Assembly: GCF_022775115.1 (NCBI RefSeq)
Contig: NZ_JALFLA010000018.1
Location: 1-40,870, forward strand
Origin: Agathobaculum sp.
Lineage (GTDB): Bacteria; Bacillota; Clostridia; Oscillospirales; Butyricicoccaceae
Direction of reading: 5' to 3'
DNA: 40,870 nucleotides
The translations under genes and the position numbers were made by a program. The notes beneath the pieces are model-generated. The model ran no database searches, was not told where the DNA came from, and was given only the letters and a program-made list of their open reading frames with translations. This document shows, piece by piece, positions 1-40,870 of this stretch (position 1 is its first letter; the number at the start of each line of letters is the position of its first letter).

Positions 1-52
1 GGTCTGCATCGCACCCCTTGGCCGTGTTTTGGCTGCATGGCGGCGGCGATGC

Positions 53-75
53 GGGCGCACGAATGTGCGGTTTTG
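53..75 (+). terminator. terminator-like hairpin of an upstream transcript
   Basis: CGCAC and GTGCG arms around a GAAT loop, followed by GTTTTG. It probably ends a gene that lies left of the window. No coding region could be supported in bases 1-110. Confidence 0.35.
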
Positions 76-129
76 TCGAATTGACCAATTATGAATAAAT
101 TATGAATTTTATTTTGTAAACTTTTTATC

Positions 130-159
130 TTGTCCGGTGGAAAAGCAAAGTGCTATAAT
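130..159 (+). promoter_or_regulatory. sigma-A type promoter
   Basis: TTGTCC at 130-135 and TATAAT at 154-159 are separated by 18 bp in an AT-rich stretch. Transcription would begin near 166, immediately before the structured RNA. Confidence 0.6.
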
Positions 160-165
160 TTGTTC

Positions 166-283
166 ATTCGGCGAGGGACTCCCGGCGCCGAGCTGATATT
201 CGTTAAAGATACGCGGTGGGGCGGTGCAATAGCATTGCCTGATGCCGCGTTCTTTTTTTATTCGGGCGTGCCGCCCGTTTTTT
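166..283 (+). ncRNA. structured leader RNA or small RNA ending in two terminators
   Basis: Starting just after the promoter, the RNA can form a first hairpin (CGGCG/CGCCG closing an inner GGG/CCC). A linker follows, then a second hairpin closed by CGCGG/CCGCG with an inner GCAAT-AGC-ATTGC stem. That hairpin ends in a run of T at about 250-259. A second, separate terminator (CGGGCG-TGC-CGCCCG, 263-277, then six T) follows at once. The second terminator ends 13 bases before the Shine-Dalgarno sequence of the radical SAM gene. The element could therefore be a cis-acting attenuator or riboswitch for that gene, or a free small RNA. It matches no RNA class I can name. The structure was judged by eye. 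Confidence 0.45.
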
Positions 284-310
284 GTCTCACCGGACAAAGG
301 AGGATGCGCC

Positions 311-1189
311 ATGCAGACCATCCCAGCGAAAACCATCGTCACCCCTGTGAAAAACAGCGCGGGCTGGTTTGGCGCGCGGTATAATATGAACCTTTACCGC
401 GGCTGCTGCCACGGCTGCATCTATTGCGACAGCCGTTCGGCCTGCTACTGCGACGATGATTTTGATACCGTGCGCGCCAAGCAGGACGCGCTGCGCATTG
501 TGCGGGACGATTTACGTCGCAAGGTGCGCACCGGCGTGGTGTCTACCGGCGCGATGAGCGACCCGTACAATTCTTTCGAGCGCTCGACCGCGCTGACGCG
601 CCACGCGCTCGAACTGCTTGCGGCCTACGGCTTCGGCGCGGCCATCGCCACCAAGAGCGACCTCATCTGCCGCGATATCGACGTGCTGCGTGAGGTGAGC
701 GCCGGCGCGCCCGTGCTGTGCAAGCTGACCATCACGACCACGGACGACGCGCTTGCCCGCGCGCTTGAGCCGCACGCACCGCCGCCCAGTGCGCGGCTGG
801 ATGCGCTCGCCCGCCTGCACGATGCCGGGCTGCACACCTGCGTGCTGCTCATGCCTGTGCTGCCGTGGCTCACAGATGACGCGGACAGCGTCCGCACCCT
901 TGTCCACCGTGTGCGGGAGACCGGCACGGTGTGCATTTACCCCGCCCTAGGCCTGACCATGCGCGACCGCCAGCGCGCCTACTTCTATCAGGCGCTCGAC
1001 CGCGCCTTTCCCGGCCTGAAGCAGCGCTACATTGCGCGCTACGGCACGCGGTACGAATGCAGCGTGCCGCACGCCCGCGCCCTGTGGAGCACCTTTACCG
1101 ACGCCTGCGACGAGACCGGTGTTTTTTATCAAATGCGCGATATCACCCGCCGCTATCAGCGCGGATACGAGCAGCTTTCGCTGTTTTGA
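311..1189 (+). CDS. SplB-like radical SAM protein
   Basis: A 292-residue radical SAM protein of the spore photoproduct lyase-like (SPL/Rv2578c) group. The Fe-S/SAM motif CxxxCxxC is at C32, C36 and C39, inside RGCCHGCIYC and preceded by the group's typical MNLYRGC stretch. The start at 311 is chosen because AAAGGAGG (297-304) lies just upstream. True spore photoproduct lyase repairs UV-damaged spore DNA. Members of the wider group are mostly uncharacterised, so a DNA-repair role is only suggested by the family and by the sporulation genes nearby. The gene follows a structured RNA with two terminators that may control it. The 3' neighbours are on the opposite strand. Confidence is high in the radical SAM fold and low in the substrate. 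Confidence 0.85.
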   Translation: MQTIPAKTIVTPVKNSAGWFGARYNMNLYRGCCHGCIYCDSRSACYCDDDFDTVRAKQDALRIVRDDLRRKVRTGVVSTGAMSDPYNSFERSTALTRHALELLAAYGFGAAIATKSDLICRDIDVLREVSAGAPVLCKLTITTTDDALARALEPHAPPPSARLDALARLHDAGLHTCVLLMPVLPWLTDDADSVRTLVHRVRETGTVCIYPALGLTMRDRQRAYFYQALDRAFPGLKQRYIARYGTRYECSVPHARALWSTFTDACDETGVFYQMRDITRRYQRGYEQLSLF

Positions 1190-1219
1190 GAAAAGGCGCA
1201 CCGTGTGTATGCCCGCCTG

Positions 1220-1537
1220 TCAGCTGAACTTCTCGTGCCGCAGATCGAGATTGTAGGCCAGCAGCACGCGCAGGCGGTTTTTGCCCCGGCTGCGGTGGCG
1301 TGAGACCGCACTCTGGCTGATGCCGAGCTTATAGGCGATCTCCTTGCCGGACAGCCCCTCGACCTCGCTCAGCCACAGGATCTCGTACTGCCGCGCAGTC
1401 AGCTGCTCGTTCATCGCGCGGAAAAACGAAGTGCGGAAAGCCTCTCGAAAGGCGCTGGTATCCCCGGCGAGGGAAGCAAGATAGCCCTCATAGGCCATAC
1501 GGTCGGCCTGCTTTTCAGACAGCGGCTGCGTTTTCAT
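1220..1537 (-). CDS. sigma-70 region 4-like HTH regulator
   Basis: A 105-residue protein. Residues 45-92 form a sigma-70 region 4/HTH module: LTARQYEILWL, then GLSGKEIAYKLGISQSAVSR, then a basic RSRGKNRLR tail. There is no region 2, so it cannot be a complete sigma factor. It more likely acts as a small DNA-binding regulator or a split sigma subunit. The start is set by AAAGGAG (1550-1556 on the complement), 12 bases before ATG. Its first codons overlap the end of the 78-aa gene by 23 bases, so the two are probably translationally coupled. The pair is transcribed from a promoter with an SOS-like box, suggesting induction by DNA damage. Such small region-4 proteins are common in Clostridial mobile elements, but no element was recognised here. 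Confidence 0.75.
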   Translation of the reverse strand: MKTQPLSEKQADRMAYEGYLASLAGDTSAFREAFRTSFFRAMNEQLTARQYEILWLSEVEGLSGKEIAYKLGISQSAVSRHRSRGKNRLRVLLAYNLDLRHEKFS

Positions 1538-1751
1538 CGCTCTGTCCACTCCTTTCGTGATAATGCTCCAGTGCAAAGGCTGTTTTACGGCTCTCGTTGA
1601 TCAACATACGCAGACAGCCGATCCGCCTTTTCAGACGGAATTTGACCTCCGGCTGCCGCGCGCGCCGCTGCGCCGCCTGGAGCTGCCGGAGCCGCAGCTC
1701 GAGCAGCGCGGTGTTCGCCCGGTATTCTCTGGACATTTCATATAGTGTCAT
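1515..1751 (-). CDS. 78-aa helical protein, function unknown
   Basis: Begins MTLYEMSREYRANTALL and is dominated by charged, Leu/Arg/Gln-rich helix (residues 10-62), probably a coiled coil. The ATG at 1749-1751 is preceded by AAGGAGGG at suitable spacing. An upstream extension on the same frame lacks a ribosome binding site. The gene is first in a two-gene operon with the sigma-region-4-like protein, which it overlaps by 23 bases. That arrangement suggests the two products work together, for instance as a sigma-like subunit and its partner. I do not recognise the family. Its likely LexA-type control is described under the promoter. Confidence 0.65.
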   Translation of the reverse strand: MTLYEMSREYRANTALLELRLRQLQAAQRRARQPEVKFRLKRRIGCLRMLINESRKTAFALEHYHERSGQSDENAAAV

Positions 1752-1819
1752 GCCGTCCCTCCTTGCCATTGTCAGACCCATGCCCGCCCGAACGGAGTTA
1801 TCCATTCTCCAGTCGCAGC

Positions 1820-1877
1820 GAACATTTGTTCTATACCTGATATTTCCTATAATACAACATCTTGCAGGCTTTGTCAA
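1820..1877 (-). promoter_or_regulatory. promoter with LexA/SOS-like box for the 78-aa and sigma-like pair
   Basis: On the minus strand TTGACA (1877-1872), a 17-bp spacer and TATTAT (1854-1849) make a near-consensus sigma-A promoter. About 10-20 bases into the transcript lies GAACAAATGTTC (1831-1820). This fits the Firmicute LexA (DinR) box GAAC-N4-GTTC, including the internal R-N-R-Y pattern of the Bacillus subtilis consensus. On the plus strand the same box overlaps a possible -35 (TTTGTT 1825-1830) for a TATAAT at 1848-1853, so divergent control towards spoIID is possible but weaker. LexA binding is inference. Confidence 0.6.
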
Positions 1878-1950
1878 GAGAAAACTATATCTGGTCGTTC
1901 TTGCCGGATATGCGCCCTGCATATACTGCATAGGCAAGGAGGGTCAGGCT

Positions 1951-2931
1951 ATGCGCAGGTTGTTTTTCATCGGAATGGGACTGGTTTTTGCGCTCTATCT
2001 GCTGCCCGCGGTTTGGTCGCGCGCCGATATGGCGGACACGCCCGTGCTCTTTCCCGTGCCGCAGGCTGCGCCGGAGGAGAGCGGGCAGACCACTTCGGCG
2101 CAGAGCGGCCCATCGACCGTCACGGTCGAGCTGGACGGAAAACCGACCGTGCTGCCGCTTGAGACCTATGTAGAAGGTGTGGTTGCGGCCGAGATTGCCG
2201 CTTCGTTTCCGGTCGAGGCCATCCGCGCGCAGGCCGTCGCGGCGCGCACCTACGCGGTATACAAGCTCGGGCGCGGCCGGCCTGCCGCCCATCCAGAGGC
2301 TGACCTGTGTGATGATTACCGCCATTGCGCAGCCTACCGTGATGCCGCTGCCGCCGCCGCGGCAGGCGGCGACCTGTCCCGCGTCCGGCAGGCTGTACAG
2401 GATACCGCGGGGCAGATCCTGACCTATGAGGGCGCGCCCATCGCCGCCGTGTTCCACTGCGCGAGCGGCCCACGCACCGAGGCCGCGCGCGATGTTTGGG
2501 ACGAGGATGTGCCCTATCTGCAAAGCGTGGTCAGCCCGGGCGGCTCGGCGTGCAGCGAATACGAGGGTACGGTGACGCTCACTGCCGATGCCTTCCGCGA
2601 AAAGCTGGCCGCGGCGCTGCCCGCCGCCGATGTTTCCGGGCCGCCGCAGGGCTGGTTCAAAGCCTCGGTGCGCTCGGACGCGGGCAGCGTGCTGACCGTG
2701 CAGCTCGGCGGGGTGACGGTAGAGGGCACGGCTGTGCGCGAGCTGTTCGGCCTGCACTCGGCCAACTTCACAATCACCACCGACGACGACCGCATCTCCT
2801 TTCATACCATTGGCTATGGACACGGCGTTGGTCTGTCCCAATACGGCGCGAAATACATGGCTGAGCAGGGCGCGGCCTATGATAAAATTTTGAGCCATTA
2901 CTACCAAGATACCGTGCTCAGCCATGTATAA
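1951..2931 (+). CDS. spoIID: stage II sporulation protein D (lytic transglycosylase)
   Basis: A 326-residue SpoIID/LytB protein. In the family it cleaves peptidoglycan glycan strands during engulfment, working in the SpoIID-SpoIIM-SpoIIP complex of the mother cell membrane. A membrane anchor occupies about residues 3-21. The SpoIID core starts at LETYVEGVVAAEI, with the expected catalytic glutamate at E81. C120 and C126 have the six-residue spacing of the zinc cysteines in Clostridial SpoIID. The C-terminal GHGVGLSQYGA motif is present. AAGGAGGG (1936-1943) fixes the start at 1951; a longer in-frame extension lacks a ribosome binding site. spoIIQ follows 47 bp downstream, as in other Clostridia. 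No convincing SigE promoter could be picked out by eye. Confidence 0.93.
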   Translation: MRRLFFIGMGLVFALYLLPAVWSRADMADTPVLFPVPQAAPEESGQTTSAQSGPSTVTVELDGKPTVLPLETYVEGVVAAEIAASFPVEAIRAQAVAARTYAVYKLGRGRPAAHPEADLCDDYRHCAAYRDAAAAAAAGGDLSRVRQAVQDTAGQILTYEGAPIAAVFHCASGPRTEAARDVWDEDVPYLQSVVSPGGSACSEYEGTVTLTADAFREKLAAALPAADVSGPPQGWFKASVRSDAGSVLTVQLGGVTVEGTAVRELFGLHSANFTITTDDDRISFHTIGYGHGVGLSQYGAKYMAEQGAAYDKILSHYYQDTVLSHV

Positions 2932-2978
2932 ATCCTTTCCTCCGTGGCGATACTTTGACCAAACGGAGGTAAAGGGAT

Positions 2979-3707
2979 ATGAAACAATATAATGGAAAGC
3001 ACACCGCCGTCCTGTCGACGCGCGGCTTTTACACCATCCTGACCGTGTGTGCCCTCATCATCGCGGTATCCGCGTGGGTGCTGTGGTCGAGTATGCGCAC
3101 GCCCGCGCAGAGCGAGCCGGCGCCAACCACGCCGGTCATCACCCCAGCCGAAGCACTGCCCGACCTGTCCGCAGACCAGCCGGTCGAAGCTGATGAGCCG
3201 ACCGGCGTCGAGCCGGTCTCCGCCCCGGCCGAGGAGACACAGCCGGCAGAGGCGCCCGCCGCGCCCGCGCCTGCTGAAACGGTTTCCGCTCCGGTCTATG
3301 TGCGGCCGGTCTCGGGCGCGGTCATCACGCCGTTTTCCGGGGATGAGCTGCTGTTCCAGCCCACGTTGGGCGACTGGCGCGTGCACACCGGAACGGATTT
3401 TGCCGCCGAGCCGGGCGAGCCGGTGCTTGCGCTGAGCAGCGGCACGGTGGCCGACGTTTTTGAGGACGGCCTGTACGGCGCCTGCGTTACCATCGCGCAT
3501 GACGGCGCGCTGACTACCACCTGCCGCGGTCTGACCGATGTGCGCGTCGCCGCCGGGCAAGCCGTCAGCGCGGGTGAGGCCATCGGCGTGTGCGCGGACA
3601 GCATCCCGATCGAGGCTGCGCTCGGCACGCACCTCCATGTCGAGGCGGAGCAGGATGGAACGGCCATTGACGTGCTGACCCTGCTCGGCGAGCACGAGCC
3701 GGAATGA
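2979..3707 (+). CDS. spoIIQ: SpoIIQ-like M23 (LytM) sporulation protein
   Basis: A 242-residue protein with one N-terminal membrane helix (about 17-36), a Pro/Ala/Glu-rich linker (about 41-105) and an M23/LytM domain (about 108-240). SpoIIQ is made in the forespore and bridges to SpoIIIAH across the engulfment septum. The zinc motifs HxxxD (H136, D140) and HxH (H218, H220) are intact, as in Clostridial SpoIIQ and unlike the degenerate B. subtilis protein. However, the third family motif, normally YxHL, reads TCRG near 181-184, so peptidase activity is uncertain. AAACGGAGG precedes the start. Position directly after spoIID supports the name. The usual next gene spoIIID is absent; an accessory cassette follows instead. 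Confidence 0.88.
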   Translation: MKQYNGKHTAVLSTRGFYTILTVCALIIAVSAWVLWSSMRTPAQSEPAPTTPVITPAEALPDLSADQPVEADEPTGVEPVSAPAEETQPAEAPAAPAPAETVSAPVYVRPVSGAVITPFSGDELLFQPTLGDWRVHTGTDFAAEPGEPVLALSSGTVADVFEDGLYGACVTIAHDGALTTTCRGLTDVRVAAGQAVSAGEAIGVCADSIPIEAALGTHLHVEAEQDGTAIDVLTLLGEHEPE

Positions 3708-3713
3708 TGACAA

Positions 3714-3747
3714 ACGGGCAGTCCTGTCGATAGGGCTGCCCGTATTT
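3714..3747 (+). terminator. terminator after spoIIQ (first hairpin)
   Basis: ACGGGCAG and CTGCCCGT arms with an inner CCT/AGG pair, followed by ATTTTG. Confidence 0.6.
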
Positions 3748-3758
3748 TGCTGCAAAAG

Positions 3759-3789
3759 CGGGACTTCTCAAAGGAGAAGCCCCGTTTTT
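3759..3789 (+). terminator. terminator after spoIIQ (second hairpin)
   Basis: An 11-bp stem with one mismatch (CGGGACTTCTC against GAGAAGCCCCG) and an AAAG loop, followed by five T. Two hairpins in a row insulate the sporulation genes from the cassette to the right. Confidence 0.75.
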
Positions 3790-3985
3790 GTCTGTCAAGA
3801 AACGCGGCCTTGCATCAAGTGGAGCCGGATTTCCGGCGCTGTGTCACTGTTGTGTTAAGCAGAGTATAAAGTTAACATTAAAAAAATTTTTTTATTTTAT
3901 GGAAAAATGGATGGTTTGTAACAGATTTGTGACGGCCTGTGTTTTATAATTTTTTTATACATATCCTGAATCATGGAGGTGACAG
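3790..3985 (+). promoter_or_regulatory. AT-rich upstream region and promoter of the accessory cassette
   Basis: This stretch is far more AT-rich than its surroundings and has no gene. TATAAT sits at 3945-3950 but there is no good -35. Instead TTTGTA (3915-3920) and TTTGTG (3926-3931) form a direct repeat with 11-bp spacing ending 13 bp before the -10, which suggests an activator-dependent promoter. GGAGGTGA at about 3974-3981 is a very strong ribosome binding site for the 3986 ORF. Confidence 0.45.
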
Positions 3986-4132
3986 ATGGAGGGGTATTTG
4001 CAGACAACCGGAAAAGAAGGCGGCTGTGGGTTACCGCTGTCATTTAAGCACAAAAGAGAGGGTGGTTATGCACAGCAAAGGAAAAAACGAGCATGCACAC
4101 GCTGCGGCGCTTGCAAGTGCAGTCTCGGCTAG
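3986..4132 (+). CDS. possible 48-aa Cys-rich peptide, overlaps the next ORF
   Basis: Begins MEGYLQTTGKEGGCGLPLS and ends in a basic segment followed by a cysteine cluster (CTRCGACKC, residues 37-45). Its ATG follows the best Shine-Dalgarno sequence in the neighbourhood, GGAGGTGA, at good spacing. The second half overlaps the 58-aa ORF in another frame, so the pair may be an overlapping leader and gene, or only one may be expressed. A short precursor beside a C39-like peptidase invites the idea of a processed peptide, but there is no GG leader motif and no transporter. Function unknown. Confidence 0.35.
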   Translation: MEGYLQTTGKEGGCGLPLSFKHKREGGYAQQRKKRACTRCGACKCSLG

Positions 4133-4244
4133 CAGCCAGGAGCTGAAACAGAATCTGGTCAAGAATGAATACGCTCGCTCTGGGGCTGGCAAACATACCG
4201 CCGCAGCAGAAAGCGCTGACGGAGAGCAGATGGACAGCCGGTGA
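4068..4244 (+). CDS. 58-aa small hydrophilic protein, function unknown
   Basis: Begins MHSKGKNEHAHAAALASA. It is Ala/Ser-rich in the middle (residues 11-23), with a helical QELKQNLVKNEYARSG stretch (24-39) and a polar C-terminus. GAGAGGG lies about seven bases before the ATG. An upstream in-frame extension to 3939 exists but has no ribosome binding site. The gene ends 23 bases before the start of the membrane-anchored C39-like peptidase and is presumably co-transcribed with it, so it could be a substrate, partner or signal for that enzyme. There is no signal peptide, no Gly-Gly motif and no recognised family. Confidence 0.5.
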   Translation: MHSKGKNEHAHAAALASAVSASSQELKQNLVKNEYARSGAGKHTAAAESADGEQMDSR

Positions 4245-4267
4245 ACAACTTTTTGGGAGGTAATACA

Positions 4268-5110
4268 GTGGACAACAAGCAGGAAAAAACAAAACATACA
4301 AGGAGCGCAGTTATCGCAGGTGTTCTGACACTCGCCGCGCTGGCCACGGGCGTTATCATCGGGAAATATGCATTTCCGGTCTCCACCCCAATGGGAAACT
4401 ACTCTGATGAAATGAAAATGGACTACCGTACAAACTTTGACGACTACGGAGCCAGCGCTGTGGAGCGGCAGGGGGACCATGAGGATTCTCCTTATTTTTA
4501 TGATATGGACTTTTATAACGCGCAGTCGACGGACACGCGGTACATTCTGCCGCATTTCCAGACCATCCAGCAGACCAGTTGGTGGTCCTGCGGCGTCAGC
4601 GCGGTGGAAATGGTGCTGAACTACTTCGACGCCCGCGGCGATTGGAACGAGGAAACGCTGGCGGCGCTGCGCGAGGATCATGCTGCTCAGCATATCGGCA
4701 CCTGCATGGATCAGATCATTGATATGCTTGAGACGGTGGGCGGCTTTGAGCTGGAGACGACATACGACCACGCGGACGATCTGGATGCGGTCAACATGGC
4801 TTTCATCCGGGAGCGTGTTCAGGCGGGCATTCCCATTATTGTGGGCTGGAATGACTGGGGCGGTCACTGGCAGGTCATCATTGGATATGACACCATGGGA
4901 ACGGAGTACGAGGGAGACGATGTTATCATCGTGGCCGATCCCTTTGACACCACCGACCACAATCAGGACGGCTACGGCGTCTATGGCGCGGAGCGGTTTA
5001 TTTACAACTTCACGTTCTATGATTTCTTCGGTGACGCGCCGGATCATCCGCGGGATAAGTGCTTTGTAGCCGTAAAGCTTGCGGCTCACACCCCGCTGCC
5101 CGGCGCATGA
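4268..5110 (+). CDS. membrane-anchored C39-like cysteine peptidase
   Basis: A 280-residue protein starting at GTG 4268, chosen because GGGAGG (4255-4260) is correctly spaced. The N-terminus is positively charged, then one membrane helix (about 12-35) places the rest outside the cell. Residues 90-272 resemble the papain-like C39-like peptidase family (Peptidase_C39_2 type). Cys108 sits in WWSCGVSAVEMVLNYF, His200 in GGHWQVIIGY and Asp224 in VADPFD, the expected Cys/His/Asp order. The family includes peptidases and bacteriocin-processing relatives, but this gene is not fused to an ABC transporter. It lies between a 58-aa ORF and a phosphatase, 12 bases from the latter, so it belongs to the cassette operon. 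The substrate is unknown. A non-peptidase transglutaminase-like fold is less likely. Confidence 0.7.
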   Translation: MDNKQEKTKHTRSAVIAGVLTLAALATGVIIGKYAFPVSTPMGNYSDEMKMDYRTNFDDYGASAVERQGDHEDSPYFYDMDFYNAQSTDTRYILPHFQTIQQTSWWSCGVSAVEMVLNYFDARGDWNEETLAALREDHAAQHIGTCMDQIIDMLETVGGFELETTYDHADDLDAVNMAFIRERVQAGIPIIVGWNDWGGHWQVIIGYDTMGTEYEGDDVIIVADPFDTTDHNQDGYGVYGAERFIYNFTFYDFFGDAPDHPRDKCFVAVKLAAHTPLPGA

Positions 5111-5122
5111 CAGGGGGCGATC

Positions 5123-5968
5123 ATGGTGGCACAGACCAATACAGTTACAGTAGAGAGCCAGAGGATAGAAATAACAGGTGTTCAGAACGCCAGAGAGCTG
5201 GGGGGCTATCGCACCCGGGACGGTACAGCGGTCAAGCGCGGCTTGCTGCTGCGCACCGCGCAGTTGGGGAACGCCGCGCCGGAGGAGCTGAAGCGGCTGG
5301 CAGAGACTTACCGTGTGGCGCACGTCATTGATATGAGAAGCAGCATGGAGGTTGCCGCCAGCCTCGAACCGGAGCTGCCCTCTGCGGAAAGGCATTGGCT
5401 GCAGATCATGGATGAGCAGCAGATGGTGCGGCGTGCCGCGCCGGTTCGGGATGTGCTGACCGATCCCAAGACGGATCAGCTTACCCGGCTGAAGGCCTGT
5501 ATAGAGGCCGGGGTGGTCTCAGACCGGATGTATGCAGAGTGTTTGGACAGTGAGCAGGGCCAAAGCGGCTACCGGGAATTTTTCCGCATTCTGCTGAACA
5601 ACCGGGAGGGCGGCGCGGTGCTGTGGCACTGCACGAGCGGCAAGGACCGCACCGGCATAGGAGCGATGCTCCTGCTCAGCGCGCTGAACGTGGACGAAAA
5701 GACCATCATCCGGGACTATATGCTGACCAATGACTTTTTTGCCGGGGAGCTGGCCGACGTACGGAGCAGGCTGGAGCCTGTGGTCAAGGACGAGAAGCTG
5801 CTGGAGGATATGCTGGTGGGGACGCGGGGAGTCAGCGAGAGGTACATTACCAATGCCCTGACATATATGAAGGAGCATTACGGAAGTGCTGTGGCCTACC
5901 TGCAGACCAAGCTTGGCCTGACGGATGACGACTTGACCACACTCAGGCAGCTGTATACGGAGGCCTGA
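5123..5968 (+). CDS. tyrosine-protein phosphatase family protein (CX5R)
   Basis: A 281-residue protein of the bacterial PTP group that includes Mycobacterium PtpB and Listeria LipA (Y_phosphatase3 type). The N-terminal NARELGGYRT motif is followed by VIDMRS (68-73), which fits the family's IDLRS block. The P-loop HCTSGKDRTG contains nucleophile C170 and R176 (C-x5-R). The family hydrolyses phosphotyrosine, phosphoserine or phosphoinositides. No signal peptide is seen, so it should be cytoplasmic. It sits 37 bases before the STAS-kinase fusion gene. In a classical partner-switching module this place is held by a PP2C (RsbU/SpoIIE) phosphatase, so this enzyme may dephosphorylate the STAS serine or a kinase product. 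That is inference. Confidence 0.8.
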   Translation: MVAQTNTVTVESQRIEITGVQNARELGGYRTRDGTAVKRGLLLRTAQLGNAAPEELKRLAETYRVAHVIDMRSSMEVAASLEPELPSAERHWLQIMDEQQMVRRAAPVRDVLTDPKTDQLTRLKACIEAGVVSDRMYAECLDSEQGQSGYREFFRILLNNREGGAVLWHCTSGKDRTGIGAMLLLSALNVDEKTIIRDYMLTNDFFAGELADVRSRLEPVVKDEKLLEDMLVGTRGVSERYITNALTYMKEHYGSAVAYLQTKLGLTDDDLTTLRQLYTEA

Positions 5969-6005
5969 CGATATTATCATCATTCAATTAGAAAGGAACG
6001 GCAAT

Positions 6006-7184
6006 ATGAACATCAACGGCACTTTTGCAAACAATATTTTGACCATCGCCTTAGAGGGCAATATTGATTCCGTCACCGCTCCCGAGGCGGAGGAGCGGGT
6101 CATGGCTCTGCGCCGCGAGTACCCCGAGGGAGAGGTGGTGCTGGATGCGGAGAAGCTGAACTATATCTCATCCTCCGGTCTGCGGGTGATACTGAAGCTG
6201 CGCAAGATGGAGGGGGCGCTGAAGATGGTCAACGTTTCCAGCGAGGTCTATGAGGTGCTGGACATCACCGGCTTTGTAGATTTGCTGGAGGTCTCTCGTG
6301 CCATGCGCACTGTCAGCGTGGAGGGCTGCGAGGTGCTGGGGCAGGGCTCGCGGGGCAAGGTGGTGCGGCTGGACGAGGATACCATCGTCAAGCTCTTTCT
6401 CCATGACGGTGGTCTGGAGGAGGCCAAGGAGGAGCAGAGCTACGCCCGCAAGGCCTTTGTCATGGGTGTTCCCACGGCCATCCCCTATGACATTGTAAAA
6501 TGCGAGGGTCATTACGGGCTGGTGTTTGAGCTGGTGGACACCCGCACGGTCGCGGGCTACGTCTGCAAGCACCCGGAGAAGCTGGAGCAGACCGCCGACC
6601 GGTTTGCCGAACTGCTCAAGACGCTCCACACCACCCATGTGCCGGCCGGCACACTTAAGAGCACCCGCGAGCTGTTCGGCCAGTATATCGACGCGCTAAA
6701 GCCCTATCTGGAGGAAGAGGAGATCCGGCAGCTCCACCGCATTAACGACGCGATCCCGGAAAAGGATACCGTCATCCACGGCGATTTCCATCCCAACAAT
6801 GTAATGGTTCAGGGCGGTGAGGACTTGATCCTCATTGATATGGCGGATATTTCCTGCGGCAATCCCCTTTACGACATCGCTTCCTTCTTTGTGGGACAGT
6901 ATATGACGAGCAAGGAGCTCAGGGAAAAGATGCTGGGCATGCCGGTGGAGATGCTGGACCGCTTCTTCCCCCGGTATCTGGACAAATACATGGAAGATAA
7001 AACCCCGGAACAGCGGGAGCAGTTCCTTGCCAAGGCTAAGGTGCTCATGCTGCTCACCTTCTGCGTGTTCCTGCGATATAGCTGGGCAGCGTCACCGATG
7101 CTGGTGGAGAAGGTGCAGCAGATTGTACGCGGCCAGCTGCTCGCTGATGTGGAGCAAATTGTGGCCTTGATGGCGCAGGAATAA
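6006..7184 (+). CDS. STAS domain fused to APH-fold kinase
   Basis: A 392-residue two-domain protein. Residues 1-100 are a STAS (anti-anti-sigma, SpoIIAA/RsbV) domain with the phospho-acceptor block ISSSGLRV. S57, just before Gly58, is the equivalent of the phosphorylated SpoIIAA serine. Residues 107-385 are an aminoglycoside-phosphotransferase/choline-kinase-fold domain: Gly-rich loop LGQGSRGKV (111-119), ATP lysine K129, catalytic HGDFHPNN (258-265) and metal-binding D278 in LIDMAD. GAAAGGAACGGC precedes the start. Both halves look functional. A STAS-kinase fusion beside an RsbW-like ATPase and a phosphatase points to a partner-switching circuit coupled to small-molecule or protein phosphorylation. 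Antibiotic resistance is unlikely given the fusion. The true kinase substrate is unknown. Confidence 0.82.
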   Translation: MNINGTFANNILTIALEGNIDSVTAPEAEERVMALRREYPEGEVVLDAEKLNYISSSGLRVILKLRKMEGALKMVNVSSEVYEVLDITGFVDLLEVSRAMRTVSVEGCEVLGQGSRGKVVRLDEDTIVKLFLHDGGLEEAKEEQSYARKAFVMGVPTAIPYDIVKCEGHYGLVFELVDTRTVAGYVCKHPEKLEQTADRFAELLKTLHTTHVPAGTLKSTRELFGQYIDALKPYLEEEEIRQLHRINDAIPEKDTVIHGDFHPNNVMVQGGEDLILIDMADISCGNPLYDIASFFVGQYMTSKELREKMLGMPVEMLDRFFPRYLDKYMEDKTPEQREQFLAKAKVLMLLTFCVFLRYSWAASPMLVEKVQQIVRGQLLADVEQIVALMAQE

Positions 7185-7235
7185 GACCGCCACGGCGTTT
7201 GCGGCCGGGGATAGGCGGTTCTTTTTAGCTTGCGA

Positions 7236-7264
7236 TTGACGGATAGGCAATTATCCGATATGCT
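7236..7264 (+). promoter_or_regulatory. internal promoter with dyad operator before the RsbW-like gene
   Basis: TTGACG (7236-7241), a 17-bp spacer and TATGCT (7259-7264). The spacer contains a perfect inverted repeat CGGATA-N6-TATCCG (7240-7257), placed where a repressor or MerR-type activator would bind. A weak terminator-like hairpin ending in TTCTTTTTA (about 7185-7229) lies just upstream. The ATPase gene may therefore be controlled separately from the genes before it. Confidence 0.5.
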
Positions 7265-7305
7265 GGGTACATACACCTTCAAAATGTCATGCAGTGAGAG
7301 GAACG

Positions 7306-7920
7306 ATGGCCATAACTGTTCACGAGAATGTGGATGGAAGCCCGCTGACCCAGAGGCCAGCCGGGCGACTGCTGGCGAGACTGAATGAAAAGAGGCGGCT
7401 GACTGTGGGAGAACTCTGCAAAAAAGTCAAGGCGGATGCGGACGCTTTTGTGGGCGAGTCCGACCGGCATGGCGAAACCACCATGCCGTGCGTCCGGCCC
7501 GAACCGCCGGAAAGTGGAGCCGTGCTGACGGTGGAACCCACGAAGGCGTCTGCCGCCCGGGTGTTGGGCTTTCTGGAAGGGGAGCTGGAAAGGCTGGAAC
7601 TCCCCTTGAGGACAGTCAACCGGCTTATGGTCGCCATGGATGAGATTTACTCCAACATCGTGCGTTACAGCGGCGCGAAGCGCGCCCATGTGCGGTGCGC
7701 TGAGGAAAAGGGCGTGCTGACGCTGACCATCCGGGATGACGGCACACCCTACAACCCGCTGGAGGCCAAGGAGCCGGACGTCACCGCCTGCGCTGAGGGG
7801 CGGGAGATCGGCGGGCTGGGCATCTTCATGGTGCGCAAGATGATGGACAGCGTAGACTATAAGTATGAGGACGGCCATAACATACTGACGCTGGGTTTGC
7901 ATCTTGCAGGGCGGTGTTGA
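7306..7920 (+). CDS. RsbW/SpoIIAB-type anti-sigma serine kinase-like ATPase
   Basis: A 204-residue protein whose C-terminal half (about 75-200) is a GHKL ATPase of the HATPase_c_2 anti-sigma class. The N-box is MVAMDEIYSNIVRY with E113 and N117; the G1 box is DDGTPYNP (144-151); the G2 box is GGLGIFMVRKM (169-179). In the family such proteins bind a sigma factor and phosphorylate a STAS protein on serine. The N-terminal 70 residues are Arg/Lys-rich, match nothing I know and are unusual for the family. ATG 7306 is preferred to GTG 7294 because AGAGGA lies before it. No sigma factor gene is adjacent, so the regulated partner is encoded elsewhere or is not a sigma factor. Confidence 0.82.
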   Translation: MAITVHENVDGSPLTQRPAGRLLARLNEKRRLTVGELCKKVKADADAFVGESDRHGETTMPCVRPEPPESGAVLTVEPTKASAARVLGFLEGELERLELPLRTVNRLMVAMDEIYSNIVRYSGAKRAHVRCAEEKGVLTLTIRDDGTPYNPLEAKEPDVTACAEGREIGGLGIFMVRKMMDSVDYKYEDGHNILTLGLHLAGRC

Positions 7921-7946
7921 CCCATTGTGAGCCATCAGGAGACGGA

Positions 7947-8114
7947 ATGACAACGGTAAGGGGGATAGCGGCCATGCGTAAGAGGACAAAGCGCGCCGCG
8001 GTGTTTTTCGGTCAGCAGTCCTTGGGCAGCGGCGCGGCCTAGCAGGCTCTACCGGTCTGTTTGACCGCGGCAGTCAACGCGGCGGACACAAAGGCGCGCA
8101 AGCCGGTCAAGTAA
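7947..8114 (+). pseudogene. short secreted-protein-like ORF interrupted by TAG
   Basis: AGGAGA precedes ATG 7947, which opens 31 codons (MTTVRGIAAMRKRTKRAAVF...) ending at TAG 8040-8042. The same frame continues as QALPVCLTAAVNAADTKA to TAA at 8112-8114. Read through the TAG, the product would resemble a signal peptide (basic start, hydrophobic stretch ending in Ala-rich residues) with almost no mature part. It is most simply the remnant of a decayed secreted-protein gene. A functional small peptide or amber readthrough is possible but unsupported. It starts 26 bases after the RsbW-like gene. Confidence 0.3.
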
Positions 8115-8129
8115 GAGAAGCGCAGAAAA

Positions 8130-8155
8130 GAGCGTCAGGCGAGTGCCTGACGCTC
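8130..8155. terminator. bidirectional terminator
   Basis: A perfect 11-bp stem (GAGCGTCAGGC/GCCTGACGCTC) with a GAGT loop. It is followed by TTGTTGT on the plus strand and, read on the minus strand, by TTTTCTG. It closes the accessory cassette and the convergent secreted-protein gene. Confidence 0.75.
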
Positions 8156-8175
8156 TTGTTGTGGTTTGCGGATAG

Positions 8176-8814
8176 TTAGAATCCCTCTGCCAGAGCAGCT
8201 TGGTAGGCTTCATTGGCCTGCTTGACCGCAGCAATATCGGCAGCATCGGCCTGTGTCGTGGTCTCATCGATTAGGTGCCAGCGGTCATTATCATCAGGTG
8301 CATAGGCATACAGATGATTCACCCCTGCAGCATCTCGCTTGGCGATGTACAGCAATGCATTATCTGCGCGCAGCAAACCAACCGCACGAGAGTCGCCTGC
8401 GTGTATCCCATAAATGGGGATGATCTCCATAACAATATCCTGCACGACGGTTTCGCATTGTTCGACCATCTCGAGTTGGGTGATAGGAATACGGCGGAAA
8501 TCGGTTAAGTCGAGGCCGAAGGATGCAATGATTGCTTCGTCACGAATAGCCAGCGTTTTAGCTAATTCATCGGACGCTTTTTTCTGTTTATCGCTCATAC
8601 GGCTGCTGGGGAATTCGTACCTATCAACATACCTGCCTGCATCGGCAGGATTACCCATGTCCCGGGCAGTGTCGGCTGTAACACCTGCTTGATGCGCAGC
8701 AGTGGTGCTGCCGGTAATCCATTTTCCCGTAACATTTGCCGTTAAGGCTAATGCACTACAAGCCATGAATGCACCCAGAAGGATGGAACAAAGAGCACGT
8801 TTTCTGAACTTCAT
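8176..8814 (-). CDS. secreted protein of unknown function
   Basis: A 212-residue protein with a clear Sec signal peptide: basic MKFRKR, hydrophobic core about 8-24, probable cleavage after the Ala-rich end near 24-26. The mature part is polar, with a Lys-rich helix (SDKQKKASDELAKTLAIRDE, about 74-93) and a Tyr-rich stretch near 165-175. No conserved enzyme motif or known domain could be recognised. AAGGAG lies correctly before the ATG on the minus strand. The gene stands alone between a bidirectional terminator and an AT-rich promoter region, and converges on the accessory cassette. Its upstream base composition is unlike the core genome and hints at recent acquisition. Function not assigned. 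Confidence 0.7.
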   Translation of the reverse strand: MKFRKRALCSILLGAFMACSALALTANVTGKWITGSTTAAHQAGVTADTARDMGNPADAGRYVDRYEFPSSRMSDKQKKASDELAKTLAIRDEAIIASFGLDLTDFRRIPITQLEMVEQCETVVQDIVMEIIPIYGIHAGDSRAVGLLRADNALLYIAKRDAAGVNHLYAYAPDDNDRWHLIDETTTQADAADIAAVKQANEAYQAALAEGF

Positions 8815-8901
8815 TGATGATCAACTCCTTCTCTTGATGTGGGTGAATATAGTATGGGTGAGTACATCAAAGATAAGCCAGTAATAGCGTATCTTTACTG
8901 C

Positions 8902-8930
8902 ATAGTAAAATAAGTCTATATATTTGTCAA
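8902..8930 (-). promoter_or_regulatory. promoter of the secreted-protein gene
   Basis: On the minus strand TTGACA (8930-8925), 17-bp spacer, TACTAT (8907-8902). The region 8815-9030 is strongly AT-rich and contains no gene. Confidence 0.6.
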
Positions 8931-9059
8931 TTATTCATGAAATAGTTTGGGTGATATTTCTTTTAAAGTATCAAAATCCACACTAAACCCACAAACTACT
9001 GACAAAAAATAGACTAACATTTTGCCCTTTTACCCATTGCTTCGTCACGAAGGAGGCGG

Positions 9060-9464
9060 TCACACCGCGCCGAAAAACCGCCGTATCTCGATCTCCGCGT
9101 TCTCGGGCGAGTCCGAGCCGTGGATGATGTTGAACGTGGTCGAGCAGGCGAGGTCGCCGCGGATGGTGCCGGGCAGGGCATTTTCGTTCTTGGTCGGGCC
9201 CATCAGCGTGCGCATACCCGCGATGACATTCTCCCCCTCGACGACCATGGCGACCACTGGGCCGCTCGTCATGTATTCAACGGTCGCGGGGAAGAAGGGC
9301 ATATCGACGATATGCGCATAATGCTCACGCAGGATCGGTTCGTCCAGCCGCAGCGTTTTCATCTGCGTGATGCGGTAGCCCTTGCGCTCAATGCGGGTGA
9401 TGATCTCGCCGGCCAAGCCGCGCTGCAAGGCGTCCGGCTTGAGCATGATATAGGTTCTTTCCAT
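9060..9464 (-). CDS. ndk: nucleoside diphosphate kinase
   Basis: A 134-residue NDK transferring the ATP gamma-phosphate to nucleoside diphosphates through a histidine. MERTYIMLKPDALQRGL at the start and the active-site block NIIHGSDSPENAEIEI near the C-terminus are diagnostic; the phospho-histidine is the His of IIHGSDS. Length matches the short bacterial form. AGGAGGGA is correctly placed before the ATG on the minus strand. It is a single gene, divergent from the dnaD-like gene 235 bp away. Confidence 0.96.
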   Translation of the reverse strand: MERTYIMLKPDALQRGLAGEIITRIERKGYRITQMKTLRLDEPILREHYAHIVDMPFFPATVEYMTSGPVVAMVVEGENVIAGMRTLMGPTKNENALPGTIRGDLACSTTFNIIHGSDSPENAEIEIRRFFGAV

Positions 9465-9699
9465 CGGTATCGTTCCCTCCTGATTTTTTTCGGCAGGGCA
9501 GCCCGGCGGCGCCAGCCGGTGAATGCGATATCTATACTATAAAGCAGGCGCGCAGGGAATACAAGAGAAGATTGCCGTATTTTGGCAGACAATGCCCCTT
9601 TGTTTGCAATGGTTTTTGTTTCAGGTGAGAGACTTCTTTTTTTTTCGCTTTCGTTATGCTATAATAAACGGACATCGACGCAGAAAGGACGGTAACGCC

Positions 9700-10662
9700 A
9701 TGCCACTTCTCAACCGACTGCCCGAGGGCGAGCTGCGCGTCGCGTACTGCGATATGCTGGACAAGCTGATCGCAGTCGGTGACGGGGACGCGGCGTTGCT
9801 GTATCTGTATATCCTGCGCCACGGCGGCGTGCGGGATGAGCGCGAAGCCGCGCGCGCGTTGCAGCTTTCGGCCGCGCGCATGGAACGCGCGCTGTTCACG
9901 ATAAACGGCCTGACCGCGCCCGCCGCGCCGCCCCCGGCGGCGGACAAGCCCGCGCAGCCGCCGCAGTACACGGTAGACGAGCTGCGCCGCGCGCGGACGG
10001 ACGACCACTGTTTTGCCGCGGTCTGCCAAGCGGCCGAGGAGACGCTGGGACGCACGCTGACCGAAGGGCAGCTGCGCTGCCTGCTGACCGCCTATGACCA
10101 TCTGGGGCTGGATGCGGGTGCGATCATCGAGCTGCTGGCCTTTTTGAAAAAGGAAAAGGGCGCGGTGCGTCTGGCCGATATCCGGCGCGAGACCAACCGT
10201 TGGGCGGATATGGGCATCCTGTCCGCGCAGGACGCGCAGGCATACCTGACGCGCCGCGCCAACGAAAAGCCGCTGAGCGAGGCGATCTACAAGGCGCTTG
10301 CGGCTGACCCGGCACAGCCCGCGCCCAAGGAGCAGCGCGTGTGCAGCTTTGCGCTGGCGCATGGCTTCCCGCCCGAGGCCGTGGCGCTCGCCGTGCGGCG
10401 CACCGAGCGGCAGCAGGGGCACAAAAGCCTTGATTACACGCTGGGCATTCTCCGCCGGTGGGACGAGGCGGGTATACATACGGAGAGTGAGATCACCGCG
10501 CTTGAGCCGGAAAGCCGCGCGGGGGTATCCAAGGCCGTTGGACAGACGGCCGCGCAGCCGACCGACGCCGCCACACTCGCCGCGTGGGAGCAGCAGTGGC
10601 AGGAAAACCACCGCAAAGAGATAAGACGCAGAAGATTGGAGGCCGAAGCCAATGGCCTATGA
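9700..10662 (+). CDS. DnaD-domain replication initiation protein
   Basis: A 320-residue protein of the DnaD/DnaB (DDBH) family, which remodels oriC DNA and helps load the replicative helicase in Firmicutes. The DDBH2-type repeats are around residues 105-265. The hallmark YxxxIxxxW motif reads YTLGILRRW (about 247-255), followed by GIHT. The N-terminus (1-75) resembles a small winged-helix segment. ATG 9700 is chosen after AGAAAGGA; longer in-frame extensions run into the promoter, where TATAAT lies at 9660-9665. It overlaps the dnaI-like gene by 11 bases, the usual DnaD-DnaI pairing in Clostridia. Confidence 0.85.
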   Translation: MPLLNRLPEGELRVAYCDMLDKLIAVGDGDAALLYLYILRHGGVRDEREAARALQLSAARMERALFTINGLTAPAAPPPAADKPAQPPQYTVDELRRARTDDHCFAAVCQAAEETLGRTLTEGQLRCLLTAYDHLGLDAGAIIELLAFLKKEKGAVRLADIRRETNRWADMGILSAQDAQAYLTRRANEKPLSEAIYKALAADPAQPAPKEQRVCSFALAHGFPPEAVALAVRRTERQQGHKSLDYTLGILRRWDEAGIHTESEITALEPESRAGVSKAVGQTAAQPTDAATLAAWEQQWQENHRKEIRRRRLEAEANGL

Positions 10663-11644
10663 TAAAAAGGTGCTCGCCGCTGCCCGCCGCGCGCTCGAGC
10701 GCGACCGCGCCGCCCACGCCGAGCAGCTCGAGGCGCGCCGCCGCGATGTGTATGCGCGCGCACCGCGCATCCGCGCGATCGACCGCAGCCTTTCGTCGAC
10801 CGCTGCCGCCGTGCTCAAGGCGGCGATGGAGTCGGGCGGTGACCCGACCGCCGCGATCGAGCGGCTGCGCGACCAAAACCTGGCTCTGCAAGCCGAGCGC
10901 GCGGCGCTGCTCGGGCAACTCGGCCTGCCGGAGGACTACCTGACCGACCGGCCGCTGTGCGCGAAATGCGGGGACACCGGCTACGACGGCGGCGCGGTGT
11001 GCAGCTGTGTCAAGGCGCGCTATGCAAAGCTGCTCAAGGAGCAGCTTTCGGCCATGCTGCCGGTGCGCGACCAGAATTTCGACGCATTCCGGCTGGACTA
11101 TTATCCTGACCGGCGGGACGCCCGCTTGGGGGACTCGCCGCGCGAGCTGATGGCCGACCATTTGTTCGAGTGCAAGGAATACGCCAAGCGGTTTGGGGCG
11201 GACGCGCCCAATCTGCTGTTTTACGGCTCGACCGGACTGGGCAAGACCTTTCTGTCCGCCTGCATCGCGGAAACGGTGTCGGGGCGCGGCTTTTCGGTCG
11301 CATATGATACGGCGATCAACATCGTCGCCTCGTATGAGACGATCAAGTTCGGCAGCGGGGACGGCGAGGCCGCGGCCGAACGCATCGCGCGCTACGAGCG
11401 CGCCGACCTGCTCATCATCGACGATATGGGCACCGAGATGGGCACGGCGTTCACGGTGTCTGCGCTGTATAATCTCATCAACATCCGCCTGATGGCAAAG
11501 CGCCCGATGATCGTCAACACCAACCTGCTGCCCGAAGCGCTGGCCGATAAGTATTCGCCCGCCGTTGCCTCGCGCTTGCGGGGTGAGTTTCAGGCGATGC
11601 AGTTCGTCGGTGAGGATATCCGCCTGAAGAAAAAAGGGATGTAA
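10652..11644 (+). CDS. DnaI/DnaC-like helicase loader ATPase
   Basis: A 330-residue AAA+ ATPase of the DnaC/DnaI/IstB group. The N-terminal third is a charged helical region, then a Cys-containing module (LCAKCGDTGYDGG, then CSC, about 107-122) typical of DnaI-type loaders. Walker A is GSTGLGKTF (about 191-199) and Walker B LLIIDDMGTE (about 253-262). The last segment includes the arginine-finger region ASRLRGEF. It is translated from an ATG inside the end of the dnaD-like gene, with GGAGG 11 bases upstream. The family loads the replicative helicase. A transposon IstB is excluded by the DnaD neighbour and the Cys module. Confidence 0.88.
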   Translation: MAYDKKVLAAARRALERDRAAHAEQLEARRRDVYARAPRIRAIDRSLSSTAAAVLKAAMESGGDPTAAIERLRDQNLALQAERAALLGQLGLPEDYLTDRPLCAKCGDTGYDGGAVCSCVKARYAKLLKEQLSAMLPVRDQNFDAFRLDYYPDRRDARLGDSPRELMADHLFECKEYAKRFGADAPNLLFYGSTGLGKTFLSACIAETVSGRGFSVAYDTAINIVASYETIKFGSGDGEAAAERIARYERADLLIIDDMGTEMGTAFTVSALYNLINIRLMAKRPMIVNTNLLPEALADKYSPAVASRLRGEFQAMQFVGEDIRLKKKGM

Positions 11645-11683
11645 AGCGAACACCTGGCTTTGGGGCGCAGCCTAAACAATTCT

Positions 11684-11737
11684 TTCACAAGCTGTTCAAA
11701 GATCGTTCACACATCGCGGCCGGACACGCGGTATACT
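11684..11737 (+). promoter_or_regulatory. sRNA-A promoter with three TTCA half-sites
   Basis: TTCACA (11684), TTCAAA (11695) and TTCACA (11706) are direct repeats exactly 11 bp apart. The last ends 20 bp before the -10 TATACT (11732-11737). There is no normal -35. The geometry is typical of OmpR-family response regulator activation and is identical to the htrA promoter at 23507. Confidence 0.75.
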
Positions 11738-11743
11738 GAATGC

Positions 11744-11870
11744 GTCGGCAAGGGAAGCCGCAAGCCCACGCCGGCAGCCTACCGATCTCTTATTTCTCTT
11801 TTACCCTTTTTACTTGTGAACCGACGGAAAAGACCTGCTTTCCTTCCCCCATGGAATGCGGGTCTTTTCC
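11744..11870 (+). ncRNA. tandem small RNA, copy A
   Basis: A predicted RNA of about 127 nt. A 5' hairpin (GTCGGC...GCCGGC) encloses AAGGGAAGCCGCAAGCCC. A pyrimidine-rich single strand follows (11785-11810). The 3' terminator stem is GGAAAAGACCTG/CGGGTCTTTTCC. With the inner TCC/GGA pairing, the loop is TTCCCCCAT. The loop matches those of copies B and C although the stem sequence does not. No credible ORF lies inside. The C-rich loop could pair with Shine-Dalgarno sequences, as in RsaE- and FsrA-type sRNAs. Confidence 0.6.
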
Positions 11871-11899
11871 CATACGGCAAAGAAGTTCGTCAAAAAAGA

Positions 11900-11953
11900 T
11901 TCATAAGTTATTCAAAAGTTGTTCATATATTGTGCGCTGCGATGCGCTATACT
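11900..11953 (+). promoter_or_regulatory. sRNA-B promoter with three TTCA half-sites
   Basis: TTCATA (11900), TTCAAA (11911) and TTCATA (11922) lie 11 bp apart, then 20 bp to TATACT (11948-11953). Same geometry as copies A and C and htrA. Confidence 0.75.
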
Positions 11954-11959
11954 GATAAC

Positions 11960-12103
11960 GCCAAGGAGGAACCGCTCTCCTCTAAAAGCACAGTTTGGAT
12001 ACACCTTTTTTCCCCCTTTCTTTCTTTTTCAACTCCTTTTTGCCCTCCGCAGGAGGGGAAGGGCGTCCGTCTCTGTTTCCCCCACAGAGACGGGCGTTTT
12101 TTT
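11960..12103 (+). ncRNA. tandem small RNA, copy B
   Basis: A predicted RNA of about 144 nt. The 5' hairpin is different from A and C (AGGAG/CTCCT around AACCGCT). A long C/T-rich stretch follows (about 12005-12045). The terminator stem CGTCCGTCTCTG/CAGAGACGGGCG has the loop TTTCCCCCA and ends in seven T. It is the most typical intrinsic terminator of the three. Most divergent copy, but promoter layout and loop are conserved. Confidence 0.6.
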
Positions 12104-12149
12104 ACTTTGTCGTGTGCGTAGGAGAAGCGGGGCGGCGGGAAACAAAACC

Positions 12150-12203
12150 TTCACAGCATGTTAAAAGTCTATTCACACATTGCCCGCGGCCGGGCGGTAT
12201 ACT
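12150..12203 (+). promoter_or_regulatory. sRNA-C promoter with three TTCA-like half-sites
   Basis: TTCACA (12150), TTAAAA (12161) and TTCACA (12172) lie 11 bp apart, then 20 bp to TATACT (12198-12203). Confidence 0.72.
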
Positions 12204-12209
12204 GGAATA

Positions 12210-12350
12210 CGTCAGCAAGGGAAGCCGCAAACCCGGGCTGACGGCCTACCGATCTTTTATTTCTCTTTTTTACCCCTTTCTTTCTAATTTTATGTAGTAA
12301 CCGGCAAAGAGCCGTTGTCTCGTTTCCCCCACGAGGCAACGGCTCTTTGC
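12210..12350 (+). ncRNA. tandem small RNA, copy C
   Basis: A predicted RNA of about 141 nt. The 5' hairpin GTCAGC/GCTGAC keeps the loop AAGGGAAGCCGCAAACCC of copy A, with a compensatory base-pair change in the stem. The same CCTACCGATCT and TTATTTCTCTTTT segments follow. The terminator stem GCAAAGAGCCGTTGTCTCG pairs across the loop TTTCCCCCA. No long T run follows, but CTCTTTGC forms the 3' arm. The 3' end lies 20 bases from the convergent sodC stop codon. Confidence 0.6.
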
Positions 12351-12369
12351 ATTGGCCTTACCGGGCGGC

Positions 12370-12861
12370 TTACTGCTCGGACGGCGTGATGACCCCGCAG
12401 GCCATCTTGCCGTTGGCGTTGCCGGACGGCTGGGTGGTGAAGTCATCCAGCTTTTCGTGCAGGATGACCGTGCGCCCGAGCACGTCGCGCACGCGGAAGC
12501 GGTCGGTCAGCACGGCCATCCACGCCGTGCCCGCCCGCGTGGCGAACAGCGGCGGCAGGTCGCCCGCGTGGTATGGATGCTGGCAGCCGCCGGGGTTGTA
12601 GTGCGCGCCCGCACCGGCGAAGCGGTCGGCGGCGTTGCCTGTGCAGCTGCGCCCCTCGTGGATGTGTAGGGCGAAGATCGGCTGCGCGCAGGCCATGCGT
12701 GTAACGGGCAGGCCGCGCATGGCCGCGGTGATCAGCACGCCCTGCTGCGTTTGGTAAAAGGACACCGTTCCCTCGGCGCGCTCGCCGCGCACCACGGCGG
12801 CTGCGTCGGGCCGGCGGTTGGTGATGATGGATGCAAAAAATTGAGAATTGTTCAGTGTCAT
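12370..12861 (-). CDS. sodC: Cu/Zn superoxide dismutase
   Basis: A 163-residue SodC-family protein that dismutates superoxide. Metal ligands are all visible: H66 and H68 (HIHEG), bridging H87 (GAHYNP), H95, H98 and D101 (HPYHAGD), and H135 (ILHEKLDDF). The disulfide cysteines C73 and C155 (MACGVI) are present. There is no signal peptide, so it should be cytosolic, unusual compared with periplasmic or lipoprotein SodC of Gram-negatives. GGAGG is seven bases before the ATG on the minus strand. It is a single gene converging on the sRNA array and divergent from mrp. Confidence 0.92.
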   Translation of the reverse strand: MTLNNSQFFASIITNRRPDAAAVVRGERAEGTVSFYQTQQGVLITAAMRGLPVTRMACAQPIFALHIHEGRSCTGNAADRFAGAGAHYNPGGCQHPYHAGDLPPLFATRAGTAWMAVLTDRFRVRDVLGRTVILHEKLDDFTTQPSGNANGKMACGVITPSEQ

Positions 12862-12904
12862 GATTGATACCTCCGTAAATCAGCCTATGCGCCGCCGATT
12901 GCTC

Positions 12905-12988
12905 TTGCGAAAGCCGTGCAGATGCGCTATACTGAAATCCAAGGCGGCGCTGGCCGCTCCGATGGGGGCGGCAGGCACGGCCGCCTTG
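12905..12988 (+). promoter_or_regulatory. mrp promoter and structured 5' leader
   Basis: TTGCGA (12905-12910), 17-bp spacer, TATACT (12928-12933). The transcript begins at about 12940, where a perfect 9-bp stem CAAGGCGGC/GCCGCCTTG (12940-12948 with 12980-12988) encloses a second GCCGC/GCGGC hairpin. No terminator follows and the gene starts 41 bases later. It could be a regulatory leader or an mRNA-stabilising hairpin. Confidence 0.5.
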
Positions 12989-13029
12989 TGTTTGGATATT
13001 TCTTATAGATAGCAAGGAGTTGTTTTAAT

Positions 13030-13848
13030 ATGGGTTGCTCGCATAATTGCAGTTCGTGCTCAGCCGGCTGCGGCAGCGAAAAGAGCCTGAAGGTGGCTGC
13101 CAATCCCGCTGCAAAAATAAAGAAGGTCATCGGCGTCGTATCCGGCAAGGGCGGCGTGGGCAAAAGCCTGCTGACCTCGATGATGGCCGTCGGTCTGACC
13201 CGCAAGGGCTACACCTGCGGCATTCTGGACGCCGATATCACCGGCCCGTCCATCCCTAAGGCCTTCGGCGTGCATGACCAGCTGGAGGGCTGCGAGGAGG
13301 GCATCCTGCCCGCGCGCAGCGAGGGCGGTGTGCAGATGATCTCGATCAATCTGGTGCTCAAAAATCCGGACGACCCGGTCATTTACCGCGGGCCGATCAT
13401 CGCGGAGACTGTCAAGCAGTTCTGGGCGGACGTGGTATGGGACGATGTGGACTACCTGTTCATCGACATGCCGCCCGGCACGGGCGACGTGCCGCTGACG
13501 GTGTTCCAGTCCCTGCCGGTGGACGGCATTCTGGTTGTCACCTCGCCGCAGGATCTGGTCTCGATGATCGTCGGTAAGGCGGTCAAGATGGCCAAGATGA
13601 TGGATGTGCCGGTCGTCGGCATCGTGGAAAATTACAGCTACTTTGAATGCCCGGACTGCGGCAAGCAGGTCGCGCTTTTTGGGCAGAGCAAGGCGGACGA
13701 GGTCGCCGCGCAGTACGAGCTGCCCGTGCTGGCAAAGCTGCCGATCGACCCCGCGCTGGCCGCGGCGGTGGACGCGGGCAAGATCGAGGACGTTAAGCTG
13801 CCCGCGCCGCTCTCAGGCGCGCTGGCGGCGGTTGAGGAGCTGCGATGA
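13030..13848 (+). CDS. mrp: Mrp/NBP35 family Fe-S carrier ATPase
   Basis: A 272-residue P-loop ATPase of the Mrp/NBP35/ApbC group, which carries and inserts iron-sulfur clusters. An N-terminal cysteine cluster (C3, C7, C10, C14) resembles the NBP35 ferredoxin-like motif. The deviant Walker A SGKGGVGKS spans 38-46, then the DADITGPS switch region and MPPGTGD. The C-terminal CPDC supplies the bridging-cluster cysteines. GCAAGGAG precedes the ATG. The stop overlaps the next ATG by four bases, so the NifX-like gene is coupled. Confidence 0.92.
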   Translation: MGCSHNCSSCSAGCGSEKSLKVAANPAAKIKKVIGVVSGKGGVGKSLLTSMMAVGLTRKGYTCGILDADITGPSIPKAFGVHDQLEGCEEGILPARSEGGVQMISINLVLKNPDDPVIYRGPIIAETVKQFWADVVWDDVDYLFIDMPPGTGDVPLTVFQSLPVDGILVVTSPQDLVSMIVGKAVKMAKMMDVPVVGIVENYSYFECPDCGKQVALFGQSKADEVAAQYELPVLAKLPIDPALAAAVDAGKIEDVKLPAPLSGALAAVEELR

Positions 13849-14279
13849 ACATCGGCGTGGCCTATGACAATGGGCAAATAGCGGAAAATCTGGGTGCGTG
13901 CCGCAGCTTTCTGATTGTGACGGCCGAGGGCGGCGCGCCGACCGCCAAGCGCATCGCCCCGGTGGCGGGCACGGCCGTGACCGATATGGTCAAAACGGTC
14001 AGTATGGAGCAGATCGACGTGCTCATCTGCGGCGGGCTGGGTCTTGCCGTGCGCAACGCGCTCGAGCTGATCGGCGTGCTGCTCGTGCCTGGCTGCACGG
14101 GCGCGGCCGAGGAGGCCGTTGCCAAGTTCCTTGTGGGTGAGCAGCAGGGCGACCCGGCGCTGCTGGCGATCGGGCGCGAGGATGACCCGGACGACCCGAT
14201 GGCCTGTATGCACGACTGCGCGAAGTGCGCGGGCTGCGGGCCGATCGAGATATTGCGGCAGATGCCGCAAGCCGATTGA
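13845..14279 (+). CDS. NifX/NifB-C-terminal-like cofactor-binding protein
   Basis: A 144-residue protein with the dinitrogenase iron-molybdenum cofactor-binding fold (NifX/NifY family, about residues 1-105), starting MNIGVAYDNGQIAENLG. A cysteine-rich tail follows (CMHDCAKCAGC, about 125-135) that could hold an Fe-S cluster. There are no nitrogenase genes here. In anaerobes such proteins are commonly paired with Mrp-type ATPases, as here (ATGA overlap), suggesting Fe-S cluster handling. The exact client is unknown. Confidence 0.8.
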   Translation: MNIGVAYDNGQIAENLGACRSFLIVTAEGGAPTAKRIAPVAGTAVTDMVKTVSMEQIDVLICGGLGLAVRNALELIGVLLVPGCTGAAEEAVAKFLVGEQQGDPALLAIGREDDPDDPMACMHDCAKCAGCGPIEILRQMPQAD

Positions 14280-14318
14280 CCGCCCCGCCGTGGGCGTCGG
14301 CAGGAGAGGAGGAGGCTG

Positions 14319-14810
14319 ATGTTTCGTCAGCTGAGAAGAAGCCGGCAGGCGCTGCCGGCTGAGGCGTGCGAGGAGATTTTGGCGCGCGGCACGTCCGGTG
14401 TGCTGGCCGTGTCGGGGGATGAAGGCTATCCCTATGCTGTGCCGCTCAATTATGTATACAGCGGCGGCAGGCTGTATTTTCACTGCGCCAAGAGCGGCCA
14501 TAAGCTGGATGCGCTCGCGCGCAGCGACAAGGCTTCGTTCTGCGTGATCGACCAGGATCAGATCGTGCCGGAGGAGTATACCTCCTATTTCCGCAGCGTG
14601 ATCGCCTTTGGCCGGGTGCGCGTGATCGAGGATGCGCAGCAAAAGCGCGCGGCGATCGAGGCGCTCGCCATACGGTTTTCGCCGGATGACAGCGCGCAAA
14701 ACCGAAGCGACGTGATCGAGCGGGACTGGGCGCCGCTGTGTATGCTGGAGATGGAGATCGAGCATCTGAGCGGCAAGCAGGCCAAGGAGCTGGCGCGGGC
14801 GGGGCAATAG
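14319..14810 (+). CDS. pyridoxamine 5'-phosphate oxidase-like flavoprotein
   Basis: A 163-residue protein of the FMN-binding split-barrel (PNPOx-like, NimA-related) family. The N-terminal block GTSGVLAVSGDEGYPYAVPL and then YFHCAKSGHKLDAL are typical of 5-nitroimidazole reductase-like proteins. GAGGAGG lies before the ATG. The family reduces nitro compounds or binds flavin or heme; which applies here cannot be told. It follows mrp and the NifX-like gene and may share their transcript. Confidence 0.82.
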   Translation: MFRQLRRSRQALPAEACEEILARGTSGVLAVSGDEGYPYAVPLNYVYSGGRLYFHCAKSGHKLDALARSDKASFCVIDQDQIVPEEYTSYFRSVIAFGRVRVIEDAQQKRAAIEALAIRFSPDDSAQNRSDVIERDWAPLCMLEMEIEHLSGKQAKELARAGQ

Positions 14811-15018
14811 CGCGCCGTCTGTTCCCGGCGGGATGGGAGAAGGGCTGTCCGCCCCAGCGGGCGGCTCTTTTGTCATGCAAGGGCGAAAGCACCGCGCGAA
14901 ACGCGCGAAATTTATCAAAAATGCTGATGCAATTTGGCGCACGGTGTTGTATAATGAATCTATAACCGAAAAACAGGGGGCGCCTTGTCCCCGCGAACGG
15001 ATGGGAAGGACTGCTGCA

Positions 15019-16266
15019 ATGAGCAATATTACTGCCGCCCTGATCGGCGGCCTGTTTGACCAAAACGGTGTTTCCGCTTACGCGCGCCCGGTGCTGTTCG
15101 GCACAGCGGGAGACGCGGTCAAGGGGCTGCTGCCCGCCGCGGTGGATGCCTGCTTTTTTGTGCATGACGGGCGTGAAGATGCGCCGGCCGGCGCGGAGAG
15201 CATCGCGCTGGCGGAGGAGGGACGCTTTGCCGCGCTGCGGGCGCTGCCGGAATGCGCGCAGGTGCTGGTCATTGCCGCGCCGCTGGCGCTGACCGAGCCG
15301 GACGCGCTCACGCACTTGACCGAGACGCACACAGTCACCGGCTTTGGCGTCAGCGTGCTGACCGCCGGGCGGCAGGGCTTTGACGAGGACGGACAGCCTA
15401 TCCCGCGTGACGAGCGCTGCCTTGCCGCCATCTTTACCTATGACGCGCTGCAAAGGGCGCTCCAAAGCGGGGCGGACACGCTCGACCGGCTGGTCGGGGC
15501 GGCGGTCGAGGCGGGCGCGCAAAAGGGCGTGTCTGTCACTGATGAGATCGTCGAGATCCGCGACGGCGCTTCGGCCTATCTGGCGCAGCTGCTGCTGGTG
15601 CAGCGCGTCAATTTTACGCTGATCGAAAAGGGCGTGCAGCTCTTTGACCCTGCGGGCACCTATATCGCGCCCGACGCGGATATCGCCCCCGGCGCGGTCA
15701 TCCTGCCGGGCTGCCACATCCGCCCCGGCTGCAAGGTCGGCGCGGGAGCCGTCATCGGCCCGCACAGCATTTTGGACAAAGCCGTGATCGGCGCGGGAAC
15801 GACGGTCAACCACTCGCAGGTATACGAATCCACCGTGGGGGACAATGCCACGGTCGGCCCCTTTGCCTATATCCGCCCGCAGTGCGTGGTGGGTGACGGC
15901 TGCCGCGTCGGTGATTTCGTCGAGCTGAAGAAGTCGACCATCGGCAACGGCACCAAGGTATCCCACCTGACCTATATCGGAGACGCGACCGTCGGCGAGC
16001 GGGTCAACTTCGGCTGCGGCACGGTCGTGGTCAACTACGACGGCTATACCAAGAGCCAGACCGTCATTGGGGACGATTGCTTTATCGGCTGCAACACCAA
16101 CCTTGTCGCGCCGGTCACGCTGGGCGACCGCGTCTTTACTGCGGCCGGTACGACCGTCACCCGGAATGTGCCGGACGGGGCGCTGGCCGTGGCGCGTGCG
16201 CGGCAGAGCACACTTGAGGGCTGGAACGACAAGCGCCGCAGGGCGCACGGTCAGGACAACGGGTGA
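15019..16266 (+). CDS. GlmU-like protein with degenerate uridylyltransferase domain
   Basis: A 415-residue protein, shorter than the usual ~450-460. The C-terminal left-handed beta-helix (about 213-415) is a typical GlmU glucosamine-1-phosphate acetyltransferase, with catalytic His316 in VSHLTYIGD, NYDG (339-342) and LVAPVTLGD. The N-terminal part (1-200) is in the position of the UDP-GlcNAc pyrophosphorylase domain. It lacks the LxxGxGTRMxS nucleotide-binding loop and the other recognisable substrate motifs. It is probably inactive for uridylyl transfer. ATG 15019 follows GGGAAGGA; TATAAT lies at 14950-14955. It sits directly before prs, the classic glmU-prs order, so it is the genomic glmU position. 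Confidence 0.8.
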   Translation: MSNITAALIGGLFDQNGVSAYARPVLFGTAGDAVKGLLPAAVDACFFVHDGREDAPAGAESIALAEEGRFAALRALPECAQVLVIAAPLALTEPDALTHLTETHTVTGFGVSVLTAGRQGFDEDGQPIPRDERCLAAIFTYDALQRALQSGADTLDRLVGAAVEAGAQKGVSVTDEIVEIRDGASAYLAQLLLVQRVNFTLIEKGVQLFDPAGTYIAPDADIAPGAVILPGCHIRPGCKVGAGAVIGPHSILDKAVIGAGTTVNHSQVYESTVGDNATVGPFAYIRPQCVVGDGCRVGDFVELKKSTIGNGTKVSHLTYIGDATVGERVNFGCGTVVVNYDGYTKSQTVIGDDCFIGCNTNLVAPVTLGDRVFTAAGTTVTRNVPDGALAVARARQSTLEGWNDKRRRAHGQDNG

Positions 16267-16390
16267 CCGATATCGTTTTTTGAGAGGATAAGGCAGCGCC
16301 GCGGCACACGGCAAAGAGCGGTTTGCGGGAAAAATTTCGCGCTGATAAGACGCGGTTTGGCGGTAATACTGGATATATCGCGGGAAAACG

Positions 16391-16478
16391 CGGCGAGAGC
16401 GGGGCGTGAAGGTCACGCAGAGTGCCGAAGGTGCGATCGTGCGGCGATGCTTTAGGAGAGAAAACGCAAAAAGGACAC
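16391..16478 (+). other. possible structured leader upstream of prs
   Basis: In the 240-bp gap before prs, GCGTGA-AGG-TCACGC (16404-16418) forms a perfect hairpin. It is followed by GTGCCGAAGGTGCGA and later CTTTAGG and AAAAAGGACA. The order loosely recalls a single glycine-riboswitch aptamer, but the flanking P1 stem is poor. A -10-like TAATAC lies at 16364-16369. It is kept as an unexplained structured leader only. Confidence 0.2.
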
Positions 16479-16506
16479 ATAATAAAAGTACGGAGGGGCA
16501 AATCGC

Positions 16507-17466
16507 ATGATTTCTCACGGTAAAAACATTAAGATCCTGTCCGGTAATTCTCACCCGGCGCTCGCCATGCAGATCGCGTCGGCGCTCGGCCTGTCGCTCG
16601 GCAAGGCTGCGATCTCAAGCTTTGCAGACGGTGAGATATCGGTCTCCATCTCGGAGTCGGTGCGCGGCTCGGACGTGTTTCTGGTCCAGTCGACCTGCGA
16701 CCCGGTCAATAACAACCTGATGGAGCTGCTCATCATGATCGACTCCTGCAAGCGTGCCTCGGCCGGACGCATCACGGCGGTCATCCCGTATTTCGGCTAT
16801 GCGCGGCAGGACCGCAAGAGCAAGGCGCGCGACCCGATCTCGGCAAAGCTGGTGGCTAACCTGATTACCGCCGCGGGCGCGGACCGCGTGCTGACCATGG
16901 ATCTGCACGCCGCCCAGATACAGGGCTTCTTTGATATCCCGGTGGACAATATGCTCGGCTCTTCGGTGCTGATACCGTATATCGCGGGCAAGTTCGGCGT
17001 CGGCACGGAGGATACCGTCATCGTCTCGCCCGACCTTGGCTCGGTCACCCGTGCGCGCAAGTTCACCGAAAAGCTCGATATGCCGCTTGCCATCATCGAC
17101 AAGCGCCGTCCCAAGGCCAATGTGTCCGAGGTGATGAACATCATCGGCAACGTGCAGGGTAAAAAATGCATTCTGGTCGATGACCTGATCGACACCGCCG
17201 GCACGCTGGTGCACGCGGCCGACGCGCTGGTCGAAAAGGGCGGCGCGACCGAGGTCTACGCCTGCGCGACGCACGGCGTGCTCTCCGGCCCTGCGATCGA
17301 GCGCATCCAGAACAGCCCGATCCGCGAGCTGGCCATTCTGGACACCATCGCGCTGCCGCATGAAAAGAAGATCGACAAGATCAAGGTGCTGTCGGTCGCG
17401 CCGGTGCTGACCGAGGCGATCGCACGCATCTATGAGGAAGTATCGGTGTCGACCTTGTTCGACTGA
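16507..17466 (+). CDS. prs: ribose-phosphate pyrophosphokinase
   Basis: A 319-residue class I PRPP synthetase, making PRPP from ribose 5-phosphate and ATP for nucleotide, His and Trp synthesis. Family signatures are FADGEISVSISESVRG near 40-55, YFGYARQDRK (about 98-107), TMDLHAAQIQGFF (about 135-147) and the PRPP loop VDDLIDTAGT (about 223-232). ATG 16507 follows CGGAGGGG. It is downstream of the GlmU-like gene and ends in its own terminator. Confidence 0.96.
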   Translation: MISHGKNIKILSGNSHPALAMQIASALGLSLGKAAISSFADGEISVSISESVRGSDVFLVQSTCDPVNNNLMELLIMIDSCKRASAGRITAVIPYFGYARQDRKSKARDPISAKLVANLITAAGADRVLTMDLHAAQIQGFFDIPVDNMLGSSVLIPYIAGKFGVGTEDTVIVSPDLGSVTRARKFTEKLDMPLAIIDKRRPKANVSEVMNIIGNVQGKKCILVDDLIDTAGTLVHAADALVEKGGATEVYACATHGVLSGPAIERIQNSPIRELAILDTIALPHEKKIDKIKVLSVAPVLTEAIARIYEEVSVSTLFD

Positions 17467-17471
17467 AAGCT

Positions 17472-17499
17472 GAGGGGCTGCCGCGGGCAGCCCCTCTTT
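17472..17499 (+). terminator. terminator after prs
   Basis: A perfect 11-bp stem GAGGGGCTGCC/GGCAGCCCCTC with a GCG loop, then TTT. Confidence 0.75.
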
Positions 17500-17516
17500 C
17501 GGAAGGAGGGTATGAT

Positions 17517-18299
17517 ATGAAGATATTGGCAGTCGGAGACGTGGTCGGCGAGGCCGGGCTGGATACGCTCGATGCGCTGCTGCGCAAGGTAAAGCGCGCC
17601 CACGGCGTGGATTTCGTCGTGGTAAACGGCGAGAACGCCGCGCGCGTCGGGCTGATGCCGGGGCAGGCGGACAGTATGCTGGCCGCGGGCGCGGACGTCA
17701 TCACGCTGGGCAACCACACGTTCAACAAGCGGCAGATCGTCCCCTATCTGGACGACAATCCGTTCATCCTGCGCCCGGCCAACTACGCGCCGCAGACGCC
17801 GGGGCGCGGCGCAGCCGTGTATGAGGGCGCGCAGGGGCTGCGCATCCTCGTGTTCAACCTGATCGGCCGGTGCGACATGCCCTTTGGGCCGGACAACCCC
17901 TTTCTCTGCGCCGACCGGGTGCTGCGTGAGCACGCAGGGCAATACGATATCGCGCTGTGCGATTTCCACGCCAATGCCACGAGCGAGAAAATGGCCATGG
18001 GCTATTATCTCGACGGCCGCGTCGCCTGCATTTGGGGCACGCATACCCATGTGCAGACGGCGGATGAGCGCATAAACCCCAAAGGCTCGGGTTATATCAC
18101 TGATATCGGTATGACCGGGCCGATCGTCTCGGTGCTCGGCGTGTGCCCGGAGCAGTCTATCGCCATGTTTCGGGGCGACCTGACCGATTATTTCAAGACC
18201 GCCCCCGGTGATTGCGCGCTGTCCGGCGCGGTGTTTGAGGTTGCGCGCGGCGGCGTCTGCCGGTCGGTCACCCGCGTGTGGGAGCGGTATCAGCGGTGA
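17517..18299 (+). CDS. ymdB: YmdB-family metallophosphoesterase
   Basis: A 260-residue calcineurin-like phosphodiesterase of the YmdB (TIGR00282) family. Metal-binding motifs are GDVVGEAG (7-14), NGENAA (about 38-43), LGNHTFN (about 63-69), DFHANATSEK (about 147-156) and GTHTHVQTAD (about 175-184). In B. subtilis YmdB hydrolyses cyclic nucleotides and affects biofilm, motility and sporulation decisions. GGAAGGAGGG precedes the ATG. A terminator separates it from prs. Confidence 0.93.
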   Translation: MKILAVGDVVGEAGLDTLDALLRKVKRAHGVDFVVVNGENAARVGLMPGQADSMLAAGADVITLGNHTFNKRQIVPYLDDNPFILRPANYAPQTPGRGAAVYEGAQGLRILVFNLIGRCDMPFGPDNPFLCADRVLREHAGQYDIALCDFHANATSEKMAMGYYLDGRVACIWGTHTHVQTADERINPKGSGYITDIGMTGPIVSVLGVCPEQSIAMFRGDLTDYFKTAPGDCALSGAVFEVARGGVCRSVTRVWERYQR

Positions 18300-18344
18300 G
18301 CACCGCCTGTGCGGTGTACACTTGTCCGCCAGACGGAAACACAC

Positions 18345-18364
18345 GAAAAAGCGGCGTCGCTTTT
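18345..18364 (+). terminator. terminator after ymdB
   Basis: AAAAGCG-GCGT-CGCTTTT, with A and T tracts closing the stem. Confidence 0.55.
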
Positions 18365-18415
18365 GTGCATTCTGCGGGAAGTTGGGATATCGGCCGGCAA
18401 AGCGCGAAAAACCGA

Positions 18416-18445
18416 TTGACGGCAGAGCCGGTTTTGTTGTATGCT
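18416..18445 (+). promoter_or_regulatory. promoter of the DUF4914-like gene
   Basis: TTGACG (18416-18421), 18-bp spacer, TATGCT (18440-18445), about 110 bases before the start codon. Confidence 0.6.
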
Positions 18446-18557
18446 AAGAATGAATTACAATGGGTCTTGCTGTGAAAGAGAGAAATGGCGGGCCTGTGTA
18501 TGACGCGCCGCCCCGCGCCGACAGGCGTATACGCGGTGCGAAGGGAGGATGATATAG

Positions 18558-20423
18558 ATGAACTCATTGCTGGACAAATTTACCTTTGACCCGGAGCTGC
18601 TCGATGTGATCTCCAACTGCCGGGCGGTCTGGGTGCCCACGACCAAGGCCGAGCTTTATGAGATGTGCTTTGGTGGTGACCGCCGCTTTAACGTTGTATA
18701 CGATGTGCCCGGCAGAGGGCCGGTCAAGGAGTGCGATGTGACGCGCTGCAAGAACGGCGCGGCCATCAACTATGTGGAGGACTATATGCGCCGCCGCGAC
18801 CCTGACTGTATGCGCATCGCCGACGACGGACCGACCGACAAGCCGCGCTTTCAGGATGTGTACGGCTATCCCTTTGACAAGCTGCGTAAGGAGACCATGG
18901 AGTGGTTCAAAACGCAGGAGCTGATCTTCATGCCCTTCAATTCGGGCGGCAATGAATACGGCTACCCGTCCATGCTGGTCTGCCCGAAGAACGCCGCGTT
19001 CTTTGCGTTTGCGCTGGCGCATTTGCAGGGCTTTATCTCGGCTTCGGAGTGCGAGGGCTTCCGGCCGCGCGCGTTCGTCTATGTTGCGCCGCCGTTCCGG
19101 CATTCCCACTTTGAAGGCAGGCAGGTCTGCGTGCACAACCGCATGGAGCACTGCCACGAGGTATTTTCGTATAACCTGTATCCCGGCCCCTCGGCCAAGA
19201 AGGGCGTATACTCCATCCTGCTCGACATCGGCGAGCGGGAGGGCTGGGTGACCGCGCACGCCTCCTGCGGCCGCATCGTAACGCCGTATGAGAACGAGCT
19301 GGTCATCATGCACGAGGGCGCCTCGGGCGGCGGCAAGAGCGAAATGCTGCAGGATATCGCCCGGCTGGAGGACGACAGCGTGCTGCTCTCGACCAACACC
19401 GTCACCGGTGAGGAGACCGTGCTCAACATGGGCACCACCTGCCGCATCGAGCCGGTGTGCGACGATATGGCCACCTGCTATCCCGCGCTGCAAAACGGCA
19501 GCGGCAAGCTGGTGCTGGTGGACGGCGAGGCCGGTTGGTTCCTCCGCATGGACGGTGTGACCCACTATGGCTGCGACCCGGTCTACGAGCGCATCTGCAC
19601 CGAGCCGGACGAGCCGCTCTGCTTCTTCAATATGGAGGCGCACCGCGGCGCGACCTGTCTGATCTGGGAGCATACGCTCGATTCCAACGGACAACCCTGC
19701 CCCAATCCGCGCGCCATCGTGCCGCGCGACAAGGTGCCGCGTATCGTCACCGAGCCGGTCGAGGTAGACGTGCGCACCTTCGGTGTGCGTATGCCCCCGT
19801 CGACGGCGGAAAACCCGAACTACGGCATCATGGGCATGATGCACGTCATCCCGCCCGCGCTGGCATGGCTGTGGCGCTTGGTCGCGCCGCGCGGCTTTAA
19901 GAACCCGTCCATCGTTGGCGGCGGCGAGCTGAAGAGCGAGGGCGTCGGCTCGTACTGGCCCTTTGCCACCGGTCTGCGCGTCAAGCAGGCCAATCTGCTG
20001 CTCAAGCAGATTTTGAGCTGCCCGAACACCCGCTATGTGCTCATCCCCAACCAGCACATCGGTGTTTACAAGGTCGGCTTTGCGGCGGAGTGGATCACCC
20101 GCGAGTATCTGGCGCGCCGCAACGGCCGCGTCAAGCGCGAGGGCCTTGAGCCTGCGCGCTGCCCGCTGCTCGGCTACGCGCTCAAGGAAATGAAGGTCGA
20201 TGGACAGAAGATCCGCTCCAAGTACCTGCGCCCGGAGCTACAGGATCGCATGGGCGAGGCGGGCTACGATGCCGGCGCCAAGATTTTGGTCGACTTCTTT
20301 GCCAAGGAGCTGAAAAAGTTCGATACGCCCGAGCTTGACCCGGTCGGCAAGCAGATTATCGACTGCTTCATGAAGGGCGGTACGATCGAGGACTACGAGG
20401 CGATCACGCCGACCCACTTTTAA
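18558..20423 (+). CDS. DUF4914-type PEPCK-like P-loop protein
   Basis: A 621-residue protein that I recognise, with moderate certainty, as the DUF4914 family. The P-loop HEGASGGGKSEMLQD (about 251-265) resembles the kinase loops of PEP carboxykinase and HPr kinase. The rest is long and well conserved in character, rich in Cys/Trp/Tyr, with no membrane segment. The activity of the family is not known to me; a nucleotide-dependent phosphotransfer or carboxykinase-like reaction is plausible. GGGAGGA precedes the ATG, with a good promoter upstream. It is monocistronic, closed by a bidirectional terminator shared with trmO. Confidence 0.65.
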   Translation: MNSLLDKFTFDPELLDVISNCRAVWVPTTKAELYEMCFGGDRRFNVVYDVPGRGPVKECDVTRCKNGAAINYVEDYMRRRDPDCMRIADDGPTDKPRFQDVYGYPFDKLRKETMEWFKTQELIFMPFNSGGNEYGYPSMLVCPKNAAFFAFALAHLQGFISASECEGFRPRAFVYVAPPFRHSHFEGRQVCVHNRMEHCHEVFSYNLYPGPSAKKGVYSILLDIGEREGWVTAHASCGRIVTPYENELVIMHEGASGGGKSEMLQDIARLEDDSVLLSTNTVTGEETVLNMGTTCRIEPVCDDMATCYPALQNGSGKLVLVDGEAGWFLRMDGVTHYGCDPVYERICTEPDEPLCFFNMEAHRGATCLIWEHTLDSNGQPCPNPRAIVPRDKVPRIVTEPVEVDVRTFGVRMPPSTAENPNYGIMGMMHVIPPALAWLWRLVAPRGFKNPSIVGGGELKSEGVGSYWPFATGLRVKQANLLLKQILSCPNTRYVLIPNQHIGVYKVGFAAEWITREYLARRNGRVKREGLEPARCPLLGYALKEMKVDGQKIRSKYLRPELQDRMGEAGYDAGAKILVDFFAKELKKFDTPELDPVGKQIIDCFMKGGTIEDYEAITPTHF

Positions 20424-20441
20424 GCGGCAATGTAAAAATGG

Positions 20442-20478
20442 AAAACGTCCCCAAGCAGGCTGCTTGGGGACGTTTTTT
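20442..20478. terminator. bidirectional terminator between the DUF4914-like gene and trmO
   Basis: A perfect 16-bp stem (AAAACGTCCCCAAGCA with its complement) and a GGC loop, followed by T residues on both strands. Confidence 0.85.
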
Positions 20479-20490
20479 CGCATGGCCGCG

Positions 20491-21180
20491 TTAGTCTATT
20501 GGCTCAATGGCGACAACGGTCAGCGTGTCGCTGTCGACGGTGAAGCGCACCTCAAAGCCCGCGAAGGGGAAGCCGTACACGCGGCCGGGCAGGTGCTGAT
20601 AACCGGGGCGGGGATCGTGGGCGAGAACAGCGCGCAGCGCCTCCTGCCGGTCGGCGGGCAGCCGGGCAAGCAGCGGGGCGGGGCAGCACACCCGCAGCAC
20701 ACCCTTCCGGCTTTGCAGGGCGAAGCCGCCCGCGGCCTCCGGGTGCGCGTCGGTGTAGGCGAGGTAGGGCTTGATGTCCAGAATGGGCGTGCCGTCCATC
20801 AGGTCAGCGCCCGAGATGTGGAGCACCGGGCCGTCGGGCGTTTGCAGCGCGGCGCGGTCAAGGCGGACGGACGACAGCCCGATCGCGTTCGGCCGAAAGG
20901 GTGAGCGCGTGGCAAACACGCCGACACGCCGGTTGCCGCCCAGCTTGGGCGGCCGCACGGTGGGCGACCAGTCCGCGCGCACGGCCTCGGAAAACTGCCA
21001 GATCAGCCAGAGGTGGCTGAACGCCTCGATGCCGCGCAGCGCGTCGGCGCTGCGGTAGGGCGGCTCGAAGACGATGCGGGCAGGGGTGTCGGCCAGTCCG
21101 CTCTGGCGGGGAATGCCGAATTTGGTGGGAAAATCGCTGCGGATGCGCGCGATGATATGCATGGGGATGGTATCTGACAT
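20491..21180 (-). CDS. trmO: tRNA (t6A37)-methyltransferase TrmO
   Basis: A 229-residue TrmO/YaeB/TsaA-like protein, which methylates N6-threonylcarbamoyladenosine at position 37 of tRNA using SAM. The signature FATRSPFRPNAIGLSSV (about 89-105) and the later ADLMDGTPILDIKPYLAYTD block are diagnostic. An extra C-terminal domain (about 155-229) is present, as in many bacterial members. AAAGGAC lies before the ATG on the minus strand. It is divergent from the two-component system. Confidence 0.92.
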   Translation of the reverse strand: MSDTIPMHIIARIRSDFPTKFGIPRQSGLADTPARIVFEPPYRSADALRGIEAFSHLWLIWQFSEAVRADWSPTVRPPKLGGNRRVGVFATRSPFRPNAIGLSSVRLDRAALQTPDGPVLHISGADLMDGTPILDIKPYLAYTDAHPEAAGGFALQSRKGVLRVCCPAPLLARLPADRQEALRAVLAHDPRPGYQHLPGRVYGFPFAGFEVRFTVDSDTLTVVAIEPID

Positions 21181-21258
21181 GGAAAACGTCCTTTGCAGTT
21201 GATGGTATCAGTATAACATGCCCGCGCGGCGCGCGCAATGGAGGGCAATACCGTGCCT

Positions 21259-21301
21259 TTTACAAATCGTTAATGCTTTTTTTCGTGTGCGGCGGTATAA
21301 T
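21259..21301 (+). promoter_or_regulatory. two-component operon promoter with two TTNA-type half-sites
   Basis: TTTACA (21259) and TTAATG (21270) lie 11 bp apart; the second ends 20 bp before TATAAT (21296-21301). The layout equals that of the htrA and sRNA promoters, although with only two and weaker half-sites. It suggests autoregulation by the response regulator it drives. Confidence 0.5.
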
Positions 21302-21336
21302 AAACTTGATATAACTGGAAAGCAGGGGGAGAACAT

Positions 21337-22017
21337 ATGACAAAAAAGATACTGATCGTCGAGGATGAAGCCAATATCCGTGAGCTGCTGCGCTTGTACC
21401 TTGAGCGGGAGGGCTATACCGTGGTCGAGGCCGAAAACGGCGTCGAGGGCATCAAGCTATGGAAAACCGAAAAGCCGGATATGCTGCTGCTGGACGTGAT
21501 GATGCCCGTGATGGACGGCTGGGCGGTCTGCAAGGAGATCCGTCAGAGCAGCGACGTGCCTATCATCATGCTGACCGCCAAGGGCGAGACGGCTGACCGT
21601 GTATCCGGCCTGGAAATGGGCGCGGATGATTATATCGTAAAGCCGCTGGAAATGCCCGAGGTCATCGCCCGCGTGCGCGCGGTGTTCCGCCGCATCGCGC
21701 CGGACGATCAGCCGGAGAAGATCGCGTTTGACAACCTCATCATTGACAAGCAGGCCTATGATCTGGTCATCAAGGGCAAGCGCGTGGACGCGCCGCCCAA
21801 GGAGATCGAGCTGCTGTACTATCTCGCCTCCAGCCCCAACCGCGTGTTTACGCGCGCGCAGCTGCTCGACGATGTGTGGGGCTTTGACTATTTCGGTGAT
21901 ACCCGCACGGTGGATGTGCATGTCAAGCGTCTGCGTGAAAAGCTCGAGGGCGTGTCCGACAAGTGGGAGCTGAAGACGGTCTGGGGCGTCGGCTACAAGT
22001 TTGAGACCAAGGAGTAG
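21337..22017 (+). CDS. OmpR-family response regulator, CssR-like by context
   Basis: A 226-residue response regulator. The receiver domain (about 3-118) has acidic pocket E9/D10, phospho-acceptor D53 (LLDVMMP), the Thr-Ala-Lys near 81-83 and the conserved VKP. The C-terminal winged helix (about 130-225) ends in the OmpR-type RTVDVHVKRLREKL...VWGVGYKF block. The kinase gene starts four bases later and an HtrA protease follows, the same gene content as the B. subtilis CssRS-HtrA secretion-stress system. Its likely binding site is TTCAnA repeated at 11 bp. The Shine-Dalgarno region GGGGGA (21325-21330) is complementary to the conserved loop of the three sRNAs. A PhoP or WalR identity is possible but fits less well. 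Confidence 0.88.
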   Translation: MTKKILIVEDEANIRELLRLYLEREGYTVVEAENGVEGIKLWKTEKPDMLLLDVMMPVMDGWAVCKEIRQSSDVPIIMLTAKGETADRVSGLEMGADDYIVKPLEMPEVIARVRAVFRRIAPDDQPEKIAFDNLIIDKQAYDLVIKGKRVDAPPKEIELLYYLASSPNRVFTRAQLLDDVWGFDYFGDTRTVDVHVKRLREKLEGVSDKWELKTVWGVGYKFETKE

Positions 22018-22020
22018 GCC

Positions 22021-23475
22021 ATGGGCAGACACAGCTTTTTCTTCAAAAACTATGTCTCGCATGTCGTGCTGATCGTGCTGGCATTTGCGATCGCGGGCAG
22101 CATGTTTTATTACCAGATGGGCAGCTACGCGCTCAAAACCAAGCAGGATGAGCTGCATACGACGGTCAAAAGTCTGGCCGAGCAGACCAAGCTGATGCAG
22201 CAGAGCGATTCGCAGGATTTTCTGGACTTTTACATGCTGTCGGTCGCGCGGATTGCCAAGGAGGATGAGATCACCGTGCTCGTCACCGACGAGCAGGGCG
22301 TGGTCACGCTGATCGCAGGGACGGACGGGCGCGCGGTGCTGTCGCCGGGCTATTTTATTGCGCCCGCCGCGGCGCAGCAGATACGCACCACCGGCAGCTA
22401 TGCCGCAGTGGGCACGATGGGCGTGTTCACCGAGGCGTCGACCTATGCGGTCGGCACGGGCGTGACCGACGAGAACGGCCAGCTCACCGGCATGGTGTTC
22501 GTCTCCACCAAGGACACTTCGGTCGCCGGGATGATCCGCCACTCGACGCAAACGCTCGTGCTCATCCTGCTGGCCACGCTGACGGTGGCGCTGCTGCTCT
22601 CGTTCATGATTTCGCAGCACATGACCCGGCCGCTCGGCGTGATCGCCGCGGCAGCCAAGGAGTTCGCGGCGGGCAATTTTGAGGTGCGCGTGCCCGAGGA
22701 TAACCACTGCTACGAGATCGACGAGCTGGCCGTCTCGTTCAACAACATGGCGCGTGACCTTGACCAGCTCGAGGAGCTGACGCGCGGCTTCATCTCCAAC
22801 GTCAGTCATGAGTTCAAAACGCCGATGACCACCATCGGCGGCTTTGTGGACGGAATGATCGACGGTACCATCCCGCCCGAGCAGTATGATAAATACCTGC
22901 ACATCATCGCCGAGGAGACCCGCCGTTTGTCGCGCATGGTGGGGCGTATGCTGGATGCGGCGAAAATTCAGTCGGGCGAGCTGCTGCTCTCGCCCGCGCC
23001 GTTTGACTTTACCGAAATGACGAGCCAAATCATCCTGTCGTTTGAGCAGAAGATCGAAAGGAAGGGGCTTGCGGTCGAGTGCGAGCTGACCGACCGCCTG
23101 ATGGTCATGGGCGACCGAGACCACCTTTACCGCGCGGTGTACAATCTGGTGGACAACGCGGTCAAATTTGTCGACGCTGGCGGCAAGCTGACGCTGCACG
23201 CCTATCCGGATGGGGATTTTTGCAGATTTTCCATCCGCAACACGGGTGCGGGCATCTCGGACGAGGACCTGCCGCATGTGTTCGACCGCTTTTACAAGGC
23301 GGATAAATCGCGCTCGATGGACAAAACAGGCGCGGGACTGGGGCTGTATATCGTCAAAAATATCATCAATCTGCACGGCGGCGAGATATCGGTCTGCTCC
23401 CACGATAGGGAAACCAAGTTCGCCTTCACCCTGCCGCTCGCGCCGCCGCAGCTGCCGGGCACCAAGGCGACGTGA
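22021..23475 (+). CDS. sensor histidine kinase, CssS-like by context
   Basis: A 484-residue membrane kinase. The first membrane helix is about 11-32, an extracytoplasmic sensor domain spans about 33-176, and the second helix is about 177-198. HAMP follows (about 199-252), then HisKA with His263 in SHEFKTP. The catalytic ATPase domain has N-box NLVDNA (375-380), NTGAGI (407-412) and TGAGLGL (436-442). It lies four bases after the response regulator and is therefore its partner. The sensor is the size expected for an extracytoplasmic signal such as misfolded secreted protein. The signal itself cannot be read from sequence. Confidence 0.9.
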   Translation: MGRHSFFFKNYVSHVVLIVLAFAIAGSMFYYQMGSYALKTKQDELHTTVKSLAEQTKLMQQSDSQDFLDFYMLSVARIAKEDEITVLVTDEQGVVTLIAGTDGRAVLSPGYFIAPAAAQQIRTTGSYAAVGTMGVFTEASTYAVGTGVTDENGQLTGMVFVSTKDTSVAGMIRHSTQTLVLILLATLTVALLLSFMISQHMTRPLGVIAAAAKEFAAGNFEVRVPEDNHCYEIDELAVSFNNMARDLDQLEELTRGFISNVSHEFKTPMTTIGGFVDGMIDGTIPPEQYDKYLHIIAEETRRLSRMVGRMLDAAKIQSGELLLSPAPFDFTEMTSQIILSFEQKIERKGLAVECELTDRLMVMGDRDHLYRAVYNLVDNAVKFVDAGGKLTLHAYPDGDFCRFSIRNTGAGISDEDLPHVFDRFYKADKSRSMDKTGAGLGLYIVKNIINLHGGEISVCSHDRETKFAFTLPLAPPQLPGTKAT

Positions 23476-23506
23476 CCATCCCGTCCGCTGGCGCACGGGC
23501 GCAAAG

Positions 23507-23560
23507 TTCAGAAAACGTTCACATTGTCTTCAACAAAACGCCACACAGCGGCTCTAGAAT
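23507..23560 (+). promoter_or_regulatory. htrA promoter with three TTCA half-sites
   Basis: TTCAGA (23507), TTCACA (23518) and TTCAAC (23529) lie exactly 11 bp apart, then 20 bp to TAGAAT (23555-23560). It has no conventional -35. In B. subtilis, htrA and htrB are CssR targets with repeated TTTTCACA octamers, which this resembles. Confidence 0.75.
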
Positions 23561-23593
23561 AAAGCCATCAAAACGGACAGGAGGCCATGGATC

Positions 23594-25024
23594 ATGGATG
23601 ACTTTAACTATAATAACAAGAGCGGCGACTCCCCCTATCAGCAGGGCGGCGGCTATCACCAGCCGAGCCAGTGGCAGCAGGAACAGCCGTCCGCCGCACA
23701 GCAGGGTGAGGAACCCCGCACCCCCTATCAAACGCCCGTGCAGCACCCGGAATACCGTTCCGCACCCTATGGGCAGCAGCCTTACGGCAGCGGGCAGATG
23801 CCCGGCGGCGCACCGCATACGCCGCCGCAGCCGCCCAAAAAGCGCGGCCACGGCGCGGTGATTGCACTGTGCAGCGTGGCGGCGGCCTGCCTGTTGTTTG
23901 CGGGCGGCGCAGTGCTCGGCTATTTTGTCACCGGCGCGGACGGCCAGCCCGGCGACACGCAGGCGGACGCGGGCAAGTCCGGTCTGCCCACCGTGCAGAT
24001 TACCGAGCGCCCGGTCTACGACCCGGATAACTACGATGTGGTAAACGGCCTTGCGGGTGAGGAGATCTACAAAAAGGTCAGCCCCTCGATCGTCTCGGTC
24101 GTGTCGAACGCGGGCAGTGGCTCAGGCGTTATCATGAGTGAGGACGGCTATATCATCACAAACAATCACGTCGTTGAGGACGCACAGCAGGTTGCTGTCA
24201 TGCTCAGCGACGGCACGCAGCTGCCGGCGGAGATCGTCGGCCTGGACGAGCAGACCGACCTTGCCGTGCTCCGCGCCACAACGATCACCAAGCTGACCGC
24301 CGCCGAGTTTGGTGATTCCGATCAGCTGCAGCCCGGTGAGTACGCATATGCGATCGGCTCGCCCGGCGGCGTGGAGCTGGCCAATACCATCACGGGTGGG
24401 CGTATCTCGGCCATCAACCGCGATATCACGATCAGCGACCGCGTGATGAGCCTGATTCAGACCGATGCGTCGATCAACCCCGGTAACTCGGGTGGCGCGC
24501 TCATCAACAAGTACGGGCAGGTCGTCGGCATCACGTCGGCCAAGATATCCGGCTCGAGCTTTGGCTCGGCGGCGTATGAGGGCTTGGGCTTCGCCATCCC
24601 GATGAACACAGCCAAGACGATCGTCGACGAGCTGATTGCAAACGGCTACATCGCCGGACGGCCGTCTATCGGTATCACCGGGCAGAACATCGACCAAGGT
24701 GTGTATATCCGCTGGATCGACCCGCGTGCGTATGCTGCAAGTGAGGGGCTGAAGGCCGGCGATATCATCACAGCGGTCAATGGTCAGCAAGTCTCGACGA
24801 TGAATGAGATCAACGCGATCAAGGAAGGCATGAAGGCGGGCGACAAGATCACACTGACTGTCTACCGCATGAGCGAGGGCAGAACGATCGACGTGACCGT
24901 TACGCTGACCGACGCGCACGACCTGTCGAGCGAGAACGGGAGCACCCAGCAGCAGCAAACGCCCCAGAACGGCAGCGGCGGCTATTACTATAACGACCCC
25001 TTCTCCTATTTCTTCCGCTGGTAA
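23594..25024 (+). CDS. htrA: HtrA/DegP-type trypsin-like serine protease with PDZ domain
   Basis: A 476-residue S1C protease. A long Gln/Pro/Tyr-rich cytoplasmic N-terminus (1-82) precedes one membrane helix (about 86-112), then the extracellular protease domain with catalytic triad H192 (NNHVV), D222 (TDLAVLR) and S299 (GNSGGAL). A single PDZ domain (about 350-445) and a Gln/Tyr-rich tail follow. The family degrades misfolded proteins at the cell surface. The start is after ACAGGAGG. It follows the two-component genes but has its own promoter with OmpR-type half-sites, and it ends in a strong terminator. Confidence 0.94.
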   Translation: MDDFNYNNKSGDSPYQQGGGYHQPSQWQQEQPSAAQQGEEPRTPYQTPVQHPEYRSAPYGQQPYGSGQMPGGAPHTPPQPPKKRGHGAVIALCSVAAACLLFAGGAVLGYFVTGADGQPGDTQADAGKSGLPTVQITERPVYDPDNYDVVNGLAGEEIYKKVSPSIVSVVSNAGSGSGVIMSEDGYIITNNHVVEDAQQVAVMLSDGTQLPAEIVGLDEQTDLAVLRATTITKLTAAEFGDSDQLQPGEYAYAIGSPGGVELANTITGGRISAINRDITISDRVMSLIQTDASINPGNSGGALINKYGQVVGITSAKISGSSFGSAAYEGLGFAIPMNTAKTIVDELIANGYIAGRPSIGITGQNIDQGVYIRWIDPRAYAASEGLKAGDIITAVNGQQVSTMNEINAIKEGMKAGDKITLTVYRMSEGRTIDVTVTLTDAHDLSSENGSTQQQQTPQNGSGGYYYNDPFSYFFRW

Positions 25025-25046
25025 GCGGCTGAAAACCGCGTAGCTC

Positions 25047-25076
25047 AAAAAAGTCTGCCTGCGGGCAGACTTTTTT
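25047..25076 (+). terminator. terminator after htrA
   Basis: GTCTGCC-TGCG-GGCAGAC stem flanked by six A and six T. Confidence 0.9.
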
Positions 25077-25401
25077 GTGTCTGCTGCGCAGGACAGCCGT
25101 GCGGCAGGCGCATATTTTGGCGGGTTTTCTAAAGAAAGGCGTTGCAATCCGGCCGAGGGGATGCTATAATGCAAATATCTTGGGCAACACCGCACAATTG
25201 CGTTTTCCGCGCTTTGCGAAAATTTTGTGCTCTGATTTCGTTGCAATTTCTTGTAATACATCGACTAATACTGCAAAATTCTGCCTTATCAGTACACAAA
25301 ATTTTATCGCAAATTGCTTTTGCCGAATTATGTGGCCTTACCCTTGCTGCTTTCCGCGCCCGGGGCGCAAAGCGCGTACATCGGGCGGGACGACAAAGGG
25401 C
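25077..25401 (+). other. gene-free AT-rich region with one promoter
   Basis: TTGCAA (25142-25147), 17-bp spacer and TATAAT (25165-25170) make a good promoter, but no ORF with a ribosome binding site follows. The next 200 bases are AT-rich with many TTGC/GCAA motifs. I see no clear terminator before the methionine-transport promoter. It may encode an RNA or be an extended regulatory region for metNIQ. Confidence 0.35.
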
Positions 25402-25430
25402 TTGACAAATACCGCCCGCTGCGGTACACT
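25402..25430 (+). promoter_or_regulatory. promoter of the metNIQ leader
   Basis: TTGACA (25402-25407), 17-bp spacer, TACACT (25425-25430). The leader peptide starts about 40 bases downstream. Confidence 0.75.
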
Positions 25431-25476
25431 ATAAAAACAGGCGGTAATACCTGTAAATCCGTAGGAGAAGGAGAAA

Positions 25477-25566
25477 ATGACCATGCTGACCATGCGAATG
25501 CATCTGTGTGACATGTGCTGTTTTGCTCGTTTTGCTGCGGCGCGGGGGCATTGGCTCTCGCGGTAA
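25477..25566 (+). CDS. Met/Cys-rich leader peptide of metNIQ
   Basis: A 29-residue ORF with an excellent ribosome binding site (AGGAGAAGGAG). Its first 15 codons are MTMLTMRMHLCDMCC: five Met and three Cys. It sits between the promoter and an intrinsic terminator, upstream of a methionine importer. This is the design of a transcription-attenuation leader, in which ribosome stalling at scarce Met or Cys codons would block the terminator. No SAM riboswitch (S-box) was seen in this leader. Function is inferred from layout. Confidence 0.6.
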   Translation: MTMLTMRMHLCDMCCFARFAAARGHWLSR

Positions 25567-25567
25567 C

Positions 25568-25654
25568 GGCGCGGGCCGCTTTGTGTGCGGCTATGGCGCC
25601 AAACGTTCAGAAGGCGGGCGGAAAGCAGCTCATCTGCTTTCCGCTTTTATTTTA
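25568..25654 (+). terminator. attenuator hairpins before metN
   Basis: A first hairpin (GGCGC/GCGCC closing CCGC/GCGG, 25568-25600) directly follows the leader stop codon. A terminator follows: GCGGAAAGCAG-CTCAT-CTGCTTTCCGC (25618-25644), then TTTTATTTTA. It lies before metN (TTG 25682), so it can only be regulatory for that operon. Confidence 0.75.
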
Positions 25655-25681
25655 GGATTTTAGCTACAAGGAGGGATCGGC

Positions 25682-26701
25682 TTGGAGCAGGATGTCATTG
25701 TCAGCATCCGCGGCCTGAACAAGACCTTTCACGGCCGGGCGGGCACGGTGACCGCGCTTGACGGAATCGATCTGGATATTGCGCGGGGTGAAATTTTCGG
25801 CATCATCGGCCTTTCAGGCGCGGGCAAATCGACGCTGGTACGCTGCATCAATTTTTTGGAAAAGCCGACGCAGGGCACGGTCACGGTGGACGGACAGGAG
25901 CTGGGCGCGCTGGGCAAAAAGGCGCTGCTCGAGGCACGCCGCGGCATGGGCATGATCTTCCAGCAGTTTAACCTATTGCAGCAGCGCACCGCGCTTGAGA
26001 ATATCTGCTTCCCGCTGGAGATCGCAGGCACGCACAAGGCCGATGCTGTGCGCCGCGCGCGGGAGCTGCTTAAAGTCGTCGGCCTGAGCGACCGCGCGGA
26101 CAACTACCCCTCCCAGCTTTCGGGCGGGCAGCAGCAGCGCGTAGCCATCGCCCGCGCGCTTGCCACCAAGCCCAAGATACTGCTGTGCGACGAGGCGACC
26201 AGCGCGCTCGACCCGACGACCACGCGCGCCATCCTTGCGCTGCTCAAGGAGATCAACCGCGCGCTCGGCATTACCATCATCGTTATCACACATGAGATGG
26301 CGGTCATCGAGGAGATATGCCAGCGCGTGGCCATCATTGATGCCAGCCGTATCGCTGAGGTCGGCGCGGTCGAGCAGGTGTTCACGCGGCCGCAGTCGGC
26401 CATGGCCAAGCAGCTCATCTACCCGGACGGCAAGCGGGACGGGCTGGCTATCGGCAGGCATTATTGCCGCATCGTGTTTGACGGTAACTCGTCCTTCGAG
26501 CCGGTGGTGAGCAATATGGTGCTCGAGTGCAAAGCGCCGGTCAATATCATGTTTGCAAACACCAAGGACATCGACGGCAAGGCCTACGGTCAGATGCTGC
26601 TGCAGCTGCCTGAGGACGAACGTGCCGCGCGGCGCGCGCTGGCCTATCTGCAAACGCAGAACGTGCATGTAGAGGAGGGGGACGCGGATGATTTCACCTG
26701 A
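25682..26701 (+). CDS. metN: methionine ABC transporter ATPase
   Basis: A 339-residue ABC ATPase powering D/L-methionine uptake. Walker A GLSGAGKS is at 43-50, signature [15 protein letters not shown] near 145-159, Walker [14 protein letters not shown] near 167-179. A C-terminal NIL (ACT-like) domain (about 262-335) binds methionine and inhibits transport in the E. coli homologue. The start is TTG 25682, supported by AAGGAGGG. The gene overlaps metI by 14 bases. Confidence 0.95.
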
Positions 26702-27350
26702 GCTTTGGGGGCTGATCGGCCGGGGCATTTTGGAGACGCTGTACATGGTCATCGTCTCGACGCTGGCCTCCTACCTCATCGGCCTGCCGCTCGGTCTGCT
26801 GCTCGTGGCGACGGCAAAGGACGGTGTGCGGCCGATGCCCGCGCTCAACGCGGTGGTCGGCGTGATCGTTAATATCCTGCGCTCGATCCCGTTTTTGATC
26901 CTCGCGGTGCTGTTTATGCCGGTCACGCGCGCGATCGTCGGCACGACCATCGGCTCGACCGCGACTATCGTGCCGCTGACCATCGCGGCCGCGCCCTATG
27001 TCGCGCGTATGGTGGAAAGCTCGATCAAAGAGGTCGGCTTTGGTGTGATCGAGGCCGCGCAGTCGATGGGCGCAAGCCCGTGGCAGATCGTGACCAAGGT
27101 GCTCGTGCCCGAGGCCAAGCCCTCGCTGCTGGTGGGCGCGGCTATCTCGATCGTCACCATCCTCGGCTATTCGGCGATGGCCGGCTTTATCGGCGGCGGC
27201 GGATTGGGTACGATCGCGCAGAATTACGGCTATAACCGAAACCAGACCCCGCCGATGATCGTTACAGTCGTGCTACTGGTCGTGATCGTGCAGATCTTCC
27301 AGACCATCGGCCTGAGGCTGTCCCACAAGCTGGACAAGCGCAATAAATAA
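26688..27350 (+). CDS. metI: methionine ABC transporter permease
   Basis: A 220-residue permease with five predicted membrane helices and the BPD_transp_1 loop EAAQSMGASPWQI (about 124-136). It forms the channel with MetN. The start lies inside metN after GGAGGGGG. Confidence 0.94.
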   Translation: MISPELWGLIGRGILETLYMVIVSTLASYLIGLPLGLLLVATAKDGVRPMPALNAVVGVIVNILRSIPFLILAVLFMPVTRAIVGTTIGSTATIVPLTIAAAPYVARMVESSIKEVGFGVIEAAQSMGASPWQIVTKVLVPEAKPSLLVGAAISIVTILGYSAMAGFIGGGGLGTIAQNYGYNRNQTPPMIVTVVLLVVIVQIFQTIGLRLSHKLDKRNK

Positions 27351-27393
27351 CTTTTGTCGCAAATAACCCATATATAAAAAAGGAGAGAACATC

Positions 27394-28215
27394 ATGAAGA
27401 AGAAAGTTGCACTGGTGCTGGCGGGCACACTGCTGACCGCCACGCTCGCAGGCTGCGGGGGCGGCAATGCGGGCGGAGACAAGCTGGAGGTCATCAAGGT
27501 CGGCGCGACCCCAACGCCGCATGCGGAGATCCTGAACGCGGCCAAGGACATCCTTGCCGAAAAGGGCTATGACCTGCAGATCACCGAATTTACCGATTAC
27601 ATCCAGCCCAATGTGGCCGTAAACGACGGCCAGCTGGATGCCAACTACTTCCAGCACCTGCCCTATCTGGAGCAGAAGTGCGCGGAGGAGGGCTATGCGC
27701 TCGTAAACGCGGGCGGTATCCACTATGAGCCGTACGGCCTCTATCCCGGCAAGACGGCCACCATCGACGCGCTGCCGGACGGCGCCACGATTGCTGTGCC
27801 CAATGACGCGACCAACGAGACTCGCGCGCTGCTGCTTTTGCAGGATCAGGGCCTAATCAAGCTCAAGGACGGCATCGACGCGACGCAGATGGCCACCGTG
27901 CTGGACATCGTAGAAAATCCGAAGAACCTGAATATCAGTGAGCTGGCTGCCGAGCAGATCCCGCGCTCGCTACAGGATGTCGACATGGCTGTTATCAACG
28001 GCAACTATGCGCTGCAGTTTGATCTGAACGTCAACGATGACGCGGTGGCCGCGGAGTCCGCGGAATACGGCTCGGTCTATGTCAACGTGATCGCTTGCCG
28101 CGCGGGCGATGAGAACAGCGACAAGATAAAGGCACTGGTCGAGGCGCTGCACTCGGACACGGTAAAGCAGTTTATCGAGGAGAAGTATCAGGGCGCGGTC
28201 GTACCGACGTTCTGA
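27394..28215 (+). CDS. metQ: methionine-binding lipoprotein (NlpA family)
   Basis: A 273-residue substrate-binding protein. The lipobox LAGC gives lipidated Cys21. The NlpA/MetQ fold begins with IKVGATPTPHAEIL and includes TEFTDYIQPN, then VPNDATNETRALLLLQ and the GLIKLKDG block. It delivers methionine to MetNI at the outer face of the membrane. AAAGGAGAG precedes the ATG. Last gene of the operon. Confidence 0.94.
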   Translation: MKKKVALVLAGTLLTATLAGCGGGNAGGDKLEVIKVGATPTPHAEILNAAKDILAEKGYDLQITEFTDYIQPNVAVNDGQLDANYFQHLPYLEQKCAEEGYALVNAGGIHYEPYGLYPGKTATIDALPDGATIAVPNDATNETRALLLLQDQGLIKLKDGIDATQMATVLDIVENPKNLNISELAAEQIPRSLQDVDMAVINGNYALQFDLNVNDDAVAAESAEYGSVYVNVIACRAGDENSDKIKALVEALHSDTVKQFIEEKYQGAVVPTF

Positions 28216-28263
28216 AGCAGACGCGCCGCCGCAGGACTTGTAAAGCCGCACCGGGCGTGACAA

Positions 28264-28296
28264 AAGAAGGGTGAAAGCATGGCTTTCACCCTTCTT
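28264..28296. terminator. terminator between metQ and fabD
   Basis: A perfect 15-bp stem AAGAAGGGTGAAAGC with its complement and an ATG loop. On the minus strand it is followed by TTTTGTC, so it best serves fabD; on the plus strand it has no T run beyond CTTCTT. Confidence 0.75.
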
Positions 28297-28333
28297 GCTA
28301 TGTCTGCCGTGTGTGGGATAGGTTGGAGCAGGC

Positions 28334-29251
28334 TCACTCAGCAGCCGCGCGCACGCCCGCCATGTCGCCCGCGGCCTTGCACACAAGCGCTTTGCTGATT
28401 TTGCCCGCGAAGCCGGTGAGCGTTGTACCCGGGCCGACCTCGCGTGCGGTGGTCAGTCCGGCGTCCAGCCCGTTCTGCACCAGACGGCTCCAACGCACGG
28501 GCGAGACCATATGCCGCTCCAGATGGGCGGGCAGATCGTCGGTGCTCAGCACCTGCCCGTCGAGGTTAGAGTATATGTCCATCTGCGGGGCGGAGAAGGT
28601 AAAGTCCGCCGCGTAGGCGCGCAGCTCGGCTGCGGCGCCGGCCATCAGCGGCGTGTGGAACGCGCCCGATACGGCCAGCGGCAGCGCGCGGCGCGCACCG
28701 GCGGCCTTGCAGTTTTCGATCGCCTGTGCGAGCGCGGCCTTTTCGCCCGCAATGACAAGCTGCCCGGGGCAGTTGTAGTTGACCGGGCGGACAAGGCCGC
28801 TCGTCACCTTGGCGCAGGCGTCCTCGATGGCCGCGTCGTCCAGCCCGAGGATGGCGGCCATGCCGCTGTCGATCGAATCGGCCGCCTGCTGCATCAGCTT
28901 GCCGCGCATCGAGACGATTTTGACCCCGTCCGCCGGCGAGAGCACGCCCGCAGCGGTCAGCGCGGTGTACTCGCCCAGCGAGAAGCCCGCAGCGGCGCGG
29001 AAGGTGACGCCCAGCTCCCGCAGCGCGGCCAGCGCGGCCAGCGAATGAGTGAAAATGGCGATCTGGCTGTTTTCCGTGCGGGAAAGCGTGTCCTTATCGC
29101 TGTCAAAGCAGAGCTTTGCTATGTTAAGACCGGCGCCGTCGCTCGCCTGCTCAAACACCAGCCGGGCGGCGGCGCTGTTTTCGTATAGATCCTTACCCAT
29201 GCCCGGGGTCTGCGCCCCTTGGCCGGGGAAAAATGCGAAACCGTATTCCAT
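28334..29251 (-). CDS. fabD: malonyl-CoA:ACP transacylase
   Basis: A 305-residue FabD, which loads malonyl groups onto acyl carrier protein. FPGQGAQ (8-14) and the nucleophile motif GFSLGE with Ser91 are present, and a His near 190-200 lies in SGAFHTPLM. The start is set by TTGGAGG on the minus strand. It is unusual in being divergent from the rest of the fab operon. Its promoter overlaps that of fabH. Confidence 0.95.
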   Translation of the reverse strand: MEYGFAFFPGQGAQTPGMGKDLYENSAAARLVFEQASDGAGLNIAKLCFDSDKDTLSRTENSQIAIFTHSLAALAALRELGVTFRAAAGFSLGEYTALTAAGVLSPADGVKIVSMRGKLMQQAADSIDSGMAAILGLDDAAIEDACAKVTSGLVRPVNYNCPGQLVIAGEKAALAQAIENCKAAGARRALPLAVSGAFHTPLMAGAAAELRAYAADFTFSAPQMDIYSNLDGQVLSTDDLPAHLERHMVSPVRWSRLVQNGLDAGLTTAREVGPGTTLTGFAGKISKALVCKAAGDMAGVRAAAE

Positions 29252-29291
29252 TTGTTTTTCCTCCAAATCGTTGGCCAACCCTCTGAAAAGG

Positions 29292-29346
29292 TTGACAATA
29301 CTGCTGCCTTTTATTATAATAGGTGAGGAATACTTTGTCAATCAAA
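29292..29346. promoter_or_regulatory. overlapping divergent fabD/fabH promoters with FabT-like operator
   Basis: Plus strand: TTGACA (29292-29297), 17 bp, TATAAT (29315-29320) for fabH. Minus strand: TTGACA (29341-29336), 17 bp, TATAAT (29318-29313) for fabD. The palindrome-like TTTGTCAATCAAA (29334-29346; reverse TTTGATTGACAAA) matches 11 of 13 positions of the FabT-type operator TTTGATTATCAAA as I remember it. It overlaps the fabD -35 and the fabH start region, so one repressor could control both. Confidence 0.65.
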
Positions 29347-29401
29347 CTATCGTCGCTTTTCCGCGCAACAGGGGGAAGCGATTTCATTTGGGGAGAGGAA
29401 C

Positions 29402-30382
29402 ATGCAGAGCAAAATGCTTGGAGTGGGCAGCTATGTGCCCGAGTACCGCTTGACCAACGCGGAGCTGGAACGGCTGGTCGAGACGAGCGATGAATGGATC
29501 GTGCAGCGCACCGGCATACACGAGCGCCGCATCGCCAAAGGAAAGAGAACGGCGGACATGGCGCTGGCCGCCGCGCAGCAGGCGCTGGCTGACGCGGGCG
29601 TAGCGCCCGAGGAGATCGATCTGATCCTCGTCTCGACCGTCACGCCGGACAGCCTGACGCCCACGGTGGCTTGCCGGGTGCAGGCCGCGCTCGGCGCGAA
29701 AAACGCCGCCGCGCTGGATTTCAACGCCGCGTGCAGCGGCTTTGTGTACGCGGTGGAGATGGCGGACAGCTACATCCGCTCCGGCAAGAAAAAGCGGGTG
29801 CTCGTCATCTCGGCCGAGCGTTTGCACAGCGTGATCGACTATACCGACCGCACGACTTGTGTGCTGTTCGGAGACGGCGCGGGTGCGGCTGTGTTTGCGC
29901 CGAGCGGGGACGGGAGCGGCGTGCTCTCGACCTACTCAATGGCGGACGGCACGATGGGCGACGCGCTGTATATCGGCGCGCTGCCGGTCGAGGACGATCC
30001 TTTCGGCGCGTCGCGCCCGACCGTGACAGATACGCGCTACCTGACGATGGCGGGCAACGACGTGTTCCGTTTTACTGCCACTGCCGTGCCCGCGGCCATC
30101 GACAAGGCGTTGGAGCAAGTGGGCAAAACGGCCGACGAGGTCGACTGGTTCGTGCTGCATCAGGCAAACCAGCGCATCATCAAGATGGTCGCCAAAAAGT
30201 ATGGATTGGATGAGCGCAAAATCTACATCAACATGGACCGCTTTGGCAACACGTCGAGCGCGTCCGTGCCGCTGTGTCTGGCGGAGATGAAGCAAAAGGG
30301 CTTGCTGCATGAGGGGCAGCTTATCCTGCTGGCCGGCTTTGGCGGCGGGCTGACCTATGGCTCGGCACTGATTCGTCTATAA
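29402..30382 (+). CDS. fabH: beta-ketoacyl-ACP synthase III
   Basis: A 326-residue KAS III, which condenses acetyl- or branched acyl-CoA with malonyl-ACP to start fatty acid synthesis. The active-site Cys111 is in AACSGFVYA, the His in LHQANQRI (about 243-250), and the Asn in FGNTSSAS (about 277-284). GAGAGGAAC precedes the ATG. First gene of the fab/acc operon. Its 5' leader has GGGGGAA (29371-29377), complementary to the C-rich sRNA loop. Confidence 0.96.
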   Translation: MQSKMLGVGSYVPEYRLTNAELERLVETSDEWIVQRTGIHERRIAKGKRTADMALAAAQQALADAGVAPEEIDLILVSTVTPDSLTPTVACRVQAALGAKNAAALDFNAACSGFVYAVEMADSYIRSGKKKRVLVISAERLHSVIDYTDRTTCVLFGDGAGAAVFAPSGDGSGVLSTYSMADGTMGDALYIGALPVEDDPFGASRPTVTDTRYLTMAGNDVFRFTATAVPAAIDKALEQVGKTADEVDWFVLHQANQRIIKMVAKKYGLDERKIYINMDRFGNTSSASVPLCLAEMKQKGLLHEGQLILLAGFGGGLTYGSALIRL

Positions 30383-30401
30383 AGGAGAGGGGTATACTAT
30401 T

Positions 30402-31349
30402 ATGCATACAAAAATCACCAAGCTGCTTGGGATCGAATATCCGATCGTGCAGGGCGCGATGGCGTGGGTCGCGGAGCATCATTTGGCGGGTGCGGTGTCC
30501 GCGGCGGGTGGTCTGGGCATCATCGCGGGCGGCGCAGCGCCGGCCGACGTGATCCGTGATGAGATCCGTAAGGCGCGCGCGATAACGGACAAGCCGCTCG
30601 GCCTGAATATCATGCTGCTCTCTCCTAATGCGGATGACCTTGCTCAGCTGGCCATTGATGAGAAGATCGAGGTGCTGACCACGGGCGCGGGCAATCCGGG
30701 CAAATATATGGAAAGCTGGAAGAATGCGGGCATCAAGGTCATGCCGGTGGTCGCCTCGGTCGCGCTGGCCAAACGCATGGAGCGCGCGGGCGCGGACGCG
30801 GTCATCGCAGAGGGCATGGAAGGCGGCGGCCATATCGGCGAGCTGACCACCATGCCGCTCGTGCCGCAGGTGGTGGACGCGGTCGATATCCCAGTCATCG
30901 CGGCGGGCGGCATCGCGGACGGCCGCGGTATGGCGGCGGCGCTGCTGCTGGGCGCGGAGGGCGTGCAGTGCGGCACGGTCTTTCTTGCCTCAAATGAGTG
31001 CTTTATCTCGGATAAGTATAAGGAGCTGGTGCTGGGCGCGAGCGATATCTCGACCGTTGTCACCGGCCGTCCCTCGGGGCATCCGGTGCGCGCGCTCAAG
31101 ACCCCGCTGGCGCGCAAGTGCCTGAAGCTGGAGAAAACCCCGACCGACCAGTCGCTCGAGGAGCTGGAGGCTGCGACGGCGGGCGCACTGCGCAAGGCCG
31201 TGCAGGACGGCAACTATGAGGAGGGCACCTTTATGGCTGGACAGATCGCGGGTATGCTCACCGCGCTGCGCCCGTGCGCGGATATCATCAAGGGCATGGC
31301 CGGAGAGGCCGAAGCGTTGCTGAAAAACGCCTATCAGCGGTTTCAATAA
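30402..31349 (+). CDS. fabK: enoyl-ACP reductase II (FMN-dependent)
   Basis: A 315-residue FabK, the flavin-dependent enoyl-ACP reductase that replaces FabI in many Clostridia and streptococci. It begins ITKLLGIEYPIVQGAMAWVA. The catalytic-His region EGMEGGGHIGELTTM (about 137-151) and AAGGIADGRG match the family. The related nitronate monooxygenases are excluded by the operon. AAAGGAGAGG precedes the ATG. Confidence 0.95.
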   Translation: MHTKITKLLGIEYPIVQGAMAWVAEHHLAGAVSAAGGLGIIAGGAAPADVIRDEIRKARAITDKPLGLNIMLLSPNADDLAQLAIDEKIEVLTTGAGNPGKYMESWKNAGIKVMPVVASVALAKRMERAGADAVIAEGMEGGGHIGELTTMPLVPQVVDAVDIPVIAAGGIADGRGMAAALLLGAEGVQCGTVFLASNECFISDKYKELVLGASDISTVVTGRPSGHPVRALKTPLARKCLKLEKTPTDQSLEELEAATAGALRKAVQDGNYEEGTFMAGQIAGMLTALRPCADIIKGMAGEAEALLKNAYQRFQ

Positions 31350-31391
31350 GTGCAAAGCACGGCCGAGACCCGTGCCAAACGAGGAGGAAAT

Positions 31392-32120
31392 ATGGGTATT
31401 GCAATCGTGACCGGCGGCTCGCGCGGCATTGGCGCGGCCATCGCGGAAAAGCTGGCCAAGGATGGCCACGATGTCGTTATCAATTGTGCATCCTCGGTCG
31501 AAAAGGCCGAGGCGGCGGCGCAGGCGTGCCGCGCGCACGGCGTGAAGGCCTATGTCCGCCAGTGGAACGTGGCCGATTACGCGGCGTGCGAGGCGGCGCT
31601 GCGGCAGATCAAGGAGGAGCTGGGCGCGCCGGATATCTTGGTAAACAACGCGGGCATCACCAAGGATGGCCTGCTTGTCCGCATGACGCCCGCGCAGTTT
31701 GAAGCGGTCATTTCGACCAACCTTGTCGGCGTGTTCAACATGACGCAACTGGCCGGTGCGATGATGATGCGCGCCAAAAGGGGCAGCATCATCAACCTCT
31801 CGTCAGTCGTGGGCTTGACCGGCAACGCCGGGCAGGCCAACTACGCGGCCAGCAAGGCGGGCGTCATCGGCCTGACCAAGTCTGCCGCCAAGGAGCTTGG
31901 CGGGCGCGGTGTGCGTGTCAACGCGGTCGCGCCCGGCTTTATCGAAAGCGATATGACCGATGTATTGCCCGAGGATGTGAAAAAGGCTATGCTGGCGCAG
32001 ATCGCCATGAAGCGCTGTGGTCAGCCGGAGGAGGTCGCCGCGCTGGTGTCCTTCCTCGCCTCGGACGCGGCAAGCTACATCACCGGGCAGGTGCTCGTCG
32101 TGGACGGCGGTATGCTGTAA
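31392..32120 (+). CDS. fabG: 3-oxoacyl-ACP reductase
   Basis: A 242-residue short-chain dehydrogenase. NADPH loop TGGSRGIG (7-14), NNAG near 85-88, catalytic Ser in INLSSVVG and YAASK (about 151-155). It reduces beta-ketoacyl-ACP. The start is after GAGGAGG at 31392. Confidence 0.96.
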
Positions 32121-32217
32121 GGCGCGCGCACGGCAAACCATGGATGACGTGCAGAAGCAAGGGCCGCGCAGGGCGCTCGGTTCGGCGGCAGAGCGAGGGA
32201 GAAAAGGAGTGTTTGAA

Positions 32218-33447
32218 GTGGAACGAGTTGTAATCACCGGCATGGGCGCGATCACGCCGGTTGGCAATGATGTGGAAAGCTACTGGGCGGCGCTCAAGGC
32301 AGGCAAGTGCGGCATTGGGCCGATCACCCGGTTTGACGCGAGCGAGTTCAAGGTAAAGCTCGCGGCTGAGGTCAAGGACTTTGACGTGACGCAGTATGTG
32401 GATAAGCGCGAGGCGCGCCGCATGGACGCCAACTGCCATTTCGCGCTGGCGGCGGCGCAGCAGGCGGTCGATCAGGCCGGACTGAAGGAGGGCAGCTTTG
32501 ACCCCTACCGCGTGGGCGTGATTTTCGGCTCGGGCGTGGGTGGCCTGCATGTGACCGAGGAGGAGATCCCCAAGCTCAACGAAAAAGGGCCGGGGCGTGT
32601 TTCACCGCTGTGCATTCCGGAGATGATCGCCAACATGGCGGCGGCTTACATTTCGATGCGCTTTGGCTTCAGGGGTGAAAATTTCTGTCCGGTCTCGGCC
32701 TGCGCCACGGGCAACCATGCCATTGGCGAGGCCATGCGCGCCATCCGCCACGGCTATCAGGACGTGGTCGTGTGCGGCGGCACGGAAAACGGCATCATCC
32801 CGATCTCGATGGCCGGCTTCCAGAATATGAAGGCCGTGCATCTGGGCGATGACCCGTCGTGCGCGTCCATTCCGTTTGACGCGCGGCGCTCGGGCTTTGT
32901 CATGGGCGAGGGCGCGGGCTGTCTCGTGCTTGAGAGCCTGACCCATGCGCAGGCGCGCGGCGCGGCCATTTTGGCTGAGGTTGCGGGCTACGGTGCGACG
33001 GGCGACGCATATCATATTACCAGTCCCGATCCCGCGTGCGACACAGCCGCCCGTGCGATCGCAAATGCAATCGCGGATGCGGGGCTGACCCCGGCGGACG
33101 TGGATTATATCAACGCGCACGGCACTTCGACCCCGCTCAATGAGAAATATGAGACGCTTGCCATCAAAAAGGCGTTCGGTGAGGCGGCGCGGCAGGTCAA
33201 GGTCTCCTCGACCAAGTCGATGACCGGCCACCTGCTGGGCGGCGCGGCCGCGATCGAGGCGGTCGCCTGCGTCATGGCCATCCGGGACGGTGTCGTGCCG
33301 CCGACCATCGGCTACGAGCAGCCCGACCCCGAGTGTGACCTCGACGTTACGCCCAATCAGGCAGTCTCGATGCCGGTTCGCGTGGCGATTTCCAACTCGC
33401 TGGGCTTTGGCGGGCATAATGCCTGTATCCTGTTTAAGAAGGTGTGA
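32218..33447 (+). CDS. fabF: beta-ketoacyl-ACP synthase II
   Basis: A 409-residue KAS II elongation enzyme. Nucleophile Cys162 in SACATGNHA, His residues in INAHGTSTPLNEKYE and KSMTGHLLGG. It starts at GTG 32218 with AAGGAG eight bases upstream. ATG starts further upstream are not supported by a ribosome binding site. Confidence 0.95.
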   Translation: MERVVITGMGAITPVGNDVESYWAALKAGKCGIGPITRFDASEFKVKLAAEVKDFDVTQYVDKREARRMDANCHFALAAAQQAVDQAGLKEGSFDPYRVGVIFGSGVGGLHVTEEEIPKLNEKGPGRVSPLCIPEMIANMAAAYISMRFGFRGENFCPVSACATGNHAIGEAMRAIRHGYQDVVVCGGTENGIIPISMAGFQNMKAVHLGDDPSCASIPFDARRSGFVMGEGAGCLVLESLTHAQARGAAILAEVAGYGATGDAYHITSPDPACDTAARAIANAIADAGLTPADVDYINAHGTSTPLNEKYETLAIKKAFGEAARQVKVSSTKSMTGHLLGGAAAIEAVACVMAIRDGVVPPTIGYEQPDPECDLDVTPNQAVSMPVRVAISNSLGFGGHNACILFKKV

Positions 33448-33453
33448 TGCTTC

Positions 33454-33912
33454 ATGGATATCAATACGCTCAAGAACGTCGCCGTCGAGTTGATGGACGC
33501 GCTCAAGACCCGCGGTTTGGGTGAAGTCTCTATCGAGACGGACGACGTCAAGATCAAGATCAAGGCCAAGGAGGCCGCGCCGGTCGCGGTGCAGACACCT
33601 GCTGCGCCTGTGGCCGCATCCGCACCGGCCGCCGCCGCGCCCAGTGAGCAGAGTGCGCCGGACGATACCCTACCCGCGGGCACGCCGGTGACCGCGCCGC
33701 TGGTGGGCACGTTTTATTCGTCACCCGCGCCGGACGCGCCGCCCTTTGTGCTGGTCGGCCAGAAGGTCAAGCGGGGGGACACCTTGTTCATTGTAGAGGC
33801 GATGAAGACCATGAACGAGATCAAAGCACCGTGCGACGGCACAGTCGCGCGTATTCTCGCACAGCCGGGCGATTTGGTTGAGTATAATCAGGTCGTGGTC
33901 GTGCTGGAGTGA
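33454..33912 (+). CDS. accB: biotin carboxyl carrier protein of acetyl-CoA carboxylase
   Basis: A 152-residue BCCP with a helical N-terminus, an Ala/Pro-rich linker (about 41-75) and a biotinyl domain. The biotinylated lysine is K118 in EAMKTMNEI. It starts six bases after the fabF stop. Confidence 0.95.
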   Translation: MDINTLKNVAVELMDALKTRGLGEVSIETDDVKIKIKAKEAAPVAVQTPAAPVAASAPAAAAPSEQSAPDDTLPAGTPVTAPLVGTFYSSPAPDAPPFVLVGQKVKRGDTLFIVEAMKTMNEIKAPCDGTVARILAQPGDLVEYNQVVVVLE

Positions 33913-33993
33913 GGCGCGGCGGGCGCTGTCCAGCGCGTGCTTTGCGCGCGGATTTTGCCGCAACCAATGTTTTAACGGAGAGAGATGTAGAAT

Positions 33994-34419
33994 ATGCTGA
34001 ATAAAGAGCAGATCATGGCGATCCTGCCGCACCGGCCGCCCATGCTGCTGGTCGATGAGATCGTCGAGCTGGATGAGGAGCACGCGGTCGGCCTGCTGCA
34101 TCTGACCGGCGAGGAGTTCTTTTTCCAAGGGCATTTCCCGGGAAACCCGATCATGCCGGCCGTCTTCCGGCTGGAGGCGCTGGCGCAGGTGGGCGGTGTG
34201 GCGCTGCTGTCCATCCCGGAGTTCCGGGGCAAAACGGCGGTCTACACCGGCATCGACAAGGCCAAGTTCCGCGCGATGGCAAAGCCGGGCGACACGCTCC
34301 GCATGGAGGTGCGCTTTGTCAAGCGCCGCGGCCCGATGGCAGTGGCCGAGGGCGTTGTTTGGGTGGGCGACCAGAAGGCCGCCGAGGCTGAGATCAAGTG
34401 CATGGTCATCATGGACTGA
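33994..34419 (+). CDS. fabZ: 3-hydroxyacyl-ACP dehydratase
   Basis: A 141-residue hotdog-fold dehydratase. PHRPPMLLVD (12-21), catalytic H47 in GHFPGNPIMP and E61 in RLEALAQ. The usual MPGV reads MPAV and the next residues are F-R rather than the typical L-hydrophobic; this is a small departure that keeps both catalytic residues. ACGGAGAGA precedes the ATG. Confidence 0.94.
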   Translation: MLNKEQIMAILPHRPPMLLVDEIVELDEEHAVGLLHLTGEEFFFQGHFPGNPIMPAVFRLEALAQVGGVALLSIPEFRGKTAVYTGIDKAKFRAMAKPGDTLRMEVRFVKRRGPMAVAEGVVWVGDQKAAEAEIKCMVIMD

Positions 34420-34432
34420 GACGGAGAGAGCA

Positions 34433-35776
34433 ATGTTTCAAAAGGTACTCATCGCAAATCGCGGCGAGATCGCGGTTCGCATCATTCAGGCCTGCCGCGA
34501 CCTCGGCGTGATCGCGGTCGCGGTCTATTCCGAGACCGACCGCGAGGCGCTGCACGCGCAGATCGCGGATGAGGCCGTGTGCATTGGCCCGGCGCGCGCG
34601 TCGGACAGCTATCTGAATATGGAAAACATCATCTCGGCGGCGCTGGCCTCGGGCTGTCAGGCCATTCATCCGGGTTTTGGCTTTCTGTCCGAAAACCCGG
34701 ACTTTGCCGAGCGTACCACGCAGGCCGGACTGGCCTTTATCGGCCCGACCTCGGCCACCATCCGTTTGATGGGCGACAAGTCCGAGGCCAAGCGCACCGC
34801 GATTGCGGCGGGCGTGCCCGTCGCCCTTGGCACGGACGGGCCGGTGCGGGATTTTGACGAAGCCATCGAGCAGGCCGCGCGCATCGGCTACCCAGTCATG
34901 CTCAAGGCGGCCTCGGGCGGCGGCGGCAAGGGCATCCGCTTTGCACGCAGCGTCAAGGAACTGAAGAGCGCGTACGACGGCGCGGCCGCTGAGGCGATCG
35001 CAAACTTTGGCGACGGCCGTCTGTACATGGAGAAATACATCGAAAACCCGCGCCATATCGAGGTGCAGGTGCTGGGCGACAATTACGGCAACGTGGTGCA
35101 TCTGTTCGAGCGCGAGTGCTCGATCCAGCGCCGCCACCAGAAGCTGATCGAGGAAGCACCCTCGGCGTTCGTCACACCCGCGCTGCGCGAGCGGATGACA
35201 AAGGCGGCGGTCGAGCTGGCAAAGCGCGTCGGCTACCGGGGCGCGGGCACGATCGAATTTCTGGTCGATCAGGAGCGCAATTTTTACTTTTGCGAGATGA
35301 ACACCCGCATTCAGGTCGAGCATCCCGTCACCGAGCAGGTGACCGGCGTCGACCTTGTGTGCGAGCAGATCAAGCTCGCCGCCGGCGAGCCGCTCTCCTT
35401 CGGGCAGGACGAGCTCGCGCTGCGCGGACACGCGATCGAATGCCGCATCAACGCCGAAGACCCCAGCCGGGACTTCGCGCCCTGCCCAGGCAAGCTGGTT
35501 TCGCTGCATCTGCCGGGCGGGCCGGGCGTGCGCATTGACACGGCGGCCTATCAGGGCTATACCATTCCGCCGTTTTATGATTCGATGATCGGTAAGCTGA
35601 TCGTCTACGGCGCAGATCGGCAGCAGGCCATCGCCCGGATGCGCCGTGCGCTGGCTGAGATGCTGTTTGAGGGCGTCGTGACCGGTGCGGATTACCAGAT
35701 GCGCATTTTGCGTTCCAAGGCATTTGAGCAGGCGGATTTTCACGTCAACTCGATTGCACAGGGCGCTTTCGACTGA
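34433..35776 (+). CDS. accC: biotin carboxylase subunit of acetyl-CoA carboxylase
   Basis: A 447-residue ATP-grasp biotin carboxylase. ANRGEIAVRII near the start, ATP loop SGGGGKGI (about 162-169), and MNTRIQVEHPVTE (about 287-299). Full length. It starts 13 bases after the fabZ stop. Confidence 0.97.
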   Translation: MFQKVLIANRGEIAVRIIQACRDLGVIAVAVYSETDREALHAQIADEAVCIGPARASDSYLNMENIISAALASGCQAIHPGFGFLSENPDFAERTTQAGLAFIGPTSATIRLMGDKSEAKRTAIAAGVPVALGTDGPVRDFDEAIEQAARIGYPVMLKAASGGGGKGIRFARSVKELKSAYDGAAAEAIANFGDGRLYMEKYIENPRHIEVQVLGDNYGNVVHLFERECSIQRRHQKLIEEAPSAFVTPALRERMTKAAVELAKRVGYRGAGTIEFLVDQERNFYFCEMNTRIQVEHPVTEQVTGVDLVCEQIKLAAGEPLSFGQDELALRGHAIECRINAEDPSRDFAPCPGKLVSLHLPGGPGVRIDTAAYQGYTIPPFYDSMIGKLIVYGADRQQAIARMRRALAEMLFEGVVTGADYQMRILRSKAFEQADFHVNSIAQGAFD

Positions 35777-35794
35777 TAAGAGAGGAGGATATCC

Positions 35795-36670
35795 ATGGGG
35801 CTGCTTGATCTGTTCCAAAAAACGAGAGAAACCTCGATGGAGATGAAGCCGCCGGAGGAGGACGAGGGCAAGGTCGTCGCTTGCAAGGGCTGCGGCGCGG
35901 AGCTGAAGGCCTACACCTATGGCAAAAACCTGTATGTTTGCCCGCACTGCGGCCGCTACGGCCGGCTGCTTGCGCGCACACGCATTCGGCAGATCGCGGA
36001 CAAGGATTCCTTCCGTGAGCTGTTCGCCGGCCTTGCGCCTGCCGACCCGATCCAGTTTCCGGGTTATGCCGAAAAAACGGCCGAGCTTGCCGAAAAGGTC
36101 GGTATGCCGGACGCGGTCAAGACCGGCGTATGCCGCATCGGCGGGGTGGAGACCGGCATCGGCGTGATGGACAGCCATTTTCTGATGGCCTCGATGGGCT
36201 CGGTCGTTGGTGAAAAGCTGACCCGCCTGTTTGAATACGCGACCGAAAAGAGCCTGCCCGTCGTGCTGTTTACCTGCTCGGGCGGCGCGCGGATGCAGGA
36301 GGGCATGTTTTCGCTGCTGCAAATGGCCAAGGTGTCCGCGGCGGCGCGCCGCCATTCGGACGCGGGACTGCTGTATATCACCGTGCTGACCGACCCGACC
36401 ACAGGCGGCGTGACCGCCTCGTTTGCCATGTTGGGCGACATCATTCTGGCCGAGCCGCGCACGACCATCGGCTTTGCCGGCCGCCGTGTGATCGAGGGCA
36501 CCATCGGCCAAACGCTGCCGGAGGATTTTCAGTCGTCAGAGTTCTTGCTTTCGCACGGCTTCTGTGATAAAATAGTTCCGCGCAATAAGCTCAAGGGCAC
36601 GCTCGAAACGCTGCTCAAGCTGCACACGCAGCCCAAACCGAAGAAATGGCAGGTGTGGCGCAATGATTGA
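35795..36670 (+). CDS. accD: acetyl-CoA carboxylase carboxyltransferase beta subunit
   Basis: A 291-residue AccD. The zinc ribbon uses C30, C33, C49 and C52. The crotonase-like carboxyltransferase fold contains SGGARMQEG (about 162-170) and TDPTTGGVTAS (about 197-207). GAGAGGAGG precedes the ATG. It overlaps accA by eight bases. Confidence 0.96.
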   Translation: MGLLDLFQKTRETSMEMKPPEEDEGKVVACKGCGAELKAYTYGKNLYVCPHCGRYGRLLARTRIRQIADKDSFRELFAGLAPADPIQFPGYAEKTAELAEKVGMPDAVKTGVCRIGGVETGIGVMDSHFLMASMGSVVGEKLTRLFEYATEKSLPVVLFTCSGGARMQEGMFSLLQMAKVSAAARRHSDAGLLYITVLTDPTTGGVTASFAMLGDIILAEPRTTIGFAGRRVIEGTIGQTLPEDFQSSEFLLSHGFCDKIVPRNKLKGTLETLLKLHTQPKPKKWQVWRND

Positions 36671-37481
36671 CCGTTCGGCAAGCGAAAAAATGCATATCAT
36701 CCACGATACCAAGCGGCCGATGCTCAGCGACTATATTGAAAGCCTGTTCGATGACTTTATCGAGCTGCACGGCGACCGCTATTTCGGCGACGATCACGCG
36801 ATCATGGCGGGCGTGGGGTATTTCTGCGGCAGTCCGGTGACCGTTATCGGCCACCGTAAGGGCCGCACGATCGAGCAGAACATGGACGCGAATTTCGGCA
36901 TGGCGCACCCGGAGGGCTACCGTAAGGCGCTGCGCCTTGCCCATCAGGCTGAGAAATTTGGTCGTCCGGTCATCAACTTTGTCGATACCGGCGGCGCGTT
37001 CTGCGGCGTGGGCGCGGAGGAGCGCGGGCAGGGCGAGGCCATCGCCCGCTGCCTGTATGAGTTTATCGAGCTGCGCACGCCGGTCATCTCGATCATCACG
37101 GGCGAGGGCGGCTCGGGCGGCGCGCTGGCGCTGGCCGTGGCCGACCGGGTGCTGATGCTCGAAAACGCGCTGTACTCGGTTATTTCGCCGCGCGGCTGTG
37201 CGTCCATTTTGTGGAAAGACCCCAAGCGCGAGGCCGAGGCCGCCGACACGCTGCGCATCACCGCGCAGGATCTGCTGGGCTTTGGCATGATCGAAGGCAT
37301 CATCCCGGAGGGGACGAGCGGCGCGCAGCTGATCCGCAACGTTGGCAAGGCGATACGGGAGCAGCTCGCTGCCCTCTGCGCGGAGCGCAGCATCGACGCG
37401 CTGCTGCAAAAACGGTATGAAAAATTCCGCAAGATCGGAGTTTTCAGACAAATAAATCATGAAAAAATCGAAGGAGTGTAG
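36663..37481 (+). CDS. accA: acetyl-CoA carboxylase carboxyltransferase alpha subunit
   Basis: A 272-residue AccA, partner of AccD. DFIELHGDRYFGDD (about 30-43), GHRKG, DTGGAFCGVGAEERGQ (about 106-121) and GEGGSGGALALAVADRV (about 145-161) are diagnostic. Translationally coupled to accD. Confidence 0.96.
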   Translation: MIDRSASEKMHIIHDTKRPMLSDYIESLFDDFIELHGDRYFGDDHAIMAGVGYFCGSPVTVIGHRKGRTIEQNMDANFGMAHPEGYRKALRLAHQAEKFGRPVINFVDTGGAFCGVGAEERGQGEAIARCLYEFIELRTPVISIITGEGGSGGALALAVADRVLMLENALYSVISPRGCASILWKDPKREAEAADTLRITAQDLLGFGMIEGIIPEGTSGAQLIRNVGKAIREQLAALCAERSIDALLQKRYEKFRKIGVFRQINHEKIEGV

Positions 37482-37486
37482 GACCC

Positions 37487-37711
37487 ATGTTTGAGAAGAT
37501 CTGCGAGCTGCTGGCTGATAAGTTTGACGCCGACGTCTCCACCATGACCATGGATACTAAGATCAAGGAGGATCTGGGCGCGGATTCGCTTGACATCGTC
37601 GAGATGATCATGGACGTTGAGGAGAATTTCGGCGTCAAGATCCCGGACGAGGATGCCGTGCAGATGAGCACCATCGGCGACATCGTCAAGTATATCGAGG
37701 AGAAGCAGTAA
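37487..37711 (+). CDS. acpP: acyl carrier protein
   Basis: A 74-residue ACP. The phosphopantetheine serine is S34 in LGADSLDIVEM. It closes the operon, five bases after accA, whereas many Clostridia place acpP near fabH. A terminator follows. Confidence 0.97.
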   Translation: MFEKICELLADKFDADVSTMTMDTKIKEDLGADSLDIVEMIMDVEENFGVKIPDEDAVQMSTIGDIVKYIEEKQ

Positions 37712-37717
37712 AAAGCT

Positions 37718-37755
37718 ATGGCTGTAAGCGGTTTGCGCTTGCAGCCATTTGTTTT
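37718..37755 (+). terminator. terminator of the fab/acc operon
   Basis: ATGGCTG-T-AAGCG paired with CGCTT-G-CAGCCAT, followed by TTGTTTTG. Confidence 0.75.
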
Positions 37756-37963
37756 GCGCGGCGGACGGAGCGCGCGGTTCTGTGCGCCGGGGGCTTTGCC
37801 CTATCCGGATCCGAAAGGGTGGCGGAAAAGCGTGTTTCAGCTTTTTTTTACAGTTTTCTGCCGGTCGGTGCGTGCAATTTTGATGATAAAAGTAGTAGAA
37901 ATGCACGGGCAAACAAAGTATAATAATAGCTGCACGAAAATAACCGCTTTAGGAGGAATAGAT

Positions 37964-39745
37964 ATGATCCGTAACGATCTGCGCAACATCGCCATCATCG
38001 CGCACGTCGACCACGGCAAGACCACCATCGTCGACGGACTCTTCAAGTTCTCCGGCAGCTTCCGCGACAACCAGCAGGTCGAGGAGTGCCTCATGGACTC
38101 CAATGACCTCGAGCGCGAGCGCGGCATCACCATCACCTCCAAGAACGGCTCCTTCCGCTACAAGGACTACACCATCAACATCATCGACACCCCCGGACAC
38201 GCCGACTTCGGCGGACAGGTCGAGCGAGTCCTCAAGATGGCCGACGGCGCCCTCCTCCTCGTCGACGCCCAGGAGGGCCCCATGCCCCAGACCTACTTCG
38301 TCCTCAAGAAGGCCCTCGCGCTCGCCCTCCCCATCATCGTCGTCATCAACAAGATCGACAAGCCCGCCGCACGCCCCCACTGGGCCGTCGACCAGGTATT
38401 CGACCTCTTCGTCAAGCTCGACGCGCCCGACGAGCTCCTCGACTTCCCCGTCGTCTACGCCTCCGGACGCGACGGCTACGCCATCGACAACCTCGAGGAC
38501 CCGCACCGCGACCTCACCCCCCTCTGCGAGCACATCATCAAGCGCATCCCCCCGCCCTCCGGCTCCCCCGACGGCCCCCTCCAGGTCCTCGTCTCCACCA
38601 TCGACTACTCGCCCTACCTCGGACGACTCGGCATCGGCAAGATCACCAGCGGACAGCTCAACATCAACAAGGAAATCGCCGTCGTCATGCGCGACGGCTC
38701 CATGAAGCCCGCCCGCGTCACCAAGGTCTTCCGCTTCGAGGTCAACCAGAAGGTCCCCTGCGACCACGCCATCTGCGGCGACATCGTCGCCATCTCCGGC
38801 ATGGACGACGTCACCGTCGGCTGCACCTACACCGACCCCGAAAACCCCATCCCACTCCCCCCCACCGAGATCGACCCGCCCACCATCTCCATGAACTTCA
38901 TCCCCAACGACTCCCCCTTCTCGGGACGCGAGGGAACCTTCGTCACCTCCAGACACCTCGCCGAGCGACTCGCACGCGAGATCATGTCCGACGTCGCCCT
39001 CCAGGTCGAGCCGCTCGGCGAAGGCATGGGCTTCAAGGTCTCCGGACGAGGCGAGCTCCACCTCTCCATCCTCATCGAGAAGATGCGCCGCGAGGGCTAC
39101 GAATTCCAGGTCACCAGACCTCAGGTCATCTTCCACGAGGAAAACGGCGTCAAGATGGAGCCCTACGAGGAACTCACCATCGACGTCGACGAGACCTGCA
39201 TGGGCGCCGTCATGGAAAAGCTCGGCATCCGCAAGGGACGCATCCAGACCATGGACACCGCCAACGGCATGGCCAAGCTCACCTACCTCATCCCCACCCG
39301 AGGACTCCTCGGATACCGCTCCGAATTCCTCACCGACACCAAGGGACTCGGCGTCATGAACTACATCTTCCACGACTACGAGCCCTACGCCGGCGAAATC
39401 CGCTTCCGCACCCGCGGCGCCATGGTCTCCATGTGCACCTGCACCACCGTCGGCTACGCCCTCTTCAACCTCCAGGAGCGCGGCAAGCTCTTCGTCGGCC
39501 CCGGCATCGACGTCTACGAGGGACAGGTCGTCGGCGAGCACTGCCGCGAGGGAGACCTCCTCGTCAACCCCGCCAAGGCCAAGAAGCTCACCAACATGCG
39601 CGCCTCCGGCTCCGACGAGGCCATCATCCTCACGCCCCCCGTCACCATGTCCCTCGAGGAAAACATCGCCTACATCGACGACGATGAGCTCGTCGAGGTC
39701 ACCCCCAAGTCCATCCGCATCCGCAAGATCCGCATCCACAAGTAA
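37964..39745 (+). CDS. typA: translational GTPase TypA/BipA
   Basis: A 593-residue BipA/TypA, a ribosome-associated GTPase of the EF-G family. G1 AHVDHGKTT (13-21), G2 RGITI, G3 [10 protein letters not shown], the effector-adjacent [14 protein letters not shown] and G4 NKID. AGGAGG precedes the ATG. TATAAT is at 37919-37924. The codon use is extreme: after the first six or so codons, leucine is almost always CTC, valine GTC and alanine GCC, while all neighbouring genes prefer CTG and GCG. This indicates a foreign origin for nearly the whole reading frame, or an assembly chimera. Confidence 0.95.
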
Positions 39746-39823
39746 GCGGTCGGCGGCATACGGCGCGACGGTGCCCTCACGCCTCCTGATGGCGAGGGCT
39801 TCGCCACACACACACGCACAACA

Positions 39824-39873
39824 AGGGCGCCGCGGACGTCAGGCTCCCCCCCGATGTCCGCGACGCCCTCTTT
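39824..39873 (+). terminator. terminator after typA
   Basis: AGGGCG and CGCCCT with inner CGCGGAC/GTCCGCG, then CTTTG. The loop contains seven consecutive C. Confidence 0.65.
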
Positions 39874-40017
39874 GTGCACGAACGCCCCTCCCATCCCCCC
39901 ACACACGACGGCTGCCGCGCCCGCCCCTCAGACGGCCTTTTTTTCCAGCACAGAGTTGCCGGACAGGGTGAGGCCATTACAGTGAGACAGTCAGACACAT
40001 CCGATGAGGGCATCGCT

Positions 40018-40662
40018 ATGGAACAGACAGGAAGGTCAGAGAGCGAACGGATACGCGACGGCTACCGACGCCTGCGCGAGCAGTATGGCGCCCAGGCCTG
40101 GTGGCCCTGCCGCAGCGGCCTGCGCTGGGAAATCGTGGCCGGCGCCGTCCTGACGCAGAACTGCGCCTGGCAGAATGTGGAGCGCGCCCTGGAGCGCCTG
40201 ACGGCGGCGGACGCCCTCGCCCCCGAGGCCATGCTCGCGCTGGAGTCCCCGATGCTCCAGGAGCTCATCCGCCCCGCCGGCTTCATGCGCCAGAAGGCCG
40301 CCTACCTGAAGGCCGTGGCCGCGTTCGTCCTGGAGCACGACGCGGCGCTGGCCTCCGCCCCGCCGACAGCCACGCGCGACTGGCGCGACCGCCTGCTGTC
40401 CGTCCGGGGCATCGGACGCGAGACGGCCGACGACATCCTCCTCTACGCCTATGGCCTGCCCGTCTTCATCATCGACGCCTACACGCGCCGCTTCTGCGCC
40501 GCCGAGCTGACCGTGGACGCCACCCTCCCCTACGACCGCCTGCAGACGCTGTTCGAGAGCTCGCTCCCGTGCGACGTGGAGCTCTATCAGCAGTACCATG
40601 CCCTCATCGTGGAATGGGGCAAGGCGCACCGCCGCCCGCGCCCCAGCGGCAAACGTGACTGA
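40018..40662 (+). CDS. endonuclease III-fold DNA glycosylase, MagIII-like
   Basis: A 214-residue HhH-GPD glycosylase. WWP near residue 28, AGAVLTQN (41-48), IRPAGFMRQKA (84-94), the HhH hairpin SVRGIGRETADDIL (128-141) and catalytic Asp153 in VFIIDAYTRR. The C-terminus ends WGKAHRRPRP without the four cysteines of the Fe-S cluster of Nth/MutY. That combination resembles Helicobacter MagIII, a 3-methyladenine glycosylase, so repair of alkylated bases is more likely than of oxidised pyrimidines. ATG 40018 is preferred by alignment to that family; GAGGG lies upstream. Base composition also differs from the core genes. Confidence 0.8.
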   Translation: MEQTGRSESERIRDGYRRLREQYGAQAWWPCRSGLRWEIVAGAVLTQNCAWQNVERALERLTAADALAPEAMLALESPMLQELIRPAGFMRQKAAYLKAVAAFVLEHDAALASAPPTATRDWRDRLLSVRGIGRETADDILLYAYGLPVFIIDAYTRRFCAAELTVDATLPYDRLQTLFESSLPCDVELYQQYHALIVEWGKAHRRPRPSGKRD

Positions 40663-40681
40663 CTTGAAAAAAGCGTCGCGA

Positions 40682-40719
40682 CAGCGGCGCGACCGATTTC
40701 CGCCGAGCAAAGCGAGGCG
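40682..40719 (+). repeat. 38-bp direct repeat, copy 1
   Basis: Begins CAGCGGCGCGACCGATTT and ends AAAGCGAGGCG. It recurs 151 bp downstream with one mismatch. Confidence 0.8.
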
Positions 40720-40832
40720 GCGGAAGATCCCCACCACTGGGCCGGAAGTTCTCCGCGCGGAAGCGCGGGATGTACCGACGGCGTCCTCGCCGTCGGTTAG
40801 GGAAGCGGGCGAAGCCCGCGCCTGCGCCGCGT

Positions 40833-40870
40833 CAGCGGCGCGACCGATTTCCGCCGAGCGAAGCGAGGCG
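40833..40870 (+). repeat. 38-bp direct repeat, copy 2, at the window edge
   Basis: Identical to copy 1 except GCGAAG for GCAAAG. It runs to the last base of the window. The DNA between the copies (40720-40832) is GC-rich with short inverted repeats and no gene. Confidence 0.8.

Follow-up and report, generated by a model that had tools for sequence, protein, structure and literature searches.

Half-site promoters shared by htrA and three putative small RNAs in Agathobaculum suggest a regulon controlled by the adjacent OmpR-family regulator

The window examined in this study, a stretch of 40,870 nucleotides from Agathobaculum sp., carries on its forward strand a two-component system followed by a protease gene. 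The response regulator (21337-22017, 226 aa) belongs to the OmpR family and is presumed to be an activator; its Response_reg and Trans_reg_C domains both scored above gathering (PF00072, 117.4 bits; PF00486, 95.1 bits). It is followed by a sensor histidine kinase (22021-23475, 484 aa) with HAMP, HisKA and HATPase_c domains and by an HtrA (DegP)-type serine protease (23594-25024, 476 aa) with Trypsin_2 and PDZ domains. The best NCBIfam scores for the regulator were PhoB (241.8 bits), MtrA (238.2 bits) and YycF (228.9 bits), but these lie below the curated cut-offs (296.2, 300 and 340), and none of the best 25 matches listed passed its cut-off. The regulator was therefore not assigned to the PhoB, MtrA or YycF equivalogs, and its identification as PhoB, MtrA or WalR was rejected.

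An array of three putative sRNA genes (11738-12353) lies upstream on the same strand, and each predicted transcript contains a terminator-like inverted repeat. sRNA1 (class A, 11738-11873), which probably starts near 11744, has a 5' hairpin, a CU-rich linker and a terminator (arms 11826-11843 and 11853-11870). sRNA2 (class B, 11954-12103; terminator arms 12064-12076 and 12084-12096) has a CU-rich linker with CCCCC and CUCCUUUUU. sRNA3 (class A, 12204-12353; terminator arms 12304-12323 and 12331-12350) shares 86% identity with sRNA1 across 65 nt. The linker UUUACCCCCC and the terminator loop UUUCCCCC are C/U-rich, and the 5' loop AGCCGCAA is without such richness. Since the 3' end of sRNA3 falls about 17 bases short of the convergent sodC gene, sRNA3 is not a leader, and a leader or riboswitch was rejected.

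The promoters of these three genes (11684-11737, 11900-11953 and 12150-12203) and of htrA (23507-23560) share one layout, described in the earlier note and confirmed here at all four sites. Three half-sites follow each other in 11-bp steps (11684-11711, 11900-11927, 12150-12177 and 23507-23534), and the last ends exactly 20 bp before the -10, which is TATACT for the sRNAs (11732-11737, 11948-11953 and 12198-12203) and TAGAAT for htrA (23555-23560). Two sites are imperfect: the middle half-site at 12150 is TTAAAA, and the htrA promoter reads TTCAGA, TTCACA and TTCAAC, the last being the deviant one. No TTGACA-like -35 element was visible by eye 16-18 bp 5' of the -10 at any of the four, again as claimed. 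The regulator's own promoter is a fifth of this kind (21259-21301), in which two half-sites (TTTACA and TTAATG, 21259-21275) are separated by the same 11-bp step and lie 20 bp before TATAAT. A direct repeat of half-sites with a period of about 11 bp ahead of the -10, a trait of the OmpR/PhoB family, is thus present at the level of sequence; 11-bp direct repeats are typical of PhoB/MtrA/WalR-type regulators.

When the genome of origin (2.19 Mb) was scanned with TTCAnA-N5-TTCAnA-N5-TTCAnA-N20-TAnnnT, counting mismatches and using the reversed pattern as control, exactly these four sites (11684, 11900, 12150 and 23507) matched with 0-1 mismatch, where about 0.004 sites at up to one mismatch would be expected with uniform bases by our own estimate. 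No site had two mismatches and two had three, giving six matches at up to three mismatches compared to one for the reversed control. The four sites also ranked top within the window when the -10 was scored. An overlapping register at 11889 equals them on half-sites and is without a -10. In the genus, all 25 genomes (this one included) contained the motif, with 125 sites at up to two mismatches vs 2 in the reversed control, and we could assign 120 of the 125 to an sRNA, to htrA or to a single additional ncRNA. That putative ncRNA is probably structured and lies, with its motif, before a gyrase/topoisomerase gene. The counts against reversed controls in this genome and in the 25 genomes reject a chance occurrence. 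Eighty-five of the genus sites were read as sRNA promoters, and 83 of these were followed by enough sequence for the sRNA to be classed. Most of the 20-bp gap was low in information among 83 distinct genus promoters, which were selected with that geometry; because the 125-site and 83-site sets were both found with the pattern itself, their spacing is partly a product of selection, and the independent site sets are those defined by BLAST and by a covariance model.

This model, R1, was built without promoter sequence from 43 of 59 class-A sRNAs; the others were left out because their similarity exceeded 93% or because no terminator loop could be recognised in them. It matched sRNA1 over 11738-11873 (E 8.8e-25) and sRNA3 over 12205-12353 (E 2.3e-28), both of which are themselves in the model alignment, and sRNA2 partially (12015-12102, E 9.2e-4). 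None of 500 shuffles reached the observed covariation on all five measures. No Rfam 15 family matched the window at gathering score, and when the limit was relaxed to E 5 for 11600-12400, the 11 matches obtained were all far below gathering. Within the genus the motif lay directly upstream of 80 of the 84 model matches. Relatives were also found in other genera of the family; 51 matches outside the genus were counted and 50 fetched, with one at a contig end (G074) left out. At a gap of 20 bp, 42 of these 50 had both a -10 and a third half-site agreeing at 5 or more of 6 positions; the second half-site was also present in 40 and all three in 32, and the promoter was absent from 8. In the 44 non-genus matches with a good -10, half-sites scored 5.6 of 6 on average with a 20-bp gap, and no other gap between 14 and 26 bp gave a mean above 2.8. 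Across 295 genomes of the order (E up to 1e-4, strict filters), R1 detected the sRNAs in 20 genomes and in 5 of 148 genera, all five members of this family. A looser pattern run over the 295 genomes matched 58 of 268 outside the family, compared to 8 for the reversed control (own count). Within genus and family the pattern was neither common at random nor placed before unrelated genes, and the spacing was kept, so that neither result named in the earlier note as a refutation was seen there.

Promoters of htrA, of the sRNAs and of the regulator have this geometry both within the genus and elsewhere in the family. The regulator was found in 24 genus genomes (23 of the 24 upstream regions were examined), and in 21 of the 24 the motif followed the start of the regulator gene at a distance of 2.1-2.4 kb on the same strand, these sites being assigned to htrA by distance. 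One genome kept the motif at a relocated htrA (G022), one had it before an htrA-like start (G010), and one had a weaker copy of the htrA motif (G011). One draft genome (G024, 96% complete) yielded no regulator at E up to 1e-60 despite two sRNAs with sites. Sequence matches to the sRNA model outside the genus came from 28 genomes in five genera. Across the order, 39 of 110 regulator loci passed a start-finding filter, leaving 38 upstream regions once a near-identical one was removed. TTTACA, with at most one mismatch, occurred exactly 37 bp before the -10 in 21 of these 38, compared to no more than 6 at the other distances from 24 to 49 and a shuffled mean of 1.2.

The earlier note had called this a CssR-like regulon. 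We know of no sRNAs in the CssRS regulon. CssRS of Bacillus regulates htrA and htrB (PMC12802291) and the CssR box is given as TTTTCACA (PMC6749698). The half-site TTCACA resembles that box, but the octamer as cited there is matched at best at 7 of 8 positions here (CTTTCACA, first site), and the htrA promoter carries no repeated TTTTCACA boxes, only the TTCACA core being common. The label is therefore only partly apt and is not established, whereas conservation gives good support to the claim that the adjacent regulator has a regulon to which htrA and three sRNAs belong.

Two published circuits, CiaRH-csRNA-htrA and LisRK-LhrC-htrA, appear functionally closer. CiaR of Streptococcus is an OmpR-family regulator. 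CiaRH controls htrA and several similar sRNAs through half-sites that are repeated directly every 11 bp ahead of the -10, and the csRNAs consist of a 5' hairpin, an unpaired linker and a terminator and have the strongest promoters of the regulon (PMC3091779, PMC8186281, PMC4507080). The linker is an unpaired anti-Shine-Dalgarno, and the box TTTAAG-N5-TTTAAG was searched with 10 bp to the -10 (PMC3091779). The putative sRNAs here share this anatomy and the 11-bp repeats; promoter sites and RNA architecture for a possible control of this kind are both present, and the -10s of the sRNAs resemble the consensus more than the htrA -10 does, in line with the promoter strengths in those papers. However, the box here consists of three copies of about TTCACA with 20 bp to the -10, and the recognition helix, compared by eye with that of CiaR, is TVDVHVKRLREKL rather than VVEVYVSKVRKKL; filing the system as CiaRH was rejected on box, gap and helix. 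In Listeria, LisRK controls htrA (PMC6305404) and the multicopy sRNAs LhrC1-5, which are known to interact with target mRNAs through a CU-rich loop, a CU-rich single-stranded stretch and a CU-rich terminator loop (PMC5880928). The combination of htrA with multicopy sRNAs whose linker and terminator loop are CU-rich appears similar here, but loop A is CU-rich in LhrC as described there and the 5' loop here is not, so only two of three CU-rich single-stranded regions were found. The design of a protease combined with sRNAs is thus known from Streptococcus and Listeria, and the RNAs and switch layout here are different.

From the sites, their conservation, the RNA structures and the protein families, we infer a circuit that is probably the best explanation as a whole: an OmpR-family activator would drive itself, htrA and CU-rich sRNAs that likely block translation. 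The phosphorylated regulator would bind head-to-tail to half-sites of about TTCACA every 11 bp, and with the last half-site 20 bp before the -10 it is proposed to substitute for the missing -35 contact. It would activate its own operon through two half-sites, htrA through three with a weaker -10, and the sRNA array through three with a strong TATACT. Each sRNA would end at a terminator of its own and leave CU/C-rich stretches of its linker and terminator loop exposed. These stretches most likely pair with Shine-Dalgarno regions, so that envelope or secreted proteins would no longer be translated while misfolded ones are removed by HtrA. The inducing signal may be envelope or secretion stress, as suggested by htrA.

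One caveat concerns the mode of action of the RNAs, which, being CU-rich and flanked by hairpins, could instead serve as decoys or sequester a protein by titration. We consider this unlikely, although the linker sequences show strong conservation and the stems vary, and specific pairing was not found among 38 crude greedy gene calls of the window (the regulator gene was missed by the calling). With each of the six linker or loop queries, mean duplex energies were better at translation starts than at random 37-mers of the window, but shuffled queries were never beaten across these calls, so this pairing reflects only base composition and not target specificity. The RNA anatomy, however, resembles that of the published base-pairing LhrC and csRNAs, which favors trans-acting repression.

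A second concern, to which we give still less weight, is that the sites serve another OmpR/PhoB-type regulator (PhoP-like, for example) and lie near the kinase-regulator pair and htrA only by coincidence. Regulators of this family have similar half-sites, and the genome holds 18 regulator-like matches, nine nearly full length (the adjacent regulator and eight other OmpR-type ones); related regulators among them may share a TTnACA preference. However, the regulator's own promoter shows the matching half-site, step and gap across the order, its recognition helix is nearly invariant across 21 relatives, and htrA adjoins it. When 25 of the 28 non-genus sRNA genomes were searched, 24 had the regulator at 77-86% identity, the remaining one (G079, a draft assembly) having an sRNA and a match of only 47%. 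It is very improbable, and largely refuted, that the repeated promoters are tandem copies of one promoter-sRNA unit without htrA co-regulation: sRNA1 and sRNA3 are clear duplicates, but the same geometry, or a similar one, is found at the transcripts of htrA, the regulator and the gyrase-side RNA, which are unrelated, and it is kept in other genera with diverged RNAs.

The circuit led by the adjacent regulator can be placed in a wider context, at roughly even odds, as a third independent case, in the Clostridia, of a regulator combined with HtrA and multicopy CU-rich sRNAs. The regulon would be nearly all RNA: besides the regulator and htrA, it would comprise between two and five sRNAs as well as the structured ncRNA before the gyrase/topoisomerase gene, with a promoter class of three half-sites spaced 11/11/20 bp. 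The operon of regulator, kinase and htrA without sRNAs, extant in related genera, looks like the ancestral state, and new sRNA genes would have joined this ancient autoregulatory operon of the order. The promoter signature would then allow sRNAs to be predicted in gut bacteria of this group; none of our literature searches turned up a report of such sRNAs in them. If the reading is true, envelope regulators that pair a quality-control protease with redundant translation-blocking sRNAs arose at least three times in Gram-positives, using different RNAs and different DNA boxes, which would make the circuit an example of convergence in regulatory evolution that can be put to the test.

In this 2.19-Mb draft genome, of which the window is contig C20, the genes for an OmpR-family response regulator (21337-22017), a sensor kinase (22021-23475) and HtrA (23594-25024) adjoin in a row, and an sRNA array lies about 9 kb upstream of them. 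The array is flanked by an IstB/DnaA-ATPase-like gene (10652-11644) and, on the minus strand, sodC (12370-12861); between these two genes are three small transcription units, each with a promoter and terminator-like repeats. The earlier note had claimed that the promoters of these units (11684, 11900 and 12150) and of htrA (23507) share three TTCAnA-like half-sites in 11-bp steps with the last 20 bp from the -10, and these four were indeed the best matches to the pattern in the window with the -10 included. They were also the only sites with 0-1 mismatch when the whole genome was scanned for TTCAnA-N5-TTCAnA-N5-TTCAnA-N20-TAnnnT (no sites at 2 mismatches, two at 3, and one in the reversed control), so the pattern is rare and not something common at random. 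The regulator promoter (21259) carries two half-sites with the same 11-bp step and 20-bp gap, as had also been proposed. A pair of half-site-like TTCATA repeats with an 11-bp step was seen on the minus strand near the contig end (106-142), with no fitting -10.

The sRNAs gave no Rfam match at gathering score. In those of class A (the first and third units of the window), a 5' hairpin made of an outer stem, a GGG/CCC inner stem and the loop AGCCGCAA is followed by the linker CCUACCGAUCUUUUAUUUCUCUUUUACCCCCCUUU, whose sequence is strongly conserved, and by a terminator with mostly UUUCCCCC in its loop. Over 26 pairs, 94.6% of cells were paired and both sides had changed in 21 pairs. The covariation score was 0.493 compared to 0.244 in shuffles, with 0 of 500 as high, though the rows are related and this is not a probability; slid controls gave 0.11 or less. 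Among 83 transcripts of the genus long enough to class, 59 were class A and 24 were class B, the type of the second unit.

A BLAST search with the sRNA region (query 11660-12380) matched all 25 genomes of the genus, own included, and 0 of 35 genomes of other genera. The geometry proved to be kept in relatives, as 125 sites with up to 2 mismatches were found in the 25 genus genomes compared to 2 in the reversed control. Directly downstream of 80 of these are matches to R1, a covariance model of class A sRNAs (43 sequences, 144 positions), and 5 precede class B sRNAs missed by the model. Another 23 precede htrA (21 assigned by distance from the regulator, and those of G022 and G010 from sequence, the latter from the seen start only), 12 precede another ncRNA element, located close to a gene for gyrase/topoisomerase (6 sequences examined, the remainder assigned by likeness of the site), and 5 are unexplained, one of them being an sRNA site read in a shifted register. 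Viewed from the model, 80 of 84 genus matches have a site upstream; of the other four, one runs into the end of its contig and another differs from the pattern at 4 positions. The htrA site is present in 23 of 24 regulator-bearing genus genomes, or 24 when a weaker copy in G011 (TTAAAA, TTCATA, TACAAT) is included.

Outside the genus, R1 matches (E <= 0.01) bring the total to 57 of 87 genomes and 9 of 15 genera of the family. Four of these genomes, in three genera (g3, g7 and g11), gave only weak matches, all without the promoter, and were discounted, which leaves five sRNA-bearing genera besides that of the window. Over the order, all 20 of 295 genomes matched at E <= 1e-4 were in this same family. 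Because the model begins after the -10, it holds nothing of the promoter; a -10 and a half-site, each agreeing at 5 or more of 6 positions and exactly 20 bp apart, were nevertheless found in 42 of 50 fetched non-genus matches, with the second half-site also in 40 and the first also in 32. For the 44 non-genus matches that have a good -10, TTCACA was matched on average at 5.6 of 6 positions at gap 20 (2.8 or less at every other gap between 14 and 26) and at 4.3 and 3.8 at the 11-bp steps (2.4 or less at every other step between 8 and 14).

The htrA promoter geometry also occurs in Butyricicoccus pullicaecorum (L167), at locus L166 and in genomes G028, G032 and G033, with altered third half-sites such as GACAAC. 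In sRNA-bearing genera htrA was seen to have a separate promoter, and in G034 a weaker one; at L171 (same family, G027), L193 and L229, htrA lies directly 3' of the kinase, with no room for its own promoter. G042, G133 and G175, three genomes of one genus in another family, share an almost identical match that looks like a promoter (TAACAAAAAATTCACAACnnCTTAACT...TATACT) before an unknown gene.

The gyrase-side element is a conserved structured RNA with the core CUGUUCGGCCCUGUGGGACGGAAUACCGCGCAGGCUCCCGGACAG (G000:C23:50507-50559, L363, in the own genome) and relatives at L068-L072, L116, L130 and L366-L368; no Rfam match was found for L068 and L069. Its promoter, about TT[TA]ACA-N5-TTCAAA-N5-TACAAA-N20-TATnnT and weaker in some copies, resembles the geometry, and it may therefore belong to the same regulon. 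Near the gyrase-side gene in other genera, G028 (L119) and G032 (L123) have sRNA-like units with a hairpin, a C-rich linker and similar promoter spacing.

In S. pneumoniae, 15 promoters are controlled by CiaR, which binds TTTAAG-N5-TTTAAG; csRNAs are driven by the five strongest, and htrA expression is CiaR-dependent (PMC3091779, PMC8186281, PMC4507080); LisR of Listeria likewise controls LhrC1-5 and htrA, with LhrC pairing via CU-rich regions (PMC5880928, PMC6305404). The Agathobaculum system would work like both circuits. However, it did not agree with CiaR in tests of box, gap and helix. Among the papers listed in searches on Agathobaculum, Butyricicoccus, Butyricicoccaceae and clostridia, in a library with few subscription journals, none describes such a system in these bacteria, judging from titles and abstract starts.

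The sites, spacing, conservation, RNA structure and protein families are directly supported. The regulator would bind and activate the promoters, with the fixed 20-bp gap and missing -35 placing the activator against RNA polymerase. C/U-rich stretches of the sRNAs would pair with Shine-Dalgarno regions and block translation, judging from their anatomy and the analogy with csRNAs and LhrC; the sRNA-target pairing test gave a composition effect only. The signal, from the presence of htrA, would be envelope or secretion stress. In the regulator leader (21300-21340) the start is preceded by a run of G (GCAGGGGGAGAACATATG), and pairing of this run with C-rich sRNA loops is a possible negative feedback.

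The window regulator shares 95% identity with its counterpart in Candidatus Agathobaculum stercoravium and 89% with the one in Butyricicoccus sp. Marseille-Q5471; Agathobaculum, of the family Butyricicoccaceae, is very likely the genus. In the 28 sRNA-bearing genomes outside the genus (five genera), it was found at 77-86% identity in 24 of 25 searched, the best match in G079 being only 47%; within the genus, G024 has two sRNA sites and no regulator match. Both assemblies are drafts and may have gaps. When 35 genomes from other genera and families of the order were sampled, 30 had the regulator (E <= 1e-65). Its recognition helix, TVDVH[VI]KRLREKL, hardly varies among the 21 relatives shown of 22. 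Of 110 loci, 38 gave a usable upstream region, and in 21 of these TTTACA lies exactly 37 bp before the -10 of the regulator promoter; any other distance between 24 and 49 gave 6 or fewer, and shuffles gave about 1 for each distance. Since this spacing is kept across the order, even in genomes with no sRNA-model match such as G026, G030 and G038, it seems that the autoregulatory operon is old and that the sRNA genes were gained inside one family.
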